64,000 nt of DNA from Lichenicola cladoniae (GTDB lineage Bacteria; Pseudomonadota; Alphaproteobacteria; Acetobacterales; Acetobacteraceae): contig NZ_CP053710.1 in NCBI RefSeq assembly GCF_013201075.1, forward strand, positions 124,001 through 188,000, in the 5' to 3' direction. Under the pieces are notes generated by a model. It was not told the origin of the DNA. It saw only the letters and a list, made by a program, of their open reading frames with translations, and did no database searches. This document shows positions 1 to 64,000 of this stretch, in pieces (the first letter of the stretch is position 1; each line of letters starts with the position of its first letter). The position numbers and the translations under genes are program-made.

Positions 1-900
1 CTGCAGCACCCCGTTGAACCCGAGCAGATGCTCGGCGACATGGCGGCCTTTGCGATCCTCGGCAAACAGGTAGACCACGGCAGGCGGCGCCGGGCCCTGC
101 CAGGGTCGATCGTCCGTGGCATATGACCAGAGCCGGGCGATCCGTGTCCGGGTCCGGTTACGATCCAGCACCGGCAGCGGCGTATCGTCGCAGAACACCT
201 TCGGCGCAGCGAGCACTGTGGCGACCAGCAACTCGTGCAGCGGCTTGAGCCACCAGGCCGCGCGGCTCACCCAATGCACCAGCGTCGAGCGATCCAATTT
301 GATGCCATGCCCGGCCAGCATCTGGGTCTGCCGATACAGTGGCAAATGCCAGGCAAACTTGGAGACCACGATGTGCGCCAGCAGGGCCGTGGTCGGCAGT
401 CCGCCATCAAGTGGGCGTGGCGGTGCGCTGGCTTGCACGATGGCTCCGGCGCAAGCCCGGCAGCCATAACGTGGCCTGCGGATCCTGCGGACGCGGATCA
501 GCGCCGGAACGATATCGAGCATCTCGCTGATATCCTCCCCGACCAGGTGAAGTTTGCCCTGACAACATGGACACGCCGTGACCGTCGGCTCGATGATGAT
601 CTCGTCGCGCGGCAGATGAGTAGGCAGGTGGCCGATATTGCGTGTGGACCTGGGCCGTGTCCACTGATCCAGACTCCGCGGCTGGATCAGCTTTGGCAGC
701 TCGACCGGGGCCGTGGAGAGATCACCTAGACCCAGCAATAGCTGATCAGATACCGGTTCCAGCTTCTCTGACCGCGCACCATACAGCGCACGCTTGAGCG
801 TCTCGACCAGCGCGCGCAGGCTGGTATTCTCCTCGCGCAGTCCCGTCACCAGCGCGATCAGCGCATCAGGTTCTCGTGTCAGGGTTTCAGCAGCGGGCAC
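1..900 (-). CDS. tnpC: IS66 transposase TnpC (partial)
   Basis: Catalytic DDE transposase of IS66, open from a GTG at 900 to the window edge (300 codons; the C-terminal part is outside). Visible parts are an N-terminal coiled coil (ENTSLRALVETLKRALYG), a zinc-binding segment (TACPCCQGKLHLVGED, then RRPRYGCRACAGAIVQ), and the start of the catalytic domain with the first acidic residues in VFCDDTPLPVLD. The GTG start is inferred because no ATG lies at the expected N-terminus; it is 42 bases beyond the end of tnpB. The frame has no interruption within the window. Family assignment is firm; functionality cannot be judged from a partial gene. Confidence 0.88.
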   Translation of the reverse strand, partial: MPAAETLTREPDALIALVTGLREENTSLRALVETLKRALYGARSEKLEPVSDQLLLGLGDLSTAPVELPKLIQPRSLDQWTRPRSTRNIGHLPTHLPRDEIIIEPTVTACPCCQGKLHLVGEDISEMLDIVPALIRVRRIRRPRYGCRACAGAIVQASAPPRPLDGGLPTTALLAHIVVSKFAWHLPLYRQTQMLAGHGIKLDRSTLVHWVSRAAWWLKPLHELLVATVLAAPKVFCDDTPLPVLDRNRTRTRIARLWSYATDDRPWQGPAPPAVVYLFAEDRKGRHVAEHLLGFNGVLQ

Positions 901-942
901 GCCTGCAGCGTACCAAACTTATACGCCATTTCGCGAGAACGA

Positions 943-1314
943 TCATGCACTGGCCTGCAGATTTTCCATCGTCGCCGCTGGGCGCATGGCAATTTCTGTC
1001 CAGTCCAACCCGGCGAACAGCATGCTGAGCTGACCCGTGCTCAAGGTGATGGATCCGTCGCGAACCGGAGGCCAGGTGAAGTTCTTGGCCTCGAGGCGCT
1101 TGGTCACCAGACACAGGCCCGAGCCATCCCAGATCAGCAGCTTGATCCGGTCCGCACGCTTGGCCCGGAACACGAAAATATCGCCCGCAAACGCATCCAT
1201 TGCCAGCGCCTGGGTCACCAGCACCGCCAGGCCGTCCATGCCCTTGCGGAAATCTACCGGTTTGGCAGCAACCACGATCCGCAACCCCGGACGGGTTGGA
1301 ATGCCCAGGATCAA
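943..1314 (-). CDS. tnpB: IS66 Orf2 accessory protein TnpB
   Basis: 123-residue IS66 Orf2 protein, needed for IS66 transposition although its biochemical role is not established. The family signature is clear: PVDFRKGMDGLAVLV near the N-terminus, then DIFVFRAKRADRIKLLIWDG and a C-terminal region after LCLVTKRLE. Length matches the family (about 115-125 residues). Its ATG overlaps the stop of tnpA by 4 bases, which implies translational coupling within the tnpA-tnpB-tnpC operon. The gene appears intact. Confidence 0.92.
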   Translation of the reverse strand: MILGIPTRPGLRIVVAAKPVDFRKGMDGLAVLVTQALAMDAFAGDIFVFRAKRADRIKLLIWDGSGLCLVTKRLEAKNFTWPPVRDGSITLSTGQLSMLFAGLDWTEIAMRPAATMENLQASA

Positions 1315-1778
1315 CGGATCTGGCCGATGATGGTCAGGACCTGGCGTAACGCCTCGAAATCAACGGCGCCGCGGACCCGCACACGTGCTCGACCGATCTC
1401 GACCTCGATCCATCCTGGCGGATCGGACGGCGCCGAGGCCGCCGACCTGGTCGCTGATACAGGCGATACAGGTGCTGCGGGGTCGTCGCAGCGAACAGGA
1501 ACGAACGTCGTCCCAACCTGCCCAGGCGATTGGTGCATGGCTTGCCGCCGCCACGTCTGCAGCAATCCCCGGTTCAGATCGTGACGTCGTGCAACCTCCG
1601 AGACCTGCGCACCAGGCGTCAGGCTCTCCATCAGGATCTGGGCTTTCTCCGCCGCTGTCCAACGCCGACGGCGAACAGTGCCGGTGATGACCTCGATCCG
1701 ACGATAGACATCTCCCTGATGCCTGCTCTGATCACTGCCTTGATGCCTGTCACTATCCAACGAATTGCCCGCCCTCAT
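1311..1778 (-). CDS. tnpA: IS66 Orf1 protein TnpA
   Basis: First gene of the IS66 operon, 155 residues as drawn. The core is an N-terminal helix-turn-helix of the IS3/IS911/IS66 OrfA type (RRRWTAAEKAQILMESLTPG, then VSEVARRHDLNRGLLQTWRR), followed by a variable linker and a C-terminal segment (WIEVEIGRARVRVRGAVDFE) usual for IS66 TnpA. It probably recognises the IS ends. The first 30 or so residues are not conserved, so the true start may be a later codon. It overlaps tnpB by 4 bases. Confidence 0.88.
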   Translation of the reverse strand: MRAGNSLDSDRHQGSDQSRHQGDVYRRIEVITGTVRRRRWTAAEKAQILMESLTPGAQVSEVARRHDLNRGLLQTWRRQAMHQSPGQVGTTFVPVRCDDPAAPVSPVSATRSAASAPSDPPGWIEVEIGRARVRVRGAVDFEALRQVLTIIGQIR

Positions 1779-1854
1779 GCCAGGACAGTGTCACTCATCT
1801 CAATGTCATACCGCGAGGTGGGGTCCTCGCATCGGTTACGCAACAGGAGTGGTT

Positions 1855-2319
1855 ATGCAGATCTCCGAGGTCACGGATCATTCGAATGCCCAGACCCGGC
1901 CGCAGGGCAAAGTGCGTCTTCCCCGTAAGCTCGGGACGATCCCGGTGACGGTACGGCTGGATCCACCCCGCTACGACCGGTTAAAACGGCTGGTGCTGCG
2001 CTATACGACAACCGGACAGCACATCATCCAGACAGCGCTTGAGCGCAGCATGGTGACCCTGGAACGGGAGCAGACGCTCAGGGTCGAGATCGCCGGGCAG
2101 AGCATGCTGTTCGAGCCAGCGGTCGACAGCCAAGCCAGCATCGTCCGTAAGCCGCGACAGGACAGCTTCGCCTTCGTGCGACCGGAACCGACGGTGGCAC
2201 TGACCTACCGGGCGAGCGTGCCGATGCATCGCTGGCTGCACCAGCGATCGGTCGAAACCGGCCAGACCATCCAGGAGATCATCAATGATGCGATGAAGGC
2301 AGCCAGAGGCGAGGGCTAG
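1855..2319 (+). CDS. Tandem ribbon-helix-helix protein, possible plasmid partition/regulatory factor
   Basis: 154-residue protein starting at ATG 1855, chosen because AGGAG (1844-1848) lies seven bases upstream; the frame is open further upstream only through IS66 sequence. Two segments look like ribbon-helix-helix DNA-binding units: VTVRLDPPRYDRLKRLVLR followed by TGQHIIQTALERSM in the N-terminal half, and ALTYRASVPMHRWLHQRS followed by TGQTIQEIINDAMKAA at the C-terminus. Such proteins are often found beside parA on alphaproteobacterial plasmids, acting as centromere-binding partners or autorepressors. No parA is visible because IS66 occupies the upstream side. The fold is inferred from pattern, not from a search. 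Confidence 0.55.
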   Translation: MQISEVTDHSNAQTRPQGKVRLPRKLGTIPVTVRLDPPRYDRLKRLVLRYTTTGQHIIQTALERSMVTLEREQTLRVEIAGQSMLFEPAVDSQASIVRKPRQDSFAFVRPEPTVALTYRASVPMHRWLHQRSVETGQTIQEIINDAMKAARGEG

Positions 2320-2505
2320 CTTTCATGTGCAGGCAGCTTGTCAAAATACCGAACTTTAATTCCCTTGAGGCAACGCTCCACCCGTCATTGAAAGTCTGCC
2401 TAAAGCATCAGGCTCGCGGATAACGGCGAGAACTGCTGCTGCAGTATCGTCACAGTCAGTAGGGTCGAGCCCCCCTGATTGTCATCGTGGAGATGAAAAT
2501 CTCCT
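2320..2505. other. Intergenic region without a recognised gene
   Basis: Short stretch between the ribbon-helix-helix gene and the IS3 relic. I see no conserved reading frame, clear terminator or repeat. Confidence 0.4.
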
Positions 2506-2822
2506 TCACGCTGGAGCTGCTGTTGCAGGCCAAAGACCGTTTGGCGCAGTCAGGTCGGGATCGGCAGTGTAGCGCACAGTTTTCGGTTGCCTACGCCACG
2601 CATAGCAGCCGCTGGCACTCACATACAGCGCTGTGCATATGAGATAAATCGGGTAGACCTGCCGGTTATCCCCAATGAAGCAGAACCTCCTCTCGCTGGG
2701 ATCGAGCTTGTACCGCTGGCTCATTTAAGAGCGTTGCGTTTCATCAGCGCGTTCTTAAGCTCATGGGGAAGCCGACGGATATCCAGCTGATCGGCAGACG
2801 TTATGAACTCGGAAGATGCCAT
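2506..2822 (-). pseudogene. IS3-family orfA tail and orfB head (relic)
   Basis: Two short frames overlap by ATGA at 2721-2724, the usual arrangement of IS3 orfA/orfB. The upstream piece (2822 to 2721) ends with DIRRLPHELKNALMKRNALK, resembling the leucine-zipper tail of OrfA. The downstream piece starts MSQRYKLD and contains YPIYLICTALYVSASGCYAW, which matches the start of IS3 OrfB (normally YPVR-CRVLGVSxSGYYAW). Both are much shorter than functional genes and no DDE domain remains. This is a degenerate remnant. Confidence 0.65.
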
Positions 2823-3240
2823 AGTGAACCCGAATGATATATTTACGAATCTATCTTAAGGCCCCCAAAACCTGCAATATCAATGATTAAGAAGCAAACC
2901 GGCCTCGACTTCGACTAGCGGAAGTCAAGTTGACGCCGTCAACCAAACCCTCTTCCGTTCGAAGTCGTATGTCAACAAACGGCGCATTCTGCCCGTCATT
3001 ATCACACCATGCACTTTCAGAAAGGAATTTGAGACCTTCAATAAAGTTCAGAAAGATCATTTCAGAGAGAATAGTTTTCTGCATCTTAGGCGCTAGTGTT
3101 GTTGACTATCCTCGCTAGCTCGCTTTCGCAACGCCGTCTGGCATCATGGGTCAAGCGGTTCCATGATTTGATCCCGCCCTCTTGAACGTCGCCCGCCGCA
3201 CCCACAGTTCGATATTTATTGAAACAGAAGGATGATCCCC
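2823..3240. other. Gene-poor stretch upstream of the SDR gene
   Basis: About 400 bases of lower GC content than the neighbours. Short open frames exist on both strands (for example 2887-3084 minus) but none has a recognisable family or ribosome binding site. The promoter of the SDR gene presumably lies here; I could not single out convincing -35/-10 boxes. Confidence 0.35.
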
Positions 3241-3990
3241 ATGGCACAGCTCTCGGGCAAGGTTGCGCTAGTCACCGGCGCGTCAAAGGGTATCGGCGCC
3301 GCCATAGCAGAGGCGCTTGCCGCCGCCGGTGCCGCGGTTGCAGTGAACTACTCTTCAAGCCGCGAGGGCGCTGAAGCAGTCGTTGCGCGCATTGAGGAGG
3401 CGGGCGGTCGCGCGGTTGCCGTCGGCGGTGACGTCGGAAAGCCGGGCGAAGCAAAGCGCCTTGTGTCTGAGGCGGCGTTGGCATTTGGCGGTCCAGTCAC
3501 CGTCCTGGTGAACAATGCCGGGGTATACAAGATGGCACCGCTCGCCGAGATTGCCGAGGAGGAGTATCGGCGCCACTTCGACACCAACGTCTGGGGCCTG
3601 CTCGCTGCCAGCCAAGCTGTTGCAGCGCAGATCGACGGGCAAGCTGGAAGCATCATCAACATTTCTTCGGTGGTCGCCCGCGGCACTTTCCCCGGCACGG
3701 CAGTGTATGCCGGGACTAAAGGCGCGGTGAATACGATCAGTGGCGTGCTCGCAAAGGAGCTTGGCCCCCAGGGCATACGGGTGAACTCGCTCAGCCCTGG
3801 CCTAGTCGCCACCGAAGGCACTCGCACCGCCGGCATTATTGGCAGCGAAATGGAGCAGGGGGTCGTGGCTACCACGCCGCTTGGCCGTGTCGGCCAACCG
3901 GATGACATCGCCGCGGTTGCGGTATTCCTCGCGTCCGCCGAAGCACGCTGGGTGACCGGGCAAATCATTGAGGCATCCGGCGGCGCCTAA
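3241..3990 (+). CDS. Short-chain dehydrogenase/reductase
   Basis: Complete 249-residue classical SDR. The Rossmann motif TGASKGIG is at residues 12-19, NNAG at 91-94, the catalytic Ser at 142/143, and the Tyr-x3-Lys pair at Y156/K160; a PG motif follows at 187. The segment after the second strand (NYSSSR) suggests NADP(H) preference, which is an inference. Members catalyse NAD(P)-dependent oxidation or reduction of alcohols, sugars or ketones in the cytoplasm; the substrate cannot be read from sequence. Start 3241 is preferred over the ATG at 3232 because AAGGA at 3227-3231 is correctly spaced only for 3241. A LysR-type regulator fragment lies downstream, so a former regulator-enzyme pair is possible. 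Confidence 0.9.
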   Translation: MAQLSGKVALVTGASKGIGAAIAEALAAAGAAVAVNYSSSREGAEAVVARIEEAGGRAVAVGGDVGKPGEAKRLVSEAALAFGGPVTVLVNNAGVYKMAPLAEIAEEEYRRHFDTNVWGLLAASQAVAAQIDGQAGSIINISSVVARGTFPGTAVYAGTKGAVNTISGVLAKELGPQGIRVNSLSPGLVATEGTRTAGIIGSEMEQGVVATTPLGRVGQPDDIAAVAVFLASAEARWVTGQIIEASGGA

Positions 3991-4236
3991 TCTGTCTACA
4001 CGCGGCGGCGAGATCCGCCGCCGCCTTCACTGCATCGGCAGCAGCTTAACGGGCTAAACGATTCAGCACAATCCTCGGTGCCTACACATGTAAGACTGTT
4101 GGCCATGTCTGAGGCGACGGAATGGTTTATGTGGTTGGTTCCGAGATGTGGTGAGGCCGATTAAATCCGAACATCTCAGGCTTTGTTGTTCATGCCCGGT
4201 AGACAGCCTCGGAAAGTGTTCTCCAGCAAAGAGCTT
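3991..4236. other. Intergenic region with an IS110 terminus relic
   Basis: Non-coding. It opens with a GC-rich inverted sequence just after the SDR stop (CGCGGCGGCGAGATCCGCCG, 4001-4020), which could act as a transcription terminator. The middle carries the IS110-like relic annotated separately. Confidence 0.4.
4050..4145 (-). mobile_element. Relic of an IS110-type left end
   Basis: Read on the minus strand this stretch aligns imperfectly with the left end of the intact IS110 element at 6740. Blocks such as AACGATTCAGCACAATCCTC versus AACGATCCAGCACAACCCTC, and TGTCTGAGGCGA versus TGTCTCAGGCGA, are in the same order and orientation. No transposase sequence is attached. It is probably the terminus left by a related, diverged element. 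Confidence 0.5.
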
Positions 4237-4459
4237 TCAGATGCTGGCCAGCAGTTTACAACGCAGCGCTCGTAGGGGTGCCCAGTTTCTATCGCGCGAG
4301 CGATACACAAGGTAGTAGGCAAACTTGCTCACTACCTTTGAGGCTTGGAAAGCCGGAACAAGGCGGCCTGACGCGTATAAGCCTCAACCAGCGCCTGTAC
4401 GCCGATTGAAACGCCCATTCCAGCCGCAGCCGCCTCAAAAACGATCTGGGCATTGTCAT
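4237..4459 (-). pseudogene. LysR-type regulator, C-terminal fragment
   Basis: Reading leftward from the IS5 boundary, DNAQIVFEAAAAGMGVSIGV is the usual substrate-binding-domain stretch of LysR-type regulators (AAxAGxGV). A frameshift near the segment LSKPQR then leads to FAYYLVYRSRDRNWAPLRAL, which matches the typical YYLVxPxxR C-terminal part. The gene is cut at 4459/4460 by the IS5 element and its N-terminal helix-turn-helix is absent from the window. Non-functional. It may once have controlled the SDR gene. Confidence 0.6.
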
Positions 4460-5546
4460 GGCGTTGGTGCATGGACCGGTCGGCTGACGCGGCTCTCCTG
4501 GCCTGATAGAGGTCTGGGATGCCCTTCAAGCACAACGCGTTCCGCCGCCACCACATCCCGAAGGCCCGTCGCCGGGTCATGAACTGGGCAGCCTATGAGG
4601 CTGGTCTGCGGCAACGTGGTGATTTGACGTTGTGGCTGGACACGGCGGCCTTGTCTGGATGGCATGCCCCGCGCCGGACGACACCAGGCGGTCAACCGGT
4701 CTATGCCGAGGTGGCGATCGAGCTGGTGCTGACCCTGCGATTGGTCTTCCATCTGGCTCTACGCCAGGCAGAAGGTTTCGCGCGCTCGGTTCTGCGCCTG
4801 CTCGGACTGGATCTTTGCGTGCCTGATCATTCGACCTTGAGCCGTCGGGGGCGCGCCTTTGCCGGACGTCAACCGCGTGCCGCCCGGCGTGACGAGCCCG
4901 TTCATGTCGTGTTGGACAGCACGGGCCTGCAGGTCTTCGGGCAGGGCGAGTGGGATGCCGAGAAGCATGGCTGCACACCCAGGCAATGGCGAAAGCTGCA
5001 TCTGGCCGTCAATGCCGAGACTGGCGAAATCGTGGCGCACAACCTGACGGACAAGGATACCGGCGACATATCAGAAGTCGCGGGGCTGCTGGCAACGGTG
5101 GAGGGGAAGATCGCCAGCGTGATCGCCGACGGCGCCTATGATGGCACGTCCGTGTATGACGCTGCTGCTGCACGCCAGCATAACCCGCCACCTCATATCG
5201 TCATCCCGCCAAGAGCATCTTCGGTCATCAAAGCTGACGCCGACACCGAGACCGTTCGCAATCGTCATGTCCGGGACATTACCGAGAAGGGACGCATGGC
5301 CTGGCAGAAAGCCAATGGTTACGGCAGACGCAGCATCGTGGAGACGACGATCGGTCGTTACAAACACATCATCGGTCCGAAGCTCAGAGCGCGGTCGACC
5401 GCCGGTCAGAACGCTGAGGTTGCCATCGCCATCTGTGCCCTCAACCAAATGATCCGGATCGCCAAGCCCATCTCCGTTCCCACCGTCTGAAGCGATCACC
5501 GGGTAGGGCAAGCTCTTGCCTCCCGCCCGGTCCACGCAACAACGCC
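4460..5546 (+). mobile_element. IS5-family (IS903-type) element, copy 1
   Basis: Terminal inverted repeats begin GGCGTTGGTGCATGGACCGG at the left and, on the complementary strand, GGCGTTGTTGCGTGGACCGG at the right; the element is 1087 bp with one transposase gene. The nine bases flanking each end (CATTGTCAT and TCGTAGGCC) differ, so there is no target duplication. The right flank is itself a broken copy of the same IS, which suggests rearrangement after insertion. Related copies lie at 13565, 60377 and 62426, with relics at 14796 and 23094. Confidence 0.85.
4519..5490 (+). CDS. IS5-family (IS903-type) DDE transposase
   Basis: Complete 323-residue transposase starting MPFKHNAFRRHHIPK. The N-terminal motif NWAAYEAGLRQRGDLTLWL is characteristic of the IS903 branch of IS5. 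Catalytic segments are VHVVLDSTGLQVFG (first Asp), VIADGAYDGTSVYD (second Asp) and YGRRSIVETTIGRYKHIIG (Glu in the R-x-I-V-E context). The frame is uninterrupted, making this the best-preserved copy in the window and a possible source of the others. Confidence 0.92.
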   Translation: MPFKHNAFRRHHIPKARRRVMNWAAYEAGLRQRGDLTLWLDTAALSGWHAPRRTTPGGQPVYAEVAIELVLTLRLVFHLALRQAEGFARSVLRLLGLDLCVPDHSTLSRRGRAFAGRQPRAARRDEPVHVVLDSTGLQVFGQGEWDAEKHGCTPRQWRKLHLAVNAETGEIVAHNLTDKDTGDISEVAGLLATVEGKIASVIADGAYDGTSVYDAAAARQHNPPPHIVIPPRASSVIKADADTETVRNRHVRDITEKGRMAWQKANGYGRRSIVETTIGRYKHIIGPKLRARSTAGQNAEVAIAICALNQMIRIAKPISVPTV

Positions 5547-5685
5547 TCGTAGGCCGGCGAGTTCATGACCCGGCAACAGGCCTTCGGGATGTGGTGGCGG
5601 CGGGCCGCGTTGTGCTTGAAGGGCATCCCAGCCATCTACTAGCTCACGAAAGTCGCGTCAGCCGGATGGTCCATGCACCAATGCC
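5547..5685 (-). mobile_element. IS5 (IS903-type) 5'-end fragment
   Basis: Inverted fragment abutting copy 1. Read leftward from 5685 it has the IS end GGCATTGGTGCATGGACC and then the first transposase codons (MPFKHNAARRHHIPK, then VMNSPAYEA) before being cut at the copy-1 boundary. It explains the missing target duplication of copy 1. Confidence 0.75.
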
Positions 5686-6735
5686 CCATGCTCAAGCATG
5701 CCGCAGTCGCCAGTTCACAATAGCCTTTAAACAGCTCGTGCGGCTCGACTGCCGGCAACCATCCCCGATTGGAGCGCACAATGTAGGTCAGCTGGATAGG
5801 CAAAGATCAATTGGTCGGCATTGCCTGAGGTCTTGATCGCCGCATCAAAGCCGACCAAAAAGGCCATTTCCTCGCGTTCTGAAATATAAACAGGTGACGG
5901 CGAGACTTTGACAACCCAGTTGATCCAGACGCGAACCGCCAGACCGTGCATCCAAGTGACGGACTGAAGGATTAGAGGAGTTTTGGTAGCCCGGGATGTT
6001 TTCATAAAGCTATTCTCTGATCGAGGGAATTCTACGTACTATTATTAGCTGCCTTCAAAATATAAAAGGAGTGACTTCAACCATATTGCGATGCTCCCGC
6101 TTCGATTCACTTTTCACTAGCGTTCTTTGGTCACGGCATTGATACTTCAACGCACTTCAGCTTGTCGGCGCGCTTCCAGCATTCGGCAGCGACAGTTCCA
6201 TTGCTGGTGCCGGTAATCATGAAATATTGCAAGAATCGGCGCATCGCATCAATACCTCCTGTTTTCCTGATCTAAGTCCTACGCGCTGAGCTTTGTGTTT
6301 GGTCAAGTTGAGAGTTTTTAGGCTGGATTAGACATCCTCAGATGACTCAAACCTTTAGGCTTTTTGTTGATGATTCTGCTAGCACTCAAATAGTAAGGGC
6401 GCGCCGCTCAGCATCGGCCCTGGAGATCAACACAGGCTTTCGGCCTTATACACATGTCGTTTTAAACTCCGCGGCGACTGGACCTTCCGATGTGGAACAC
6501 GACATATGCATCAGCGGTCAAGTTGTTAATTCCCAATCTTCAAGGTGTTTGCCAAGGCTGCGTTTGCCTATACGTCCAGCAATCCTTATCAGGATGCTTA
6601 CAATAGTCATTCTCGTCCGTTACTTGCGTTAGGATCACTCAGAATTCTCTTGTATATCATGCTATGCTTTATAACGACAGACCGGCCAGCCTATAGTTTT
6701 AACCTAATACTCAGACGTTTAAATAGAGCCAGAGG
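5686..6735. other. AT-richer gene-poor kilobase
   Basis: Lower GC than the surroundings. Open frames at 5727-6005 (minus, 92 codons) and 6342-6632 (plus, 96 codons) have no recognisable domain, and I saw no clear ribosome binding site for either. The minus frame contains PVYISEREEMAFLVGFDAAI, which could be a remnant of a real protein, but I cannot assign it. I do not call a gene here. Confidence 0.4.
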
Positions 6736-6844
6736 CTAGACCACATGTTCGCCTGAGACAGGGCGACCCGTTTCACAATATGCAGGTTGTCGAGGGTTGT
6801 GCTGGATCGTTCAGCGCAGAGCCTCATGCGTAGGGAGACGGGTC

Positions 6845-7954
6845 TTGGAAAAGCTTATCACCTACGTCGGGCTTGATGTTCACAAAGAGACAATCGCCGT
6901 GGCGCTTGCAGACGAGGGCAAGCGGGGAGATGTGCGTGAGCATGGCACGATCGCCAACACCGCTGCTGCTCTGACAAAATTGGTGAACAAGCTTGCAAAA
7001 GATGGTCGTGAGCTGAAGTTCTGCTACGAGGCCGGGCCATGCGGTTACGGTATCCAGCGTCAGCTGAGTGTGGCCGGGCACGAATGTATTGTCGTTGCAC
7101 CCTCGCTGATCCCGATCAAGGCAGGCGACCGGATCAAGACGGACCGGCGGGACGCGATCAACCTCGCCAAGTTGCACCGGGCTGGCGAGTTGACGCCGGT
7201 CTGGATCCCCGATCAGGCGCACGAAGCTGTCCGCGATCTCGTGCGTGCCCGTTTGGCGGCTGTGCGCAGCTTACGCCAGGCTCGTCAGCAGTTGTCCGGG
7301 TTTCTGCTACGGCACAGCCTGCATTATAGCCGCCCGGCCTGGACGCTGATGCACAGACGCTGGCTGGCGGAGCTGCGTTTCAAACAACCCGTGCATTATC
7401 TGGTCCTGGAAGATTGTCTTGCCGTCATCGAAGCAGCGACGGCACGGCGAGATCGTCTCGAGGCTCACATTCGGGCGGCATTGGCGGACTGGTCGCTCGG
7501 CCCGGTCGTGCGCGCCTTGCAGGCTCTGCGTGGCGTCGCCCTGGTGGCAGCGGCAACCTTGGTGGCCGAGCTTGGCGACATGACGCGCTTTACCAACCCG
7601 CGCCAGCTCATGGCCTACCTGGGTCTGGTGCCATCGGAACATTCGAGCGGCGGCAAACGGCGCCAGGGAGGGATAACCAAAGCGGGCAACGGTGCAGCAC
7701 GACGGATGCTGATCGAGGCTGCATGGACCTACCGGTTCCCGGCCCGGATCAGCCGGGATCTGCTGTTGCGGCAGGAAGGCGTGTCCGGGCCCATCCGCGA
7801 AACGGCGTGGAAGGCCCAGACCCGACTATGCGGGCGCTATCGCAAACTCTCTCATACCGGCAAGTCGGCAAAGATCGTGACCACGGCAATCGCACGTGAA
7901 TTGAGTGGTTTTGTTTGGGCGATTGCCAAGCATGTCGAGGCTGCCGCCGCCTGA
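6845..7954 (+). CDS. IS110-family DEDD transposase
   Basis: 369 residues from TTG 6845, chosen because GGGAGACGGG precedes it and the family N-terminus (YVGLDVHKETIAVAL) follows at once; an upstream ATG at 6797 in the same frame is possible but adds unconserved residues. The N-terminal RuvC-like domain carries the acidic residues in GLDVHKE, CYEAGPCGYG and KTDRRDA. The C-terminal Transposase_20 domain contains ALRGVALVAAATLVAELGD, then LMAYLGLVPSEHSSGG with the Ser nucleophile region and GNGAARRMLIEAAW. IS110 enzymes recombine through a circular intermediate guided by an element-encoded RNA. The gene appears intact. Confidence 0.93.
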   Translation: MEKLITYVGLDVHKETIAVALADEGKRGDVREHGTIANTAAALTKLVNKLAKDGRELKFCYEAGPCGYGIQRQLSVAGHECIVVAPSLIPIKAGDRIKTDRRDAINLAKLHRAGELTPVWIPDQAHEAVRDLVRARLAAVRSLRQARQQLSGFLLRHSLHYSRPAWTLMHRRWLAELRFKQPVHYLVLEDCLAVIEAATARRDRLEAHIRAALADWSLGPVVRALQALRGVALVAAATLVAELGDMTRFTNPRQLMAYLGLVPSEHSSGGKRRQGGITKAGNGAARRMLIEAAWTYRFPARISRDLLLRQEGVSGPIRETAWKAQTRLCGRYRKLSHTGKSAKIVTTAIARELSGFVWAIAKHVEAAAA

Positions 7955-8281
7955 TCTGTTTTATCTGATTGAACACGACGGTAAGGAGAACAGCAGCACC
8001 TCGATGCATCCAAAGCTGGGCAGGGCTGGAGGCACGGTCACGGCCAGGAGAACCCTCGGAAACATCTACAGCCGGATTTTTGTCCGACGCTGGTTTTCTA
8101 GACAGAGGACGCTCCGCGACGTATCCCCGGTCCGGCGGTAACCAACCCGCGTATCAGAGCATGATCAACCGTCGTTTCATGATCGTGCCTCCTGCCTTAC
8201 CCAGCTGCGGCTATGCTGAACAGCCTGTCATACGGGCGCAGATTCACCATGCCTGCAGCTTGAAGTGGCGAACATTAGAGG
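7955..8281 (+). ncRNA. Candidate bridge/seek RNA region of the IS110 element
   Basis: IS110-family elements of the IS1111 branch carry their guide RNA in the non-coding DNA downstream of the transposase. The 327 bp here are non-coding, present in both copies (mirror copy 9313-9639), and end at the element boundary. The RNA is inferred from family knowledge and position only; no RNA boundaries or guide loops could be fixed by eye. TTTTCTAGACAGAGG near 8094-8108 resembles the left-end junction CTAGACCAC and might be a donor-guide segment, which is weak evidence. Confidence 0.35.
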
Positions 8282-9260
8282 TGTTTAGTCCCGGAGTGTG
8301 GTGATACGGCTTGAGTTTGAAGCGTTCAGGCTCTTCGGTCCAGATGCGGCAAACGTATTCGTACGGCGTAAGGCCTTTCAGGGTCTTGAGCCGACGAGCG
8401 TGGTTGTAGGCGCTCAGGAACAGTTCAAGGTGCGCCAGCAGCTGCTGATGGTCGGCGTAGTAGTATCGCTTGACGGTCGCGTCCTTGATGGTGCGGTTCA
8501 TCCGTTCGACCTGGCCGTTGGTCCAGGGGTGGTTCGGCATGGTGAGCCTGTGCTCGATGCCGTGCTGGCGGCAGAGCCTGTCGAACAGATGCATGCTGAA
8601 CTGCGCCGTGGGCCCAGAGCGGTAGCGCGGCGGATGGCAGAACTGGATGCCGTTGTCGGTCAGAACGGTGTGGATGCGATACGGAACGGCGTCGATCACG
8701 GCATCCAGAAACGCCACTGCGCTTTGTCGGTCTGCTGTCTGCGCTAGATGCGCGATAGCGAACTTCGAGGTCCGGTCAATGGCAACGAACCGATACAGCT
8801 TGCCCTCGCCGGTACGTACCTCGGCAATATCGACGTGGAAAAAGCCGATCGGGTAGATCTTGAACTTCCGCTTGCCGGGTTTGTCGCCCTCAACGTCGGG
8901 CAGACGAGTTCAGCGGCAAGTGACCGCTGAACCATGGCGCTGCAGGCAGCGGTGCAGGCTGGATCGCGTCAGATGGGGTAGCGACGGCTGCAGGGCATTC
9001 AGACAGTCGTCGAGCGGCAGTAGGGTGTGGCGCCGAAACGCCACCACCGCAGCCTCCTCTCCCAGCGTCAGCGTCGACGACCGGATCTCCTTGGGGCCCA
9101 TGGCGGCGTCATGCACGTGATCCCGCTTACGCCATTTCTGGATCGTCGTGGGGCTGACCCCGTAACGAGCCGCCAGCGTCCTTACGCTCTCTTCACCACC
9201 CTGGATCGCGAGACGTACCGCCGCTGTCGTGCGGGCGCAGCCGTGTAGAAACTGTCCCAT
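8244..9260 (-). pseudogene. IS481 transposase interrupted by one in-frame TGA
   Basis: From ATG 9260 (MGQFLHGCARTTAAVRLAIQ) the frame has the IS481 helix-turn-helix region (VRTLAARYGVSPTTIQKWRK), then TGA at 8910-8912, and continues in the same frame with RLPDVEGDKPGKRKFKIYP, the DDE domain (VDIAEVRTGEGKLYRFVAID; VLTDNGIQFC; NGQVERMNRTIKDATVKRYY) and a C-terminus that runs through the terminal repeat into the IS110 DNA. Compared with what I recall of the family (HGISRLPDVEG), about six extra codons including the stop are inserted. They contain an 8-bp inverted repeat (8909-8916 and 8924-8931). Probably inactive unless the stop is read through. Confidence 0.8.
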
Positions 9261-9312
9261 ATCTATCTCGTGCAGCCTGATGATCCGTATCACCACACTC
9301 CGGGACTAAACA
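8282..9312 (-). mobile_element. IS481-family element
   Basis: 1031 bp bounded by perfect 28-bp inverted repeats starting TGTTTAGTCCCGGAG, with one leftward transposase gene. Both ends are directly joined to IS110 right ends. The bases outside the two IS110 copies are CTAG on each side (6736-6739 and 13528-13531), compatible with the CTAG duplication known for IS481 elements, although CTAG is a palindrome and the match is short. Confidence 0.85.
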
Positions 9313-10710
9313 CCTCTAATGTTCGCCACTTCAAGCTGCAGGCATGGTGAATCTGCGCCCGTATGACAGGCTGTTCAGCATAGCCGCAGCTGGGTAAGGC
9401 AGGAGGCACGATCATGAAACGACGGTTGATCATGCTCTGATACGCGGGTTGGTTACCGCCGGACCGGGGATACGTCGCGGAGCGTCCTCTGTCTAGAAAA
9501 CCAGCGTCGGACAAAAATCCGGCTGTAGATGTTTCCGAGGGTTCTCCTGGCCGTGACCGTGCCTCCAGCCCTGCCCAGCTTTGGATGCATCGAGGTGCTG
9601 CTGTTCTCCTTACCGTCGTGTTCAATCAGATAAAACAGATCAGGCGGCGGCAGCCTCGACATGCTTGGCAATCGCCCAAACAAAACCACTCAATTCACGT
9701 GCGATTGCCGTGGTCACGATCTTTGCCGACTTGCCGGTATGAGAGAGTTTGCGATAGCGCCCGCATAGTCGGGTCTGGGCCTTCCACGCCGTTTCGCGGA
9801 TGGGCCCGGACACGCCTTCCTGCCGCAACAGCAGATCCCGGCTGATCCGGGCCGGGAACCGGTAGGTCCATGCAGCCTCGATCAGCATCCGTCGTGCTGC
9901 ACCGTTGCCCGCTTTGGTTATCCCTCCCTGGCGCCGTTTGCCGCCGCTCGAATGTTCCGATGGCACCAGACCCAGGTAGGCCATGAGCTGGCGCGGGTTG
10001 GTAAAGCGCGTCATGTCGCCAAGCTCGGCCACCAAGGTTGCCGCTGCCACCAGGGCGACGCCACGCAGAGCCTGCAAGGCGCGCACGACCGGGCCGAGCG
10101 ACCAGTCCGCCAATGCCGCCCGAATGTGAGCCTCGAGACGATCTCGCCGTGCCGTCGCTGCTTCGATGACGGCAAGACAATCTTCCAGGACCAGATAATG
10201 CACGGGTTGTTTGAAACGCAGCTCCGCCAGCCAGCGTCTGTGCATCAGCGTCCAGGCCGGGCGGCTATAATGCAGGCTGTGCCGTAGCAGAAACCCGGAC
10301 AACTGCTGACGAGCCTGGCGTAAGCTGCGCACAGCCGCCAAACGGGCACGCACGAGATCGCGGACAGCTTCGTGCGCCTGATCGGGGATCCAGACCGGCG
10401 TCAACTCGCCAGCCCGGTGCAACTTGGCGAGGTTGATCGCGTCCCGCCGGTCCGTCTTGATCCGGTCGCCTGCCTTGATCGGGATCAGCGAGGGTGCAAC
10501 GACAATACATTCGTGCCCGGCCACACTCAGCTGACGCTGGATACCGTAACCGCATGGCCCGGCCTCGTAGCAGAACTTCAGCTCACGACCATCTTTTGCA
10601 AGCTTGTTCACCAATTTTGTCAGAGCAGCAGCGGTGTTGGCGATCGTGCCATGCTCACGCACATCTCCCCGCTTGCCCTCGTCTGCAAGCGCCACGGCGA
10701 TTGTCTGCGT

Positions 10711-10830
10711 GTTCCGGCTGATCCTGATCACTGATTCCGTTTGATGGTGATCATTGAATCCGTTCGATCTCGATCATGCATTCCGTTTGATGGCGATCAT
10801 CGGTTCCGGTGATCCTGATCATGCTGGAGA
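10711..10830. repeat. IS21 terminal transposase-binding repeats
   Basis: Iterated motif with core TTCCGTTTGATGGTGATC and variants (GTTCCGGCTGATCCTGATC, ATCCGTTCGATCTCGATC, GTTCCGGTGATCCTGATC), spaced about 25-30 bp. Similar sites occur at the right end (13300-13371). IS21 IstA binds such multiple repeats to form the transpososome. Confidence 0.7.
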
Positions 10831-10909
10831 TGACGATGCCGGTCGGCTGCCGCTGACAGTCTTCAACCGAGGGTAGTGTCGACCTGTTGCCGGGGAGCAA
10901 GGGGTCGGG

Positions 10910-12442
10910 ATGCCAGGCGAGAGAGTGTCGATGCGCAAGATACGCGAGCTTCTGCGGCTGCGGTTGGAACAGCGGCTGCCGCAGCGAACGATCGGACTGA
11001 GCCTGCGGCTGGGCCAGGGAACGATCAGTGATTACCTGGGCCGGGCCCATCGTGCTGGCCTGGATTGGCCATTACCGGATGACATGGACGACACGCAGCT
11101 TGAGGCGCTGCTGTTTCCGCCACTGCCGGATGTGCCGCTGGATCAGCGGCCGGTGCCAGACTGGGCGGCGGTTCACCGCGATTTGCGCCGGCCAAACATG
11201 ACGCTGGCCCTGTTATGGGAAGAATACCGCGCAGGATCGGCTCACGCGTTTGGCTACTCGTGGTTTTGTGATCTCTATCGCGCGTGGGCCGGACGGTTGA
11301 AACCGACGCTGCGCCAGGTGCACACGGCCGGCGAAAAGCTGTTCGTCGACTTCGCCGGTCAGAGCATGTCCGTCATCGACGGGGCAAGCGGGGAGAAGCA
11401 TCAGGCCGAAATCTTCGTGGCTGTGCTGGGGGCGTCGAGTTTTGTCTACGTGGAGGCGACCTGGAGCCAGACGCTGCCGGACTGGATTTCGGCTCATGTC
11501 AACGCTCTGGCCTTCTTTGGCGGCGTGCCGCACCAGATCGTCAGCGACAATCTCAAGGCCGGCGTCACCAGGGCCTGTTTCTTTGAGCCGACGATCAATC
11601 GCACCTACGCCGAGATGGCGGCGCATTATCGCAGTGCGGTCATTCCGGCCCGGCCCTACAAGCCGCGCGACAAGGCCAAGGTCGAAGTCGGCGTGCAGGT
11701 GGTCCAGCGCTGGGTTCTGGCCCAGCTCCGTAACCGGCAGTTCTTCTCGCTGGCCGATCTCAACTTGGCGATCCGTGAGCTGGTCGAGCAGATCAACGAC
11801 CGGCCGATGCGCGGCTGGGGCACGACGCGCCGTGCCCTGTATGAACAGCTCGATCGTCCGGCCCTGCTGGCGTTGCCAGAAGTGCCTTACGAGTATGCGG
11901 ACTGGCGGTACTGCCGGGTTAATCTCGATTATCACATCGAGATCGCCCGGCATTTCTATTCGGTGCCGTTCCGGCTGGTCCGTCAGCCTGTGGAGGCACG
12001 CATCACAACCAGGACGGTGGAGATTTTCCACCGCGGCAGCCTCGTGGCCACGCATCTTCGCAGCGTGCGCCAGCATCAGCCAAGCACGGTGAGCGACCAC
12101 ATGCCGAGCACGCACCGGCGCTACCGCGACTGGACCCATGAGCGGATCACACGCGAGGCGATGGCAACCGGCGACGATACCGCGGCTCTGATCGAGATCG
12201 TGCTGCGCTCGCGGCCACATCCCGAACAGGGTTTGCGCTCCTGCATCGGTATCCTCGGCCTGCGTGGCCGTTACGGCCCGGAACGGGTGGACGCTGCCTG
12301 TGCCAAGGCCCTGGCACTCGGCACCCGCTCCTACGGCTCTGTCGCCGCGATCCTGAAGAATGCCCAGGAGAAAAAGTCCGCCATCACTGACCAGCCCAGC
12401 CTGATGCACGAGAACATTCGCGGTCCTGGCTACTATCATTGA
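10910..12442 (+). CDS. istA: IS21 transposase IstA
   Basis: 510 residues. The N-terminal helix-turn-helix region is MRKIRELLRLRLEQRLPQRT, then LGQGTISDYLGRAHRAG. The integrase-type core has LFVDFAGQSMSVIDGASGE (first Asp), HQIVSDNLKAGVTRACFFEP (second Asp) and KPRDKAKVEVGVQVVQRWVL (Glu). A C-terminal beta-rich segment ends at HENIRGPGYYH. The start could also be the ATG at 10931. It lies directly upstream of istB; the two together carry out cut-and-paste transposition, IstB regulating strand transfer. No defects seen. Confidence 0.93.
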   Translation: MPGERVSMRKIRELLRLRLEQRLPQRTIGLSLRLGQGTISDYLGRAHRAGLDWPLPDDMDDTQLEALLFPPLPDVPLDQRPVPDWAAVHRDLRRPNMTLALLWEEYRAGSAHAFGYSWFCDLYRAWAGRLKPTLRQVHTAGEKLFVDFAGQSMSVIDGASGEKHQAEIFVAVLGASSFVYVEATWSQTLPDWISAHVNALAFFGGVPHQIVSDNLKAGVTRACFFEPTINRTYAEMAAHYRSAVIPARPYKPRDKAKVEVGVQVVQRWVLAQLRNRQFFSLADLNLAIRELVEQINDRPMRGWGTTRRALYEQLDRPALLALPEVPYEYADWRYCRVNLDYHIEIARHFYSVPFRLVRQPVEARITTRTVEIFHRGSLVATHLRSVRQHQPSTVSDHMPSTHRRYRDWTHERITREAMATGDDTAALIEIVLRSRPHPEQGLRSCIGILGLRGRYGPERVDAACAKALALGTRSYGSVAAILKNAQEKKSAITDQPSLMHENIRGPGYYH

Positions 12443-12453
12443 AAGGAAAGACA

Positions 12454-13221
12454 ATGCTGATCCATCCCATGGTGGACCGTCTGCGCGATCTTGGCCTGGC
12501 CGCGATGGCCGACGCATTCATCGAAATGAGCCGCCAAAGTGCGGCCGATGATCTGTCGCGCGAAGACTGGCTCGGCCTGCTGGTCGATCGCGAGGTGACC
12601 GCGCGAGACAACAAGCGGCTCGGCCGGCGGCTCAGCCATGCCCGGTTGCGCCAGAATGCGGTGGTCGAGGACACTGATCTGCGCACGCCCCGCGGGCTCG
12701 ATCGTGGCCTGTTCCAGAGCCTGGCGGCCTGCGGTTGGATCCGCGACAGCCAGCATCTGCTGATCGTCGGCCCGACCGGCGTGGGTAAATCCTGGCTGGC
12801 CTGTGCGCTGGGACACAAAGCCTGCCGGGAAGGTTACGCTGTGCTCTACCGCCGTGCGCCGCGGCTGTTTGCCGACATCGCCACGGCGCGTGGCGAAGGG
12901 CGCCTGCCGCGCCTGATGCGGACAATCGAGCGCACACGCCTGCTCATCATCGACGATTGGGGCCCGGAGCCGCTGTCGGCTGAACAGCGTCGCGACCTGA
13001 TGGAGATCGTCGATGACCGCGATGGGAAAGGCTCGTTGCTGATCACCAGCCAGGTCCCAACGAGCCGCTGGCACGAGATCATTGGCGATCCCACTCTGGG
13101 CGATGCAATTCTCGACCGCATCATTCACCGGTCCCATCGCATCGAGCTGAAAGGCGAAAGTCTGCGCAAGCGCCAGGTCCTGAACACGGCAGAAGGCTTG
13201 ACGAGCGCCAAGGAGAAGTGA
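12454..13221 (+). CDS. istB: IS21 transposition ATPase IstB
   Basis: AAA+ helper ATPase, 255 residues from ATG 12454. I chose this start over the ATG at 12439 because the sequence between them (AAAGGAAAG) is the ribosome binding site. Walker A is GPTGVGKSWLACALGHK; Walker B is LLIIDDWGPEPLS; sensor-1 SLLITSQVP follows. IstB binds target DNA and recruits and activates IstA. Translation is closely linked to istA, whose stop lies 12 bp upstream. Confidence 0.93.
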   Translation: MLIHPMVDRLRDLGLAAMADAFIEMSRQSAADDLSREDWLGLLVDREVTARDNKRLGRRLSHARLRQNAVVEDTDLRTPRGLDRGLFQSLAACGWIRDSQHLLIVGPTGVGKSWLACALGHKACREGYAVLYRRAPRLFADIATARGEGRLPRLMRTIERTRLLIIDDWGPEPLSAEQRRDLMEIVDDRDGKGSLLITSQVPTSRWHEIIGDPTLGDAILDRIIHRSHRIELKGESLRKRQVLNTAEGLTSAKEK

Positions 13222-13564
13222 GACCTGTTCAACCGTCAGTGGTAGCTCACCGGCACCACGTCATGCTGTCCGCCATGCCCTCCCCAGGCAGGGTGAACAC
13301 CGTGATCCGGATCACCATGAACGGTGATCACGATCAGCTGGAATGGCTGATCAGCATCAACGGAATACGCAGATTGTCTCTTTGTGAACATCAAGCCCGA
13401 CGTAGGTGATAAGCTTTTCCAAGACCCGTCTCCCTATGCATGAGGCTCTGCGCTGAACGATCCAGCACAACCCTCGACAACCTGCATATTGTGAGACGGG
13501 TCGCCCTGTCTCAGGCGAACATGTGGTCTAGTTCAACTGTATTGCAGCAGCTCGCATGCCACGT

Positions 13565-14615
13565 GGTGTTGGTGCATGGACCGGTCGGCTGACGCGGTTC
13601 TCCTGGCCTGATAAAGGTCTGGGATGCCCTTCAAGCACAACGCGTCTCCCCGCCACCACATCCCGAAAGCCCTTCGCCGGGTCATGAACTGGCCGGCTTA
13701 TGGGGCTGGTCTGCGGCTGCGTGGCTGGATGGCATGCCCCGCGCCGGATGACACGAGGCGGTCAGCCGGTCTACGCCGAGGTTGCGATCGAGCTGGTGCT
13801 GACTCTGCGGCTGGTCTTCCATCTGGCTCTACGTCAGGTCGAAGGTTTCGCGCGCTCGGTCCTGCTCTTGCTTGGGCTGGATCTACGCGTGCCTGACCAT
13901 TCGACCTTGAGCCGGCGCGGCCGTGCCTTTCGGGACGTCAACCGCGTGCAGGACGGCGTGACGGGCCCGTTCAAGTCGTGCTGGACAGCACGGGCGTGCA
14001 GGTCTTCGGACAGGGTGAGTGGGATGCCGAGAAGCATGGCCGCCACACCTAGGCAGTGGCGCAAGCTGCATCTGGCCGTCAATGCAGAGACTGGCGAGAT
14101 CGTGGCACACAGCCTGACCGACAAGGATACCGGCGATATCACCAAGGTTGCGGGGCTGCTGGCGACGGTGGAGGGGCATATTGGCAGCGTGATTGCCGAT
14201 AGGGCCTATGATGGCGCGTTGGTCTACGACGCCGCTGCCGCACGCCAGTTCAACCCACCACCCGACATCATCATTCCTCCACGAGCTTCGTCGGTCGTCA
14301 ATGGTGGAGACGGGGTCGATACCGTTCGCAATCGTCATGTTCGATACATCGCAGAGAAGGAGCGCATGGCCTGGCAGAAGGCTAATGGCTATGGCCGGCG
14401 CAGCATCGTGGAAACCACGATCGGTCGCTACAAATACATCATCGCCTCGAAACTCAGGGCACGGTCGACCACCGGTCAAAAAGGTGAGGTCGCCATCGCC
14501 ATTCGCGCCCTCAACCAAATGATCCGGATCGCCAAGCCAATCTCCATTCCTGCCGTCTGACGCGATCACCGGGCAGGGCAAACTCTTGCCTCAAGCCCAA
14601 TCCCTGCACCAACGC
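13565..14615 (+). mobile_element. IS5-family (IS903-type) element, copy 2 (defective)
   Basis: Left end GGTGTTGGTGCATGGACCGG, right end near CACCAACGC at 14615. Same layout as copy 1 but with a deletion and frame changes in the transposase. Its left flank is the short sequence that follows the split IS110 copy; its right flank is an istB fragment. Confidence 0.8.
13624..14560 (+). pseudogene. IS5 transposase with deletion and frameshifts
   Basis: Starts normally (MPFKHNASPRHHIPKALRRV), but the region corresponding to the first-strand motif RGDLTLWLDTAALSG is missing, which shifts the frame. A second out-of-frame stretch (about 13925-14045) destroys the VHVVLDSTG catalytic segment before the frame recovers at TPRQWRKLHLAVNAETGEIV. 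The C-terminal motif YGRRSIVETTIGRYKYIIA is preserved. Not functional. Confidence 0.85.
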
Positions 14616-14795
14616 TATCGCCAGCGCAGATCGCCAGGACGTGGGCTTTGGAGATCATCGGGACGACCTCGAAATCGAAGCTGTCGAGGGTCTTGCCGGG
14701 TAGAAGTTGAGCCTCGGCGAGATGGCGTGCGAGGCGGTGGCGGTCGCGTTCGGCGATCTCGTGCTCGGCCAGCGCGGCGAGTAGCCCCGCCGCGG
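14616..14795 (-). pseudogene. IstB fragment (IS21 family, different subtype)
   Basis: Sixty codons reading leftward: GLLAALAEHEIAERDRHR, then LPGKTLDSFDFEVVPMISK. This is the conserved pre-Walker-A part of the IstB subtype with the KTLxxFDF motif, unlike the two better-preserved istB genes at 12454 and 25101. It is bounded on the left by IS5 copy 2 and on the right by an IS5 relic, so only an internal slice remains. Confidence 0.75.
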
Positions 14796-15252
14796 GGCGT
14801 TGGTGCACCGATCGAAGTGTTATCGAGATATCCCTTCCCGGTGCGCAGGATCAGTGCTGACGGACCGAGACGGGCTTGGTTGTTCGGATCATGCGATTGA
14901 AAACGCTGACGGCGATGGCGACTTCGCCCTGCTGGCGATCAGCTGATCTGGCTCGCAGCTTTGTGCCGATGCCGTGCTTGTAGCGGCCGATTGCGGTTTC
15001 CACGAGGCTGCGGCTTCCATAGCCGGTGACTGTTTGCCAGGCCATACGGCCTTTCTCGGCGACGTATTGGACATGACGGTCCCGGGCCGTCGAGGTATCA
15101 GCGTTGTCACCGCCGACCACCGAAGATGCACGCGGCGGGATGACGATGTCCGCTGGCGGATCGCGCTGGCGCAGGGATGCCGCCTGGTAGACGGACGCGC
15201 TGTCATAGGCGCCGTCGGCGATCACCCTGGCGATCGGTCCCTCCACCGTCGC
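14796..15252 (-). pseudogene. Diverged IS5 (IS903-type) 3'-part
   Basis: Begins with the IS end GGCGTTGGTGCACCG at 14796 and carries, leftward, the C-terminal 130 codons of a transposase: VIADGAYDSASVYQAASLRQ, then YGSRSLVETAIGRYKHGIGT. It differs clearly from the other copies (roughly two thirds of residues shared by eye), so it entered separately. It truncates the 3' end of the adjoining exported-protein gene. Confidence 0.78.
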
Positions 15253-15773
15253 GCCTCGGCATCTGTAGCAGGCATCTCGATGACCCGCTCCGCCTGCAGG
15301 TCGTCGAGGCAGGAGCAGAGGCTGATCAGTTCGGCATCGGCCCCCTGATCAGCATTGGCGGGTCTCTTCAGAACGACGGCAGCAACTCCGACTAGGGACG
15401 ACATCGTGCCTGCTTTAAGAAACTCTCGGCGACTGGCGGCCATCACACCGATTCCCCGATCAGATCGTCGAGCAGCGACCACACGATGGCCTCGTGCGGA
15501 GCGAACGTCAGTTTCCAAAACACCGGCCGTCACATGTACGACCTTCATCTCATGACGAAGCAGGTGGGCCTTCGCGATCATGGCCTCACGACTGGACGCC
15601 CGCAGAACAACTGCATGGTCTGACAGTTCAGACAGCCGACTATCGATGGGAAGCATTGCTTCACCGACGGCCTGCGCGTCAGGCTTGGCGATTGCGATCG
15701 CGTCAACGCCGGTCAGGAAGGTGAAGATGCCAACGCCGGCACCGAGCAGGTCGCGGCGGGTGGTGCGGCCCAT
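15253..15773 (-). CDS. Protein with Tat-like signals, 3'-truncated by an IS5 relic
   Basis: Starts MGRTTRRDLLGAGVGIFTF, a twin-arginine-like signal, and runs about 173 codons before the IS5 junction near 15252. A second internal segment, MAASRREFLKAGTMSSLVGV followed by a hydrophobic stretch ending in NADQGADAELISL, looks like another twin-arginine signal peptide. The frame may therefore be two fused genes or a degenerate tandem pair. DAELISLCSCLDDLQAERV resembles the start of small exported proteins often found in Acetobacteraceae prophage-like clusters; that comparison is from memory. Its ATG is within 4 bases of the stop of the next gene upstream (15773). Function unknown. Confidence 0.45.
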
Positions 15774-15970
15774 CAGATGCGCCCTCCTTCACGAAGGACG
15801 CGCTCGAGCGCGGTATAGGCCGCCTTCGTGCGGTCGTAGAAGTCTGCGGTCTCGCCGGCGGCGTGCGCCGTGCGTGCCAGACTGGCGAGCGAGGGCGCGA
15901 CGACTGGAAGCTCATGAGCGGGCAGGTCGGCGACAGCCTCACGCAGGACGGCGAGCGACTTCTCGCGCAT
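15773..15970 (-). CDS. Small helical protein, prophage-like cluster
   Basis: 65 residues (MREKSLAVLREAVADLPAHE, ending YTALERVLREGGRI), predicted mostly helical with an acidic, Ala/Leu-rich composition. It sits just before the Tat-signal gene with overlapping stop/start, arguing for co-transcription. No family recognised. The start is the first ATG after a stop codon in frame. Role unknown; by position it belongs to the 15.2-17 kb operon. Confidence 0.45.
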   Translation of the reverse strand: MREKSLAVLREAVADLPAHELPVVAPSLASLARTAHAAGETADFYDRTKAAYTALERVLREGGRI

Positions 15971-16205
15971 CGGCAGGGAGATGATGTTGCTGGGCGGCGG
16001 TCACAGCGTGGTAGCCTCAGGCATAGGGTGTCCCTACTCTGTTTGGGGTCAGGCACGGGCGGAGCGCAGTCCCGTTCGTGCCTACCTTGCCCAGCCGGTG
16101 AAGGCTGGACTCGCCGGGCTTAACCGCCCCGGCGCGGAAGGCTAGTATCTGGTCCAGACCCTGCGATGCGCGGCGACCTGGATCAGGCGAGCAATCTGGT
16201 TTTCG
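15971..16205. other. Gap within the leftward small-gene cluster
   Basis: No supported gene. A GC-rich imperfect inverted repeat around 16085-16140 (GCCCAGCCGGTGAAGGCTGG and GGCTTAACCGCCCCGGC) may form secondary structure, possibly a terminator or attenuator. Confidence 0.35.
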
Positions 16206-16403
16206 TCAGTTCTCCAGGCGGTGGCGGCGGTGCTGCACGTCGGCATCACGAGCCAGGAGCAGGGCGGTCTGAGCGTCACCGGCACGCGCGCAGGCCGATG
16301 CAGCGTCGCGCAGGAAGCGCTCAAGGGCTGCGAGGGCGAGCGGCGTGTAGGCCAGTGCATTTAGGGTCGCCGGCATTGGCGGGATGGCGATCGCGGGGTT
16401 CAT
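16206..16403 (-). CDS. Small protein of prophage-like cluster
   Basis: 65 residues from ATG 16403 (MNPAIAIPPMPATLNALAYT) to HRRHRLEN. The start overlaps the preceding gene's stop as ATGA (16400-16403), typical translational coupling. Alanine-rich helix ALAALERFLRDAASACARAG; no recognised domain. Together with its neighbours it forms a run of very short coupled genes, a pattern seen in phage accessory or lysis regions. Function unknown. Confidence 0.5.
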   Translation of the reverse strand: MNPAIAIPPMPATLNALAYTPLALAALERFLRDAASACARAGDAQTALLLARDADVQHRRHRLEN

Positions 16404-16567
16404 ACCGACGCTCCGTCCGTGTCCTGGCGGCGCTCGATGCCGTCCCATGGTGCTGTCAGCGCATCGATAGTCTGCCGGTCCTGCTTGGCCGCGTCGCGGA
16501 ACCCGAAGCACCAGCCGATGACGAAGGTCGCCACCGCACCCACGAGCATGAGGAGGAGGCTGATCAT
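16400..16567 (-). CDS. 55-residue single-pass membrane protein
   Basis: Runs from ATG 16567. One membrane segment, ISLLLMLVGAVATFVIGWCF, is followed by a basic/polar tail (RDAAKQDRQTIDALTAPWDG). Size and topology would fit a small phage membrane protein such as a holin or spanin subunit, but equally an unrelated peptide; there is no sequence signature to decide. It overlaps the next gene by 4 bases and begins 2 bases from the stop of the gene upstream, so it is very likely co-translated. Confidence 0.5.
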   Translation of the reverse strand: MISLLLMLVGAVATFVIGWCFGFRDAAKQDRQTIDALTAPWDGIERRQDTDGASV

Positions 16568-16568
16568 C

Positions 16569-16976
16569 TCAGTTCGCCAGCGCTAGCAGAGCGGCCTTAG
16601 CGGCGAACGGCGCCTTGTGGGCCCGCAGAAAATGTCCGCTGCGGCGGTTCATGGTGCCGAAGGCCGCGCTACGGCGGCGGACGACGTAGCGATCCGACGA
16701 GATAGCCCGGTCGTGCCGGTCCTTGCGGCTGATGCGGTTGACCTCGCCTACGGCGGCCTTCGCTTCGCCGTAGGCCTTCCAAGCGTCGGCAATCTCGAAA
16801 CGGGCGAGCTCGAGAGTACGAGCGGCCATCTGCCGGGCAACGCTCAGCGGGTCCTGCTTCGTCATGAGTGCAGCGACAAGGACGCTGGCCGGGCGGAACA
16901 TCGGGATCGAGCGAAGCGGGTGGGCCGCTGCTTCGGGATGGCGGGTCTGGTAGGACATGAAGGTTTGCCTTGCCAT
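16569..16976 (-). CDS. Basic hypothetical protein, first gene of leftward cluster
   Basis: Up to 135 residues (MARQTFMSYQTRHPEAAAHP...). The start may instead be ATG 16958 (MSYQTRHPEAAAHP). Helical middle region VARQMAARTLELARFEIADA and a strongly basic C-terminal half (ISRKDRHDRAISSDRYVVRR). No recognised family. It is divergently arranged with the HTH regulator gene at 17054 and shares the intergenic operator with it, so it is probably repressed by that regulator. Confidence 0.5.
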   Translation of the reverse strand: MARQTFMSYQTRHPEAAAHPLRSIPMFRPASVLVAALMTKQDPLSVARQMAARTLELARFEIADAWKAYGEAKAAVGEVNRISRKDRHDRAISSDRYVVRRRSAAFGTMNRRSGHFLRAHKAPFAAKAALLALAN

Positions 16977-16979
16977 CTA

Positions 16980-16997
16980 AAGTATCTTGAGATACTT
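16980..16997. promoter_or_regulatory. Palindromic operator candidate
   Basis: AAGTATCTTGAGATACTT: two 8-bp arms (AAGTATCT/AGATACTT) around a 2-bp centre, placed between the divergent gene at 16976 and the HTH gene at 17054. TATAGT and TTATAT follow at 16997-17012 as possible -10 elements. Position and symmetry fit a binding site for the adjacent HTH protein. Confidence 0.6.
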
Positions 16998-17053
16998 ATA
17001 GTGTCACCTTATATGAGATGCAACCTTTAATGGCGCCAGATATGGAAAGTGTC

Positions 17054-17302
17054 ATGATAACAGCGGGTCAGATGAAGGCCGCCAGGGCCCTGCTTGGAAT
17101 GTCAGGGGAGGGCCTGGCAGAACTGTCCGGCGTCAGTCTCGTGACAATCCGGCGGGCTGAAAGTGCGCGTGGTTTAGCCGGAATGATGCGGGCAAATGCT
17201 GACGCTATTCGTCGGGCGTTGAATGCCGCCGGTATTGAATTTATTCCTGAAAACGGCGGCGGTGCTGGGGTGCGGCTGCGGAAGCCTGGCGAGCAACATT
17301 GA
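17054..17302 (+). CDS. XRE-type HTH regulator
   Basis: 82 residues from ATG 17054 (MITAGQMKAARALLGMSGEG). The helix-turn-helix is plain: QMKAARALLGMSGEGLAELS, then GVSLVTIRRAESARG. The C-terminal part (ADAIRRALNAAGIEFIPENG) matches a small regulator class common in Rhizobiales and Acetobacteraceae. Upstream in-frame ATGs (17018 onward) give less typical N-termini. It lies head-to-head with the leftward small-gene cluster, with a perfect-arm palindrome between, so it probably represses that cluster and itself, like a phage repressor. Confidence 0.75.
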   Translation: MITAGQMKAARALLGMSGEGLAELSGVSLVTIRRAESARGLAGMMRANADAIRRALNAAGIEFIPENGGGAGVRLRKPGEQH

Positions 17303-17488
17303 ATCAGCAAGGTCAAATTTGATGCGCTATTGGCTTCACGTGACTTATCAGTTCAGCATCAATGTCCGAGCTATCACTGCATGCCGGTAAGAGGTTCTGC
17401 AGGATCTGTTGCCCCTCGGCAGGTAACCCTTGAGCCTAAGCGCGCGCTGTAGCAGCTGCGCCTCCATCTACAACTTAGGAACCTACGC
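17303..17488. other. Intergenic, nothing recognised
   Basis: No conserved frame. CTGCTACAGCGCGCGCTTAG-like GC-rich sequence around 17440-17455 is not convincing as a terminator. Confidence 0.3.
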
Positions 17489-17686
17489 TTGAACTACCGC
17501 CAAGCAGCCAATCTGATGATCAAGAAGCACGGCAGAAATGCTAGACAGTTAGCAATGAAGCGGGCAGCTGAATTACGCGCCAAGGGTGAACTTGCCACCG
17601 CGGCCATATGGGTAAAGGTCAGCGATGAGGTCGCGGCACAGCAGGCTGCGCTGGATGGAGGGATAAGGGTTCTGATGGGACTATGA
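17489..17686 (+). CDS. Small conserved-looking protein
   Basis: 65 residues with a TTG start at 17489. MNYRQAANLMIKKHGRNARQ is followed by LAMKRAAELRAKGELATAAI and WVKVSDEVAAQQ. The pattern (long helix, IKKHG, RADEL-like helix, then W) resembles short hypothetical proteins widespread in Alphaproteobacteria. There is no catalytic motif. It is followed closely by two more short genes in the same direction. The ribosome binding site is weak (AGGA at 17468-17471), so the start is uncertain. Confidence 0.5.
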   Translation: MNYRQAANLMIKKHGRNARQLAMKRAAELRAKGELATAAIWVKVSDEVAAQQAALDGGIRVLMGL

Positions 17687-17728
17687 GGCCGTCAGCCACG
17701 CTGCCACTGCCGACTAGAAAGAGTCGAC

Positions 17729-18037
17729 ATGATCAGTGACCATGTCGACCAGCTGCCGTTCAACATCTCCGACCCAATGGTTGTTATCGCGCCTGAAGTT
17801 GCCGATCAGGCCTTTGCCGCCGGTGTCCAGTTCGCCCGTGCGCTGGCTGGTGCCGAAGAAGTAGCTTTCGTCTTGGCGCTGGGCGAGCAGGTGCTACTCA
17901 TCCGCGATGCAATCATGGATGCCGGCTACCGGGCAACGAAAGCCCAGCTGGCAGGCGAGGCGTTCGGGGTCAAGTCCAAGACTGAATGGCGGCGGATCGT
18001 CAGTCCGGAACGGCCTGTGACGTGGGGGACGGCGTGA
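17729..18037 (+). CDS. Hypothetical protein
   Basis: 102 residues (MISDHVDQLPFNISDPMVVI ... SPERPVTWGTA). AGAAAGAG lies ahead of the ATG as a possible ribosome binding site. Moderately hydrophobic middle (FARALAGAEEVAFVLALGEQ), no recognisable domain. Its stop overlaps the GTG of the next frame, so the two are probably translated together. Part of the small cluster governed by, or acquired with, the HTH regulator. Confidence 0.45.
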   Translation: MISDHVDQLPFNISDPMVVIAPEVADQAFAAGVQFARALAGAEEVAFVLALGEQVLLIRDAIMDAGYRATKAQLAGEAFGVKSKTEWRRIVSPERPVTWGTA

Positions 18038-18177
18038 CAGAAGCAGTCGATTACGCCGCCGCCATACGTGACGCCGACGCGATGCTCGACATGTCGCTGC
18101 AGACGATTCGTTTACCGCCGACAAGCTCAGCATGCAGGGAGATATGGGCTGTGCTGGGGTGGAAGCGGGAGAGATGA
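18034..18177 (+). CDS. Short hypothetical protein next to IS5 insertion
   Basis: 47 codons from GTG 18034, overlapping the upstream stop by 4 bases (MTEAVDYAAAIRDADAMLDM ... VLGWKRER). No recognised domain. It ends 25 bp before the IS5/IS427 end at 18203, so it may be the last intact gene of the cluster. Confidence 0.35.
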   Translation: MTEAVDYAAAIRDADAMLDMSLQTIRLPPTSSACREIWAVLGWKRER

Positions 18178-18202
18178 TGGTGCAACCGAAGACGAAGCCT
18201 TA

Positions 18203-19010
18203 GAGCGCCTTTCAAAACCTCTTCTGCAGCGTGTTGAAGCAGATCAATGAGCAGGCGAGAGCGGTGAATGCGTGGTGGATATCGCTTCTGCGCTCGTAGC
18301 GCGTGACGAGCCGGCGGTAGCGGTTGATCCACGCGAAGGTCCGCTCGATGACCCACCTGTGTCGGCCCAGCTTCTGGCTGGTCTCGACGCCGCGCCGGGC
18401 GATGCGGGGTGAAATCCCACGGCGGCGGCAGGCCTGGCGGCAACGTCGGTGATCGTAGGCCTTGTCGGCGTGCAGCTTGTCCGGCCGGTGTCGTGCCCGG
18501 CCCGGCTTGCCGCCGATCGGCAGGATGCTGTCGAGCAGTTCCTCGAACGGCATGCTGTCGTTGGTGTTGGCGCCGGTCAGTATGAAGGCGAGCGGGATGC
18601 CGCTCCGGTCCGTGACGAGATGGCGTTTCGTGCCGAGCCTGCCTCGATCGGTCGGGTTTGGCCCTGTCTTGTCGCCCCCCTTTTTGCAGCCAGCGATGCG
18701 CTGTCCAGGCAGGCCCGGCTCCAGTCGATCCGGTCGGCCGCCCGCAGCCGACGCAGCAGTTCGCGGTGCAGTGCATCCCACACGCCCGCCTCTTGCCAAT
18801 CCCGCAAGCGACGCCAGCACGTGATGCCCGAGCCGCACCCCACCTCAAGCGGTAGCATCTCCCACTGGATGCCGGTCCGTAGCACGAACAGGATCCCGGT
18901 CAGCGCCGCCCGATCCAGTACCCGCGGCCTACCGCCCCGCGGTCGTGGCGGAGGCACGGGCAGCAACGGCTCGATGATCGACCAGAGGGCGTCGGAGACG
19001 AGAGGAGAAG
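18203..19010 (-). pseudogene. IS5-family (IS427-type) element, copy 1, start removed by IS3
   Basis: Left end GAGCGCCTTTCAAAACCTC. Two leftward frames encode the transposase: orfA with RPRGGRPRVLDRAALTGILF and GIQWEMLPLEVGCGSGITCW, and orfB with KTGPNPTDRGRLGTKRHLVT, GANTNDSMPFEELLDSILPI and RHRWVIERTFAWINRYRRLV. The frames meet at an A/G homopolymer run (A5G6 on the coding strand), the usual programmed-frameshift site of this group. The first codons and right terminal repeat are missing because IS3 starts at 19011. Confidence 0.85.
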
Positions 19011-19072
19011 TGAGCTGCTGCCGGTTTCGTGGACACCGAGATTAGGGTGTTTCATGAGATTGGAGGGTGGGG

Positions 19073-19363
19073 ATGGTACGGCGACAGTTCAGCCGAGAGT
19101 TCAAGCTGGAGGCGGTCCGGCTGGTCAAGGAGCGTGGTGTTTCGGTGGTGCAAGCCAGCCGAGACTTGGATGTCGGTGAAAACATCCTGCGGCGTTGGAT
19201 CAAGGAGCTCACTGCGGATCCTGGGCAGGCCTTTCCGGGTCACGGCCAGGTCAAGCCCGAGCAGCAGGAGATCGATCGGCTGCGGCGTGAGGTCGCCAAG
19301 CTCAAGGCTGAGCGCGACATTCTAAAAAAAGCCGCGGCCTACTTCGCGAGGGAGTTGTTGTGA
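19073..19363 (+). CDS. IS3-family OrfA
   Basis: 96 residues from ATG 19073 (GGAGGG precedes it). Helix-turn-helix FSREFKLEAVRLVKERGVSV, then ENILRRWIKELTADP, and a leucine-zipper tail IDRLRREVAKLKAERDILKK. A run of seven A followed by G at about 19324-19331, encoding the KKAAAY region, is the standard -1 slippery site that produces the OrfAB transposase. OrfA alone acts as regulator of transposition. Confidence 0.92.
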   Translation: MVRRQFSREFKLEAVRLVKERGVSVVQASRDLDVGENILRRWIKELTADPGQAFPGHGQVKPEQQEIDRLRREVAKLKAERDILKKAAAYFARELL

Positions 19364-20220
19364 AGTTCGGCTTCATCGCGAAACATCGAGGGATCTGGCC
19401 GGTGCGGTGGCTTTGCGAGGCGCTCGATGTCTCGCGCAGTGGGTTTCATGCCTGGCTCTCCCGGTCGCCCAGTGCCCGGGCGCGCGGTGACGAGGTTCTC
19501 GGCGCCCAGATCAAGGCCAGCTTCGTCGGCAGTGACCGGACCTATGGCGCCCGGCGGGTCTGGCACGACGTGCTGGCCGAGGGGGCCGCATGCGGGCTGC
19601 ACCGTGTCGAGCGGTTGATGCGTGAGCACGCCTTGCGGGCAAGGCCACGCCGCCGGGGTCTGCCTTCGGACAAGGGCACCCGGCACGAAGCGGCAGACAA
19701 CGTGCTGGATCGCCAGTTCGACGCCACGACGCCAAACCAGAAGTGGATCGCCGACTTCACCTATCTCTGGACAGCCGAGGGCTGGCTCTACGTAGCGGCC
19801 GTCATCGACCTGTTTTCACGCCGCGTGGTGGGCTGGTCGATGAGCGCGACCATGACCGCCCAGCTCGTCGCGGATGCGCTGATGATGGCGATCTGGCGCC
19901 GCGGTAAACCAAACGCGCTGCTCCACCACTCGGATCAGGGAAGCCAATATAGCAGTGAGCAGTTTCAGAAGCTCCTAGTGGATCACGGCGTCACATGCAG
20001 CATGAGCCGGTCGGGTAACGTCTGGGACAATGCAGCGATGGAGAGCTTCTTCTCCTCGCTGAAAACCGAGCGGACAGCTCGCAAGGTGTATCGCACCCGG
20101 GACCAGGCCCGGGCTGACGTGTTCGATTACATCGAGCGGTTCTACAACCCGCGCCGACGCCACTCGACCATCGGATATCTGAGCCCTATGGAGTTCGAGC
20201 GTATCAAAGCGTCAGCTTAA
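19360..20220 (+). CDS. IS3-family OrfB (DDE transposase domain)
   Basis: 286 residues, opening with GTG that overlaps the orfA stop; in practice it is made as the OrfAB fusion by -1 frameshifting. The HTH_21-like start FIAKHRGIWPVRWLCEALDV is followed by SRSGFHAWLSR. The integrase core has DDE residues in WIADFTYLWTAEGWLYVAAV, LLHHSDQGSQYSSEQFQKLL and WDNAAMESFFSSLKTE. The C-terminus RRRHSTIGYLSPMEFE is typical. Intact. Confidence 0.93.
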   Translation: MKFGFIAKHRGIWPVRWLCEALDVSRSGFHAWLSRSPSARARGDEVLGAQIKASFVGSDRTYGARRVWHDVLAEGAACGLHRVERLMREHALRARPRRRGLPSDKGTRHEAADNVLDRQFDATTPNQKWIADFTYLWTAEGWLYVAAVIDLFSRRVVGWSMSATMTAQLVADALMMAIWRRGKPNALLHHSDQGSQYSSEQFQKLLVDHGVTCSMSRSGNVWDNAAMESFFSSLKTERTARKVYRTRDQARADVFDYIERFYNPRRRHSTIGYLSPMEFERIKASA

Positions 20221-20251
20221 GTTGTGTGTCCACAGAACCGGCAGCAGCTCA

Positions 20252-21072
20252 CAATGAGCAGGCGGGAGCGGTGAATGCGTGGTGGATATCGCTTCTGCGC
20301 TCGTAGCGCGTGACGAGCCGGCGGTAGCGGTTGATCCACGCGAAGGTCCGCTCGATGACCCACCTGTGTCGGCCCAGCTTCTGGCTGGTCTCGACGCCGC
20401 GCCGGGCGATGCGGGGTGAGATCCCACGGCGGCGGCAGGCCTGGCGGCAACGTCGGTGATCGTAGGCCTTGTCGGCGTGCAGCTTGTCCGGCCGGTGTCG
20501 TGCCCGGCCCGGCTTGCCGCCGATCGGCAGGATGCTGTCGAGCAGTTCCTCGAACGGCATGCTGTCGTTGGTGTTGGCGCCGGTCAGTATGAAGGCGAGC
20601 GGGATGCCGCTCCGGTCCGTGACGAGATGGCGTTTCGTGCCGAGCCTGCGCCGATCGGTCGGGTTTGGCCCTGTCTTGTCGCCCCCCTTTTTGCAGCCAG
20701 CGATGCGCTGTCCAGGCAGGCCCGGCTCCAGTCGATCCGGTCGGCCGCCCGCAGCCGACGCAGCAGTTCGCGGTGCAGTGCATCCCACACGCCTGCCTCT
20801 TGCCAATCCCGCAAGCGACGCCAGCACGTGATGCCCGAGCCGCACCCCACCTCAAGCGGTAGCATCTCCTACTGGATGCCGGTCCGTAGCACGAACAGGA
20901 TCCCGGTCAGCGCCGCCCGATCCGGTACCCGCGGCCTGCCGCCCCGCGGTCGTGGCGGAGGCACGGGCAGCAACGGCTCGATGATCGACCAGAGGGCGTC
21001 GGAGACGAGAGGAGAAGCCATGTCTCCTCATGAATCAGATCGCCGGGCAGTACAAGGTTTTGAAAGGCGCTC
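20252..21072 (-). pseudogene. IS5-family (IS427-type) element, copy 2, 3' end removed and in-frame TAG
   Basis: Second copy in the same direction. Its right end GAGCGCCTTTCAAAACC (complement, to 21072) and ATG at 21021 are intact, but the left 40 bp are missing beyond the IS3 junction. In the orfA frame the codon for Trp in GIQWEML is TAG (20869-20871). The remaining sequence differs from copy 1 only by scattered bases (for example CGATCG for TCGATCG around 20650). Not functional. Confidence 0.85.
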
Positions 21073-21097
21073 TAAGAGGCCTGAGCACCCATCATTT

Positions 21098-21520
21098 TCA
21101 TCCTGACGGCCATGGTGGTGGCAGCGGCAATCCGAAAGTCACCATCCTGACGATGCGCCGCGTCCTCTGGTGAACCAGGACAAGCGGCCGTGGATCCGGT
21201 TTCTCGGCTGATGACTGTGCGATTTGTTCGTCCACGGTGAAATTGGCCACGGCATTCCATTGTCCGGTTGCGACGGCGAAGTAGAGCGCCAGACTCAACA
21301 CCAGCATTAGGCGGGACAGGCGATCCGGTGTCTGCAATTGTTTCTGTTCGAGACCAAAGCCGCGCGACTGGAAATTGGCGAACATCGGCTCGATACCCCG
21401 GCGCGCGGCGCAGTCGCGGGTATTGAGATAACCGGGCTTGCCGGACATGGCGATGAACCATGGCTCGTCATGGCCAGGATCGTTGACGATGCCGATGCTC
21501 GTGGAGACGCGCCGGTGCGT
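21098..21520 (-). pseudogene. IS4-family transposase C-terminal fragment
   Basis: Leftward frame with GIVNDPGHDEPWFIAMSGKP, then RRGIEPMFANFQSRGFGLEQ, and LSRLMLVLSLALYFAVATGQ. The Y/R-G-IE-MF-DFKSRGFGLE block is the YREK-region signature of IS4-type transposases, with the catalytic Glu in GIEPMF. Roughly the C-terminal third is present; the rest is absent. The right neighbour IS427 copy 2 begins the interruption on the left side. Confidence 0.72.
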
Positions 21521-22069
21521 CAGTTAAATGTTTTTCAGATATGGCCGTTTGCAGTCGGTATGCTGATCGAGGCAGGATTTGTGCCCGTCAATAAACACCG
21601 ACAGGTTGCCCTTTATAAACCAGCATCCAATAGTGGCTCTGACTTAATGTTAGCGCGCCTGGCTACCCTCCGAGAAAAGGCTGCCTTGCTGGACACCTCA
21701 GAAATCCCCGATTTAACTGACATGTAGACTGCTCGCGTACGGACAGAACGCCCTTTGTGATGCAGACCAAGCCTAACTTAGACCTTGTTCAGAGAACTCG
21801 TCACACTCAACAACGACGCAAAACCGATCTGACAGGGTCGCGAGAGTTACAAAGTGCCACCGTATGGACGCTTTCGCGATGCGGTGGATGCGGATCGCAT
21901 CAAGATTGCGCCAGAGCCCTTGCATGCTGTTTTTCACACGTGCCACGCTTGGCGCCGCGCAACGCTTCCGCTCCCCAGGCGTTTTGATAACTATACTGCG
22001 CAGAAGTTCTTGGAGCAACGCATGACCTCCGGGAACTTTTCGCTCAGCTGTTCGGTGGAAGGCGAAGCT
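21521..22069. other. Mixed remnant region upstream of the amidohydrolase
   Basis: A frame ending at 21727 (QLNVFQIWPFAVGMLIEAGF ... EIPDLTDM) could be the end of a lost gene, and a leftward frame spans 21773-22096, but neither has a recognisable family. The promoter of the amidohydrolase must lie here or in upstream IS DNA; I could not define it. Confidence 0.35.
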
Positions 22070-23071
22070 ATGCAGATTATCGCGCTCGAAGAACACATTG
22101 TGACACCTGAGATAATAGAGGCGTGGCGAACGCTAGACCCTAAGTGGCAGGATCTCAGCTTCAAAGGCGTGTCCAAGGGTGAGGTTGGGCGGCGGCTGAT
22201 GGAGGTTGGCGCAGATCGATTAGCGGCGATGGACGCAAGCGGCGTTGACGTGCAAGTCCTCTCGTTGACTACGCCCGGCGTGCAGAACTTGAAAGTCAAC
22301 GATGCCAGGCGTCTGCAGACGCAAGTCAATGACTTGCTCGCCGAGACCGTCCGGGCCTGCCCGGAACGTTTTCAGGCGTTTGCTACGCTCGCAACACCCG
22401 ACCCGAAGGCGGCGGCGCTTGAGCTGGAGCGGGCGGTGACAAAACTTGGCATGAACGGCGCAATGCCGTTCGGCCGCACCCGCGAGAAGAACATGGACCA
22501 TCCTGACTTCTGGCCTATCTATGAAGCGGCGGAGGCGCTCGGCGCGCCACTCTATATACACCCGCAATCACCACAGCCAACGGTACGCGCGGCCTATTAC
22601 GATGACTTCGATACCCAGGTCAGCACGTTGTTCGCGATCGGCGGGATCGGCTGGCATTACGAAACTGGCATACAGGTCATTCGCCTAATCCTTTCGGGCG
22701 TGCTCGATCGTTATCCCAACTTGCAACTCATTCTTGGACATTGGGGGGAAGTAATCTTGTTCTATCTTGAACGAATCGATGACATAATGCGCACTTCTGC
22801 GAAGCTACCCCGGGCCTTGTCGGATTATGTCCGGGACCAAGTCCACGTTGCGCCGAGCGGAATATTCAGCCAGCGATATCTTCGCTGGGCAACGGAAGTC
22901 GTCGGCATCGATCGAATCCTGTTCTCTGTTGATTATCCATTTCTAACGGTGCCAGACGGGGGCGCGCGGCGTTTTCTCGATGAGGCAAATCTGAGTGACG
23001 CCGATCGTGTGAAGATAGCCAGCGGTAACTGGCGAAAGCTGGTTGCCGGCATCAAACGCTCCGCGACCTGA
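22070..23071 (+). CDS. Amidohydrolase-2 family enzyme, likely decarboxylase-type
   Basis: 333 residues from ATG 22070, preceded by GGTGGAAGG; upstream in-frame starts extend into unconserved sequence. The family TIM barrel is clear: MQIIALEEHIVTPE (E-x-H metal motif at residues 7-9), then DASGVDVQVLSLTTPGVQ, LYIHPQSPQPTVRAAYYDDF (metal-binding His), LQLILGHWGEVILFYLERID (His on a core strand) and IDRILFSVDYPFLTVPDGGA (catalytic Asp in SVDYPF). This resembles the gamma-resorcylate / 2,3-dihydroxybenzoate decarboxylase group, zinc- or manganese-dependent cytoplasmic enzymes for aromatic acids. The substrate is an inference. It is an isolated cargo gene between transposon remnants, with no partner catabolic gene visible. 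Confidence 0.85.
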   Translation: MQIIALEEHIVTPEIIEAWRTLDPKWQDLSFKGVSKGEVGRRLMEVGADRLAAMDASGVDVQVLSLTTPGVQNLKVNDARRLQTQVNDLLAETVRACPERFQAFATLATPDPKAAALELERAVTKLGMNGAMPFGRTREKNMDHPDFWPIYEAAEALGAPLYIHPQSPQPTVRAAYYDDFDTQVSTLFAIGGIGWHYETGIQVIRLILSGVLDRYPNLQLILGHWGEVILFYLERIDDIMRTSAKLPRALSDYVRDQVHVAPSGIFSQRYLRWATEVVGIDRILFSVDYPFLTVPDGGARRFLDEANLSDADRVKIASGNWRKLVAGIKRSAT

Positions 23072-23093
23072 TCCGGACTTTGGCTATTCAGGC

Positions 23094-23341
23094 TGCGTTG
23101 TTGCGTCGATCAAGCAGGAAGCAAGAGTTTGCCCTGCCCGGTGATCGCGTCAGACGGCGGGGACGGAGATTGGCTTGGCTATCTGGATCATTTGGTTGAG
23201 GGCGCGAATGGCGATGGCGACCTCAGCTTTCTGACCGGCGGTCGATCGTGCTCTGAGCTTCGGACCGATGATGTGTTTGTAGCGACCGATCGTCGTCTCC
23301 ACGATGCTACGTCGACCATACCCATTGGCCTTCTGCCAGGC
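23094..23341 (-). pseudogene. IS5 (IS903-type) 3'-end fragment
   Basis: Starts at the IS end TGCGTTGTTGCG and contains, leftward, the last 60 or so codons of the IS903-type transposase, with the R-S-I-V-E motif region and HIIGPKLRARSTAGQKAEVA, ending at a stop at 23150. It is cut at 23341 next to the IS6 element. Confidence 0.8.
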
Positions 23342-23346
23342 TGACC

Positions 23347-24320
23347 GGTTCTGTCAGCCCTCGCGCCAGTACGGATCTGTTGGCCGCTCGGTGGCTGACG
23401 TAGCGTCGCCAGCCGTGGCATTGGGCGGACATCGGGATGAACTGCGTGTGCTGTGGGTCTACGGCAGTGACGGAGCGGCCTGAAGTTACGGCTCGCGGCT
23501 ACCGGCGGTTGCGGTGCCGAACCTGCGGGCGGCAGTTCAACGAGCGCAGCGGTGGCGTCCTCAACCGGACCTGCCTGCCCAGCGACATCATCGCCTTCGT
23601 GGTATTCTGCCGGCTGCGGTATCGGCTGACGCTTCGCGACCTGAGCGAGATCATGGCGCTGCGTGGGATCGAGGTCAGCTACGAGGCCGTGCGTGACTGG
23701 GAGGCAAAGCTGCTGCCGGCCATGGGCGATGAGCTGCGCAAACGCCGCCGCGGCACCGGACGGCAATCCGGCGCGAGCTGGTTGGTCGACGAGACCTACC
23801 TGAAGGTCCGCGGCCACTGGTGCTACCTCTACCGGGCGGTCGACCGGGACGGGAACCTGATCGACGCCATGTTGAGCGAGCATCGGGACATGAAGGCCGC
23901 CAAAGCGTTCTTCCGCTCGGCGCGGGCGGTTATGGGCCTGCGGCCGGACCGGGTGACGACGGACGGGCACGGCTCCTACCCACGGGCGATCCGCACTGTG
24001 CTAGGCAAGGCAGTCCGACACCGCACCAGCGCATACCTGAACAACCGTCTCGAACAGGACCATCGCGGCATCAAGGGCAGGATCCGATGTATGCGAGGCT
24101 CCAAAAACCACGATGCCGCCCACCGCTTCTGCCGAGAGCATGGCGAACTCCGCAACCTCCTTCGCCCTCGTCGCCGTCACAACCAGATCGTATCCGCCTC
24201 CCTCCGACGCTTCCGCTTCGCAAGGAGCGCTAAACTTGCGCTCGGGATCATGCAGAACGCGTGACCCCGTAGGCTGTTATGAGGAAAGCTTGGGACTCTG
24301 GCGCGAGTGCTGACAAAACC
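23347..24320 (+). mobile_element. IS6-family element
   Basis: 974 bp with inverted ends GGTTCTGTCAGC (left) and, complemented, GGTTTTGTCAGC (right), and one transposase gene. IS6 elements transpose by cointegrate formation, which often leaves neighbouring fragments without target duplications; the left neighbour is an IS5 fragment and the right neighbour is in Tn3 transposase sequence, consistent with that behaviour. Confidence 0.88.
23437..24264 (+). CDS. IS6-family transposase with N-terminal zinc ribbon
   Basis: 275 residues. The N-terminal zinc ribbon is CVCCGSTAVTERPE then RCRTCGRQFNERSG. The helix region FRLRYRLTLRDLSEIMALRG-like (23610-23670) is typical of IS6. The DDE triad sits in ASWLVDETYLKVRGHWCYLY, PDRVTTDGHGSYPRAIRTVL and YLNNRLEQDHRGIKGRIRCM. 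C-terminal part intact, ending at 24264. The zinc ribbon marks the subgroup with an extra N-terminal domain. Likely functional. Confidence 0.92.
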   Translation: MNCVCCGSTAVTERPEVTARGYRRLRCRTCGRQFNERSGGVLNRTCLPSDIIAFVVFCRLRYRLTLRDLSEIMALRGIEVSYEAVRDWEAKLLPAMGDELRKRRRGTGRQSGASWLVDETYLKVRGHWCYLYRAVDRDGNLIDAMLSEHRDMKAAKAFFRSARAVMGLRPDRVTTDGHGSYPRAIRTVLGKAVRHRTSAYLNNRLEQDHRGIKGRIRCMRGSKNHDAAHRFCREHGELRNLLRPRRRHNQIVSASLRRFRFARSAKLALGIMQNA

Positions 24321-24968
24321 CGCGACCTGAAGGACCGCAGGCTGTAAGTCTTCCGCGGCCAGGCCGTTCCGGAGGTGCTGGCCGGCATGGTCGGCGGCAT
24401 CGTGGACGCCGACCACGTGCGGGCGCACTAGGACGAGGCGCTGCGCCTGGTGGTGTCGGTCGGCTCCGGCCGCGCATCCGCGTCGGCCATGCTGCGCGGG
24501 CTGGCCGCCTACCCGCGGCAGAACGGGCTGGCCGTCGCCCTGCGGGAGATCGGCCGCGCGGAACGGAGCCTGTTCACGCTCGACTGGTTGCGCAGCGGCG
24601 AGTCGCGCCGGCGTGCCAACGCCGGGCTGAACAAGGGCGAGGCTCGCAACGCGCTGGCGCGGGCGGTATTCTTCCACCGCCTGGGCGAGCTGCGTGACCG
24701 CTCGTTCGAGAACCAGGCCTTTCGGGCGTCGGGGCTGAACCTGCTGGTTGCGGCCATCATCTTGTGGAACACGCGCTACCTGCAGGCCGCGTTCGACGCG
24801 CTCGCCGCCCGGGGCGCCGCGGTCCCGCCCGATCTGATGCGCCACGTGGCCCCGCTGGGATGGGAGCACATCAGCCTCACCGGCGACTACGTCTGGGCCG
24901 CTGACGCCCAGCCCGGCCCTGGCCTGCTCAGGCCGCTGCGGAAACGGCCGTCATTGCTGGCTGCGTAA
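24321..24968 (+). pseudogene. tnpA: Tn3-family transposase C-terminal fragment
   Basis: Beginning right after IS6, the frame reads RDLKDRRL, TAA, VFRGQAVPEVLAGMVGG, then TAG at 24429-24431, then [20 protein letters not shown] and the strongly conserved Tn3 TnpA block [60 protein letters not shown] and [17 protein letters not shown]. The two in-frame stops and the missing N-terminal two thirds make it non-functional. No resolvase or terminal repeat is visible. Confidence 0.88.
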
Positions 24969-25100
24969 GTTCCAGGTCCGTTTGCGGATTCCGATGAATG
25001 CGGCCACTGATTCCAATCGATGGTGGCCACCGATTCCAATCGAAGGCGCCCAGAGATTCCAATGATCCCGGCCGGGGTCGTCATCGACGTGGTTATGGGG

Positions 25101-25862
25101 TCAGGCGGTGACTTCGGCGTCAAGCATGATCGCCTTTGCGGCCTGTTTTCTGAGTGACTCCCCCTTCAGGATGAGGCGGTGGGCGTTGTGGACGAGGCGG
25201 TCGAGGATCGCATCGGCAATGGTCGGATCGCCGATGACCTCGTGCCAATGATCGACCGGAACCTGGCTGGTCACGATCGTCGAGCCTTTGCCATGACGGT
25301 CGTCCATGATCTCCAGCAGGTCGCGTCGCTGCTCGGCGCTGAGCGGCGTGAGACCCCAGTCATCCAGAATTAGGACCTGCACCCGGGCGATCGTCTTCAG
25401 CATGCGGGCATGGCGTCCGTCGCCACGGGCCAGTGCGAGAGCCTCGAGCATCCTGGGCATCCGGTAGTAGGCGACAGAGCGGTCGTCCCGGCAGGCCTTG
25501 TGGCCGAGCGCGTAGGCCAGCCACGACTTACCCACGCCGGTCGGCCCTAGAATCAGCAGGTTCTGCTTGCGGTCGATCCAGTCCCCAGCTGCAAGCTTTT
25601 GGAACAATGCCCGATCGAGTCCGCGTGCGCTGCGCAGGTCGACGTCCTCGACCACGGCCGCCTAGCGGAGCGCTGCGAAGCGCAGCCGGGCAACAAGTCG
25701 CTTGTTCTCCCGGTCGGTGCTCTCGCGATCGATCAGCAGTGCCAGCCGCTCCTCGAAGCTCAGTGCTGCAATGTCGGGCTGTCGTCGCTGGTCGTCGAAC
25801 GCCTTGGCCATGCTGCCGAGGCCAAGGGCGATCAGGCGTTCCTGGGTTGGATGGGCAAGCAT
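25101..25862 (-). pseudogene. istB: istB with one in-frame TAG
   Basis: From ATG 25862 (MLAHPTQERLIALGLGSMAK) to 25101. TAG at 25662-25664 interrupts VARLRFAALR-x-AAVVEDVD where related proteins have Gln; the frame is otherwise continuous and contains Walker A GPTGVGKSWLAYALGHK, Walker B VLILDDWGLTPLS and sensor STIVTSQVPVDHW. A GTG three codons after the stop could start a truncated product that keeps the ATPase core but lacks the N-terminal IstA-interaction region. Confidence 0.85.
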
Positions 25863-25876
25863 CGGGTTTTCCTTTG

Positions 25877-27418
25877 TCAGTGGTAGTAGCCGCGACCGCG
25901 GATGTTCTCGTGCAGCACGGGAGCGGTATCGGGGGCCGGATCCTCCTGGAATGCGCGGTCGAGGCCGTTGCGCAGGATTGAGGCGATCGAGCCGTAGCTG
26001 CGGGCACCGATACTGATGCCGCGTTGGCAGGCTGCCTCCAGGCGAGCGCTGCCATAGGTCTTGGCCAACTGTAGGATGCCGAGGCAGGCGCCGAAACCCT
26101 GCTCGGGATGCGGCTTGGCGCTCATGATCGTCTCGACCAGGGCGGTGGTGCCCGGACCGACCTCGGCAGCGAACACCTGGATCCGCGCCGGCGTCCAACT
26201 GGCGTAGCGGCGATGGGCGCTCGGCATGTGCTCAGGTGTTGTCGTGTGCCGCCGGCGCAGCGTCGACCGCAGATGCGCCGCGACCCGCTGGCCGGCGTGG
26301 AACACCTCGATCGTCGTATCGGTGATGCGGGCTTCGACCAGCTCGCGGATCAGACGCGACGGGACCGAGTAGAAGTGGCCGTGCAGTTCGACATGGTAGT
26401 CGGGTGCCACCCGGCAGCGCTTCCACTCGGCATAGGCGTAGGGCTCGGCTGGCAGCGGCATCAGCGCCGGCCGGTCGATGCTGTCGAAGAACTACCGCCG
26501 GCTGGCGCCAAGCTTGCGCATCAGTCGGGCATTCATGTCGCCCTGGACGGCGTGGATCGCCTCGTTAAGCTCGCCGAGCGACAGGAACCGCCGGTTGCGC
26601 AGCCGCGCCAGGATGAACCGCTCGACGATCAGCACCCCGGTTTCGACCTTGGCCTTGTCGCGCGGGTGGCGGACACGGGCTGGCAGCACCGCCGTGCCGT
26701 AATGCGCCGCCATCTCCTGGTAGGTGCGGTTGATCCCCGGCTCGTAGCGACAGGTGGCCGTGACGCCAGAGCGCAGGTTGTCGCAGACCAGGAGCTTCGG
26801 CACCCCGCCCAGGAACGTCAGCGCGTTGACGTGCGCGCCAATCCAATCCGCCAGTCCCTCGCTCCATCTGGCCTCGGCATACGTGTAATTCGACGCACCC
26901 AGCACCGCGACGAATATATGCGCCGGTCGCTCCTCCCCGGTCGCCCCATCGAACACCGGCACGGTGTCACCCGCGTAGTCGACGAACAGTCTCTCGCCGG
27001 CAACGTGCGTCTGTCGCATCGTGGCGCTGACACCGCGGCGCCAGCCGATGTAGAGCCCGCAGAAGCGGCTATAACCGTAGCCATCCGGATGCTCTGCTCT
27101 GTATTCTTCCCAGAGCAGCACCAGGGTCACACCCCGGCGGCGGAGCTCGGCATGGACATGGTTCCAGTTCGGCGCAGCCCGAATGAGGGCCGTATCGAAC
27201 CCGGCCGGCGTGAACAGCCGCCGCTCCAGTTCGGCATCGTCCATCTCCGTCGGCAACGGCCAAGTGATCCCGATCACCGCTGTCCGCCGCAGATACTCGC
27301 CCACCGTCGTCCGGCTGATCCCCACCGATTGGGCAATCATCCTCTCGCTCGCCCCACAGGCGTGCCGCAGCCGTAAAACCTCGCGAACCTTGCGCATCGA
27401 CACTCTCTCGGCTGGCAT
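25877..27418 (-). pseudogene. istA: istA with one in-frame TAG
   Basis: From ATG 27418 (MPAERVSMRKVREVLRLRHA; an ATG at 27430 is also possible) the frame contains the helix-turn-helix region, the catalytic segments LFVDYAGDTVPVFDGATGE, LLVCDNLRSGVTATCRYEPG and HPRDKAKVETGVLIVERFIL, then TAG at 26492-26494 after KLGASRR, and continues in frame (FFDSIDRPALMPLPAEPYAY) to HENIRGRGYYH. Only the C-terminal third is separated by the stop. Homologous to the intact istA at 10910. Confidence 0.87.
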
Positions 27419-27609
27419 CGCGTCCCCCACTCGTCATGGGAGCCACGCTACCGGGCATCAGATCGTCGACTTCAAAACCAGCCCCAATGGGGTGGCCGCA
27501 TTCGTTGGAATCAGTGGCCGCATTCAATCGGAATCACCGGCCGCTTTGCATCGGAATCCGCAGGTCCGTTCGCATGAACCGGACGCAGGGAGCACTTTCG
27601 TGTCCTGTC

Positions 27610-28195
27610 CCCGGACGGGCTGCACCGCGCATTGCTGCATCGGCTGCGGGCGGCAGGCGGCAGGCGGGATCGACTGGAGCCGCGCGTGCATCGACAGCGC
27701 GTCCCTCGCCGCCAAAAGGGGGGTGACAAGACGGGGCCGAACCCGACCGATCGAGGCAGGCTGGGCACGAAACGCCATCGTGTCACCGACCGGAATGGCA
27801 TCCCGCTCGCCTTCGTCCTGACCGGCGCCAATACCAACGACAGCATGCCGTTCGAGAAGTTGCTTGACTGGATCCCGCCGATCGGCGGCAAGACAGACCG
27901 CGCCTGGCATCGTCCCGACAAGCTCCACGCCGACAAGGCCTACGACCATCGGCGCTGCCCACAGGCCTGCCGCCGTCACGGCATCGCACCACGCATCGCA
28001 AGGCGGGGCATCGAGACCAGCCAGAAGCTCGGGCGGCACCGATGGGTCATCGAGCGAACCTTCGCCTGGATCAACCGCAACCGCCGCCTCGTCACGCGCT
28101 ATGAGCGCAGAAGCGACATCCACGACGCCTTCACCGCTCTCGCCTGCGCGCTTATCTGCTTCAACAAACTGCAGAGAAGGTTTTGAAAGGCGTTT
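27610..28195 (+). pseudogene. IS5-family (IS427-type) element, copy 3, 5'-truncated
   Basis: Corresponds to the last two thirds of the element. Contains the slippery run (A4G6) and then orfB: GGDKTGPNPTDRGRLGTKRH, GANTNDSMPFEKLLDWIPPI, RHRWVIERTFAWINRNRRLV, and the right end GGTTTTGAAAGGCG. Diverged from copies 1, 2 and 4 (for example DWIPPIGGK for DSILPIGGK). The 5' part with the start codon is absent. Confidence 0.82.
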
Positions 28196-28289
28196 TTAGT
28201 CTGATCGTCCGTCCCGGGCATCCTATCCCTCGATCCCATAGGAGAGGACCAGATCAGCGCGATCTCCGCACCTGAATGTCCGCAGCTTG

Positions 28290-31172
28290 CTAGATCATCG
28301 CGTCCCGGACAGACACGATGATCCGGTCACGGCCCTCGGCTTTGGCTTGATAGAGTGCTTTATCTGCGCGACCGACCAGCGACTTCCATTCGTCGCGTGC
28401 ATGCTCATGCGCCATGCCGATGCTGCAGGTTACCTTGATAACCTCGCCATCCACGTCAAACGGCTCGCCGCAGGTCGCGATGTTCAAAAGGTGGATTCGA
28501 TTGACCTCTGGGACCTGTTCAGCCTCGATCACGATCAGGATCTCCTCTCCACCGTAGCGGCCAGCATACTCACCCGGCTTCAACGCCAGCTTCAGGCGAC
28601 GCCCCATTTCCTTGAGGATTTCGTCACCGGCCAGGTGGCCATAGCGGTCGTTGATTCCTTTGAAGTGGTCAATGTCCAGCAAGCCTATCGCGACCTGGGA
28701 TGTTCGATCCGCCTGGGCGAGCGTCCTGACGAGCCTGGATTGTATCTCGCCCCGCGTCAGCAGCGTGGTCAGGCTGTCCGTCGCCTGGGCCTCACGGATT
28801 TCAGCTGTGCGCAGTTCGACCTCGCGCTTGAGTGCCTGCCTCTGCTGGACAAGAAGGCGGACCCTCAGCCGCAAGACGCCGTAGGCGGAACCTGCTCCGG
28901 CCAGGAAATAGAGGGCCAGCAGCGGCCACCAGAGCCACCACGGCTTCCTGATGCGCAGCAGGACGGATACGGGTGCCGAAACCTGATGCGCCAGCGGGTC
29001 GTAGGCAACGAGCTCGAACCGGTGATTTCCCGGGGGAACCGAAGGATACCGGGCGTAGCCGCTCGCGGTGTCAGCCCATCCTTTGTCGACACCATCAAGG
29101 CGATAACGAAAGCGGACGATACTGCCCGCGCGGAAGTTGAGCACGCCGAACTGGATGAAGAAGGCATCCCGCGTGTAGGGCACCGCCTGCTCGCGGAAAG
29201 CCGTTTCGCCAACGGTGACGGAAGTGATGACCGGCTTCAGGCTTTCCTTCATGAACAGCTGCATCGGATCGAGCAGGTGCGACAGTCCGTGGCTGGTAGC
29301 GATCCACATCGAGCCGTCGCTATCCTCCAGCAGGCCACCTTGGTCCAGATCATCCCAGATCAGGCCATCCGCAGTGGTGGCGGACGCCCAGCGCCGACCG
29401 TTGAAGACCGAAACTCCGTTGTCGGTCCCGGCCCACAGCCAGCCCCGGCTGTCGACCAGCAGCGAGACAATGCTGTTGGAAATAACGTCGGGTGGCTGGA
29501 ACCGGGTGCTCGACACGATCCTGTCGCTGTCCAGCTGCAGCCGGTAGAGCCCGCCGCCGGCCCCTGCGACCCAGACCACTCCCGCCGGTCCGGCCGTCAG
29601 CGTCAGCGGCTCGAAGTCGGCCTGCTGCCAATGTAGAGGAATAAAGATGATCGAGCCGTCGGCGTGGCGGTGCAATAAATCCTGGCCGCGAAGCACCCAG
29701 AGGCTGTCGTCGGGAGCGACAACCGCCGTCGTCACGGACCCCGACAGGCCGGCGATCGGCTGTGGCGCCGTCGGTGCGGGAGCGCTGTCGACGATGTAGA
29801 CGCCCTTCTCTGTGATGAACCAGAGCCGGGCCTTCGATCCATGCAGGATCTGGCTGACCTGCGGCAGCGGATATGTGCTGACCTGCCCGGTAGTGAGCGT
29901 GATGCAGGCGACGGCGGCCGACCCGACAGACCGCCAAAGGTGGCCGAACGCATCCAGCGCGATCGAGAATGCCGCCTTGTCGTAGTGCCGATGTGCCAGA
30001 GTCACCCCAGGCGGCCTGCCGATCGCGTCGATGCCGCCGTCAGAAGCAACCCAGAGCGGCCCGTTCGGCTGGCGAGCAATTTGCCAGAGCACGTCGTCGG
30101 CCAAGCCGTCGTGGTGGTCCAGGTTCTCCCACATGCCATAGCCAAGGGCTCGCATAAGCCCGCGTCCGAGTACGGCGAGCCATAGATCGCCCTGGCGGTC
30201 GAACATCAACGTCAGGATCGGCACCTGCGGCAGGCCGTTTTCGGTGGTGAGCGTCTTCCAGCCGGAGGGGCCGCGGATCATGAGGCCGGAAGAGGACTGG
30301 GTCAGCAGCTGACCGGACGGTGTCAGCGCCAACAGAAGGCTCTGTGGGTAGTTCGCGTAACGTCCGCCTTGGTCAGGCAGCAGCGACACGTCAACATGGC
30401 CCGTCCTGGGATCGATGTCTGCCAGGCGGGTGTCGGAGCGTGCCAGAACGTGACCGTCCTTCGTCAGCAGCAGTGCCACCCAGCTGTCGGCTGGCAAACC
30501 CTCGGCGGGACCGAAACAACGTGCCGAGGTTGTGCCGAATCCGCAGATCGACTCGTCCGATCGAACCACCCAGAGGGTTGAATCTCGGGCGGCGAGAGGG
30601 GACGGGTCTTGTAACGTAACCCCTGGCTGCCGGAGGAGCCCATCGGCGAACTCCACCAGGGGCCGTCCACTGCTGGTGTCGATCCGGACGCGATACAGTT
30701 TTCCTTTGCCGGCGAAAACAGCGCCGCCGTTCCAAGAGACTATTCCGCCCGCGCTGTCGCTAGGGATCGGCCCAACCCGTGAGATGGCGGCCTCAAAAGT
30801 CAGGGCGGTTGGCGGGGTGTGGGGTCCGATGGGTGCGGTTGAAACAAAGATGCTGTGCGGGTAGCGAACGATCAGCCGGCCGCGTGTATCAAATGTAAGG
30901 CCGCTGGCGATGCCGCCGTCCGGCAGCCCCTGTTTCGGACCGAAGTTGAAGAACCGCCGCCCGTCATAGACATAGAGCCCATGCTCGGTGCAGGCGAAGA
31001 CGTATCCAGACCGGTCCTGTTGCAGGCAAGAGAACCAGGAATTCGTAAGCCTAAGCCCTTCCGCCTTGCCATAGGACTGGAACGCAATCTGTTGGGCCGT
31101 TGCCCGACTGCCAGTGTAGCCCCAGAACAAAAGGCTAAGCAGGAAAACGAGGTTATACCTATAGCGGGCCAT
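28290..31172 (-). CDS. Membrane diguanylate cyclase with two-component-type propeller sensor
   Basis: 960 residues from ATG 31172 (MARYRYNLVFLLSLLFWGYT, signal or anchor helix). The long periplasmic part is built of repeated propeller units (FFNFGPKQGLPDGGIASGLT, DLWLAVLGRGLMRALGYG, GWLWAGTDNGVSVFNGRRWA), followed by a Y_Y_Y-type domain (RFRYRLDGVDKGWADTASGY). A membrane helix at about 744-768 (WWLWWPLLALYFLAGAGSAY) and a coiled coil lead to a GGDEF domain whose active site is GGEEI (about residue 874), consistent with c-di-GMP synthesis. No RxxD inhibitory site precedes it (LKPGEYAGRYGGEE). It probably turns a periplasmic signal into c-di-GMP, influencing surface attachment or cellulose. The start codon at 31196 is an alternative. 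No effector gene is adjacent. Confidence 0.88.
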   Translation of the reverse strand: MARYRYNLVFLLSLLFWGYTGSRATAQQIAFQSYGKAEGLRLTNSWFSCLQQDRSGYVFACTEHGLYVYDGRRFFNFGPKQGLPDGGIASGLTFDTRGRLIVRYPHSIFVSTAPIGPHTPPTALTFEAAISRVGPIPSDSAGGIVSWNGGAVFAGKGKLYRVRIDTSSGRPLVEFADGLLRQPGVTLQDPSPLAARDSTLWVVRSDESICGFGTTSARCFGPAEGLPADSWVALLLTKDGHVLARSDTRLADIDPRTGHVDVSLLPDQGGRYANYPQSLLLALTPSGQLLTQSSSGLMIRGPSGWKTLTTENGLPQVPILTLMFDRQGDLWLAVLGRGLMRALGYGMWENLDHHDGLADDVLWQIARQPNGPLWVASDGGIDAIGRPPGVTLAHRHYDKAAFSIALDAFGHLWRSVGSAAVACITLTTGQVSTYPLPQVSQILHGSKARLWFITEKGVYIVDSAPAPTAPQPIAGLSGSVTTAVVAPDDSLWVLRGQDLLHRHADGSIIFIPLHWQQADFEPLTLTAGPAGVVWVAGAGGGLYRLQLDSDRIVSSTRFQPPDVISNSIVSLLVDSRGWLWAGTDNGVSVFNGRRWASATTADGLIWDDLDQGGLLEDSDGSMWIATSHGLSHLLDPMQLFMKESLKPVITSVTVGETAFREQAVPYTRDAFFIQFGVLNFRAGSIVRFRYRLDGVDKGWADTASGYARYPSVPPGNHRFELVAYDPLAHQVSAPVSVLLRIRKPWWLWWPLLALYFLAGAGSAYGVLRLRVRLLVQQRQALKREVELRTAEIREAQATDSLTTLLTRGEIQSRLVRTLAQADRTSQVAIGLLDIDHFKGINDRYGHLAGDEILKEMGRRLKLALKPGEYAGRYGGEEILIVIEAEQVPEVNRIHLLNIATCGEPFDVDGEVIKVTCSIGMAHEHARDEWKSLVGRADKALYQAKAEGRDRIIVSVRDAMI

Positions 31173-31291
31173 ATGGAAACCAAGGACCATCCGCATCGAC
31201 AGTTTTCCACCCGGCGCTCAAATAGAAGACAATTCAACGGCGACGATCTCATTGGAAGAGCTAGAGTATCCACTGTATCAGCATTGAGAAA

Positions 31292-31321
31292 GCGCCTTCT
31301 CACCTTTCGGCGAGAAGGCGC
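31292..31321 (-). terminator. Rho-independent terminator candidate
   Basis: Perfect 10-bp stem GCGCCTTCTC / GAGAAGGCGC with a 10-base loop. On the minus strand it is followed by TTTCTC, a short T-rich stretch. It lies between the IFHHWP-repeat gene and the cyclase gene, so it would end the former's transcript. Confidence 0.65.
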
Positions 31322-31367
31322 AGTTCATACGACCGAGTTATGTTTGGTCCCGGGGTGCAATGAGGCT

Positions 31368-31712
31368 TCAGCCCCAGTGATGAAAGATCGACGAATCGAT
31401 ATCGGCGACTGTCACGGTCGCGTCCACGTTCGGCCAATGATGAAAGATCTTAGGATCTGCGTCCGCCACCGTTGTCGCCGCGTGAGGCCAGTGGTGGAAG
31501 ATCGCAGGATCAACGTCGGCGACAGTCGTGGTCGCGTGCACGTTCGGCCAATGATGGAAGATCTTAGGATCAATGTCGGCGAGACGGAAGGCCTGGTGTA
31601 GACTTGCCTCACGGCTTGTCGGAGGAACCGACGATCCGGAAAGCAGTAGCCCCCCAGCAATCGTCAGCGACGCGCTAAGTGCTTGAAAGAATAATACGGT
31701 TCTGGCGGTCAT
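31368..31712 (-). CDS. Exported small protein with four IFHHWP repeats
   Basis: 114 residues from ATG 31712, with AAGGA eight bases upstream. N-terminal hydrophobic segment VLFFQALSASLTIAGGLLLS suggests export or membrane anchoring. From residue 44 to the end the protein consists of four tandem units of 18-20 residues (44-63, 64-81, 82-101, 102-114), each L/V-A-D-x-D-P-x-IFHHWP followed by an Asn/Thr-rich spacer; the last unit ends IFHHWG. I know no family with this repeat. Paired His and Trp next to Asp could bind metal or haem, or the units could be excised as peptides; both are speculation. Separated from the downstream cyclase gene by a terminator. Confidence 0.7.
   Translation of the reverse strand: MTARTVLFFQALSASLTIAGGLLLSGSSVPPTSREASLHQAFRLADIDPKIFHHWPNVHATTTVADVDPAIFHHWPHAATTVADADPKIFHHWPNVDATVTVADIDSSIFHHWG
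31371..31583 (-). repeat. Four tandem coding repeats (about 60 bp each)
   Basis: DNA repeats of 54-60 bp encoding ADxDPxIFHHWP units. The strand-reversed core is recognisable as GGCCAATGATGGAAGATC or close variants at each unit. Third-position differences between units show that the peptide, not just the DNA, has been conserved. Confidence 0.8.
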
Positions 31713-31977
31713 AGTCCGAGTCCTTGTGCGGCTGCGGACCTGATGTCCGAGCCAAAGCAAGGTATAGACTATCGCGGGCCTGGATCGGTGGCGGCACGAT
31801 GTGCTACCGCGCCGAAAACCTCTGGGTAGTGGCTGTGGTGGCGAACGCCCAACGTTCATCGGGCACTTTACAGGCGGGTGACACGATCAATTCGTGCATA
31901 GATCAAGTAGCTTAAAGTTGTTTTAGGCGAACGCCAAAAAACACTGTCCGACGATCTTTCGTCCGGCAGGATCCTGA
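31713..31977. other. Intergenic between repeat-protein gene and DUF2382 relic
   Basis: No supported gene. The upstream promoter of the repeat-protein gene is expected around 31720-31800; no clear boxes were identified. Confidence 0.35.
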
Positions 31978-32404
31978 TTAGATGCCAAAACGCTTCGTTG
32001 TCGTTTCAGCAGCTGCGATCGTCGGGTCGACAACTTCAACTTCCTCACGACGCAGAGTGTCGTGAACCTTTTGGCGAACTCGTCTATATCCTTCTGCACC
32101 ACGACGTCCTGGACCACGTGGGCCGATTTCGCAACGAAAGCTTCCTCGCCAGTCTCTGCCACGCTTACCTCGCAGGCACCGAAAGTATCGGCGTCAAATT
32201 CGGCGTTCGCCGTCTCCGGGGTGCGGGAGCCGTGAAATATGCATTATAATGCGCATGGCGCTCCTCAAGATCGCGACGCTCGTGATGCCCTATAAATTTG
32301 TCCACATCGCCGGCATCAGCCCGAAGAAGGCCGCCATCAAGAATCGCGTCCAAGCCCTCGAGACCTTTGGCGGCTTTCGAACCGGCATTGTATGCGCTTA
32401 TCAA
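31978..32404 (-). pseudogene. DUF2382 (YsnF-type) stress protein, frameshifted
   Basis: Leftward fragments in changing frames: HHERRDLEERHAHYNAYF, then (shifted) NAEFDADTFGACEVSVAETG with GEEAFVAKSAHVVQDVVVQK, then (shifted again) KVHDTLRREEVEVVDPTIAA and TTTKRFGI before TAA. The sequence VxETGEEAxVxKxAxVVxxVVVxK is the C-terminal DUF2382 signature seen in the intact genes at 54198 and 58208. At least two frameshifts make it non-functional. Confidence 0.7.
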
Positions 32405-32686
32405 AAGCTCTCATCATGGTAACGCTGTTGCGAACCGCGGGGCGGGCAGGATTGAAGATGCGGTATTTATTCCGTCAAATAAACCATCTTCGGAAGGTGC
32501 TCAGTACATCCTTGGTTTCTGCGAGCGAAAACCGCTCACCGTTTGATTTCACTCACGCGTGATTGTGAACTTCTACTGGACATAATATCGTTCCTTTCGA
32601 ACTAGGAAGATCCTGCATCAGGCATTGTGAACTGATCAGGCCACGGCAAGAGGCGAGCCTGTGCCGCGATTGACCTTCATCCGACA
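32405..32686. other. Intergenic, nothing recognised
   Basis: AT-richer stretch without a supported gene between the DUF2382 relic and the helicase gene. Confidence 0.35.
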
Positions 32687-34621
32687 TCATCCGGATCGCT
32701 TTGTCGCTGCATAAGCCGATGGCGCCCGTTTGGTGTCTGTCGGTGTCCGGCTCGGTCGTCCGACCGGCGGCTTCCACTCTCCGCGCTGACGTGCCGTCCA
32801 GGCGTAGCGTGGGTCGTCGTCTAGCAGGTGCAGATGCTCCTGCAGCTGATTGCGCTCGAGCCAGCCGATCGCCGCTTCCAGCTCGGCCAGCGTCATCTGC
32901 GCCCGGTTCTTGTTGCCGGTCATGCGCTTCAGCACCGCGTTGTAGCGGTGGTAGAGCCCGGGACCCGCCGTGCCGCCCTTGAACCCCGCTCGCCCGGCCT
33001 CGTCCTCAACCGCCTGCGCCGCCACCATCTCCCCCAACCGGGCCCGCAGACGCCGCTCGGCCACCGACGGCGCTTCCAGCAGCTCCGCCTGCGCCGCCTC
33101 CTGCTCGGGACGCTTCAGGGCCAGCTCCGGTCCAGGCCGCAGTGTGTCGAAGCGCAGCGCCAGCGCATTGCTCTCCAGCGGCGTGATGCCGTCCCGGGAC
33201 GGCGGCAGCTGGTCGAGCAGCCACAAGGGCAGGGCGCTTTGCTTGCGCTTGGCCTTCGGCCGCGCCAGCGTGCCCTGCTCATACTCCATGCGTCGGCGGA
33301 ACAGCGCGAACAGCGGATCATCGGGGTGGAACACCAGCGCCTGCTGCGTCTCGTAGGCACCGGCATGTGGATCCACCCGGGTGGCGCGGGCCACCATCTG
33401 CTCCAGCCAGGCGCGCGACCGGATGTGGGTGAGTGCTGCCACCACCGCCACGTCCGGTGCATCCAGGCCTTCATAGGCCATGGCCACCGTTACCAGGATC
33501 GACGGATCCGGCCGGAGCCGGAAGCTGGCCAGGATCTGGTGCGCGCGCGGCGTGTCGGAGGTGGCCAGCTGCGCCGTCTCCTCAGCCTGGGCGACCGGGA
33601 TCCAGCGTCGGATCACGCCGAGATAGTGCTTGGCCGTGGTCTGGTCCGGCGCCACCACCAACAGCTTGCCAAGGCCACGCGCTGCGGCACCCGGCTCCAG
33701 GTCACGCTCCTGCCGCCGGCGGGCGCGCACGTCGCGGATGGCGATGAACGCCTCATGCAGCAGCGTTTCGGCAAAGCCGGTGCGCAAAGCCGTAAACAGG
33801 GCAGGGCGAGTGGTCTCGTCGGGATGCAGATTGGCCAGGCGGTGCGGCCCGATCTCGTTATCGTCCTCGTCGCGCCAGCGCGCTTCGCCATCCAGCGCGC
33901 CGAAGGTCACCGGCAGCACCGCGCGCTCGAGCAGCGCCTGGGCACGCGAGTAGCCGATGATCGCCCAGCCGGGTGCATCCAGCTCGATCTCGCGGGTGCG
34001 CGCCTTCACGCCCTTGCGGTAGGGCAGCCAAAGGATCGCCTTGCCGTCCGCCCGCTCCAGCGTACCTGACAGCAGCAGCCGGACGGCGGCACACTCCAGG
34101 AGTGGCAGGATCGCCTGTGACCAGGCACTGGCCTGCTCCTCGTCCGTGGCGGCTGCGTGGGCGGCGGCATCCGGATCGGTGTCGGCCAAAGCCGGCAGGT
34201 GATGCACCTCGTCGACCACGAGCAGGGTGCGATACCGGCGCATCTCGCGCAGGTGCAGGTCAGGGGCGGCGGCCACGCCCTGGTAGGTGGTGATGTAGCC
34301 GGCCAGTCCGCGGCTCGGATCAGCTGAGTTGTCGGCCGCCCGTACCGACAGGCCGTGGCCCAGGATGGTGCGCCAGACCGGATCGGTGAACGCCTCCTCG
34401 GCCTGCAGGCGCAGACTGTCGCGCGGCACTATCCAGCAGACGCGCTCGACGAGGCCCGCCTCGATCAGCCGGGCGGCGGCGATCACCGGCAGCAGCGATT
34501 TGCCGCCACCGGGTGTGACCGCGGCCAGGATGTCGGGGGCGGTGGTCTCGCCGGCCACCATCGCCGCAACCAGGTTGGCCAGACGCTGCTGGTGGGTGCG
34601 GAGCGGGCGGGGCAACGTCAT
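32687..34621 (-). CDS. SF2 DEAD/DEAH-type helicase
   Basis: 644 residues. Motif I (ILAAVTPGGGKSLLPVIAAA, residues about 32-51), motif Ia region IVPRDSLRLQAEEAF, motif II VVDEVHHLPA (DEVH), motif III LLLSGTLERADGKA, and in the second RecA-like domain VTVAMAYEGLDAPDVAVVAA followed by RSRAWLEQMVARATRVDPHA (motif VI-like, QxxARATR). The layout resembles type III restriction/Rad25-like ATPases, without an attached nuclease or methylase domain. The C-terminal 200 residues are helical and basic. It probably translocates on or unwinds DNA. It lies in a block of DNA-associated plasmid genes; its own start is ATG 34621, after a 123-bp gap from the HU gene. Confidence 0.85.
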   Translation of the reverse strand: MTLPRPLRTHQQRLANLVAAMVAGETTAPDILAAVTPGGGKSLLPVIAAARLIEAGLVERVCWIVPRDSLRLQAEEAFTDPVWRTILGHGLSVRAADNSADPSRGLAGYITTYQGVAAAPDLHLREMRRYRTLLVVDEVHHLPALADTDPDAAAHAAATDEEQASAWSQAILPLLECAAVRLLLSGTLERADGKAILWLPYRKGVKARTREIELDAPGWAIIGYSRAQALLERAVLPVTFGALDGEARWRDEDDNEIGPHRLANLHPDETTRPALFTALRTGFAETLLHEAFIAIRDVRARRRQERDLEPGAAARGLGKLLVVAPDQTTAKHYLGVIRRWIPVAQAEETAQLATSDTPRAHQILASFRLRPDPSILVTVAMAYEGLDAPDVAVVAALTHIRSRAWLEQMVARATRVDPHAGAYETQQALVFHPDDPLFALFRRRMEYEQGTLARPKAKRKQSALPLWLLDQLPPSRDGITPLESNALALRFDTLRPGPELALKRPEQEAAQAELLEAPSVAERRLRARLGEMVAAQAVEDEAGRAGFKGGTAGPGLYHRYNAVLKRMTGNKNRAQMTLAELEAAIGWLERNQLQEHLHLLDDDPRYAWTARQRGEWKPPVGRPSRTPTDTKRAPSAYAATKRSG

Positions 34622-34705
34622 CAGGGGAATCTTGAGTCACGCAGACTCTGCTGTCCAGCGTGACGATGTTGGTCCCCTTCGGGTTCAGATCGAGGACGCC
34701 GCCTG

Positions 34706-34726
34706 GCTCGCTGGATCGAGCCGGCG
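34706..34726 (-). terminator. Short hairpin after the HU gene
   Basis: GGCTCG/CGAGCC stem around a 6-base loop just downstream of the HU stop on the minus strand; no strong T run. It may weakly terminate or structure the transcript between HU and the helicase. Confidence 0.35.
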
Positions 34727-34744
34727 GCGGCCGGTGCAGAACGG

Positions 34745-35014
34745 CTAGACGGCCTTCTTGAGGTTCGGGCTGGCCTTGAAGCGGACGGTCTTGCCGGCCT
34801 TGACCTTGACCGGCTCGCCGGTGCGCGGGTTCAGCGCCTTGCGCGCCTTGGTCTTCCTGACGGTGAAGGTGCCGAACGAGGGCAGGGTGAAGCCGCCGTC
34901 CTTCTTCATTTCTGAGACAATGGCCGCGATCAGCTCGGCCGCCGCTAGATTGGCGGCAACGCCGGTGCAGCCGGTCGAATCCTGCAATGTCGCTGCAATG
35001 AAGGCCTTGCTCAT
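34745..35014 (-). CDS. HU/IHF-family DNA-binding protein
   Basis: 89 residues from ATG 35014 (MSKAFIAATLQDSTGCTGVA). The family signature is clear: helix-rich N-terminal half (AELIAAIVSEMKKDGGFTLP), FGTFTVRKTKARKALNPRTG (the G-F-G-x-F and arm region with the conserved NPRTG) and a basic tail VRFKASPNLKKAV. It bends DNA and would serve plasmid compaction, replication or conjugation. The upstream ATG at 35035 is less likely. Followed by the helicase gene in the same direction. Confidence 0.92.
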   Translation of the reverse strand: MSKAFIAATLQDSTGCTGVAANLAAAELIAAIVSEMKKDGGFTLPSFGTFTVRKTKARKALNPRTGEPVKVKAGKTVRFKASPNLKKAV

Positions 35015-35158
35015 CTGTTTGGTATCCTGATGCAAAAGACGCTGATAGATGCCCGGTCGGCATTGATCAAGTTACCAACCGTCAACTCAGCACTGCATCT
35101 TTCTATGGTGAAGTCGCTTAGACCTACAACATGTTTCGCTGGCGATGAACCAAAGAAA

Positions 35159-35187
35159 AAGGGGAATAGCGTAATGCCATTCCCCTT
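35159..35187 (-). terminator. Rho-independent terminator
   Basis: Perfect 9-bp inverted repeat AAGGGGAAT / ATTCCCCTT with an 11-base loop; on the minus strand it is followed by TTTTTCTTT (35152-35160). It terminates the AT-hook protein gene that ends at 35232. Confidence 0.85.
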
Positions 35188-35231
35188 GCTTACCTTCCCG
35201 GCACGTTACCGCCGGTTGTCGCTGTGCCCGG

Positions 35232-35690
35232 TCAGATATCGGCGCCAGCACTTTCCGATGTGCTGTCAGCGGCCGATGCCGGCATCTCTGACTTCTTCTT
35301 AGTTGCACGGCGTGGCTTCGCGACCGGCGTCGGTGCCTCGGCAACGGCCTTTGCACGTCGGGTCTTCTTCACAGCGGCTTCGGCAGGAGCTGCGGATGGC
35401 TCGGCAGCCGGTGCCTTGGCAGCCTGCTTCATCTCGGCGCCCTGCTTGCGCAGCCGGTCGATGGTGCGCTCCAACTTGATGATGTGAGCTTCGAGCTCGG
35501 CCTTGTTGAGCTTCGGTGCAGCCGGCGCAGTCTTGCGCACGACAGCGCGCTTTACGGCCGCAGGCGCTTTGGCTTTGCTTGTCGTGCGGACGCCGTTCTT
35601 CGACCCGGGCGGTCGGCCACGCGGCTTCTTTGCAGCCTCTGTCGGTGCGGTCTTTTTGGAAGAGCGTGTTGAGGTCGCGGTGCGAGCCAT
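35232..35690 (-). CDS. AT-hook / histone-H1-like nucleoid protein
   Basis: 152 residues, rich in Ala, Lys and Pro. The AT-hook core KKPRGRPPGSKNGVR lies near the N-terminus, a basic AK-rich region follows, then a short coiled coil (KAELEAHIIKLERTIDRLRK) and another Ala/Lys/Pro-rich tail. This is the composition of alphaproteobacterial histone-like proteins that bind AT-rich DNA. It is probably a plasmid-encoded nucleoid or silencing protein. It has its own promoter region and a strong terminator. It lies between the exonuclease operon and the HU gene, all in one direction. Confidence 0.75.
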   Translation of the reverse strand: MARTATSTRSSKKTAPTEAAKKPRGRPPGSKNGVRTTSKAKAPAAVKRAVVRKTAPAAPKLNKAELEAHIIKLERTIDRLRKQGAEMKQAAKAPAAEPSAAPAEAAVKKTRRAKAVAEAPTPVAKPRRATKKKSEMPASAADSTSESAGADI

Positions 35691-35825
35691 GGATGATTCC
35701 GATTCTCGAGGGTGGAGCGAGCGATTCGCAGGGCGGGTAACCCACCATGCTGATTACGGGGCGACAATAGACAATGCACTACCACTACCACTACCGATAA
35801 TGGCGGGGGAACTTTGTCGTGCGCT

Positions 35826-36533
35826 CTACCGACCGGGCTGTCGCCGTTCGATCTCTCGCCGCCCACAATAGATCACGTCAGCATCCATCTCGGTCTGCCG
35901 GACGAGCCATTGCAGATAATCGAGCGGAAGCTCCGACCAGGATAACCCACGATGCTTGCCGATCGGCATCAACGGCAGCAGCTTTGGCTGGCTGGTCCAG
36001 GCGATCATCTGCTCGATGCTGGCCAGCACCAACATCCGCAGCAGCAGATGCGCGGTAACATAAGCGTCGGGGCCGGCACGATGCGGCGGCATCGCCAGAC
36101 CTGCATCAAGCGGCAGCCCGAGCCAGTAGCGCAGCACCTGGTTGGAATGCTTTGGTGCGTCCGGCCACAGCCGCAGCGCCACCTTGTAGGTGCAGATCCA
36201 GGGCAGGGCGTCGGTGTGCAGGACGTCGACGAACAGCTGCTCGAAGGCGCAGTTGTGTGCCACCAGAACATCCGGCGGATTACCGGCCCACACCGCCAGC
36301 CGCAGCCGTTCGCCGGTGCACACCGGGGTGTCCGCATTAAAATCGTGCTCGGTGATGTGATGCACCGCCATCGTTTCCGGCGGGATGCCGTGCAACGGCC
36401 GGTACAGCCGCGTCATCGGCCGGTCGATCTGCCAGGAGCCCGTGCTGTCGTGCAGGTCGACCCGGCCGAACTCGATGATCTCGGCCGGCGGCGCCGTGCC
36501 GGTGGTCTCGATGTCGATGACGCGCAGCCGCAT
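35826..36533 (-). CDS. DnaQ-like 3'-5' exonuclease with DUF3820-like tail
   Basis: 235 residues from ATG 36533, whose start overlaps the SprT-like stop as ATGA. The DEDDh exonuclease motifs are MRLRVIDIETTG (D7, E9), DVLVAHNCAFEQLFVDVLHT (ExoII) and HRAGPDAYVTAHLLLRML (ExoIII, H-x4-D). The C-terminal segment LPLMPIGKHRGLSWSELPLD, ending YLQWLVRQTEM, matches the DUF3820 pattern (MPFGKHKG..LxELPxxYLxWL). The domain pairing resembles phage or plasmid exonucleases used in DNA processing or repair. Last gene of the MucR-DUF2786-SprT-exonuclease run. Confidence 0.85.
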   Translation of the reverse strand: MRLRVIDIETTGTAPPAEIIEFGRVDLHDSTGSWQIDRPMTRLYRPLHGIPPETMAVHHITEHDFNADTPVCTGERLRLAVWAGNPPDVLVAHNCAFEQLFVDVLHTDALPWICTYKVALRLWPDAPKHSNQVLRYWLGLPLDAGLAMPPHRAGPDAYVTAHLLLRMLVLASIEQMIAWTSQPKLLPLMPIGKHRGLSWSELPLDYLQWLVRQTEMDADVIYCGRREIERRQPGR

Positions 36534-36994
36534 CACAGTTGAGCCTGAAAGGCTGCGGTGTCGACGAACAGCGGCTGCGCCCGCATGTCCACCTGCACGT
36601 CCGCGCTCTCGAGGGTCGCCAGCAGCCAAGGCTGCGGCAGCCGCAGATACCGCACGAGCAGTTGCACGTAGATCCCGGCAAACACCGGGCCGTGCTGATC
36701 CGAGTGTCCGTCATGGGTGCTGGTCAGGGCATGCGCCAACTCGTGCAGCAGGCACCAGGACGGCGTCTGCGCGGGCAGACGGAGGGTAAGGCGGGATCCA
36801 TCCGCCATCCGCGTCGTCGCCTGTTTCGGCAGAGGCTCGACGCGCGGCGGATAGCGCAGACCCAGCTCAGACCAGATCGCGTCCACCATTCCTTGAGCCG
36901 CGCCGTAGGCGATCAGGCTGGGATCGCGTGGCACGACCATCTCATCCTCCCACGCATAGACCCGGCTGCGCTGTTCATCGCGTCCCGTCATCAT
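36533..36994 (-). CDS. SprT-like zinc metalloprotease
   Basis: 153 residues. The metal site is LLHELAHALTSTHDGHSDQH (HExxH at 84-88 with a further His at 101 in HGPVFAGIYVQ), the arrangement of SprT/Spartan-like zincins, although the protein is shorter than SprT and has no C-terminal zinc ribbon. Spartan-type proteases remove DNA-crosslinked proteins, which would suit the DNA-linked neighbours; that is an inference. It overlaps both flanking genes by 3-4 bases, so the three are translationally coupled. Two start ATGs (36994, 36991) are possible. Confidence 0.8.
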   Translation of the reverse strand: MMTGRDEQRSRVYAWEDEMVVPRDPSLIAYGAAQGMVDAIWSELGLRYPPRVEPLPKQATTRMADGSRLTLRLPAQTPSWCLLHELAHALTSTHDGHSDQHGPVFAGIYVQLLVRYLRLPQPWLLATLESADVQVDMRAQPLFVDTAAFQAQL

Positions 36995-37713
36995 GCCAGA
37001 CGGTTCTGGTCGTCCTGCTCAACCGGCCGCCTGAGGTTGACCCGCTCTCCGGCCAGGCGCCCGACGCGGAAGGCGGTGTCGTTGTGCAGCGTCAGGCCCG
37101 GCATGGCCCGCAACCTCGGCCCACTGGCTCGAAAGGCTGCCTCTACGACCTGGTGCCGCACGATCGTCAGGGCTGAGCCGGTCGGACGCTGCGTGGCCAC
37201 GCTCGCCTCCCGATCATCGTGCATGTCCACCAACCGCTCGGCGATCCGCGCCGCCATGCCCAGCTGGAAGCTCGAGGTGGCGCGACTCAAGGCAGCGCCC
37301 GCAAGCGCTGGTCTTGCGGATCGGAAGGTCTGGCTGTCGCTGTGGATGGCGCGCTCGATCACCGCGTAGAGGTAGGCCACCAGAGCGGTGTCGGTCGCAA
37401 AGGCGAAGAACACATAGGACGGCGGATGGCTGTCACGGGACAGCCAGACCTTGCAGTCACAGAAGGCCGCAATTGCCGGCACGCAGGCATCGATTGGCCG
37501 GCGACGGGTTCCGCCCAGCGGAACCTCAATTTGTACGCAGGGCTCATCGCGGATGTCGATCTCTTCCATGTTGAGCGCGTAGCGCTCGAGCAGCCGCCCC
37601 ACCATGTCGGCCGCCGCCATGGCCTCGGCCTCGGTGCAGCCGCGGGCAATCGTGCGCTCGGTGAGCGCCTTGACCCGCGCCTTCACCCTGGCGAGTTCTG
37701 TGTCCTGGCTCAA
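36991..37713 (-). CDS. DUF2786 domain protein
   Basis: 240 residues from TTG 37713 (MSQDTELARVKARVKALTER), with no clear ribosome binding site, so the start is uncertain. The N-terminal DUF2786 signature is KVKALTERT-like followed by GCTEAEAMAAADMVGRLLER and YALNMEEIDI. The rest is a conserved C-terminal part with AFCDCKVWLSRD and SSFQLGMAARIAERLVDMHD. Such proteins are common on phages and plasmids next to SprT-like genes; the role is unknown. The stop overlaps the SprT start by 4 bases. Confidence 0.78.
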   Translation of the reverse strand: MSQDTELARVKARVKALTERTIARGCTEAEAMAAADMVGRLLERYALNMEEIDIRDEPCVQIEVPLGGTRRRPIDACVPAIAAFCDCKVWLSRDSHPPSYVFFAFATDTALVAYLYAVIERAIHSDSQTFRSARPALAGAALSRATSSFQLGMAARIAERLVDMHDDREASVATQRPTGSALTIVRHQVVEAAFRASGPRLRAMPGLTLHNDTAFRVGRLAGERVNLRRPVEQDDQNRLA

Positions 37714-37747
37714 GCGTGCCGTCGTTGTGGCGTCAGCTCAGACACCA

Positions 37748-38173
37748 TCATGACCCGTCCTGGGCGTCCGACTTACGGCCGAGACCGCTTTCCCGCGCCA
37801 GGTCGCTCCGGCGCTTCGCATAGTTCGGCGCCACCATCGGATAGTCCTGTGGCAGCTTCCACCGTTCGCGATACTGCGCGGGTGTCATGCCATAGGAGGT
37901 TTGCAGGTAACGCTTCAGCATCTTGAGCTTTCTGCCGTCCTCCAAGCAGACAATGTAGTCAGGGAAGACGCTCTTCTTGATCGGGACGGCCGGCGTCAGG
38001 GCCTCGGGACCAGCAGCCGCAGCGTCCTCTGGCCGACCGTCTATGCTGCTCAGCGCCGCAAAGACCTTGCGGATCAGGGTCGGAAGATCCTCCGCTGGCA
38101 CTGCGTTCATGGCGCAGTGTGCGCTGACGATCTGGGTTGTCAGTTCGAGAAGAGATGCGGAAAGTTCAGTCAA
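37748..38173 (-). CDS. MucR/Ros-type transcriptional regulator
   Basis: 141 residues, TTG start at 38173 with GGAA upstream. The MucR/Ros domain reads SVFPDYIVCLEDGRKLKMLK, then RYLQTSYGMTPAQYRERWKL and PQDYPMVAPNYAKRRSDLAR, the standard signature. The two histidines that would complete the zinc finger (RHLxTHY in MucR) are Tyr and Ser here (RYLQTSY), as in some zinc-less Ros homologues. It is first in an operon with DUF2786, SprT-like and exonuclease genes and probably regulates them or conjugation. MucR proteins bind AT-rich sites and control large regulons. Confidence 0.88.
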   Translation of the reverse strand: MTELSASLLELTTQIVSAHCAMNAVPAEDLPTLIRKVFAALSSIDGRPEDAAAAGPEALTPAVPIKKSVFPDYIVCLEDGRKLKMLKRYLQTSYGMTPAQYRERWKLPQDYPMVAPNYAKRRSDLARESGLGRKSDAQDGS

Positions 38174-38340
38174 GATAGTTCCATTTGTATTTTCGGAGTT
38201 TGTTCAAAGATTGTATTACATTAGCCATAAAGACGACGACCGGTCAGAACTCAATGGACGATAGCACAGAACGTTCGTCAGTGTAGTTGGTGGCTCTTGC
38301 CTCTGAGCTCGTCCTGCGGTGATTACGCATGGTTCATGCT
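38174..38340. other. Intergenic between MucR and ccdB-like genes
   Basis: About 165 bp, AT-rich in the part nearest to MucR (TTGTATTACATTAGCC), which probably holds the MucR-operon promoter. No gene seen. Confidence 0.4.
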
Positions 38341-38651
38341 TCAAGCCCGGGTAACGAACTCATCCAGTGCTGGAATAACCTTATCCTGATCGATGTCCGC
38401 CAACGTCTCCAGCGCCTCTGTAAAGCGGAAGGCGGGTATCGTCGCAGTGTCGAACGGGCATGCATAAACCGAGTGCCCGCGGACAACCAGTCGTGGGGTC
38501 AGGGGATGATCGGGCGGCGCGGAGCCTTTCACGCTGTTCAACGCCATCACCAACCTGCCAGGAGCATTTTCCAGTCGATCGGTCTGGATCTGGACGACAA
38601 AAGCACCTCTGGCTTTGAGCCAGGGCTCTTGAATACCGCAAACTGAGACAT
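38341..38651 (-). pseudogene. ccdB: CcdB-like toxin, single frameshift
   Basis: From ATG 38651 the first codons read MSQFAVFKSPGSK, a CcdB-type start. After one frame change at about codon 13 the protein continues ARGAFVVQIQTDRLENAPGR, LVMALNSVKGSAPPDHPLTP, VVRGHSVYACPFDTATIPAF and ends IDQDKVIPALDEFVTRA, the size (about 103 residues) and pattern of CcdB gyrase toxins. The length of 311 bp is not a multiple of three, confirming the indel. It may be inactivated, or the base may be a sequencing error. Partner antitoxin gene 12 bp upstream. Confidence 0.65.
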
Positions 38652-38663
38652 CGGGATGGCCGC

Positions 38664-38927
38664 TCAGAGGCTGGGAAACTCATCCGAAAGGTAGACATGC
38701 TCTGCATGGACTGCATTGACCGCGGTGATAACCGCAGCCAGCTGTTGGTCCTCGGCTCGTTTACGCGCTTGATCCTCTTGAACGAACCGAGCCAGAGGAT
38801 CCTCAACGGTCGCTGACAGGTTGCTAGTTGCAGCCTTGGCACGGATCAACAAATCCTCGTTCAAAGACAGGTTGACGGCGGGGCGCGAGGCCGTTTTGTC
38901 GTACGCCATCGAATTTGAGTGCTTCAT
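38664..38927 (-). CDS. ccdA: CcdA-like antitoxin
   Basis: 87 residues from ATG 38927 (MKHSNSMAYDKTASRPAVNL; ATG 38909 possible). The ribbon-helix-helix DNA-binding part is RPAVNLSLNEDLLIRAKAAT, then SNLSATVEDPLARFVQEDQA; the flexible C-terminal toxin-binding region is AVNAVHAEHVYLSDEFPSL. This is the layout of CcdA: the DNA-binding N-terminus autorepresses the operon, the C-terminus neutralises CcdB. It is directly upstream of the ccdB-like gene, and a strong inverted repeat precedes it. Confidence 0.72.
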   Translation of the reverse strand: MKHSNSMAYDKTASRPAVNLSLNEDLLIRAKAATSNLSATVEDPLARFVQEDQARKRAEDQQLAAVITAVNAVHAEHVYLSDEFPSL

Positions 38928-38933
38928 GGTGGG

Positions 38934-38962
38934 CCACTCTGCGCATGCTATGCGCAGAGTGG
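38934..38962. promoter_or_regulatory. 13-bp perfect inverted repeat, likely ccdAB operator
   Basis: CCACTCTGCGCAT and ATGCGCAGAGTGG separated by GCT, immediately upstream of the ccdA-like start. Toxin-antitoxin ribbon-helix-helix proteins usually bind such repeats to repress their own operon. It could also fold as an RNA hairpin in the leader. Confidence 0.65.
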
Positions 38963-39060
38963 TGGCAGTCAGAGCTGGCTTGTCAATTAGAGAGCCCAGC
39001 TGAGCCCCCCACCCGCGTCTAAAGCCTGTTTGAGTTGGCATAAAAAGAATTATGCGGTGT

Positions 39061-40634
39061 CTAGATGTAAGCGCCCGATTAGAATGTCCGCAATGAGCCC
39101 GATAGAAATGTCCCCGACCACTTGCCTGCGCTCATGGTGAGGATTTCGGAGACCGGCCATGGGGTTGGTGCTGATGAGCGGACAAGAACTGCATCGCGTG
39201 GGCGTATTGGCCGAGATCACCGACGGCGAGCGCAGCGTGGCTTCCGGAGCGGCGCTGCTTGGCCTAACGACCCGACACATGCGCCGGCTGGTTGAGCGCT
39301 ACCGCACGGAGGGCGCCGCCTCACTCGCGCATGGCCATCGCAGCCGACCCTCGAACCATCGCCGGCCGACCGAGCACCGGACGGAGGCATTGCGACTGGT
39401 CCGGTCGCTCTACCAAGGCTATGGACCGACGTTGGCCTCGGAGATGCTGGCGGATCGGCACAAGCTGTCGGTGCCACGGGAGACGCTGCGCTGCTGGATG
39501 CGTGCCGACGGTCTCTGGCTGACCCGTGCTCAGCGCCGCAGCTTCCACCAGAACCGGCCGCGACGCGAGCATTTCGGAGAGCTCATACAGATCGACGGTT
39601 CCGAGCACCGCTGGTTCGGTCCAGACCATCCAATGTGCACGCTGCTGGTATTTATAGACGACGCCACCAGCCGGCTGATGCAGCTGCGGTTCGTGCCCAG
39701 CGAGAGTACCCAGACCTACTTCGAAACGCTGCAGGATTACCTGATCGAGCACGGCTGCCCGGTAGCATTCTACTCAGACAAGCACACGGTCTTCCGCGTC
39801 GCAAAGCTCGATGCGATGCGCGGCGATGGCATGACGCAATTCGGCCGAGCACTGGCCGAGCTGAATGTCGAAATCCTCTGCGCCAATTCGTCGCAAGCCA
39901 AAGGCCGCGTTGAGCGAGCGAACCGGACCCTGCAAGACCGGCTGGTCAAGGAGCTGCAGCTTGAAGGGATCACGACGATCGAGGATGGCAACGGCTTCCT
40001 GCCAGGATTTATCGAGCGGTTCAATGGACGCTTTGCTGTGCCTCCTGCCCGGCCCGACAACCTGCACCGGCCGCTCAAGGTCACCCTCTCCCGCCTCAGC
40101 GACATCCTGTGCAAACGCGAGCTACGACATGTCGGCCAGCAATTGCAAATCTCATGGCAGCGCAAGCTGTTGATCCTCGAACGCAATGCGCTGTCCGAGA
40201 CGCTGCCAGGCAAATACGTCGAGTTGTTCGACTTTGGTGGCGGTCGATTGGAGATCCGCTGCAACGGCGTCGCCTTGCCATACTTGGCGTTCGACAAGGA
40301 CCAGCGGGTCACGCACACGGCAATTGTCGATAATAAGCGGCTGACCGAGGCACTGGTCTTTGTGCAGGAGCTGCAGGCGGAGCCTCGTCCCGCACCACGG
40401 ATCAAGACCAACAGTGAAAAGATTGGCTATGTCTCGAACGGTCGCAAGCGAGGCCGACCTCGCGGGATTTGAACCAAGCCCTGCTGGCAAAAGTTTCCGC
40501 CGTTGCGGGGTCAAACCGCCCGGTTTGGCCCCTCTGTCGCCTCCGGCTCCGTCAGGGCCAAACCGGGCGAGAGGACATTTCTATCCGGCGCAGAAGCGGA
40601 CATTTCTACCGGGTTGCAACACTAGATGTAAGCG
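39061..40634 (+). mobile_element. ISNCY (IS1202-like) element with 13-bp target duplication
   Basis: Element 39074-40621 flanked by CTAGATGTAAGCG at 39061-39073 and 40622-40634. Related ends CCCGATTAGAATGTCCGC (left) and, complemented, CCCGGTAGAAATGTCCGC (right), and repeated AGAAATGTCC motifs inside both. Long target duplications are a known trait of IS1202-like elements. The sequence at the left lies downstream of the ccdA region and the right flank leads into an IS30 relic. Confidence 0.78.
39159..40472 (+). CDS. ISNCY-family transposase
   Basis: 437 residues, with GGAG upstream of ATG 39159. N-terminal helix-turn-helix (ERSVASGAALLGLTTRHMRR, then LVERYRTEGAASLAHGHRSR). The integrase core has acidic residues in GELIQIDGSEHRWFGPDHPM, VAFYSDKHTVFRVAKLD and AKGRVERANRTLQDRLVKEL. 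A long C-terminal region, including the basic tail GRKRGRPRGI, is usual for this IS1202-type family. The gene appears intact and the element complete, so it may be active. Confidence 0.88.
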   Translation: MGLVLMSGQELHRVGVLAEITDGERSVASGAALLGLTTRHMRRLVERYRTEGAASLAHGHRSRPSNHRRPTEHRTEALRLVRSLYQGYGPTLASEMLADRHKLSVPRETLRCWMRADGLWLTRAQRRSFHQNRPRREHFGELIQIDGSEHRWFGPDHPMCTLLVFIDDATSRLMQLRFVPSESTQTYFETLQDYLIEHGCPVAFYSDKHTVFRVAKLDAMRGDGMTQFGRALAELNVEILCANSSQAKGRVERANRTLQDRLVKELQLEGITTIEDGNGFLPGFIERFNGRFAVPPARPDNLHRPLKVTLSRLSDILCKRELRHVGQQLQISWQRKLLILERNALSETLPGKYVELFDFGGGRLEIRCNGVALPYLAFDKDQRVTHTAIVDNKRLTEALVFVQELQAEPRPAPRIKTNSEKIGYVSNGRKRGRPRGI

Positions 40635-40701
40635 GGCGGATTTTATTTTGAAGTGCGACTTTTGAGCCTATTCAGTAAGTTAGCTTCCGAGGGATCATTC
40701 G

Positions 40702-41238
40702 ATGGGTTTATGTTACAGGCACCTCACCCTTGATGAGCGACGTCAGATTTACCTCCTGAGCGAAGCAAAGGTTCCCATCCGGCAGATCGCGGAACGCCTT
40801 GGCCGGCATCGTTCATCAATCCGTCGCGAACTCCAGCGCAACCGCTATGAGGAAGCCCCGTACCTGGACAGGTATTCTCCGGTCACTGCCCACGGTCTGA
40901 TGGCAACGCGACGTCGCCGGCTCGGAAAATTGTATCGCTACCCCGAATTCGCCGCCTACGTCGTCGCCCGGCTCAACGACGCATGCTCTCCTGAACAGAT
41001 TGCCGGCCGCTTACGGTGCGATGAAGAGATCAGCCACGAGCTCTGTCACGAGACGATCTACCAATGTGTCTACAGTCTCATTGGACGAACTGATCAGCTT
41101 TATCGCCTGCTGCCGCAGGGGCGCCGTCGCCGCAGCGTTTGCTATACCAGGAAACCACGTGGCCTGAACATTCGTGATGCAAAGACGACCGTTATCGGGC
41201 TTAGGGAAGTCATTGAATCTTGTTGTTACTCAGGCTGA
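40702..41238 (+). pseudogene. IS30-family transposase, N-terminal half
   Basis: Starts MGLCYRHLTLDERRQIYLLS, with the IS30 N-terminal helix-turn-helix (VPIRQIAERLGRHRSSIRRE) and the second conserved block (YVVARLNDACSPEQIAGRLR, then HELCHETIYQCVYSLI). After about 165 codons the recognisable part stops (KPRGLNIRDAKTTVIGLREV) and the DDE domain is missing. The remaining codons to 41238 are foreign. Right part lost at the border with the conjugation segment. Confidence 0.82.
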
Positions 41239-41325
41239 ACATACAATGAGACCGGACGATGGCATTAAGCTTGGCGGTCTCTTCCTTAAAAACTGTGCCG
41301 TCCTCGTCGTTGTTCGCTCGCAGCA

Positions 41326-41850
41326 TTATGACGGCCGCCAGCTATCGGTCGTCGACAGAAACTCTCCAGCACTTCCCAATCGACCGGTTCGGATCTGCCA
41401 GTTCACGAGAGCGTTGTAAAATGCACCCAGCCCGAAGCAGGTTGTAATAGCAATCAGACCCGCCACGGTTAGCAAACGGGCATAGGAGCCTGGAGAAGCG
41501 ATGGCCTCGTAGAGCCAGCTGACCCAAAGCACTATTGCGGCGCCGAGGTAGGCATAGACGGCAAGCCGCGTCTGCCGGCGCCGTGCCGACAGCCGCCTCT
41601 CAACCACCGAAATCGTCGTGTCCATCACATAAGCCATCTCGTGGAGGTCGAGTACGCGGTCAGCCCTCACCCTAACGCGGTCATCGGCCTGGGGTCCTTG
41701 GATAATCAGAGCAGCCATTTTCCGGATCGCCCGCCAATTCTCGCGGATCTGTGGGATGCCGGCTGCTCCTGCAGGGCTTCCGAACAGAGACCTGAACCCG
41801 CGCCGTATGGGCCCCCCACGCCCCGACTTTTCTGGTCGTTCTACAGTCAT
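41326..41850 (-). CDS. Membrane protein, TraX-like (I-type conjugation), tentative
   Basis: 174 residues from ATG 41850, 3 bp after the DsbC/G-like stop. A cytoplasmic N-terminal part (IRENWRAIRKMAALIIQG, then ADRVLDLHEMAYVMDTTISV with helix VVERRLSARRRQTRLAVYAY) is followed by two membrane helices (AYLGAAIVLWVSWLYEAIAS; LLTVAGLIAITTCFGLGAFY) and a short tail. By length, topology and position beside DotA/TraY it could be TraX of IncI-type systems; sequence similarity alone does not prove it. Likely co-transcribed with the DsbC/G-like gene. Confidence 0.5.
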   Translation of the reverse strand: MTVERPEKSGRGGPIRRGFRSLFGSPAGAAGIPQIRENWRAIRKMAALIIQGPQADDRVRVRADRVLDLHEMAYVMDTTISVVERRLSARRRQTRLAVYAYLGAAIVLWVSWLYEAIASPGSYARLLTVAGLIAITTCFGLGAFYNALVNWQIRTGRLGSAGEFLSTTDSWRPS

Positions 41851-41853
41851 TGT

Positions 41854-42771
41854 TTAGCTCGCGATCGACGACAGTAGCGCTTCCAGGTCCGGCGGAACCC
41901 CAGCGCTCATGCCCTCGGTACCGTCGCCTTTCCGCCAGACGAAGGTCGGCGTGCCTTTGAGGTGCAAAGCGTCCGCAGTTGCCATGTTAGTGGCCAGTTT
42001 GACAATCGCAGCCGGATCCGGGCTCCCCGATAGCCGGCGGTCTTCCCAAGCTTGGACCATACCGCCGGCCGGTTGGCTGAGCATCATCTGGGCTGAACTG
42101 GTGCTCTTCCCTTGGTCTTCATAGTCGAGCACCGCGACGGGAATGACCGCCAGTTGCACCTTGCCGCTTGCGACGTAGGGCTTCAGTGCAGCCATTGCCC
42201 GTATTGAGAAGCTGCACATCGGATCGATGAACATCCACAAGCGTGGCGCTGTTGTCGTCCCGACGGTCCCATACGACGTATGCTCTGCAGCCTCGATTAG
42301 AGACGGTTCGCCGGCTACAGAGACAGGGAGGGGCGCAGTGGCCGATTGCTGCTTCTCAGGAATATCGGGGCCAATTGTCACGGTAGGAACCGTGCCAGGG
42401 ATCCCGGCAACCTGCTGCCGGGTGACGTTCTTCCCCGAGGCGTCCCACATGACGCCGCCGATCACGGCACCGCCATCCGGAGATACGTAGAAGACCTGAA
42501 ACTTACCTCCGTTCTGCGCGAACACAGTTCGGAGCCCATGTACCGTCCCAAGCTCCGTCAGTTTGGCGCCAACTGCTGCAATGTGCTGAAGTGCTAGCCC
42601 TTGAACGGGAGCCACAGTCTGATGCGCTGGCAGGTCTCTGTAAATTCGCGCTGGAGCAGGTATGGGAACGACAATAGAATCCGATGGCGGTTCAGCAATG
42701 GCGCAGCTTGGAGCGGCGAGAGCAGCTATTGGAACCAGCATCGTACCAAGGGTTAGGATAAACCGGGTCAT
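41854..42771 (-). CDS. Periplasmic DsbC/DsbG-like protein lacking the resolving cysteine
   Basis: 305 residues from ATG 42771, chosen because GGAG lies 6 bases before it; signal peptide MTRFILTLGTMLVPIAALAA. N-terminal DsbC-like dimerisation part (VYVSPDGG-type strand FQVFYVSPDGGAVIGGVMWD) and a thioredoxin fold with RLWMFIDPMCSFSIRAMAAL, where the active site is C186-S-F-S189, so the usual second Cys of CxxC is Ser. The cis-Pro loop (LKGTPTFVWRKGDG) is kept. Without the second Cys it can form mixed disulphides but not act as an ordinary oxidase; it may be a chaperone or isomerase for conjugation proteins (TrbB/TraF role). Immediately upstream of the TraX-like gene. Confidence 0.75.
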   Translation of the reverse strand: MTRFILTLGTMLVPIAALAAPSCAIAEPPSDSIVVPIPAPARIYRDLPAHQTVAPVQGLALQHIAAVGAKLTELGTVHGLRTVFAQNGGKFQVFYVSPDGGAVIGGVMWDASGKNVTRQQVAGIPGTVPTVTIGPDIPEKQQSATAPLPVSVAGEPSLIEAAEHTSYGTVGTTTAPRLWMFIDPMCSFSIRAMAALKPYVASGKVQLAVIPVAVLDYEDQGKSTSSAQMMLSQPAGGMVQAWEDRRLSGSPDPAAIVKLATNMATADALHLKGTPTFVWRKGDGTEGMSAGVPPDLEALLSSIAS

Positions 42772-42844
42772 GGGATTCTCCATTTCACCGCGCACTTTGT
42801 CGGATCGAGTTGTAAATGGAGCTAGGGGAACCAAGCCTTTGCGA

Positions 42845-43219
42845 ATGGGTAAGCCGCTACTGAGTCTCGCAGGCATCATTCTACTTTCGAGTTTCCAGCC
42901 TGCACACGGACAGATTATAGAAAACCGAAAGTCCCCAGCAAACACTCCGGGCCTCGAGTGCCGATATGCCACGCAAGCTAATCCGACCGTCTACGCAAAT
43001 CCGACGGCCAAGAGCAAAATGCTAGGCTATATCAGCAAGGGAGTTCTTGCCCAAGACGGCCCCGTTGTGGACGGCTGGGTGCCAACAGTTACCGGTGGGG
43101 GTATCCATGGTTGGGTGCCGGAGTTCATGACATATTTGAAGGGTGGACCTGGCTTCCCCCACAGATGTCATGTTGTACGCGAAGCGTCTGGGAGACTGGT
43201 GTTCTACTTAGGCGTATAA
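42845..43219 (+). CDS. Exported SH3-like protein
   Basis: 124 residues from ATG 42845 (MGKPLLSLAGIILLSSFQPA HGQ signal). The mature part has a bacterial SH3-like pattern: LECRYATQANPTVYANPTAK, SKMLGYISKGVLAQDGPVVD, then GWVPTVTGGGIHGWVPEFM and a Cys near the end (PHRCHVV). Two Cys could form a disulphide. Transcribed opposite to the neighbouring conjugation genes, in the gap between the lipoprotein gene and the DsbC/G-like gene. It probably binds cell-wall or surface components; role unknown. The ORF is open further upstream but those codons overlap the DsbC/G-like gene. Confidence 0.6.
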   Translation: MGKPLLSLAGIILLSSFQPAHGQIIENRKSPANTPGLECRYATQANPTVYANPTAKSKMLGYISKGVLAQDGPVVDGWVPTVTGGGIHGWVPEFMTYLKGGPGFPHRCHVVREASGRLVFYLGV

Positions 43220-43272
43220 GACACAACTTCCGACCGGAGATTGGTCAACCCAGCATCCCGCTCTGATCCCGA

Positions 43273-43587
43273 TCAGAACGTGCCCGCCGGGCCACCATAT
43301 GGTGATGGCGCGGCTCCTTTCGCCCAGACCGATCCTTCATAATCCGGACGGTCCCAGGAAGTCGCAGCGTCCGATGGGCGCACGATCGTTCCATTTCTGT
43401 CGGCAACGGGCGGGTGCCATATAGCAGATGCTTTGCCATAGGGCATGTATGGCTGATAAAAAGAATGAGTGACTGGCAGTGGCCTGGGCGCATGATAATC
43501 GGCCGCAGTCTTAATATTACCGCCGCTTCCACATCCAGACAGGACAGTCAGACTTGCGACAGCCGTCCAAATCATCAAGGTCTTCAT
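43273..43587 (-). CDS. Small lipoprotein of the conjugation segment
   Basis: 104 residues from ATG 43587. Lipoprotein signal MKTLMIWTAVASLTVLSGCG with acylated Cys at residue 19 (LSGC). The mature part is Pro/Tyr-rich (ADYHAPRPLPVTHSFYQPYM, then WHPPVADRNGTIVRPSDAAT), natively extended, ending SPYGGPAGTF. Its size and position beside DotA/TraY recall small lipoproteins of type IVB systems (DotD/TraH role), but the sequence does not show that domain. Overlap with the coiled-coil gene is avoided by choosing this start. Confidence 0.6.
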   Translation of the reverse strand: MKTLMIWTAVASLTVLSGCGSGGNIKTAADYHAPRPLPVTHSFYQPYMPYGKASAIWHPPVADRNGTIVRPSDAATSWDRPDYEGSVWAKGAAPSPYGGPAGTF

Positions 43588-43664
43588 ATCAGCCTCTATC
43601 TCGATAGAGGACAGTGTGACCCACTCGAATGAAAATCGTATGATCGATCTGCGTTCTAGGAGTT

Positions 43665-44033
43665 CTAAAGACGCTCCTGGGCAAGGGATCTGACTAAGCC
43701 CTCGGCATAAAGGACCCACTCATTCTTCTGTCGTAGAAGCTCGTTGTATGCCTCGGCAAGCTCGTTGTACTCGGCTGTTCTCTGTCTAAACGCACTGTCG
43801 GCGAGATCACGATCAGCTTCCATCAGATGAGCGCGGTCCTCCCACACAGCCGTATTATTCAGGGCGACGTCGAGATGAGCCCGTAGATGATCATTCTCGA
43901 CACGAAGCTCATTGATAACTGCGGCTTGACTTAGCCGGTGTTGGCGAAGCCCGAGGCCGACCGCCTGCCCGACGCCATAGAACATATCGTGCGCGACGAT
44001 AGAGGCCCGGACACCACAGTCGAACTCACTCAT
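43665..44033 (-). CDS. Coiled-coil cytoplasmic protein of the conjugation segment
   Basis: 122 residues (MSEFDCGVRASIVAHDMFYG), 14 bp downstream of the DotA/TraY stop. Predicted largely alpha-helical with heptads in VINELRVENDHLRAHLDVAL, then EDRAHLMEADRDLADSAF and AEYNELAEAYNELLRQKNEW. No signal peptide or known family. Likely an accessory factor of the conjugation apparatus, by operon position only. Confidence 0.55.
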   Translation of the reverse strand: MSEFDCGVRASIVAHDMFYGVGQAVGLGLRQHRLSQAAVINELRVENDHLRAHLDVALNNTAVWEDRAHLMEADRDLADSAFRQRTAEYNELAEAYNELLRQKNEWVLYAEGLVRSLAQERL

Positions 44034-44047
44034 GATGCCCGCTCCGC

Positions 44048-46384
44048 CTATTTAGCCGGCGGCGTGACGCTCGAGGACAGCTGCAGCGTCCGATCGGGCG
44101 CCTTTTGCTGATCCGGAGCAGCCTCTGCCTTGCCGCCTTTGTCCTTGGCCCCCGATCCACCACGCCCCTCGTGGGTGAGGTGGTTCGCCATGCCGCTCAA
44201 GCCACTCTGAATTGCCCTGGTCGAGTTTGCAAGACCGACAGCCCCGACCTCAGAAGCAAAGCTGCCCATGTCGACCCGGTTCGCAGCCATCAGGCCAACC
44301 CAGCGCACGACGTGGTGGGGGAACAGTGAGATCATCCGGAAGGACATCATGGCAGCCGAGATCTGGAACAGGACAAACATACAGCAGAAGACGACAACAC
44401 CGATAAGGTTGGTGAGCAAGGATCCGTTCATCATCACGAAGCCCGCAGCAATCCCGAAGCTCTGGGTGATCAAGCCCGACAAGGCAACAAAGATGTAGTA
44501 GCCGAAGAAGAGGCCGAGCAGCATCAGGATCGGTCTGAATAGGATGTTGAAGAGCATCGAGTAGCCCTCGAAACCCTTCCCGTGCAATCCATCTCCCTGG
44601 AAGGTCAGATGAGCGAACATCCATAGCGGGACCGCAACGACTGCCTCGCAGACCAGGATCAACCATCCTGCGACGCCGGCAATCCAATAGGCGTAAGGAA
44701 CCATAGGCAGGATGAAGGCAAGGGTAATTCCTGGGATCAAAAGCGCCATGCAGCCGTAGAAGATCGGCGTGGCGAAGAATCCCATCAGGGCGTGCCCCCC
44801 GATCGCCGCCGCAGCACCGGAAAAGTTGAAGGTGAGCAGGCTGCCAGCGACCGCACCTGCGGTCCCCGTGGTTGAAGAGAGAAGCCCTGCGAGACCCATA
44901 GCGGCTAGGGATGCGGCGATGAGTATGTGACCAAGGTGGCTCAGGGCAACGAACGGGTCGTACCAAAGCGACTGGTTCGGGGCCAGCGCCGTGGTGACGG
45001 CGTTCAACAGGCGCTCGTCCAGGTGCAGCTTGCGGATTACCTGCTCGAGCAGGCTGGTGCCATCGGCGCCAGGTGTCGCACCGCTGTAAAGATCAGGCGT
45101 GCCACCAGGAACGTCCTGGCCGTCCTTCACGGCGACATAGTTCATGAGCTGGTCGTTGAAGCCCAAGGCTGCCTTGACCAATGGCGCCATGTCCTTCGAC
45201 AGGCCTTCACCGAGGCCACTGTAACTCGGCTCCGTGACCTGGGGCGTCGCGCTGAGGATCGAAAGGGTCAACCCGTTCAGCTTGGCAATCTCAAGGTAGT
45301 AGGCACCGGCGGACGTCCAGCCAAGCGACGATAGCTGAGTGGCATTCGTGGTGGTGTTGTCCCAGCTCGACCCATTGCGGGCGTCCGCCACCCTGCCAAA
45401 TTGGCTTCTGAGGTTGCTGGTCAGGCTCGTCGCAGCCGTTGTCAGCTGCTGGGTGTAGTCGGCTGTTGCGGTGGTCAGGATGGAATACATCGCCGTGAGA
45501 TCGTTGGCGTTCCTGTCGCTCCAAAGCTGCTGCGCCAGCTGCTCCATCTGCGGCCGGATGTCGGACTCGATAACATAGCTCAGGATCGCGCGCTGCGTGC
45601 CGGCCATGTCGACGGAGGCGCCCTTCAAGTTGGAGCCAGTGCTGACACCGCGGACTGTGACGCCTCCGCAAGCCGGTGTATCCGAGCTATTTCCCGCTGC
45701 GAGGGCATACGGCCACGAAACATAACCGGTAGACCCCGTCGTCGCGTCTTCTTGGGATGTGAAGGGTGTCGGCACCGGCACCATGTTGGCGTTGTTCGAG
45801 GCCTGGTTGATCAGGGCGCGGCACAGCTCTGCCTGCATCAAGCCGGCCACAATTGTCTTTGTGCCCGGAATCATCGGCTGGGCAATTGGAACAGCATCCG
45901 GCCCGACCGACTGGATGGCGTATGTGTAGGCACCTCTGGCCATCCCGATGCCCCAGGTCGCGACCAGTACGATACCGCGCTGCCCGGCACTGAAGCCGTT
46001 AGAGACCGGGAACATCATGATCAGCGCAAAGGTCAGCCGGACCGGCACCCACGATGACATCGAGTTGCCTAGCACCCGACCGGTCTCGGCTGCCCGATGG
46101 ATTTGCAGGACGGTTGTGTAGCCGACAAAGGCAGCGGCCAGGATCATCACGAAGCCGGTCAGCTCGCCCAGGAGTTGGCCGATGACGGTCTGCTCTGTGC
46201 CGATTGAGGCGTCGCCGGTTTGGGACGTTGACGGGAAGATGCTGTGCAGCACGGTGGCCGCCCAATCGTCTCCCGCACTCAGCGACGACCACGTCTGCGT
46301 GCTGCCTGTCGTGTTCTGGGCGTGCGCTACCGTGGCGCCGAGCATGAGAAGGGCAGCCGGAAGAAAAAGCCGGAACAGGCGCAT
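44048..46384 (-). CDS. traY: DotA/TraY-type membrane protein of a type IVB-like conjugation system
   Basis: 778 residues from ATG 46384 (MRLFRLFLPAALLMLGATVA, signal peptide; GAGGATGCA precedes). Architecture is that of DotA/TraY: membrane segments after the signal (TVIGQLLGELTGFVMILAAA; VRLTFALIMMFPVSNGFSAG), a long periplasmic loop, then several C-terminal helices (IAGVAGWLILVCEAVVAVPL; FNILFRPILMLLGLFFGYYI; LIGVVVFCCMFVLFQISAAM) and a basic/Lys-Pro tail. DotA-type proteins form the inner-membrane channel part of I-type systems. Gene order (630-residue gene, DotA, coiled coil, lipoprotein) suggests a transfer operon. The upstream in-frame extension is unconserved and overlaps the next gene. 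Confidence 0.85.
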   Translation of the reverse strand: MRLFRLFLPAALLMLGATVAHAQNTTGSTQTWSSLSAGDDWAATVLHSIFPSTSQTGDASIGTEQTVIGQLLGELTGFVMILAAAFVGYTTVLQIHRAAETGRVLGNSMSSWVPVRLTFALIMMFPVSNGFSAGQRGIVLVATWGIGMARGAYTYAIQSVGPDAVPIAQPMIPGTKTIVAGLMQAELCRALINQASNNANMVPVPTPFTSQEDATTGSTGYVSWPYALAAGNSSDTPACGGVTVRGVSTGSNLKGASVDMAGTQRAILSYVIESDIRPQMEQLAQQLWSDRNANDLTAMYSILTTATADYTQQLTTAATSLTSNLRSQFGRVADARNGSSWDNTTTNATQLSSLGWTSAGAYYLEIAKLNGLTLSILSATPQVTEPSYSGLGEGLSKDMAPLVKAALGFNDQLMNYVAVKDGQDVPGGTPDLYSGATPGADGTSLLEQVIRKLHLDERLLNAVTTALAPNQSLWYDPFVALSHLGHILIAASLAAMGLAGLLSSTTGTAGAVAGSLLTFNFSGAAAAIGGHALMGFFATPIFYGCMALLIPGITLAFILPMVPYAYWIAGVAGWLILVCEAVVAVPLWMFAHLTFQGDGLHGKGFEGYSMLFNILFRPILMLLGLFFGYYIFVALSGLITQSFGIAAGFVMMNGSLLTNLIGVVVFCCMFVLFQISAAMMSFRMISLFPHHVVRWVGLMAANRVDMGSFASEVGAVGLANSTRAIQSGLSGMANHLTHEGRGGSGAKDKGGKAEAAPDQQKAPDRTLQLSSSVTPPAK

Positions 46385-46439
46385 TGCATCCTCGCGGGTA
46401 TCGACCGCACGAGGATGCGACAGTGGGTTGTAAACGGAG

Positions 46440-48332
46440 TCAGCCCATCGACATGCTTGGCGCCGCCCGGGCTGCCTGTTGCGCCGCCGGCTCATCCGGA
46501 CGGCGGAACACCGACGCGACCTTGTCGATGGCCTTCTGGAGCATAGCGGATGCCTTTTCCGCCAACTCCTCGAGCACGCTCTTTCCCTGAGCCCTGCCAG
46601 GAAGGCGGCTGGCCTCCTCACCGAGTGCGGCATCTGTGCTCTGCAGACGCTCGTCCGCCAGGGTTGTGCTAAGGCCCTTCGCCTTGAGCCGGTCGCTTAC
46701 GGCAAGCCGACTCTTGCCGTAATCACCGACTGCATTTGTCGCTCCGCTGTAGGCGCTGGCAAAGGAGGAATCGGTCTTGAGCCGTTTGTCGAACTCCTGC
46801 CGTAAATCTGCATGCTTGCCGCCCAGCCGCATCTCCTGGAGCACAGCCGCCACGCCACCTGGCTCCTTCTGAGCTGCCGCTTCCAGCTTGTTCATAAAGG
46901 ACCGACCTACCCCGGCAGTGAAGGTCTCGACAGCCTCGGCTGCGTTGCGCCCCGCTGTCTCGGCCTGCGTCATCAAGCGATCCGCCTGCCGATCCTCTCC
47001 GACGGATTTCTGATTGGCTACCCGGCCGCCAAACGGGACGTATGGGACCTGGGCGGCTCCCTTGGCGGCTGGCCCAGCGGCTTCCGCGATGCGACGGACT
47101 GCAGTTTTGAGGCTCGTTGCATGGCCGGTATCCCCGGAAATAGCCGCCTCCCCTTGGCCTTGGGAAAAGGAGGTAGAAGACCGTGTTGAGTTATCACCAG
47201 GAGACGGCGACGCACGAGTCGGTTCTGGTGTCGACCCTGCCGGCTTGACTTGCCTGTGTGCGACCGGTTCTGCAGGAGCTTGGCTTCTTGTAGCGCCCGC
47301 CTCACTACCGTCCGTCCGACCCGACGTAGTCGATGGCACGCCAGGGCTGACTTGATCGCTTGCTAAAGCCTCCGGCGAAGGACCCAATCGACCTACAGCC
47401 GGAATCTCGGCCGAAGACTTGCCCTGAGAACTGACCGGCGCGTCTACGCTCGCACGCCTCTGTGCCCTTTCAGCTCTCGGCACGGATCCGTCTCCGGGCT
47501 CAATTGAAGGGGCGGCCGGTTTACTAGAAGCACCCTCATCCCGTGCGTCCGGCATCTGGCTAAGCTGCGAAGGCGCTGCCTGTTGTTTTATTGGTGAGCC
47601 AAGTTGTGCGGCCAACGCGCCCGAAGGTGCGGGTATTCCTCCTGTCTGCGACGAAGATGGCCGCTCAGGAGCCTCAGTAGCTTGTGGTTTGTCGAGTTGA
47701 GTTGTGTGCGACTGCGCAGCCGTCTGGTGTAATTCCGATTCAACAGAAGCAGCGCGCGGCAAACCGAAATTGGGTTTAGTTCCGCTGGCTCCGTCAGGTC
47801 GGGATGCAGCCGAAACCATCCCGGGTTCGGGCGAGACGACAAGCCCGTCAGTGAGTCCAGCTCGCCGCTGTAACTCATCGATGCGTGTATTGGCAACCTG
47901 ACCGTTACCATCCCCACTTCCATCGGCAATCGCGAGTGCAGTGCGTCGAATATCGATAGCGAGTTGGCGATCATCCAGACTCTCCGTAGATTTGAGCAGA
48001 GCAATCATTTGCTCATTCTGGAGACCGGGAACCGTCACCGCTCTTTCAGTCATCTCCTTTCGCAAACTAGCGCTCATTGGAACCGCGCCCTTGCCAAGCT
48101 GGCGTTCTGTGTCCTGCACAGCGTAGGCGAGATGATTCCGAAGGCCGTCACTTTCGGCACCACCCTCCTTCTGGATCGCGCGGTTAAGCCGCTCAAGATT
48201 CATGGCAAGTCCGCGGTCGGCTTCCTGGATCTGTGGAACGGCTCTCTGTAGTTCAGCGGCCAAGTTCCGCACCTCGGCAGCACCCACTGGACCAGCGGCG
48301 GCAGGCTGCTCTTGCTCTAGCGTCTCACTCAT
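46440..48332 (-). CDS. Large accessory protein with disordered middle, conjugation segment
   Basis: 630 residues (MSETLEQEQPAAAGPVGAAE). The N-terminal 140 residues are helical (VRNLAAELQRAVPQIQEADR; QLAIDIRRTALAIADGSGDG), about 150-410 is Ser/Pro/Gln/Ala-rich and probably disordered, and the C-terminal 200 are helical (NAAEAVETFTAGVGRSFMNK; FDKRLKTDSSFASAYSGATN; VLEELAEKASAMLQKAIDKV). No membrane helix or known motif. It ends 55 bp before the DotA/TraY start. It could be a transfer accessory protein, a relaxosome component or a secreted substrate; I cannot distinguish these. Its 5' side borders a gene fragment cut by IS21. Confidence 0.6.
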   Translation of the reverse strand: MSETLEQEQPAAAGPVGAAEVRNLAAELQRAVPQIQEADRGLAMNLERLNRAIQKEGGAESDGLRNHLAYAVQDTERQLGKGAVPMSASLRKEMTERAVTVPGLQNEQMIALLKSTESLDDRQLAIDIRRTALAIADGSGDGNGQVANTRIDELQRRAGLTDGLVVSPEPGMVSAASRPDGASGTKPNFGLPRAASVESELHQTAAQSHTTQLDKPQATEAPERPSSSQTGGIPAPSGALAAQLGSPIKQQAAPSQLSQMPDARDEGASSKPAAPSIEPGDGSVPRAERAQRRASVDAPVSSQGKSSAEIPAVGRLGPSPEALASDQVSPGVPSTTSGRTDGSEAGATRSQAPAEPVAHRQVKPAGSTPEPTRASPSPGDNSTRSSTSFSQGQGEAAISGDTGHATSLKTAVRRIAEAAGPAAKGAAQVPYVPFGGRVANQKSVGEDRQADRLMTQAETAGRNAAEAVETFTAGVGRSFMNKLEAAAQKEPGGVAAVLQEMRLGGKHADLRQEFDKRLKTDSSFASAYSGATNAVGDYGKSRLAVSDRLKAKGLSTTLADERLQSTDAALGEEASRLPGRAQGKSVLEELAEKASAMLQKAIDKVASVFRRPDEPAAQQAARAAPSMSMG

Positions 48333-48352
48333 GTGGAAATCCTCCTACTGCT

Positions 48353-48502
48353 CTATCTTATCGTCGGAGACGGCATGCTTACGGATCCTACAAGTCGGGT
48401 CTCCGCCTGATTGGCAAGCACTGCCGCATTGACCAGCGCGGCCTTCTGCGCAATCTGCAGATTCTGCCACGAGAGGTAGTTTTGCAGAGCCAGTTCAGTC
48501 GC
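48353..48502 (-). pseudogene. C-terminal remnant of a transfer gene cut by IS21
   Basis: Fifty codons reading leftward from the IS21 border: TELALQNYLSWQNLQIAQKA, ALVNAAVLANQAETRLVGSV and SMPSPTIR. The Gln/Leu/Ala-rich helical C-terminus and position directly upstream of the 630-residue gene resemble the ends of VirB5/TrbJ-like proteins, but the fragment is too short for a firm assignment. IS21 starts at 48503. Confidence 0.5.
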
Positions 48503-49980
48503 TGTTGATTTGCATTGAGATCTGCCCCGGGTAGGGCCTGAGTTTTCGCTGAGATTTGACCCGTGTCTGTTCACATCCCTTGCCGAATGGTTGGGGTTAT
48601 TGGAGTGATCGACATGGAGTTGTTGAGTGTGATCCGCCGTTGGCGTCACAGGGATCAGATTTCGATCCGAGACATTGAGAGGCGGACGGGGTTGTCGCGG
48701 AACACGATCCGCAAATACCTGCGTTCGGACGCGGTCGAAGTCAGGTTCAAGGTGCCGGAGCGCCCGAGCCGGCTGGACCCGTTCGCAGACAAGCTGTCGG
48801 GATGGCTGGCGGTGGAGGCAGGCAAAGGGCGCAAGTCGCGCCGGACCGCTCGCCGGTTGCACGCGGACCTCGTCGTGCTGGGTTATGACGGCTCCTACGC
48901 ACGGGTTGCCGCTTTTGCCCGGCATTGGCGAGCGGAGCGCATGGTCGCGCAGCGCACTACCGGGCGCGGAGTGTTCGTGCCGCTGGTTTTCTCTCCGGGA
49001 GATGCTTTCCAGTTCGACTGGAGCGAGGACTGGGCAACGATCGCCGGCAAACGGGTCAAGCTGCAGGCCGCGCACACCAAGCTCGCGCATAGCCGGGCCT
49101 TCGTGGTCAGGGCCTACAGGCTACAGACGCACGAGATGCTGTTCGACGCCCTGGCCGAGGCGTTCCGGGTGCTGGGCGGGGTTCCGCGCCGGGGCATCTT
49201 CGACAACATGCGAACCGCCGTGGACCGGATCGGGGTGGGCAAGGCGCGGCAGGTCAACGCACGCTTTGCCGCCATGGCCAGCCATTACCTGTTCGAGCCC
49301 ACGTTCTGCAGCCCAGCCTCGGGCTGGGAGAAAGGTCAGGTCGAGAAAAACGTACAGGATGCGCGGCGGCAGCTCTGGCAGGCCGTGCCGTCCTTTGCCG
49401 ACCTGCCAGAACTCAACGCGTGGCTCGAGACGCGCTGCATCGAGCGCTGGGGCGAGCTCGTGCACGGGGTGCTGCCGGGCAGCGTCGCTGACGTTCACGC
49501 CGAGGAGCGGGCGAGCCTGATGCCGGTGGGCCGGGCGTTCGATGGCTTTGTCGAGCACCCCAAACGGGTGTCGCCGACCTGCCTGCTGCATTTCGAGGCC
49601 AACCGCTACAGCGTGCCCGCCTCGTTTGCCAACCGGCCGGTCAGCCTGCGGGTCTATCCCGATCGCCTGATCGTGGTAGCCGAGGGGCAGGTCTTATGCG
49701 AGCACGTCCGCATCGTCGAACGCTCGCACGATGTCCCCCGCCGCACCGTCTACGACTGGCGGCATTACCTGGCGGTGATCCAGCGCAAGCCGGGGGCTCT
49801 GCGCAATGGCGCGCCCTTTGCCGAAATGCCGGAAGCGTTTCGCACACTCCAGACCGCACTGCTGCGGCGGCCAGGGGGCGATCGGGAGATGGTGGACGTC
49901 CTTGCCCTGGTACTGCAACACGATGAGCAGGCGGTGTTGTGCGCGGTGGAACTGGCTCTCGAGGACGGTGTCGCCACTAA

Positions 49981-50843
49981 GAGCGCCTTTCAAAACCTTG
50001 TACTGCCCGGCGATCTGATTCATGAGGAGACATGGCTTCTCCTCTCGTCTCCGACGCCCTCTGGTCGATCATCGAGCCGTTGCTGCCCGTGCCTCCGCCA
50101 CGACCGCGGGGCGGTAGGCCGCGGGTACCGGATCGGGCGGCGCTGACCGGGATCCTGTTCGTGCTACGGAGCGGCATCCAGTGGGAGATGCTACCGCTTG
50201 AGGTGGGGTGCGGCTCGGGCATCACGTGCTGGCGTCGCTTGCGGGATTGGCAAGAGGCGGGCGTGTGGGATGCACTGCACCGCGAACTGCTGCGTCGGCT
50301 GCGGGCGGCCGACCGGATCGACTGGAGCCGGGCCTGCCTGGACAGCGCATCGCTGGCTGCAAAAAGGGGGGCGACAAGACAGGGCCAAACCCGACCGATC
50401 GAGGCAGGCTCGGCACGAAACGCCATCTCGTCACGGACCGGAGCGGCATCCCGCTCGCCTTCATACTGACCGGCGCCAACACCAACGACAGCATGCCGTT
50501 CGAGGAACTGCTCGACAGCATCCTGCCGATCGGCGGCAAGCCGGGCCGGGCACGACACCGGCCGGACAAGCTGCACGCCGACAAGGCCTACGATCACCGA
50601 CGTTGCCGCCAGGCCTGCCGCCGCCGTGGGATCTCACCCCGCATCGCCCGGCGCGGCGTCGAGACCAGCGAGAAGCTGGGCCGACACAGGTGGGTCATCG
50701 AGCGGACCTTCGCGTGGATCAACCGCTACCGCCGGCTCGTCACGCGCTACGAGCGCAGAAGCGATATCCACCACGCATTCACCGCTCTCGCCTGCTCATT
50801 GATCTGCTTCAACACGCTGCAGAAGAGGTTTTGAAAGGCGCTC
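49981..50843 (+). mobile_element. IS5-family (IS427-type) element, copy 4 (complete)
   Basis: 863 bp with inverted ends GAGCGCCTTTCAAAACCTTG (left) and complement GAGCGCCTTTCAAAACCTCT (right) and TAA duplicated at 49978-49980 and 50844-50846. The transposase is encoded by overlapping frames orfA (50032-50469) and orfB (50208-50834) joined at the A5G6 run at 50361-50371 by frameshifting. Catalytic segments include DWSRACLDSASLAAK, GANTNDSMPFEELLDSILPI and RHRWVIERTFAWINRYRRLV. This is the only intact copy of four in the window. Confidence 0.9.
50032..50834 (+). CDS. IS5/IS427-type transposase, programmed frameshift
   Basis: Read from ATG 50032 (MASPLVSDALWSIIEPLLPV) through orfA, then shifted at the A5G6 run into the frame ending at 50834. 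Together they give one protein of about 265 residues. OrfA part: DUF4096-like start, GGRPRVPDRAALTGILFVLR. OrfB part: DDE region. Frameshifting at A/G runs is established for this group. The frame from 50208 alone has no natural start. Confidence 0.85.
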
Positions 50844-50992
50844 TAAGACCCATGTCCTCAACATCCTCCACCGCCTGACGGACGGCCATGGCGCAACTGC
50901 CGCCATCAACGCACCGCAGGCTCTCGTGCTGCGACAGGAGCCCAAGGCCGATATCGAGCGCTACGACGCGCTGCGGGACCGGGAGCTGCGCC

Positions 50993-51772
50993 ATGCGTCA
51001 TGATCCCGCCAGCGCCGCCCTCGTGGTCATGCTGCGCGGGCTCAAGATGTTCGGCATGGCTCAGGCGGTGGGAGAACTGGCCGAGCAAGGCGGCCCTGCG
51101 TTCGAGGCGGCCGTCCCCACCATGTCGCAGCTGCTTAAGGCCGAGATGGCCGAGCGCGAGGTACGCTCCATCGCCTATCACACCAAGGCAGCACGGTTTC
51201 CGGCCTACAAGGACCTGGCCAGCTTCGACTTCGCCGCCAGCGAGGTCAACGAGGCCACGGTGAGGCAACTGCACCGAGGCGAGTTCACCGACCGGGCCGA
51301 CAACGTCGTGCTCATCGGCGGGCCCGGCACCGGAAAGAGCCACCTCGCCACGGCACTGGGCGTCCAGGCCATCGAACAAAGCCGCAAGAAGGTCAGGTTC
51401 TTTTCCACCGTGGACCTGGTCAACACGCTGGAACAGGAGAAAGCCGCCAACAAGGCCGGACACCTCGCCGACCATCTGATCCGTCTCGACCTCGTCATCC
51501 TGGACGAACTTGGCTACCTGCCGTTCAGTTCGTCGGGCGGCGCGCTGTTATTTCACCTGCTCAGCAAGCTCTACGAGCAGACCAGCGTCGTCATTACCAC
51601 CAACCTGAGCTTTAGCGAGTGGGGCCAGGTGTTCGGCGATACCAAGATGACGACCGCGCTGCTCGACCGGCTCACCCACCACTGCCACATCCTGGAAACC
51701 GGGAACGACAGCTTCAGGTTCAGAAGCAGTTCGACCGAACCCAAAACCAGGAGAACCAAAACATCGGCTTGA
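50993..51772 (+). CDS. istB: IstB ATPase (IS21 third copy)
   Basis: 259 residues from ATG 50993 ([20 protein letters not shown]), overlapping the istA stop region. Walker A is [20 protein letters not shown]; Walker B is [20 protein letters not shown]; sensor [21 protein letters not shown]-terminal Arg-finger region [19 protein letters not shown]. This is the LxDELGY subtype of IstB. The gene is intact although its istA partner is interrupted. Confidence 0.92.
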
Positions 51773-51857
51773 CCCGCACCAGCAGTGCGACAGAAATACC
51801 CTTGGCCGGGTCACTTCTCAATGAAAACGCCGGGTCAGCTCTCAGTGAAAATTAACA

Positions 51858-53162
51858 GTCCAGCGCAAGAAAGTCACCACCGCGTTCGACGGTGGACGCC
51901 TGACCTCCGACGGCGGCGTGATGCTAATTGCCGCTGTCGAGACCCGCCTCGGTCTTGCGGCCAAACTGGCCGCGCTGATCGCTGACCATCGCAACCCTGC
52001 GTTTGTGACGCATAGCGTTGCCGACATCTTGCGCGCGCGCATGCTTGCCATTGCCTGCGGCTACGAGGACGGTGATGACCTCGATCATCGGCGTACCGAT
52101 CCCGGTTTCAAGTTTGCCTGCGGGCATCTGCCTGACAGCGGCCGCGATCTCTGCTCGCAGCCAACAGTGTCGCGTTGGGAAAACGCACCGACACTGCGCG
52201 AGGTCATGCGCCTGACCTACGCCATGGTCGATGTCTACTGCGCCAGCTATTCGCGTCCGCCCCGCGCTGTGACGCTGGATATCGACGATACCGTCGACAT
52301 CGTGCATGGCCATCAACAGCTCTCGCTGTTCAACGCCTACTACGACGAGCGTTGCTTTCTGCCGATCCACGTCTACGACACCGTGACATCGCGTCCCGTG
52401 GCGGTGCTGCTGCGGACCGGCACAACGCCGTCCGGGGTGGAAGTTCGCAATCATCTGCGTCGCCTGGTCCGCCGTATCCGACAGCATTGGCCTAACACCC
52501 GGCTGACCATTCGCGGCGATGGTCATTACGGCCGTCCGGAGGTGATGGCATGGTGCGAGGCCAATGGCGTCGATTACATCCTTGGTTTGCCGGGCAACAA
52601 AGTTCTCGATCGCCTCATGGAGCCATACGCCGACGATGTGCGGGTTTGCCGCGCCGAGACACAGGCGCCGGTCGTCCGCCGCTATGCAGGGGCGCGCTAT
52701 GGCGCCAAGTCCTGGCGCTGCGAGCGCCGCGTCGCAGCACGGATCGAGGCCACTACCAAAGGCCTCGACATACGCTTCGTCGTCACCAACATCATCGGAA
52801 GCAACGCCGAATGGCTGTATGACACGCTCTATTGCGCCCGCGGCCAGGCAGAAAATCTGATCAAGCTGCACAAGAGCCAACTCGCCTAGGACCGCACCAG
52901 TTGCCGCTCGCCGCTCGCGAACCAGGTACTGCTCGTGCTGCATACAGGTGCCTTTTGGCTGATGCTCGGGCTGCGTGACGCTATTCCCGAGCCGCAGCCG
53001 TTGGCCCGGGCCGGGTTCACCACCTTGCGCATGCGCCTGATCAAAATCGGCGCCCGCATCGCCGAGACCGCCAGCCGGGTGCAGATCGCTTTCGCCACCG
53101 CCCATCCGGAGGCCGCGCTGTTTGCAAGCCTTGCCCGATGCCTCAACCCTGCCGGGCCGTGA
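51858..53162 (+). pseudogene. IS1380-family transposase, 5'-truncated with in-frame TAG
   Basis: The first codons are lost at the IS21 border (open frame from QRKKVTTAFDGGRLTSDGGV). Then LGLAAKLAALIADHRNPAFV, RLTYAMVDVYCASYSRPPRA, VTLDIDDTVDIVHGHQQLSL (DDE first Asp region), RLTIRGDGHYGRPEVMAWCE and YCARGQAENLIKLHKSQLA, then TAG (52887-52889), and in frame DRTSCRSPLANQVLLVLHTG to the C-terminal stop at 53160-53162. IS1380 was first described in Acetobacter. Non-functional. Confidence 0.88.
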
Positions 53163-53316
53163 TGCAGGGGCCACGTGCCCCGAATTCGCCCGATCCTGAC
53201 AACCTCCAGCGCCTGCCAGATACGCGCCGCTCAGCGATGAAAAAGACGAATTGGAAAATCACGCCCGACGCTCAAGATGCCGCCGCCGCTTCACCGCGCT
53301 GAATAAGACGGGCTAG
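53163..53316. other. IS1380 downstream region
   Basis: Probable right end of IS1380 plus a short flank before the IS5 copy. No gene. Confidence 0.4.
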
Positions 53317-54160
53317 GGCCTGTTAGCACTTGATCCAGTCGCACGCAGCAGCGAGGCAGAGGATGCCCATGAAGGAACTAGCGGTCTTCTCATAACGTGT
53401 GGCGACCGCGCGCCATTCTTTTAATCTGGCCCATAGCCGCTCGACCTGGTTGCGATTGTTATAGATCCAGGCCGGACAGGACAGCGCCTCTTCGTTCCTG
53501 CGCGTCGGGATCGCCGGACGTGCGCCCAGGCTCTAGATGTGCTCGCGAAAGGCGTGGCTGCTGTAGCCCCGGTCGGCGACCACCCACTTCGGCACGCCGG
53601 GCAGCTTTGCCAGCAGCGGTATGGCATGAGGCAGTTCGTAATCCTGGCCTGGCGCCAGAATGAAGGCCACAGCCCGGCCAAGGGCGTCGGTGATCACGCT
53701 TGCTTTGGTTCCAAAGCCGCCCCGAGACCGGCCCAGCGCCTCACGTTCGTCGCGTTGTTCTGACGTATCCTCTTTCGAGGCGCGCCTGCAGCCTTCTGAT
53801 GGGCCCGGATACTGGTTCCGTCCAGGAACGTCATGCCCAGCTTCACAGCGTCCTTCTCAGCGAGGATCAGGAGCCGGTCCCACACGCCCAACCTGGACCA
53901 GCGGATGAACGTCTGAGCGGGCTTCCACCAAGGCCCCAGCACGTCCGGCACCGCACGCCACTTCGCTCCGTTCTGATGTCGCCACAGGATCGCTCCGATC
54001 GTTTGGCGGAGATCCTTCGGCGCAACCTTCGCCCGCGGCCGGCATGCCTCGATCAATGGTTCAAGCGCCGCCCACTGCCCATCCGTCAGCATCCAGGTCA
54101 TCCTCCCCGAAAGCCAGCACAACGCTGAAAGCGCCAAATGGATTCACATGCTAACAGGCC
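53317..54160 (-). mobile_element. IS5-family element with CTAG duplication
   Basis: 844 bp with inverted ends GGCCTGTTAGCACTTGATCC (left) and, complemented, GGCCTGTTAGCATGTGAATC (right). CTAG occurs at 53313-53316 and 54161-54164, consistent with a 4-bp target duplication. Transposase frames run leftward and are broken. Confidence 0.82.
53323..54101 (-). pseudogene. IS5 transposase, frameshifted with in-frame TAG
   Basis: From ATG 54101 (MTWMLTDGQWAALEPLIEAC) orfA reads RQTIGAILWRHQNGAKWRAV, then AEKDAVKLGMTFLDGTSIRA (first Asp). The orfB frame carries KASVITDALGRAVAFILAPG and VADRGYSSHAFREHI, then TAG (53533-53535), then SLGARPAIPTRRNEEALSCP and NRNQVERLWARLKEWRAVAT. The frameshift may be programmed as in related elements, but the TAG is not. 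Non-functional. Confidence 0.83.
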
Positions 54161-54197
54161 CTAGTCATCGTGTGCAACGAACACACTTATTGTGGCA

Positions 54198-54983
54198 TCA
54201 GAGACCGGGATTGGGAGCAATGTTGGGTTTAACCACCGCGGGGATCTGTTCGACCTCGACCTCTTCGCTCCGCAGGTTCTCATGGATGGTTTCGACTCGC
54301 TCCGAGATGACTTTGTGCAGAACCAACTCCTCTCTGACGCGCGCACGCTTCGACACGACCACTTCCTCGCGAGTTTCGGTCATCTCGATCATCCCACCCA
54401 TGAAAGCATCGGGCGCGACCGGCGTATTAGCGGCGGCGGCTCGGCGGTCAACAGCGACCGTTACATCCTGTAAAGTGACGTTTTGTTCAGCCACTTTGGT
54501 CTGCACAAACCGGCGCAAGCGTATGGCACCACGATTGACCTGACGCTTACTAACCGCGAGCCGCTCCGCAGAAAGCTGGAACGTCTGTTCGGATCGGATG
54601 GGTAAGGGCGTGATCGAGGCTACTTGGCCATAGGTCGCCGCCCGCTCGGCTACGTCAACCGGACTATGTTTTTCAAGAACTGTCATGACCTGTTCAGCGT
54701 CGCCCTCTCCGTCCAGTAACAATACGGTCACGACGTCGCCCCGAGAGCGCGTGGTTTGCTCATAGACGGCGTTCTGCTCGTCAGATGTTTCACCACCGAA
54801 TAAATGGCTCCAGAAGCCAGTGTCCTGTCCTGGGGCAGGGGCCGGTCCAGCTCGAGCATCCAGTGCCGCTTTGGCGTGGCGGTCGATGTTGCTTTGCAGG
54901 ACCCCCGCTCGAATGAGGTCGAACACTGCCATGTCGGCCTGCTTCTCCGTGTCGAAGACAGCGACCAAAGTCTCTTGTTTCAT
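54198..54983 (-). CDS. YsnF/DUF2382 stress protein with GSP17M-like N-terminus
   Basis: 261 residues. N-terminal general-stress-protein-17M-like domain: LVAVFDTEKQADMAVFDLIR, AGVLQSNIDRHAK; a linker with GFWSHLFGGETSD; an alpha/beta segment around VVTVLLLDGEGDAEQVMTVL. The C-terminal DUF2382 domain has RLAVSKRQVNRGAIRLRRFV, DVTVAVDRRAAAAN and REEVVVSKRARVREELVLHK with RVETIHENLRSEEVEVEQIP. Such proteins are induced by desiccation, osmotic or oxidative stress in many bacteria; the mechanism is unknown. The gene is the last of a leftward run that includes a CsbD-like gene. A close homologue is encoded at 58208 in the opposite direction. Confidence 0.85.
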   Translation of the reverse strand: MKQETLVAVFDTEKQADMAVFDLIRAGVLQSNIDRHAKAALDARAGPAPAPGQDTGFWSHLFGGETSDEQNAVYEQTTRSRGDVVTVLLLDGEGDAEQVMTVLEKHSPVDVAERAATYGQVASITPLPIRSEQTFQLSAERLAVSKRQVNRGAIRLRRFVQTKVAEQNVTLQDVTVAVDRRAAAANTPVAPDAFMGGMIEMTETREEVVVSKRARVREELVLHKVISERVETIHENLRSEEVEVEQIPAVVKPNIAPNPGL

Positions 54984-55064
54984 GTTTACTCTTTTCTCGC
55001 CCTCTCGTCAGCCTTGACCGGGATACCCATAAACACCGTTCAGAAGGCATCGAGACTTAAACCG

Positions 55065-55235
55065 CTACTTTTTATCGTGCTGCTTGTCGGTCGCCGCACG
55101 CTGGTCAGCCTCACCTTCAAGTTTCCTCGCGGCCCCACGGTCCTCAGTCATTTGATCGCCTGTAAGTTTGCCGAGGGCCTCGGTTATAGATCCTTCGATC
55201 TTCTTAGCCGCCCCGCTTTGTTTCCTCTCGTTCAT
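55065..55235 (-). CDS. CsbD-like stress protein
   Basis: 56 residues (MNERKQSGAAKKIEGSITEA, LGKLTGDQMTEDRGAARKLE, then GEADQRAATDKQHDKK). This is the CsbD pattern: a short hydrophilic, Lys/Glu/Gly-rich helical protein with GxxKxxxGxxxEAxGKLTGD. CsbD-like proteins are part of general stress regulons; their molecular role is unclear. AGGTAG lies upstream of the ATG as ribosome binding site. It lies in the same orientation as, and upstream of, the YsnF gene. Confidence 0.82.
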   Translation of the reverse strand: MNERKQSGAAKKIEGSITEALGKLTGDQMTEDRGAARKLEGEADQRAATDKQHDKK

Positions 55236-55416
55236 CAGCTACCTCTTGAATTGCATATGGGATTCTGCCGATAGGGTTTACGTGTTGTTGACACGCTCGG
55301 ACTGCCAGCAAGCTTTGCAACGCACAATCTCGCTATGAGTTGAGCGATGGGTGCTCACTAGACAAAGCAGGGGGCAACTGCACTCATTGGCATCTTCAGT
55401 AATCCAACTGGCATTC
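55236..55416. other. Intergenic upstream of the CsbD-like gene
   Basis: About 180 bp between the CsbD-like gene and the stop of the PAS-LuxR gene; both are leftward, so this must hold the promoter for csbD/ysnF. I found no convincing EcfG-type (GGAAC...CGTT) motif. Confidence 0.35.
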
Positions 55417-57273
55417 TCATCGTGCCCTTTTGAGCTGCTCCGGTCCATTCAGACCGCGCTCACGAGCCCAGATGATGGCGTTGCTACGCTTGTGAACTCC
55501 GATCTTGCCATAGATTGCAGCGACGTGATTACGAACGGTGTTTCGGGTAAGGCCGAGGGCCGTGCCGATCTCATCATCTTTATGTCCAACGCTAAGGTGA
55601 GCGAGGATCTCCGCTTCACGAACGGTCAGATCATCGAGCGCGGCTCCTTTCCCCTTAACGATACCGGGCTGTCGGAGGTGCGCAAGCTTCTCAATGACAC
55701 TCCGACTGAACCATGACGTATCACGCATAACCGTTTCAAGCGCCTCGAATAGCTGAGCCTCGGTTCGTCGCCGGTCGGTTATGTCCTGAATCACGACGAG
55801 CGCGCACCGCTGCCCGAGCAAATTGACCAATTCGGCGGAAATGAGGCAGTCTATTGTGTTGCCGTCTGCTACCCGGACAGCAATATCAAGGCCGCGAACG
55901 CCTGCTTGACGATGCAGCAGTTCGTTAAACTTCACCGATTCGGGGTCGTCGGGCCACATTCGTAAGCTTGCGATCGAGTGACCAACGACATCTCCCCTTT
56001 GGAGCCTGATCATAGTCAGGAAGGCCTGGTTGGCGTCGATGACTTCGGATGACACTACACTGCTTAACATCATCGGCACCGGCGCCAAGCTAAAGGCCGT
56101 TGCAAACCGCTCCTCGCTATGTTTCTTCTCGGTGACGTCCGTCAGGACTGCAGTCGTGCGGGTAAAAACGCCTTGTCGGTCAAGGGTCGTACGGGTGGAC
56201 ACCAGGACGTCGGCTTTGACTTTCGTCTTCGTAAGGATTTGGTACTCCTGGTCACCGGGCAGATCCGCGCCGCTTGGATGTCCAGCGGTGATATCGCGAT
56301 ACCGTGACGCGCTTGCTAGCGTCAGGAAGTCGGTGAACAGACGCCCGATGACGTCCTCGCGATTGAATTGGGTTAGTTCAAGCCATCGGTTGCTGACAGT
56401 AACGATGCGCCCCGCCGCATCAAGAGAGTGCAATGCGACCGGGGTCTCCGTGTAAAGCGCCTCGAAATCAGCGCGTGACTGCTCCCTACTCTCCTTCAGT
56501 GCCAACTCCGCCGCGCGCCGTGGTTCCAGGTCCATGAACGTAAACATCATGCATGGCTTGTCGTCGATCTCGATCGGCTGGCCAGCGACAATGACTGCCT
56601 TCTCACCACTCGCCGCCGCAAGGCACGACTCCCACTGAGGGACAGGCCGCCCTTCTGCGACCAAGGTCAAAGCCTCCTCACGCTTGTCAGCCTTTGCGAA
56701 CAGATCAATCTCGGAGAAGTGCCGCCCAACAACCTGATCACGCCTGAGATCAGCCAGGTGAAGAAAGCCTCGATTCACCTTGATATACAGCATATCGGCG
56801 AGCCGACAGATGACCGCCGGCGCGGGATTGACGTTGAACGACGTTTCGAAGCGCTCCTCCGCTTCAAAGCGTTCCGTAACGTCACTCAGGATCAGCACCA
56901 GACAGTCAGGCTCGCCAGTCGCGTGGGTTAGGACTAGGCTGCGTACCCTGTGCACCCAACGCGGCTCCTCTGCTCCCGGCGGGGTGACTTCCACCACAAC
57001 ATCTCGGAATGCCTCTCCCGCGATGATCCGCTCAAGCGGGTAGTCTTCCTTGGAAAGTTTGTGGTTGTTCCGATATCGCAGGCGAAACCTTGCTCGATAG
57101 TGATCCACCGTCACGCCAAGGTCAGGTAGTGTCTTGACACCATGCATAAGCAGGGCGGCATCGTTGGCCCAGATGATGTCTTGGTTACCGTCAATAAGAA
57201 TGACGCCTTCGGTCAGCCCGGCGACGATCTGCTGCAGCTGATGACGATCAGTGACGGTTTGGCGAGCATCCAT
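55417..57273 (-). CDS. Multi-PAS LuxR-type transcription factor
   Basis: 618 residues without membrane helices. Four PAS-like domains in tandem, starting near residues 10 (QIVAGLTEGVILIDGNQDII WANDAALLM), 145 (FETSFNVNPAPAVICRLADM), 275 (FEALYTETPVALHSLDAAGR) and 405 (FATAFSLAPVPMMLSSVVSS), joined by VTER/VTEK linkers, followed by a LuxR-type helix-turn-helix at about 545-605 (LTVREAEILAHLSVGHKDDE, then LGLTRNTVRNHVAAIYGKIG). No kinase or receiver domain, so it probably binds ligands or cofactors (flavin or haem possible) and controls transcription directly. Its position between stress genes on both sides, with one set divergent (57446), makes these likely targets. Confidence 0.88.
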   Translation of the reverse strand: MDARQTVTDRHQLQQIVAGLTEGVILIDGNQDIIWANDAALLMHGVKTLPDLGVTVDHYRARFRLRYRNNHKLSKEDYPLERIIAGEAFRDVVVEVTPPGAEEPRWVHRVRSLVLTHATGEPDCLVLILSDVTERFEAEERFETSFNVNPAPAVICRLADMLYIKVNRGFLHLADLRRDQVVGRHFSEIDLFAKADKREEALTLVAEGRPVPQWESCLAAASGEKAVIVAGQPIEIDDKPCMMFTFMDLEPRRAAELALKESREQSRADFEALYTETPVALHSLDAAGRIVTVSNRWLELTQFNREDVIGRLFTDFLTLASASRYRDITAGHPSGADLPGDQEYQILTKTKVKADVLVSTRTTLDRQGVFTRTTAVLTDVTEKKHSEERFATAFSLAPVPMMLSSVVSSEVIDANQAFLTMIRLQRGDVVGHSIASLRMWPDDPESVKFNELLHRQAGVRGLDIAVRVADGNTIDCLISAELVNLLGQRCALVVIQDITDRRRTEAQLFEALETVMRDTSWFSRSVIEKLAHLRQPGIVKGKGAALDDLTVREAEILAHLSVGHKDDEIGTALGLTRNTVRNHVAAIYGKIGVHKRSNAIIWARERGLNGPEQLKRAR

Positions 57274-57445
57274 GTCCTGGCCTTTTCGGTAGCCAACCTT
57301 AGTTCAGGCTGATGGCGGCCGCCTGATGCAAATGCACCACCTTGCCTAGGTAAACCAGCTCTATGCAACTCGTCCAGGCGCAGGAACACATAGGTCAAGG
57401 CAATCAGTGAGATGACACTGATCCAACATAAATCGGACCGTAACC
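57274..57445. promoter_or_regulatory. Divergent promoter region of the PAS-LuxR and DUF2382 genes
   Basis: 172 bp between divergent starts. Likely contains promoters for both and a binding site for the LuxR-type protein; no clear symmetrical site was picked out by eye. Confidence 0.4.
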
Positions 57446-57880
57446 ATGGCTCAAAACCCTCAAAATCCGGCTTCCGACGGCGAAGCAGTTGTGCCGCGAC
57501 GAGAGGAGCAGGTGCTGGCGTTGCATGCTGAGGAGATCGCGGTCGCAAAGCGTGTCATCGCCGGGGACACGGTAAGGATCAGCAAAGCGACCCGAAGCCA
57601 CGACCAGCTGGTACAAGAGACGCTTACACATCAGCGGATCGAGGTAACACACGTCCCGATCGGTCGTTATGTCGACTGCGCGCCCTCCATCCGCGAGGAG
57701 GGTGGCCTGACGATCATGCCTGTGATCGAAGAGGTCGTTGTCACAGAACGTCGTCTTCTTCTGAAGGAGGAGATCCATATCCGCCGCGTTCAGGTTACCG
57801 AAAATTATACCGAGACGGTTATCGTCCGCGTGGAAGAAGCGAGTGTGGAACGGATCCCAGCTGCTGTGAGAGGCCGTTAA
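57446..57880 (+). CDS. DUF2382 stress protein
   Basis: 144 residues. DUF2382 without the GSP17M part: REEQVLALHAEEIAVAKRVI, AGDTVRISKATRSHDQLVQE, TLTHQRIEVTHVPIGRYVDC and PVIEEVVVTERRLLLKEEIH, ending VRVEEASVERIPAAVRGR. The recurring E-E-x-x-V-x-K/R pattern gives the amphipathic strand/helix repeats of the family. Opposite orientation to the PAS-LuxR gene with a shared intergenic region. Function: general stress tolerance by family analogy. Confidence 0.82.
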   Translation: MAQNPQNPASDGEAVVPRREEQVLALHAEEIAVAKRVIAGDTVRISKATRSHDQLVQETLTHQRIEVTHVPIGRYVDCAPSIREEGGLTIMPVIEEVVVTERRLLLKEEIHIRRVQVTENYTETVIVRVEEASVERIPAAVRGR

Positions 57881-58207
57881 ATGGACATTGATCAGCTTTG
57901 TGATGGGCAAGCCTATCTCAGGCGCGAATAGTGTCTCGACAAACATGCGCCTTGCTATCAATGGTCAGCCGATAGACGGAGAAGTACCTTTGCATCATAC
58001 GAATTAATAGAATTGGCTCTTTCTGCATACCGTCGAGGGAACTAGATCCGACTGAAACGTGCTACCCGAGGTTTTTTCAGTTCGGCGTTCTTCCGCGGGC
58101 CGACAGCTAATGCAACCTTTTCTAAAGCGATTTGGTTGAGAGAGAGTATCACTTACAATCGAAAGCGTTCCCACTGAGAAGGTGGGAGTAAACAAATGGA
58201 GACAGAT
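57881..58207. promoter_or_regulatory. Upstream region of the YsnF gene
   Basis: Non-coding 327 bp. GGAAC at 58038-58042 followed 15 bases later by CGTG is a weak match to the alphaproteobacterial EcfG (general stress) promoter, whose spacing is normally 16-17 with CGTT. Reported as a candidate only. A short open frame near 57881 (MDIDQLCDGQAYLRRE) has no recognised family. Confidence 0.3.
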
Positions 58208-59002
58208 ATGTCAGACGAGATGATCGTTGCGGTTTTTGACACCGCTGCTCATGCCGACGCTGCGGTTCAGGATCTCCTGAGCGCCCACGTGCCCCAGGGT
58301 GCGATCAGCACGCATGCGAATTCAGCGTCCGGGGGCACTGCCACGTCAACAGAGAAGCCCGGGCTCTGGGCGAGCCTCTTCGGTGGCGAGCCCGATCATG
58401 ATACGGCGGTTTACAGCCAGAGCGTGCAAGGCGGCTCCACTGTCGTCACCGTCAAGACGCCCGATCGTGACGTTGCTTCCGTCATGTCGATCCTGGCGCG
58501 CCATAACCCTATCGATATCGATGAGCGCGCATCCAGCTATGGCTTGACGCAGAAGCCTTCCGCACCGTTGTCGACTGGCCGTACTGGCATGGCTGCGACT
58601 GCACCGGCGGCCGATGACGGTGTTATCCAGCTCTCCGAGGAAGAGCTGGTCGTCGGAAAGCGTGTGGTTAACCGTGGTACGACCCGTATCCGCCGCTTCG
58701 TGACCGAGGTTCCGGTCGAGCAGCAGGTTAGCCTGCATGAAGAGAGCGTAAAGATCGAACGGCATCCGGTGACAGGTGATCAATCAGTTCCGGGCACTGC
58801 CTTTACCGATCAGACCATCGAAGTGGCTCAAACCGGTGAAGAAGCCGTCGTAGGCAAGACGGCCCGTGTCTACGAGGAGGTCAATCTTCGGAAACAGGCG
58901 GTAGACCGCGTCGAGACGGTGAAGGATACCGTGCGTCGCGAGGACGTCGAGATCGAGCAGATCCCGAGTGAGACGGTCCTCAACAAAACACCGAAAGTCT
59001 AA
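58208..59002 (+). CDS. YsnF-like stress protein (GSP17M + DUF2382)
   Basis: 264 residues from ATG 58208; GGAG is six bases upstream, so the ATG at 58196 is less likely. Same architecture as the protein at 54198: MIVAVFDTAAHADAAVQDLL with linker LWASLFGGEPDHDTAVYSQS and TVVTVKTPDRDVASVMSILA, then DUF2382 with ELVVGKRVVNRGTTRIRRFV, VPVEQQVSLHEESVKIERHP, GEEAVVGKTARVYEEVNLRK and DRVETVKDTVRREDVEIEQI. Followed by a long hairpin terminator. It and the 54198 gene are paralogues, suggesting duplication in the island. Proposed role: protection under stress, mechanism unknown. Confidence 0.87.
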   Translation: MSDEMIVAVFDTAAHADAAVQDLLSAHVPQGAISTHANSASGGTATSTEKPGLWASLFGGEPDHDTAVYSQSVQGGSTVVTVKTPDRDVASVMSILARHNPIDIDERASSYGLTQKPSAPLSTGRTGMAATAPAADDGVIQLSEEELVVGKRVVNRGTTRIRRFVTEVPVEQQVSLHEESVKIERHPVTGDQSVPGTAFTDQTIEVAQTGEEAVVGKTARVYEEVNLRKQAVDRVETVKDTVRREDVEIEQIPSETVLNKTPKV

Positions 59003-59006
59003 GTAT

Positions 59007-59048
59007 CCAATGCCCGATCGGCGACCGTCGTCGCCGATCGGGCATTGG
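59007..59048 (+). terminator. Strong hairpin after the YsnF gene
   Basis: Perfect 19-bp stem (CCAATGCCCGATCGGCGAC pairs with its complement at 59030-59048) with a 4-base loop CGTC, 4 bp after the YsnF stop. No T run follows, so termination would need other factors or the hairpin protects the mRNA 3' end. Confidence 0.7.
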
Positions 59049-59099
59049 TCAGATTCCGAAATCTGATCGCGGTTGTGCGACAACTAGAACGAGAAAACA

Positions 59100-59483
59100 A
59101 TGAAATATATTCCGGCTGCGCTGATCCTCGTCGCCTTGGCAACGAATGCTGTTGCCCAAACTACAGCGCCCAACTCGACTTCTGGTACGACGTCGATGGC
59201 TCCGGCCGGCATGGCGATGGCGCCTACCGACAATGGTCAGGCCGCGGCCGCAGGCAATGACAATCAGGCCGTCGCTACAACCACTGCCAATGCGACACAG
59301 CCGGCACATGGTGCGAACTCGTTCAGCAAGAGGGAAGCCCGTCGGCGTATTGCACGGCATGGCTTCCAGCAGGTGGCCGGCCTGAGCAAGGATAAGAACG
59401 GCGTGTGGCGTGGGACCGCCACACAGGGCGGCAACCAGGTGAACGTTTGGCTGGACTTCAAGGGCAACGTCGGCCAGCAGTGA
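59100..59483 (+). CDS. Secreted small protein with PepSY-like domain
   Basis: 127 residues. Signal peptide MKYIPAALILVALATNAVAQ; a Thr/Ala/Pro/Met-rich disordered segment (TTSMAPAGMAMAPTDNGQAA); C-terminal PepSY-like domain FSKREARRRIARHGFQQVAG, LSKDKNGVWRGTATQGGNQV, NVWLDFKGNVGQQ, with the R-x-A/I-x-x-x-G-F and W-x-G-x-A pattern. Such domains often act as periplasmic inhibitors or binding modules. It lies downstream of YsnF in the same direction and would be part of the same island. Strong Ala/Met composition; function unknown. Confidence 0.75.
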   Translation: MKYIPAALILVALATNAVAQTTAPNSTSGTTSMAPAGMAMAPTDNGQAAAAGNDNQAVATTTANATQPAHGANSFSKREARRRIARHGFQQVAGLSKDKNGVWRGTATQGGNQVNVWLDFKGNVGQQ

Positions 59484-59523
59484 ACTCACCTATTATTCGT
59501 TGACCATTCAAAGGAGCTAGGTC

Positions 59524-60141
59524 ATGGCAACTCGTGTTTTCACCCATCTTTATGATAACTACGCTGACGCACGGCAGACTGTTGAGGCACTTGAGGCGGC
59601 CGGAATTTCTCAAGCCGACATCAGCATCGTCGGCAATAACGCAGATAGCGTACATACAGGGGCTGCCACGCAGACTGATGGTGTGTCGGACGCCACCAAG
59701 ACTGCCACGGGAGCGACCACGGGAACCGTTCTTGGCGGTGGCCTTGGCCTACTCACCGGTCTTGGCCTGCTTGCGATCCCGGGTGTCGGCCCGGTTATTG
59801 CGGCTGGATGGTTGATCGCCACTGTGACTGGTGCAGGTATTGGGGCTGCCGGTGGCGGCGTGCTCGGATCGCTGATCCATGCCGGTGTGCCTGAGGAGCA
59901 TGCGCATGCTTATACCGAAGGCGTCCGTCGTGGTGGCACATTGGTGAGCGTGCGTGCCGATGACAGCAAGGCTGCGGCCATCGAAAGCGTTCTCGAGGGA
60001 CGCACCTCTGCCGCAGCGGACATGACGACGCGCCGAACTGATTACACGTCTACCGGTTGGGAAAAGTTCGAGGAGACGGCTCCCCATTATACTCCCGATC
60101 AGGTCGCGGCGGAGCGGGCACGCTACAACCGTACGTCCTGA
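59524..60141 (+). CDS. General stress protein with Gly-rich membrane segment
   Basis: 205 residues; AGGAG at 59511-59515 supports ATG 59524. N-terminal GSP17M-like part VFTHLYDNYADARQTVEALE, AAGISQADISIVGNNADSV. Glycine-rich hydrophobic segments GTVLGGGLGLLTGLGLLAIP, then PVIAAGWLIATVTGAGIGAA GGGVLGSLI, likely membrane-associating, and a basic C-terminal part (THYTPDQ-type EETAPHYTPDQVAAERARYN). Matches the YflT/GSP17M-related stress proteins of Alphaproteobacteria. Shares the N-terminal domain type with the YsnF proteins at 54198 and 58208. Confidence 0.83.
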   Translation: MATRVFTHLYDNYADARQTVEALEAAGISQADISIVGNNADSVHTGAATQTDGVSDATKTATGATTGTVLGGGLGLLTGLGLLAIPGVGPVIAAGWLIATVTGAGIGAAGGGVLGSLIHAGVPEEHAHAYTEGVRRGGTLVSVRADDSKAAAIESVLEGRTSAAADMTTRRTDYTSTGWEKFEETAPHYTPDQVAAERARYNRTS

Positions 60142-60207
60142 CGCTCCGTTCAACATAGCTTCGGTGGACAGTGGTTCGCTCGTGGCTCAGCAGAGTAGAA
60201 CCCTCGC

Positions 60208-60376
60208 ATGAGCGATACGAGCGGACCTGGTCCCGTGAGGGCCGGCCTGGACATTGCCCATGCTGCCGGGGACGTGCGTCAGGATGTCGGCAGCCAGGCC
60301 AAGCAAGTCGGAAACTAGGCTTGGAGCGAGGCGCAGGGCGTTGCGCATGACGCGACGACGCGGAGTGCCTCTTTGG
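60208..60376 (+). pseudogene. Short stress-like frame with in-frame TAG, cut by IS5
   Basis: ATG 60208: MSDTSGPGPVRAGLDIAHAA, GDVRQDVGSQAKQVGN, then TAG (60316-60318) and in frame AWSEAQGVAHDATTRSASLG until the IS5 left end at 60377. The Ala/Gln/Asp-rich helical composition (QAKQVGN-x-AWSEAQGVAHD) resembles LEA-like or CsbD-adjacent stress proteins. I cannot confirm a family from so short a sequence. If real, it is the last gene of the stress island, truncated by IS5. Confidence 0.35.
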
Positions 60377-61463
60377 GGCATTGGTGCATGAGTCGATTGA
60401 CTGACGCAGCTTTCCTACCTTGGGTAGAGACTTTAAATTCCCTTCAAGCACAATGCGTCCCGCCGCCATCACATCCCGAAGGCCCGTCGCCGGGTCATGA
60501 ACTGGGCGGCCTATGAGGCTGGTCTGCGGCAACGTGGTGATTTGACGTTGTGGCTGGACAAGGCGGCCTTGACTGGATGGCATGCCCCGCGCCGGACGAC
60601 ACCAGGCGGTCAACCGATGTATGCCGAGGTGGCAATCGAACTGGTGCTGACCCTGCGCCTGGTCTTCCATCTGGCTCTACGCCAGGCAGAAGGCTTCGTG
60701 CGCTCGGTTCTGCGCCTACTCGGACTGGCACTTTGCGTGCCTGATCATTCGACCTTGAGCCGTCGGGGGCGCGCCTTTGCCGGACGTCAACCGCGTGCAG
60801 GACGGCGTGACGAACCCGTTCATGTCGTGCTGGACAGCACGGGCCCGCAGGTCTTCGGGCAGGGCGAGTGGGATGCCGAGAAGCACGGCCGCACGCCCAG
60901 GCAGTGGCGCAAGCTGCATCTGGCCGTCAATGTCGAGACCGGCGAGATCGTCGCACATAGTCTGACCGACAAGGATACCGGCGACATATCAGAATGTGCG
61001 GTGCTGCTGGCAACGGTAGAGGGGCAGATCGCCAGCGTGATCGCCGACGGCGCCTATGACGGCGCGTCCGTCTATGATGCCGCCGCCGCACGCCAGCACA
61101 ACCCGCCACCTCATATCGTCATCCCGCCAAAAGCATCTTCGGTCATCAAAGCTGACGCCGACACCGAGACCGTTCGCAATCGTCATCTCCGGGACATTAC
61201 CGAGAAGGGACGCATGGCCTGGCAGAAAGCCAATGGTTACGGCCGACGCAGCATCGTGGAGACGACGATCGGTCGCTACAAACACATCATCGGTCCGAAG
61301 CTCAGAGCACGGTCGACCACCGGTCAGAAAGCGGAGGTCGCCATCGCCATCTGTGCCCTCAACCAAATGATCCGGATCACCAAGCCCATCTCCGTTCCCA
61401 CCGTCTGAAGCGATCACCGGGTAGGGCAAGCTCTTGTCTCCCGCCCGGTCCACGCAACAACGC
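60377..61463 (+). mobile_element. IS5-family (IS903-type) element, copy 3
   Basis: Left end GGCATTGGTGCATGAGTCG, right end (complement) GCGTTGTTGCGTGGACCGG. The same length class as copy 1. No duplication seen between the left flank CTCTTTGG and right flank TGAGGCAA. Forms the left boundary of the GNAT-like gene segment; the inverse copy 62426-63511 forms the right boundary. Confidence 0.83.
60497..61408 (+). CDS. IS5-family (IS903-type) transposase, 5' start changed
   Basis: 303 residues from ATG 60497 (MNWAAYEAGLRQRGDLTLWL). The usual start MPFKHN is lost because its ATG is mutated (TAAATTCCCTTCAAGC), so translation must begin internally, 20 residues later. Catalytic segments preserved: VHVVLDSTGPQVFG (Pro for Leu), VIADGAYDGASVYD, YGRRSIVETTIGRYKHIIG. 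A change of SEVAG to SECAV is visible near the middle. Possibly active; not certain. Confidence 0.85.
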   Translation: MNWAAYEAGLRQRGDLTLWLDKAALTGWHAPRRTTPGGQPMYAEVAIELVLTLRLVFHLALRQAEGFVRSVLRLLGLALCVPDHSTLSRRGRAFAGRQPRAGRRDEPVHVVLDSTGPQVFGQGEWDAEKHGRTPRQWRKLHLAVNVETGEIVAHSLTDKDTGDISECAVLLATVEGQIASVIADGAYDGASVYDAAAARQHNPPPHIVIPPKASSVIKADADTETVRNRHLRDITEKGRMAWQKANGYGRRSIVETTIGRYKHIIGPKLRARSTTGQKAEVAIAICALNQMIRITKPISVPTV

Positions 61464-61624
61464 TGAGGCAAGCGGCAACAAGCGGACGCTGTGATTGGCT
61501 ACAGGCAGGAGCGTTGCGCTCGACAGCAAGCTCCAATGCGCCTTTTTGAGCCGGGCGCCCCAGCGGTGAGCGCTTCGACACGCGCGTTACCTAATGTTGG
61601 TCAGTTTGTTAGTTTGGATGCCCC
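61464..61624. other. Intergenic upstream of the GNAT-like gene
   Basis: No gene recognised; the promoter of the GNAT-like gene must be here or within IS5. Confidence 0.3.
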
Positions 61625-62410
61625 ATGGATGAATCAAATAGAACCGCTCGTGCCCATACAAAACTTGTCCGACTACTCGGCCAGAAGAACGAGACTCATC
61701 TTCTTCTTATCAACACCGAGAGCAGCCTGCGCGATGAGAGGCTGCATGAATCTTCAGCGGAGCCGGTCACCCTGACGAAGGCTGAGATACAACTCAAAGT
61801 GCACTACTTGGACGGCCCCCTCCTTAGAGAAACGACCAGCGGTTCACCGATAGCCAATTTTGGTGGTACGATCGAGCCAGTGTGGAACTCTAAAACGAAC
61901 GGCTGGTGTCAAAGGGTTCGGTTGTCAAACGGTTTTGTAATCATTGAACGACCGGAACTGCGTGGACTCGGATTGGGAACGTATCTGTTTGCGCAGATCG
62001 TGCTTTGGGCAAAGCGAGTTGCCCCCCAGGCTTGGGTGCAAGCAATAGTACTGTCCAGCGTCCAAGCAAGAGACACGGAGAGCCGGAATCGCCGCAACAA
62101 ATTTTACGAGAAGTTCGGCTTCGAATTTGACTATCGCTCTGTGGACGGTATCAAGGATGCAGAAGGGTCCTCCCAATCCATCAATATAAGCGACATGAAA
62201 GTTCCCGATAAAATCGAGACTATCGAAGTGCTTCCTTTGATTAATTTTCTACGGGAGAATTTTGAACAGATGCGGAAGGAGCGAAGTCGCTTCCATAGTG
62301 AAGTCCAACGCTACGAACGGGTGGTTGCGGACCATGTCGCACTATGCCGGGAAAATAATCTGCTGATTAGCCTAGGCAGGTGGTTGTACAGAATCCGGAG
62401 GCCAGAGTGA
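61625..62410 (+). CDS. GNAT-like acetyltransferase with C-terminal coiled coil
   Basis: 261 residues (MDESNRTARAHTKLVRLLGQ). The central part has acetyl-CoA-binding GNAT signatures: ERPELRGLGLGTYLFAQIVL (R-G-x-G-x-G/A pattern) and ESRNRRNKFYEKFGFEFDYR (N-x-x-FYEKxGF motif). The N-terminal 90 residues and the C-terminal coiled coil (INFLRENFEQMRKERSRFHS, EVQRYERVVADHVALCRENN) are not usual for stand-alone antibiotic acetyltransferases; a protein or small-molecule N-acetyltransferase is possible. Codon use is less GC-rich than neighbours, and it is bracketed by two inverted IS5 copies. Cargo gene; target unknown. Confidence 0.65.
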   Translation: MDESNRTARAHTKLVRLLGQKNETHLLLINTESSLRDERLHESSAEPVTLTKAEIQLKVHYLDGPLLRETTSGSPIANFGGTIEPVWNSKTNGWCQRVRLSNGFVIIERPELRGLGLGTYLFAQIVLWAKRVAPQAWVQAIVLSSVQARDTESRNRRNKFYEKFGFEFDYRSVDGIKDAEGSSQSINISDMKVPDKIETIEVLPLINFLRENFEQMRKERSRFHSEVQRYERVVADHVALCRENNLLISLGRWLYRIRRPE

Positions 62411-62425
62411 TTACCTTCCCTAATG

Positions 62426-63511
62426 GGCGTTGTTGCGTGGACCGGGCGGGAGGCAAGAGCTTGCCCTACCCGGTGATCGCTTCAGACGGTGGGAACGGAG
62501 ATGGGCTTGGTGATCCGGATCATTTGGTTGAGGGCACAGATGGCGATGGCGACCTCCGCTTTCTGACCGGTGGTCGACCGTGCTCTGAGCTTTGACCCGA
62601 TGATGTGTTTGTAGCAACCGATCGTCGTCTCCACGATGCTGCGTCGGCCGTAACCATTGGCTTTCTGCCAGGCCATGCGTCCCTTCTCGGTAATGTCCCG
62701 GACATGACGATTGCGAACGGTCTCGGTGTCGGCGTCAGCTTTGATGACCGAAGATGCTTTTGGCGGGATGACGATATGAGGTGGCGGGTTATGCTGGCGT
62801 GCGGCAGCAGCGTCATACACGGACGTGCCATCATAGGCGCCGTCGGCGATCACGCTGGCGATCTTCCCCTCCACCATTGCTAGCAGCCCCGCGACTTCTG
62901 ATATGTGCTGGTATCCTTGTCCGTCAGGTTGTGCGCCACGATTTCGCCAGTCTCGGCATTGACGGCCAGATGCAGCTTGCGCCATTACCTGGGTGTGCGG
63001 CCATGCTTCTCGGCATCCCACTCGCCCTGCCCGAAGACCTGCAGGCCCGTGCTGTCCATCACGACATGAACGGGCTCGTCACGCCGGGCGGCACGCGGTT
63101 GACGTCCGGCAAAGGCGCGCCCCCGACGGCTCAAGGTCGAATGATCAGGCACGCAAAGTGCCAGTCCGAGTAGGCGCAGAACCGAGCGCGCGAAACCTTC
63201 TGCCTGGCGTAGAGCCAGATGGAAGACCAATCGCAGGGTCAGCACCAGCTCGATCGCCACCTCGGCATAGACCGGTTGACCGCCTGGTGTCGTCCGGCGC
63301 GGGGCATGCCATCCAGCCAAGGCCGCCGTGTCCAGCCACAACGTCAAATCACCACGTTGCCGCAGACCAGCCTCATAGGCCGCCCAGTTCATGACCCGGC
63401 GACGGGCCTTCGGAATGTGGTGGCGGTGGGACGCGTTGTGCTTGAAGGGCATCCCAGACCTCTATCAGGCCAGGAGAGCCGCGTCAGCCGACCGGTCCAT
63501 GGACCAACGCC
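62426..63511 (-). mobile_element. IS5-family (IS903-type) element, copy 4, in an IS66 relic
   Basis: Ends GGCGTTGTTGCGTGGACC (left) and the complement GGCGTTGGTCCATGGACC (right). 1086 bp, inverted relative to copy 3. The right border interrupts an IS66 tnpA; the left border is not IS66, so no duplication is present. Confidence 0.85.
62482..63452 (-). pseudogene. IS5 transposase, two frame changes
   Basis: From ATG 63452 (MPFKHNASHRHHIPKARRRV) reading is normal through FAGRQPRAARRDEPVHVVMD and WDAEKHGRTPR, where a stop follows (near 62985) because of a shift. The second frame resumes at about 62900 (ISEVAGLLAMVEGKIASVIA) and ends at 62482. The segment coding for HLAVNAETGEIVAHNLTDKD is out of frame. 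Non-functional. Confidence 0.83.
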
Positions 63512-63778
63512 GGTCAGCGTCCCCGTGGCGCCAGTCAGCATCTGTCGCCGCCACGTGTAGAGCAGCCCGGTGCCGATCCCATGTCGCCGCGCCACATCAG
63601 ATGGCGTCAGACCGGGCTGCAGACTTTCGGCAACGATCTGGCACTTCTGCTCCGTCGTCCAATTCCGCCGGCGCTCTCCGCGGACGATGACCTCCATGGC
63701 AGCGCCGCGCGCGCTCTTACGGTCAATCGTATGAGTGGCTTCAGCATCGGTGAGCGCGGGCGGCAGCATCGTATCCAT
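63512..63778 (-). pseudogene. tnpA: IS66 tnpA, N-terminal fragment
   Basis: ATG 63778: MDTMLPPALTDAEATHTIDR, then the helix-turn-helix block RRNWTTEQKCQIVAESLQPG, LTPSDVARRHGIGTGLLYTW and RRQMLTGATGTLTG, at which point IS5 copy 4 begins (63511). Only about 89 of the usual 120-150 codons remain. The recognition helix is complete. Confidence 0.8.
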
Positions 63779-63837
63779 GCAGCCCTTCCAACATATTCAG
63801 CCACGCCAGAGCCATGTGCCGGTCCCGCGACGCTTAC
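63512..63837 (-). mobile_element. IS66-family 5' end with tnpA start, cut by IS5
   Basis: Inferred IS66 terminus at 63837, where the minus strand begins GTAAGCGTCGCGGGACCGGC. Leading into tnpA from ATG 63778. The rest of the IS66 is not present on the other side of IS5 copy 4. A different IS66 subtype from the one at 1-1839. Confidence 0.72.
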
Positions 63838-64000
63838 GTGGCAGACCCAGCACCGCTACATGCAAACAGAACCGATGGCCGACATCATGGCACCGACCAT
63901 CAACGTCGAACCTGCACAGATTGCCACCGTAGCCGCTTGACCGTAGGCCAACTCAGCTACACCCCAATTTCCACCACGTTGACGGACACGACCGATTAGG
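63838..64000. other. Window end, no gene assigned
   Basis: A rightward frame through YMQTEPMADIMAPTINVEPA to TAG/TGA at 63940 may be a short open frame, but has no family or clear ribosome binding site. No IS terminus beyond 63837 was recognised. Confidence 0.3.

Follow-up and report, generated by a model that had tools for sequence, protein, structure and literature searches.

A 64,000-nucleotide stretch of the Lichenicola cladoniae genome (the window) encodes a short protein built largely of near-identical units, and it raises the question of what such a protein is for. The original prediction, made from the letters alone, described a 114-residue exported protein with a ribosome binding site, a hydrophobic N terminus, and four ADxDPxIFHHWP units. 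The open reading frame (ORF) is real and lies on the minus strand (Table 1). An AAGGA precedes its ATG, as predicted, and a signal-like N-terminal segment is present, so the protein is apparently exported. Alternative in-frame starts would give products of 163 and 130 amino acids (aa), but homologues from two other genomes (G056 and G181) begin comparably at the 114-codon start (MTIRNSLF and MTTKIASY). There are indeed four units, which follow the pattern AD-x-D-[PS]-x-IFHHW-[PG]. However, unit 4 (ADIDSSIFHHWG) has DS in place of DP and a terminal WG, so that both DP and the last Pro vary among the units. A 96% identical copy on another contig of the same genome (G000:C2) has DP in unit 4, yet it also ends in WG. 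A distant paralogue in the genome (L003/L021) has three units of the LHHW type. A structural tandem repeat had been suggested as well, but an AlphaFold2 model of the precursor made without an alignment had a mean pLDDT of 44.9, and this low-confidence, single-sequence model argues weakly against a folded repeat.

Table 1. Features of the precursor-cyclase locus, in window coordinates
Feature	Position	Strand	Remarks
Exported repeat precursor (predicted)	31368..31712	-	114 codons + stop
Hydrophobic signal-peptide-like N terminus, residues 1-25	31638..31712	-	extent judged by eye
Unit 1, ADIDPKIFHHWP	31545..31580	-	
Unit 2, ADVDPAIFHHWP	31485..31520	-	
Unit 3, ADADPKIFHHWP	31431..31466	-	
Unit 4, ADIDSSIFHHWG	31371..31406	-	
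AAGGA, putative ribosome binding site	31721..31725	-	9-13 nt 5' of ATG
Sensor diguanylate cyclase: N-terminal helix, propeller blades (Reg_prop), Y_Y_Y, membrane/coiled-coil helix, GGDEF (GGEEI)	28290..31172	-	
Hairpin, 10-bp perfect stem, between precursor and cyclase	31292..31321	-	

We searched 397 genomes of the same family, among them the genome of the window (G000), and eight matched the repeat protein at an E value of ≤0.01. Three of these matches (G281, G193, and G299; E values of 0.006 to 0.008) were judged to be chance: on reading, the matched stretches of G281 and G193 were without repeat units, and G299 was without an HxW frame in a frame scan. At an E value of ≤1e-3 there were seven repeat genes in five genomes, three in G000 and one in each of the others. 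The precursors of the other four genomes have seven IFHHWP units (G056), eight ISHHWA units (G181), seven SSRHEWP units (G219), and three IFHHWP units (G049). For a profile, we combined 28 HHW-type units of five precursors, leaving out the third G049 unit and the LHHW paralogue. The first His and the Trp occurred in all units. Averaged per precursor, the Asp was conserved at 0.98, the Pro after it at 0.95, the second His at 0.80, and the final Pro at 0.75, and the spacers were variable. The repeat search in the Acetobacteraceae that had been proposed as a check thus found homologues with conserved units. Because other genomes carry homologues with units in the same frame, the window ORF is, judged by its relatives, a genuine gene and beyond chance.

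The window precursor matched nothing above the curated cut-offs of Pfam (best score 18.5 bits versus 23) or NCBIfam (10.1 versus 344), and it matched no chain in the PDB. This agrees with the prediction that it belongs to no described family. Four precursors from the wider set described below (L016, L018, L121, and L155) scored over a Pfam cut-off, but their scores were inflated by the repeats and no single stretch passed, so we treated the assignment as spurious. Direct searches of IMG/VR, GTDB r220 contigs, and PLSDB with the repeat protein found no relative.

The original prediction gave no neighbour, but the main functional clue is the adjoining gene. The next gene after the precursor, on the same strand, encodes a sensor diguanylate cyclase (DGC). 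Pfam assigned Reg_prop, Y_Y_Y, and GGDEF domains to it, with GGDEF at residues 805 to 958 of a 968-aa reading (an alternative start lies at position 31196). A model built with 16 sequences (pLDDT 80.2, pTM 0.60) begins with a helix, continues with many consecutive strands and a long helix (residues 751 to 797), and ends in a mixed C-terminal domain. When this model was compared with the PDB by Foldseek, the best matches were to BT4663, in its periplasmic domain (4a2m; E value of 7.8e-36, 18% identity). Hybrid two-component sensors of the BT4663 type (PDB 4a2l and 4a2m) have the same periplasmic fold, Reg_prop plus Y_Y_Y, but they combine it with histidine kinase/response regulator output in one chain, whereas the window protein has a C-terminal GGDEF domain instead. 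Because the active-site motif GGEEI and the conserved LLDIDHFKxIND are present, the window DGC is predicted to be an active cyclase and is expected to make c-di-GMP. No RxxD inhibitory site was seen ahead of GGEEI in the window DGC (LALKPGEYAGRYGGEEI).

In the 397 genomes, every one of the seven repeat genes found at an E value of ≤1e-3 is immediately followed, on its own strand, by the gene for a homologue of the window DGC (100, 97, 67, 63, 57, 49, and 47% identical to it). We compared the 17- to 19-kb neighbourhoods of the pair in G000, G056, G181, G219, and G049, using ORFs of at least 110 aa and an E value of ≤1e-8. Between genomes, the loci matched only in the DGC and precursor, apart from a weak match at 25% between G181 and G219. 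The pair is almost the only content common to the neighbourhoods across the five genomes. The three loci of G000 have further ORFs in common: a stretch of about 10.6 kb that includes the window pair (about 27579 to 38204) is duplicated on another contig (locus L020, G000:C2:119001-137000), where the ORFs are 78 to 100% identical.

In our view, the repeat gene probably specifies a secreted peptide precursor with several units, a dedicated input of the adjoining sensor DGC. A multi-core peptide precursor was among the original suggestions, and the multi-unit reading fits. The precursor would be exported to the periplasm by the Sec pathway, and its conserved units (D-P-x-I-F-H-H-W-P here) would be freed by a protease or left in the chain. 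Binding of a unit to the sensor propeller would then alter the dimerization of the membrane-bound cyclase, and the cytoplasmic GGDEF domain would produce more (or less) c-di-GMP. The peptide might leave the cell as a pheromone or act within its producer cell, and the repeats would increase dose or valency. Export, processing, binding, and the sign of the effect are steps that we infer around what the data show directly, namely the recurrent gene pair, the sensor architecture, the constrained units, and the agreement of unit type with DGC clade. The dipeptide [VIL]A, which could be a processing site, occurs 105 times in the mature regions versus 50.2 times after shuffling, about twice as often, although these counts are descriptive only because array copies are not independent and the cut points were chosen by us.

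We also approached the system from the cyclase side. A search with a DGC alignment matched 37 of the 397 family genomes, and a broader alignment matched 36 of 299 genomes of the order, which overlap those 37. These searches scored no more than two candidates per genome, so paralogues are undercounted. Beyond the family (f1) and apart from genus g1, searches of the class (385 genomes) and the phylum (299 genomes) matched only two genomes, G713 and G972, and no precursor was seen alongside either DGC (G713 had 498 bases ahead of the match). Distant cyclases among the matches listed in a search of genome contigs with the DGC alignment provided the outgroup and the fold alignment.

Many of the DGCs have a small upstream ORF with a signal-like N terminus and a repeated unit of its own, in 1 to 12 copies. 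The unit types at this position include HHWP, RHEWP, RHGWP, RQWP, HHF, RHPS, and GPRPP..DPC..C. Examples are RQWPAPN (12 copies), RHPS (7), RHGWPQEE (4), EHRNFRIGT (3), VVHHF (2), AHHYPG (1), RHRWP (1), and NPNTLKDRPT (at least 7, in an ORF that runs off its contig with its start outside the sequence). In genus g85, all nine genomes have GPRP..DPC..C units, in 1, 3, 4, 5, or 6 copies. The 26 tabulated precursors are 44 to 222 aa long and end 51 to 284 nucleotides before the DGC start. Several have one unit within about 70 aa, which implies that one unit may be enough and that repeats would add dose or valency. Five of the ten precursors classed as single or other (L124, L133, L134, L138, and L145) have no clear common unit and may be misassigned. 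Weak ORFs upstream of g43 and g31 DGCs, among the matches listed, were dismissed by eye for a low signal score or as parts of neighbouring genes. The g85 precursors (L143, L144, L150 to L155, and L205) have two Cys per unit, one in DPC and a second after it, whereas the HHW units are Cys free; the paired Cys residues suggest a small disulphide loop. Searches of PLSDB with DGCs (the window's and one from g85) and with part of one g85 precursor found no matches, nor did a search of IMG/VR with that precursor segment.

As a specificity control, we scanned for tandem repeats in 3,922 distinct M-to-stop segments of up to 400 aa, taken from the window and the loci collected by that stage. Thirty-nine segments were over the threshold, and 31 of these overlap precursors. 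Two were shadow frames belonging to one further precursor (L179, G071), and six were unrelated. The precursors L019, L021, and L109, whose repeats are short or irregularly spaced, fall below the threshold. The distant cyclases were included in the scan, and none yielded a precursor.

We placed 44 DGCs in a tree. Repeated units occur in the precursors of 17, a further 10 come with a single unit or with a small ORF of unclear type, and the remaining 17 are without a precursor by our filter, one of them (L120) on a contig that ends about 270 bases upstream. Those without a precursor include all eight g43 entries and three of g31, so the sensor can presumably work alone. The seven DGCs with HxW repeats form one clade (support 100/99), as do the eight g85 DGCs in the tree (99/98), and the RQWP and RHGWP DGCs are sisters (100/100). 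Unit labels are clustered on the tree (10 changes versus a shuffled mean of 20.4), but relatedness alone would do likewise. Unit type tracks well-supported DGC clades, as it would for any linked and co-inherited gene pair.

Precursor similarity also rose with DGC similarity (Spearman 0.44 over 25 pairs; none of 5,000 permutations was as high). Here precursor similarity was a z score against shuffles with the signal region removed; one near-duplicate was dropped, and the precursors of G049:C142, G326, and G071 were left out. The median z was 11.0 within clades (58 comparisons, of which 12 were at z < 2) and -0.57 between clades (242 comparisons, of which 7 exceeded 4, mostly linking HxWP-like units of separate clades). 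The precursor and receptor-candidate genes are thus linked and co-varying, although shared ancestry alone could produce the co-variation.

Could the repeat protein be an output of the pathway instead? It might be a co-regulated secreted product (matrix, adhesive, or glycan binding) that is made when the cyclase is active and never touches the sensor. The linkage of the pair would suit this idea, matrix-type proteins can be repetitive, and Trp- and His-rich units could bind surfaces or glycans. Moreover, the closest solved sensor, BT4663, carries a title that describes it as a sensor of heparin and heparan sulphate; the ligand of the propeller may therefore be a nonpeptide. Even so, the units differ almost wholly between DGC clades while gene position and the signal-like N terminus are kept, and single-unit precursors of about 70 aa are of an odd size for a matrix protein. 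We therefore consider a secreted output unlikely.

Another reading, also rather improbable, is a co-sensor: the periplasmic protein would remain intact and respond to metal or pH, and its His-His-Trp units would relay metal binding or protonation to the cyclase. The profile is compatible with such a role, since the first His is found in 28 of 28 HHW-type units and the second is frequent. However, metal binding by His-His, which the original prediction had raised, is not general: RHEWP units lack His-His, and so do the RQWP, RHGWP, and GPRPP..DPC..C units of related precursors at the same position.

Repeated cores behind a leader also look like the multi-core precursors of ribosomally made, modified peptides. 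The gene might then encode such a product, or an antimicrobial, with the cyclase as an unrelated neighbour. We think this very unlikely, because the cyclase is common to the compared 18-kb loci of different genomes, whereas no modification enzyme or dedicated exporter is (neighbours were partly annotated, and the enzyme could be nonshared or unlinked). In addition, the N terminus resembles a Sec signal more than a cytoplasmic leader, as judged from a crude hydrophobicity score and by eye.

The original prediction had read synonymous differences between units as selection on the peptide. In agreement, pS exceeded pN in whole-unit comparisons of eight of nine arrays (the exception, L119, had a pS of 0 and a pN of 0.098), whereas the unevenly spaced window array was compared over its core only, which is biased by the choice of conserved cores. 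Two recent copies within G000 differ by one synonymous and four nonsynonymous changes; no constraint is visible there, and the numbers are tiny. At the DNA level the array is a tandem repeat, and one relative has an open antisense frame, but a chance open frame is hardly credible given this synonymous excess and the frame, hydrophobic segment, and gene position kept across genomes.

A dedicated peptide input to the DGC, the reading that we prefer, has partial parallels. In systems such as YfiN/YfiR and MbaA/NspS, a membrane c-di-GMP enzyme is under the control of a partner protein in the periplasm. However, those partners are folded proteins, whereas here they would be short repeat precursors of changing sequence. 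The yeast alpha-factor precursor has a signal sequence followed by a variable number of near-identical units with spacers. The layout here is the same, but the setting is bacterial, the candidate receptor is the adjoining DGC, and processing is inferred. GdpX2 and GdpX3 of Xanthomonas oryzae are Reg_prop/Y_Y_Y-GGDEF proteins, the domain combination of the window DGC, and the part of the report available to us lists their periplasmic part as of unknown function and mentions no linked peptide gene (PMC6637768). In topical searches of open-access literature, we recognized no paper describing the precursor-DGC pair. Its presence in related bacteria, with other repeated peptides, suggests an as yet undescribed family of peptides dedicated to feeding c-di-GMP signalling. 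Peptide-receptor signalling and the cyclase domains are already known; what would be new is a variable, multi-copy secreted precursor paired with a cyclase receptor.

A broader proposal is more tentative. One Gram-negative family may have diversified secreted multi-copy peptide signals, each co-inherited with its own propeller-type DGC receptor, as a species- or paralogue-specific peptide code that feeds into c-di-GMP. One genome may run two different pairs of this kind in parallel. If this is true, a gene-encoded, diversifying peptide would be a direct c-di-GMP input in Gram-negative bacteria. To our knowledge, the natural ligands of many sensor DGCs are unknown. A functional pairing would mean that the ligand is encoded beside its receptor and can be synthesized and tested at once.

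Several minor features of these loci were also seen. The hairpin between the window genes is a candidate attenuator, partial terminator, or RNA stabilizer. A partial terminator in the gap would yield more precursor than receptor, but such stems are not general: perfect stems of 10 to 12 bp, the window's included, occur in 5 of 26 precursor-DGC gaps (L022, L020, L016, L018, and L108). Window positions 19360 to 28186 hold many transposase and insertion sequence (IS) genes (integrase core and DDE transposase), and IS matches lie on Acidisoma, Acidibrevibacterium, and Roseomonas plasmids, consistent with the Acetobacteraceae of the original prediction. Two related DGCs (L137, G132:C267; L139, G071:C3) have a same-strand ORF directly upstream and no precursor. 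These ORFs have subthreshold subtilase matches (20.7 and 20.4 bits versus a cut-off of 21.8), and the loci may represent a variant of the input that is linked to a protease. Finally, the locus at G320:C5:50001-59500 (L135) has two tandem DGC genes, one of which is split across two frames.
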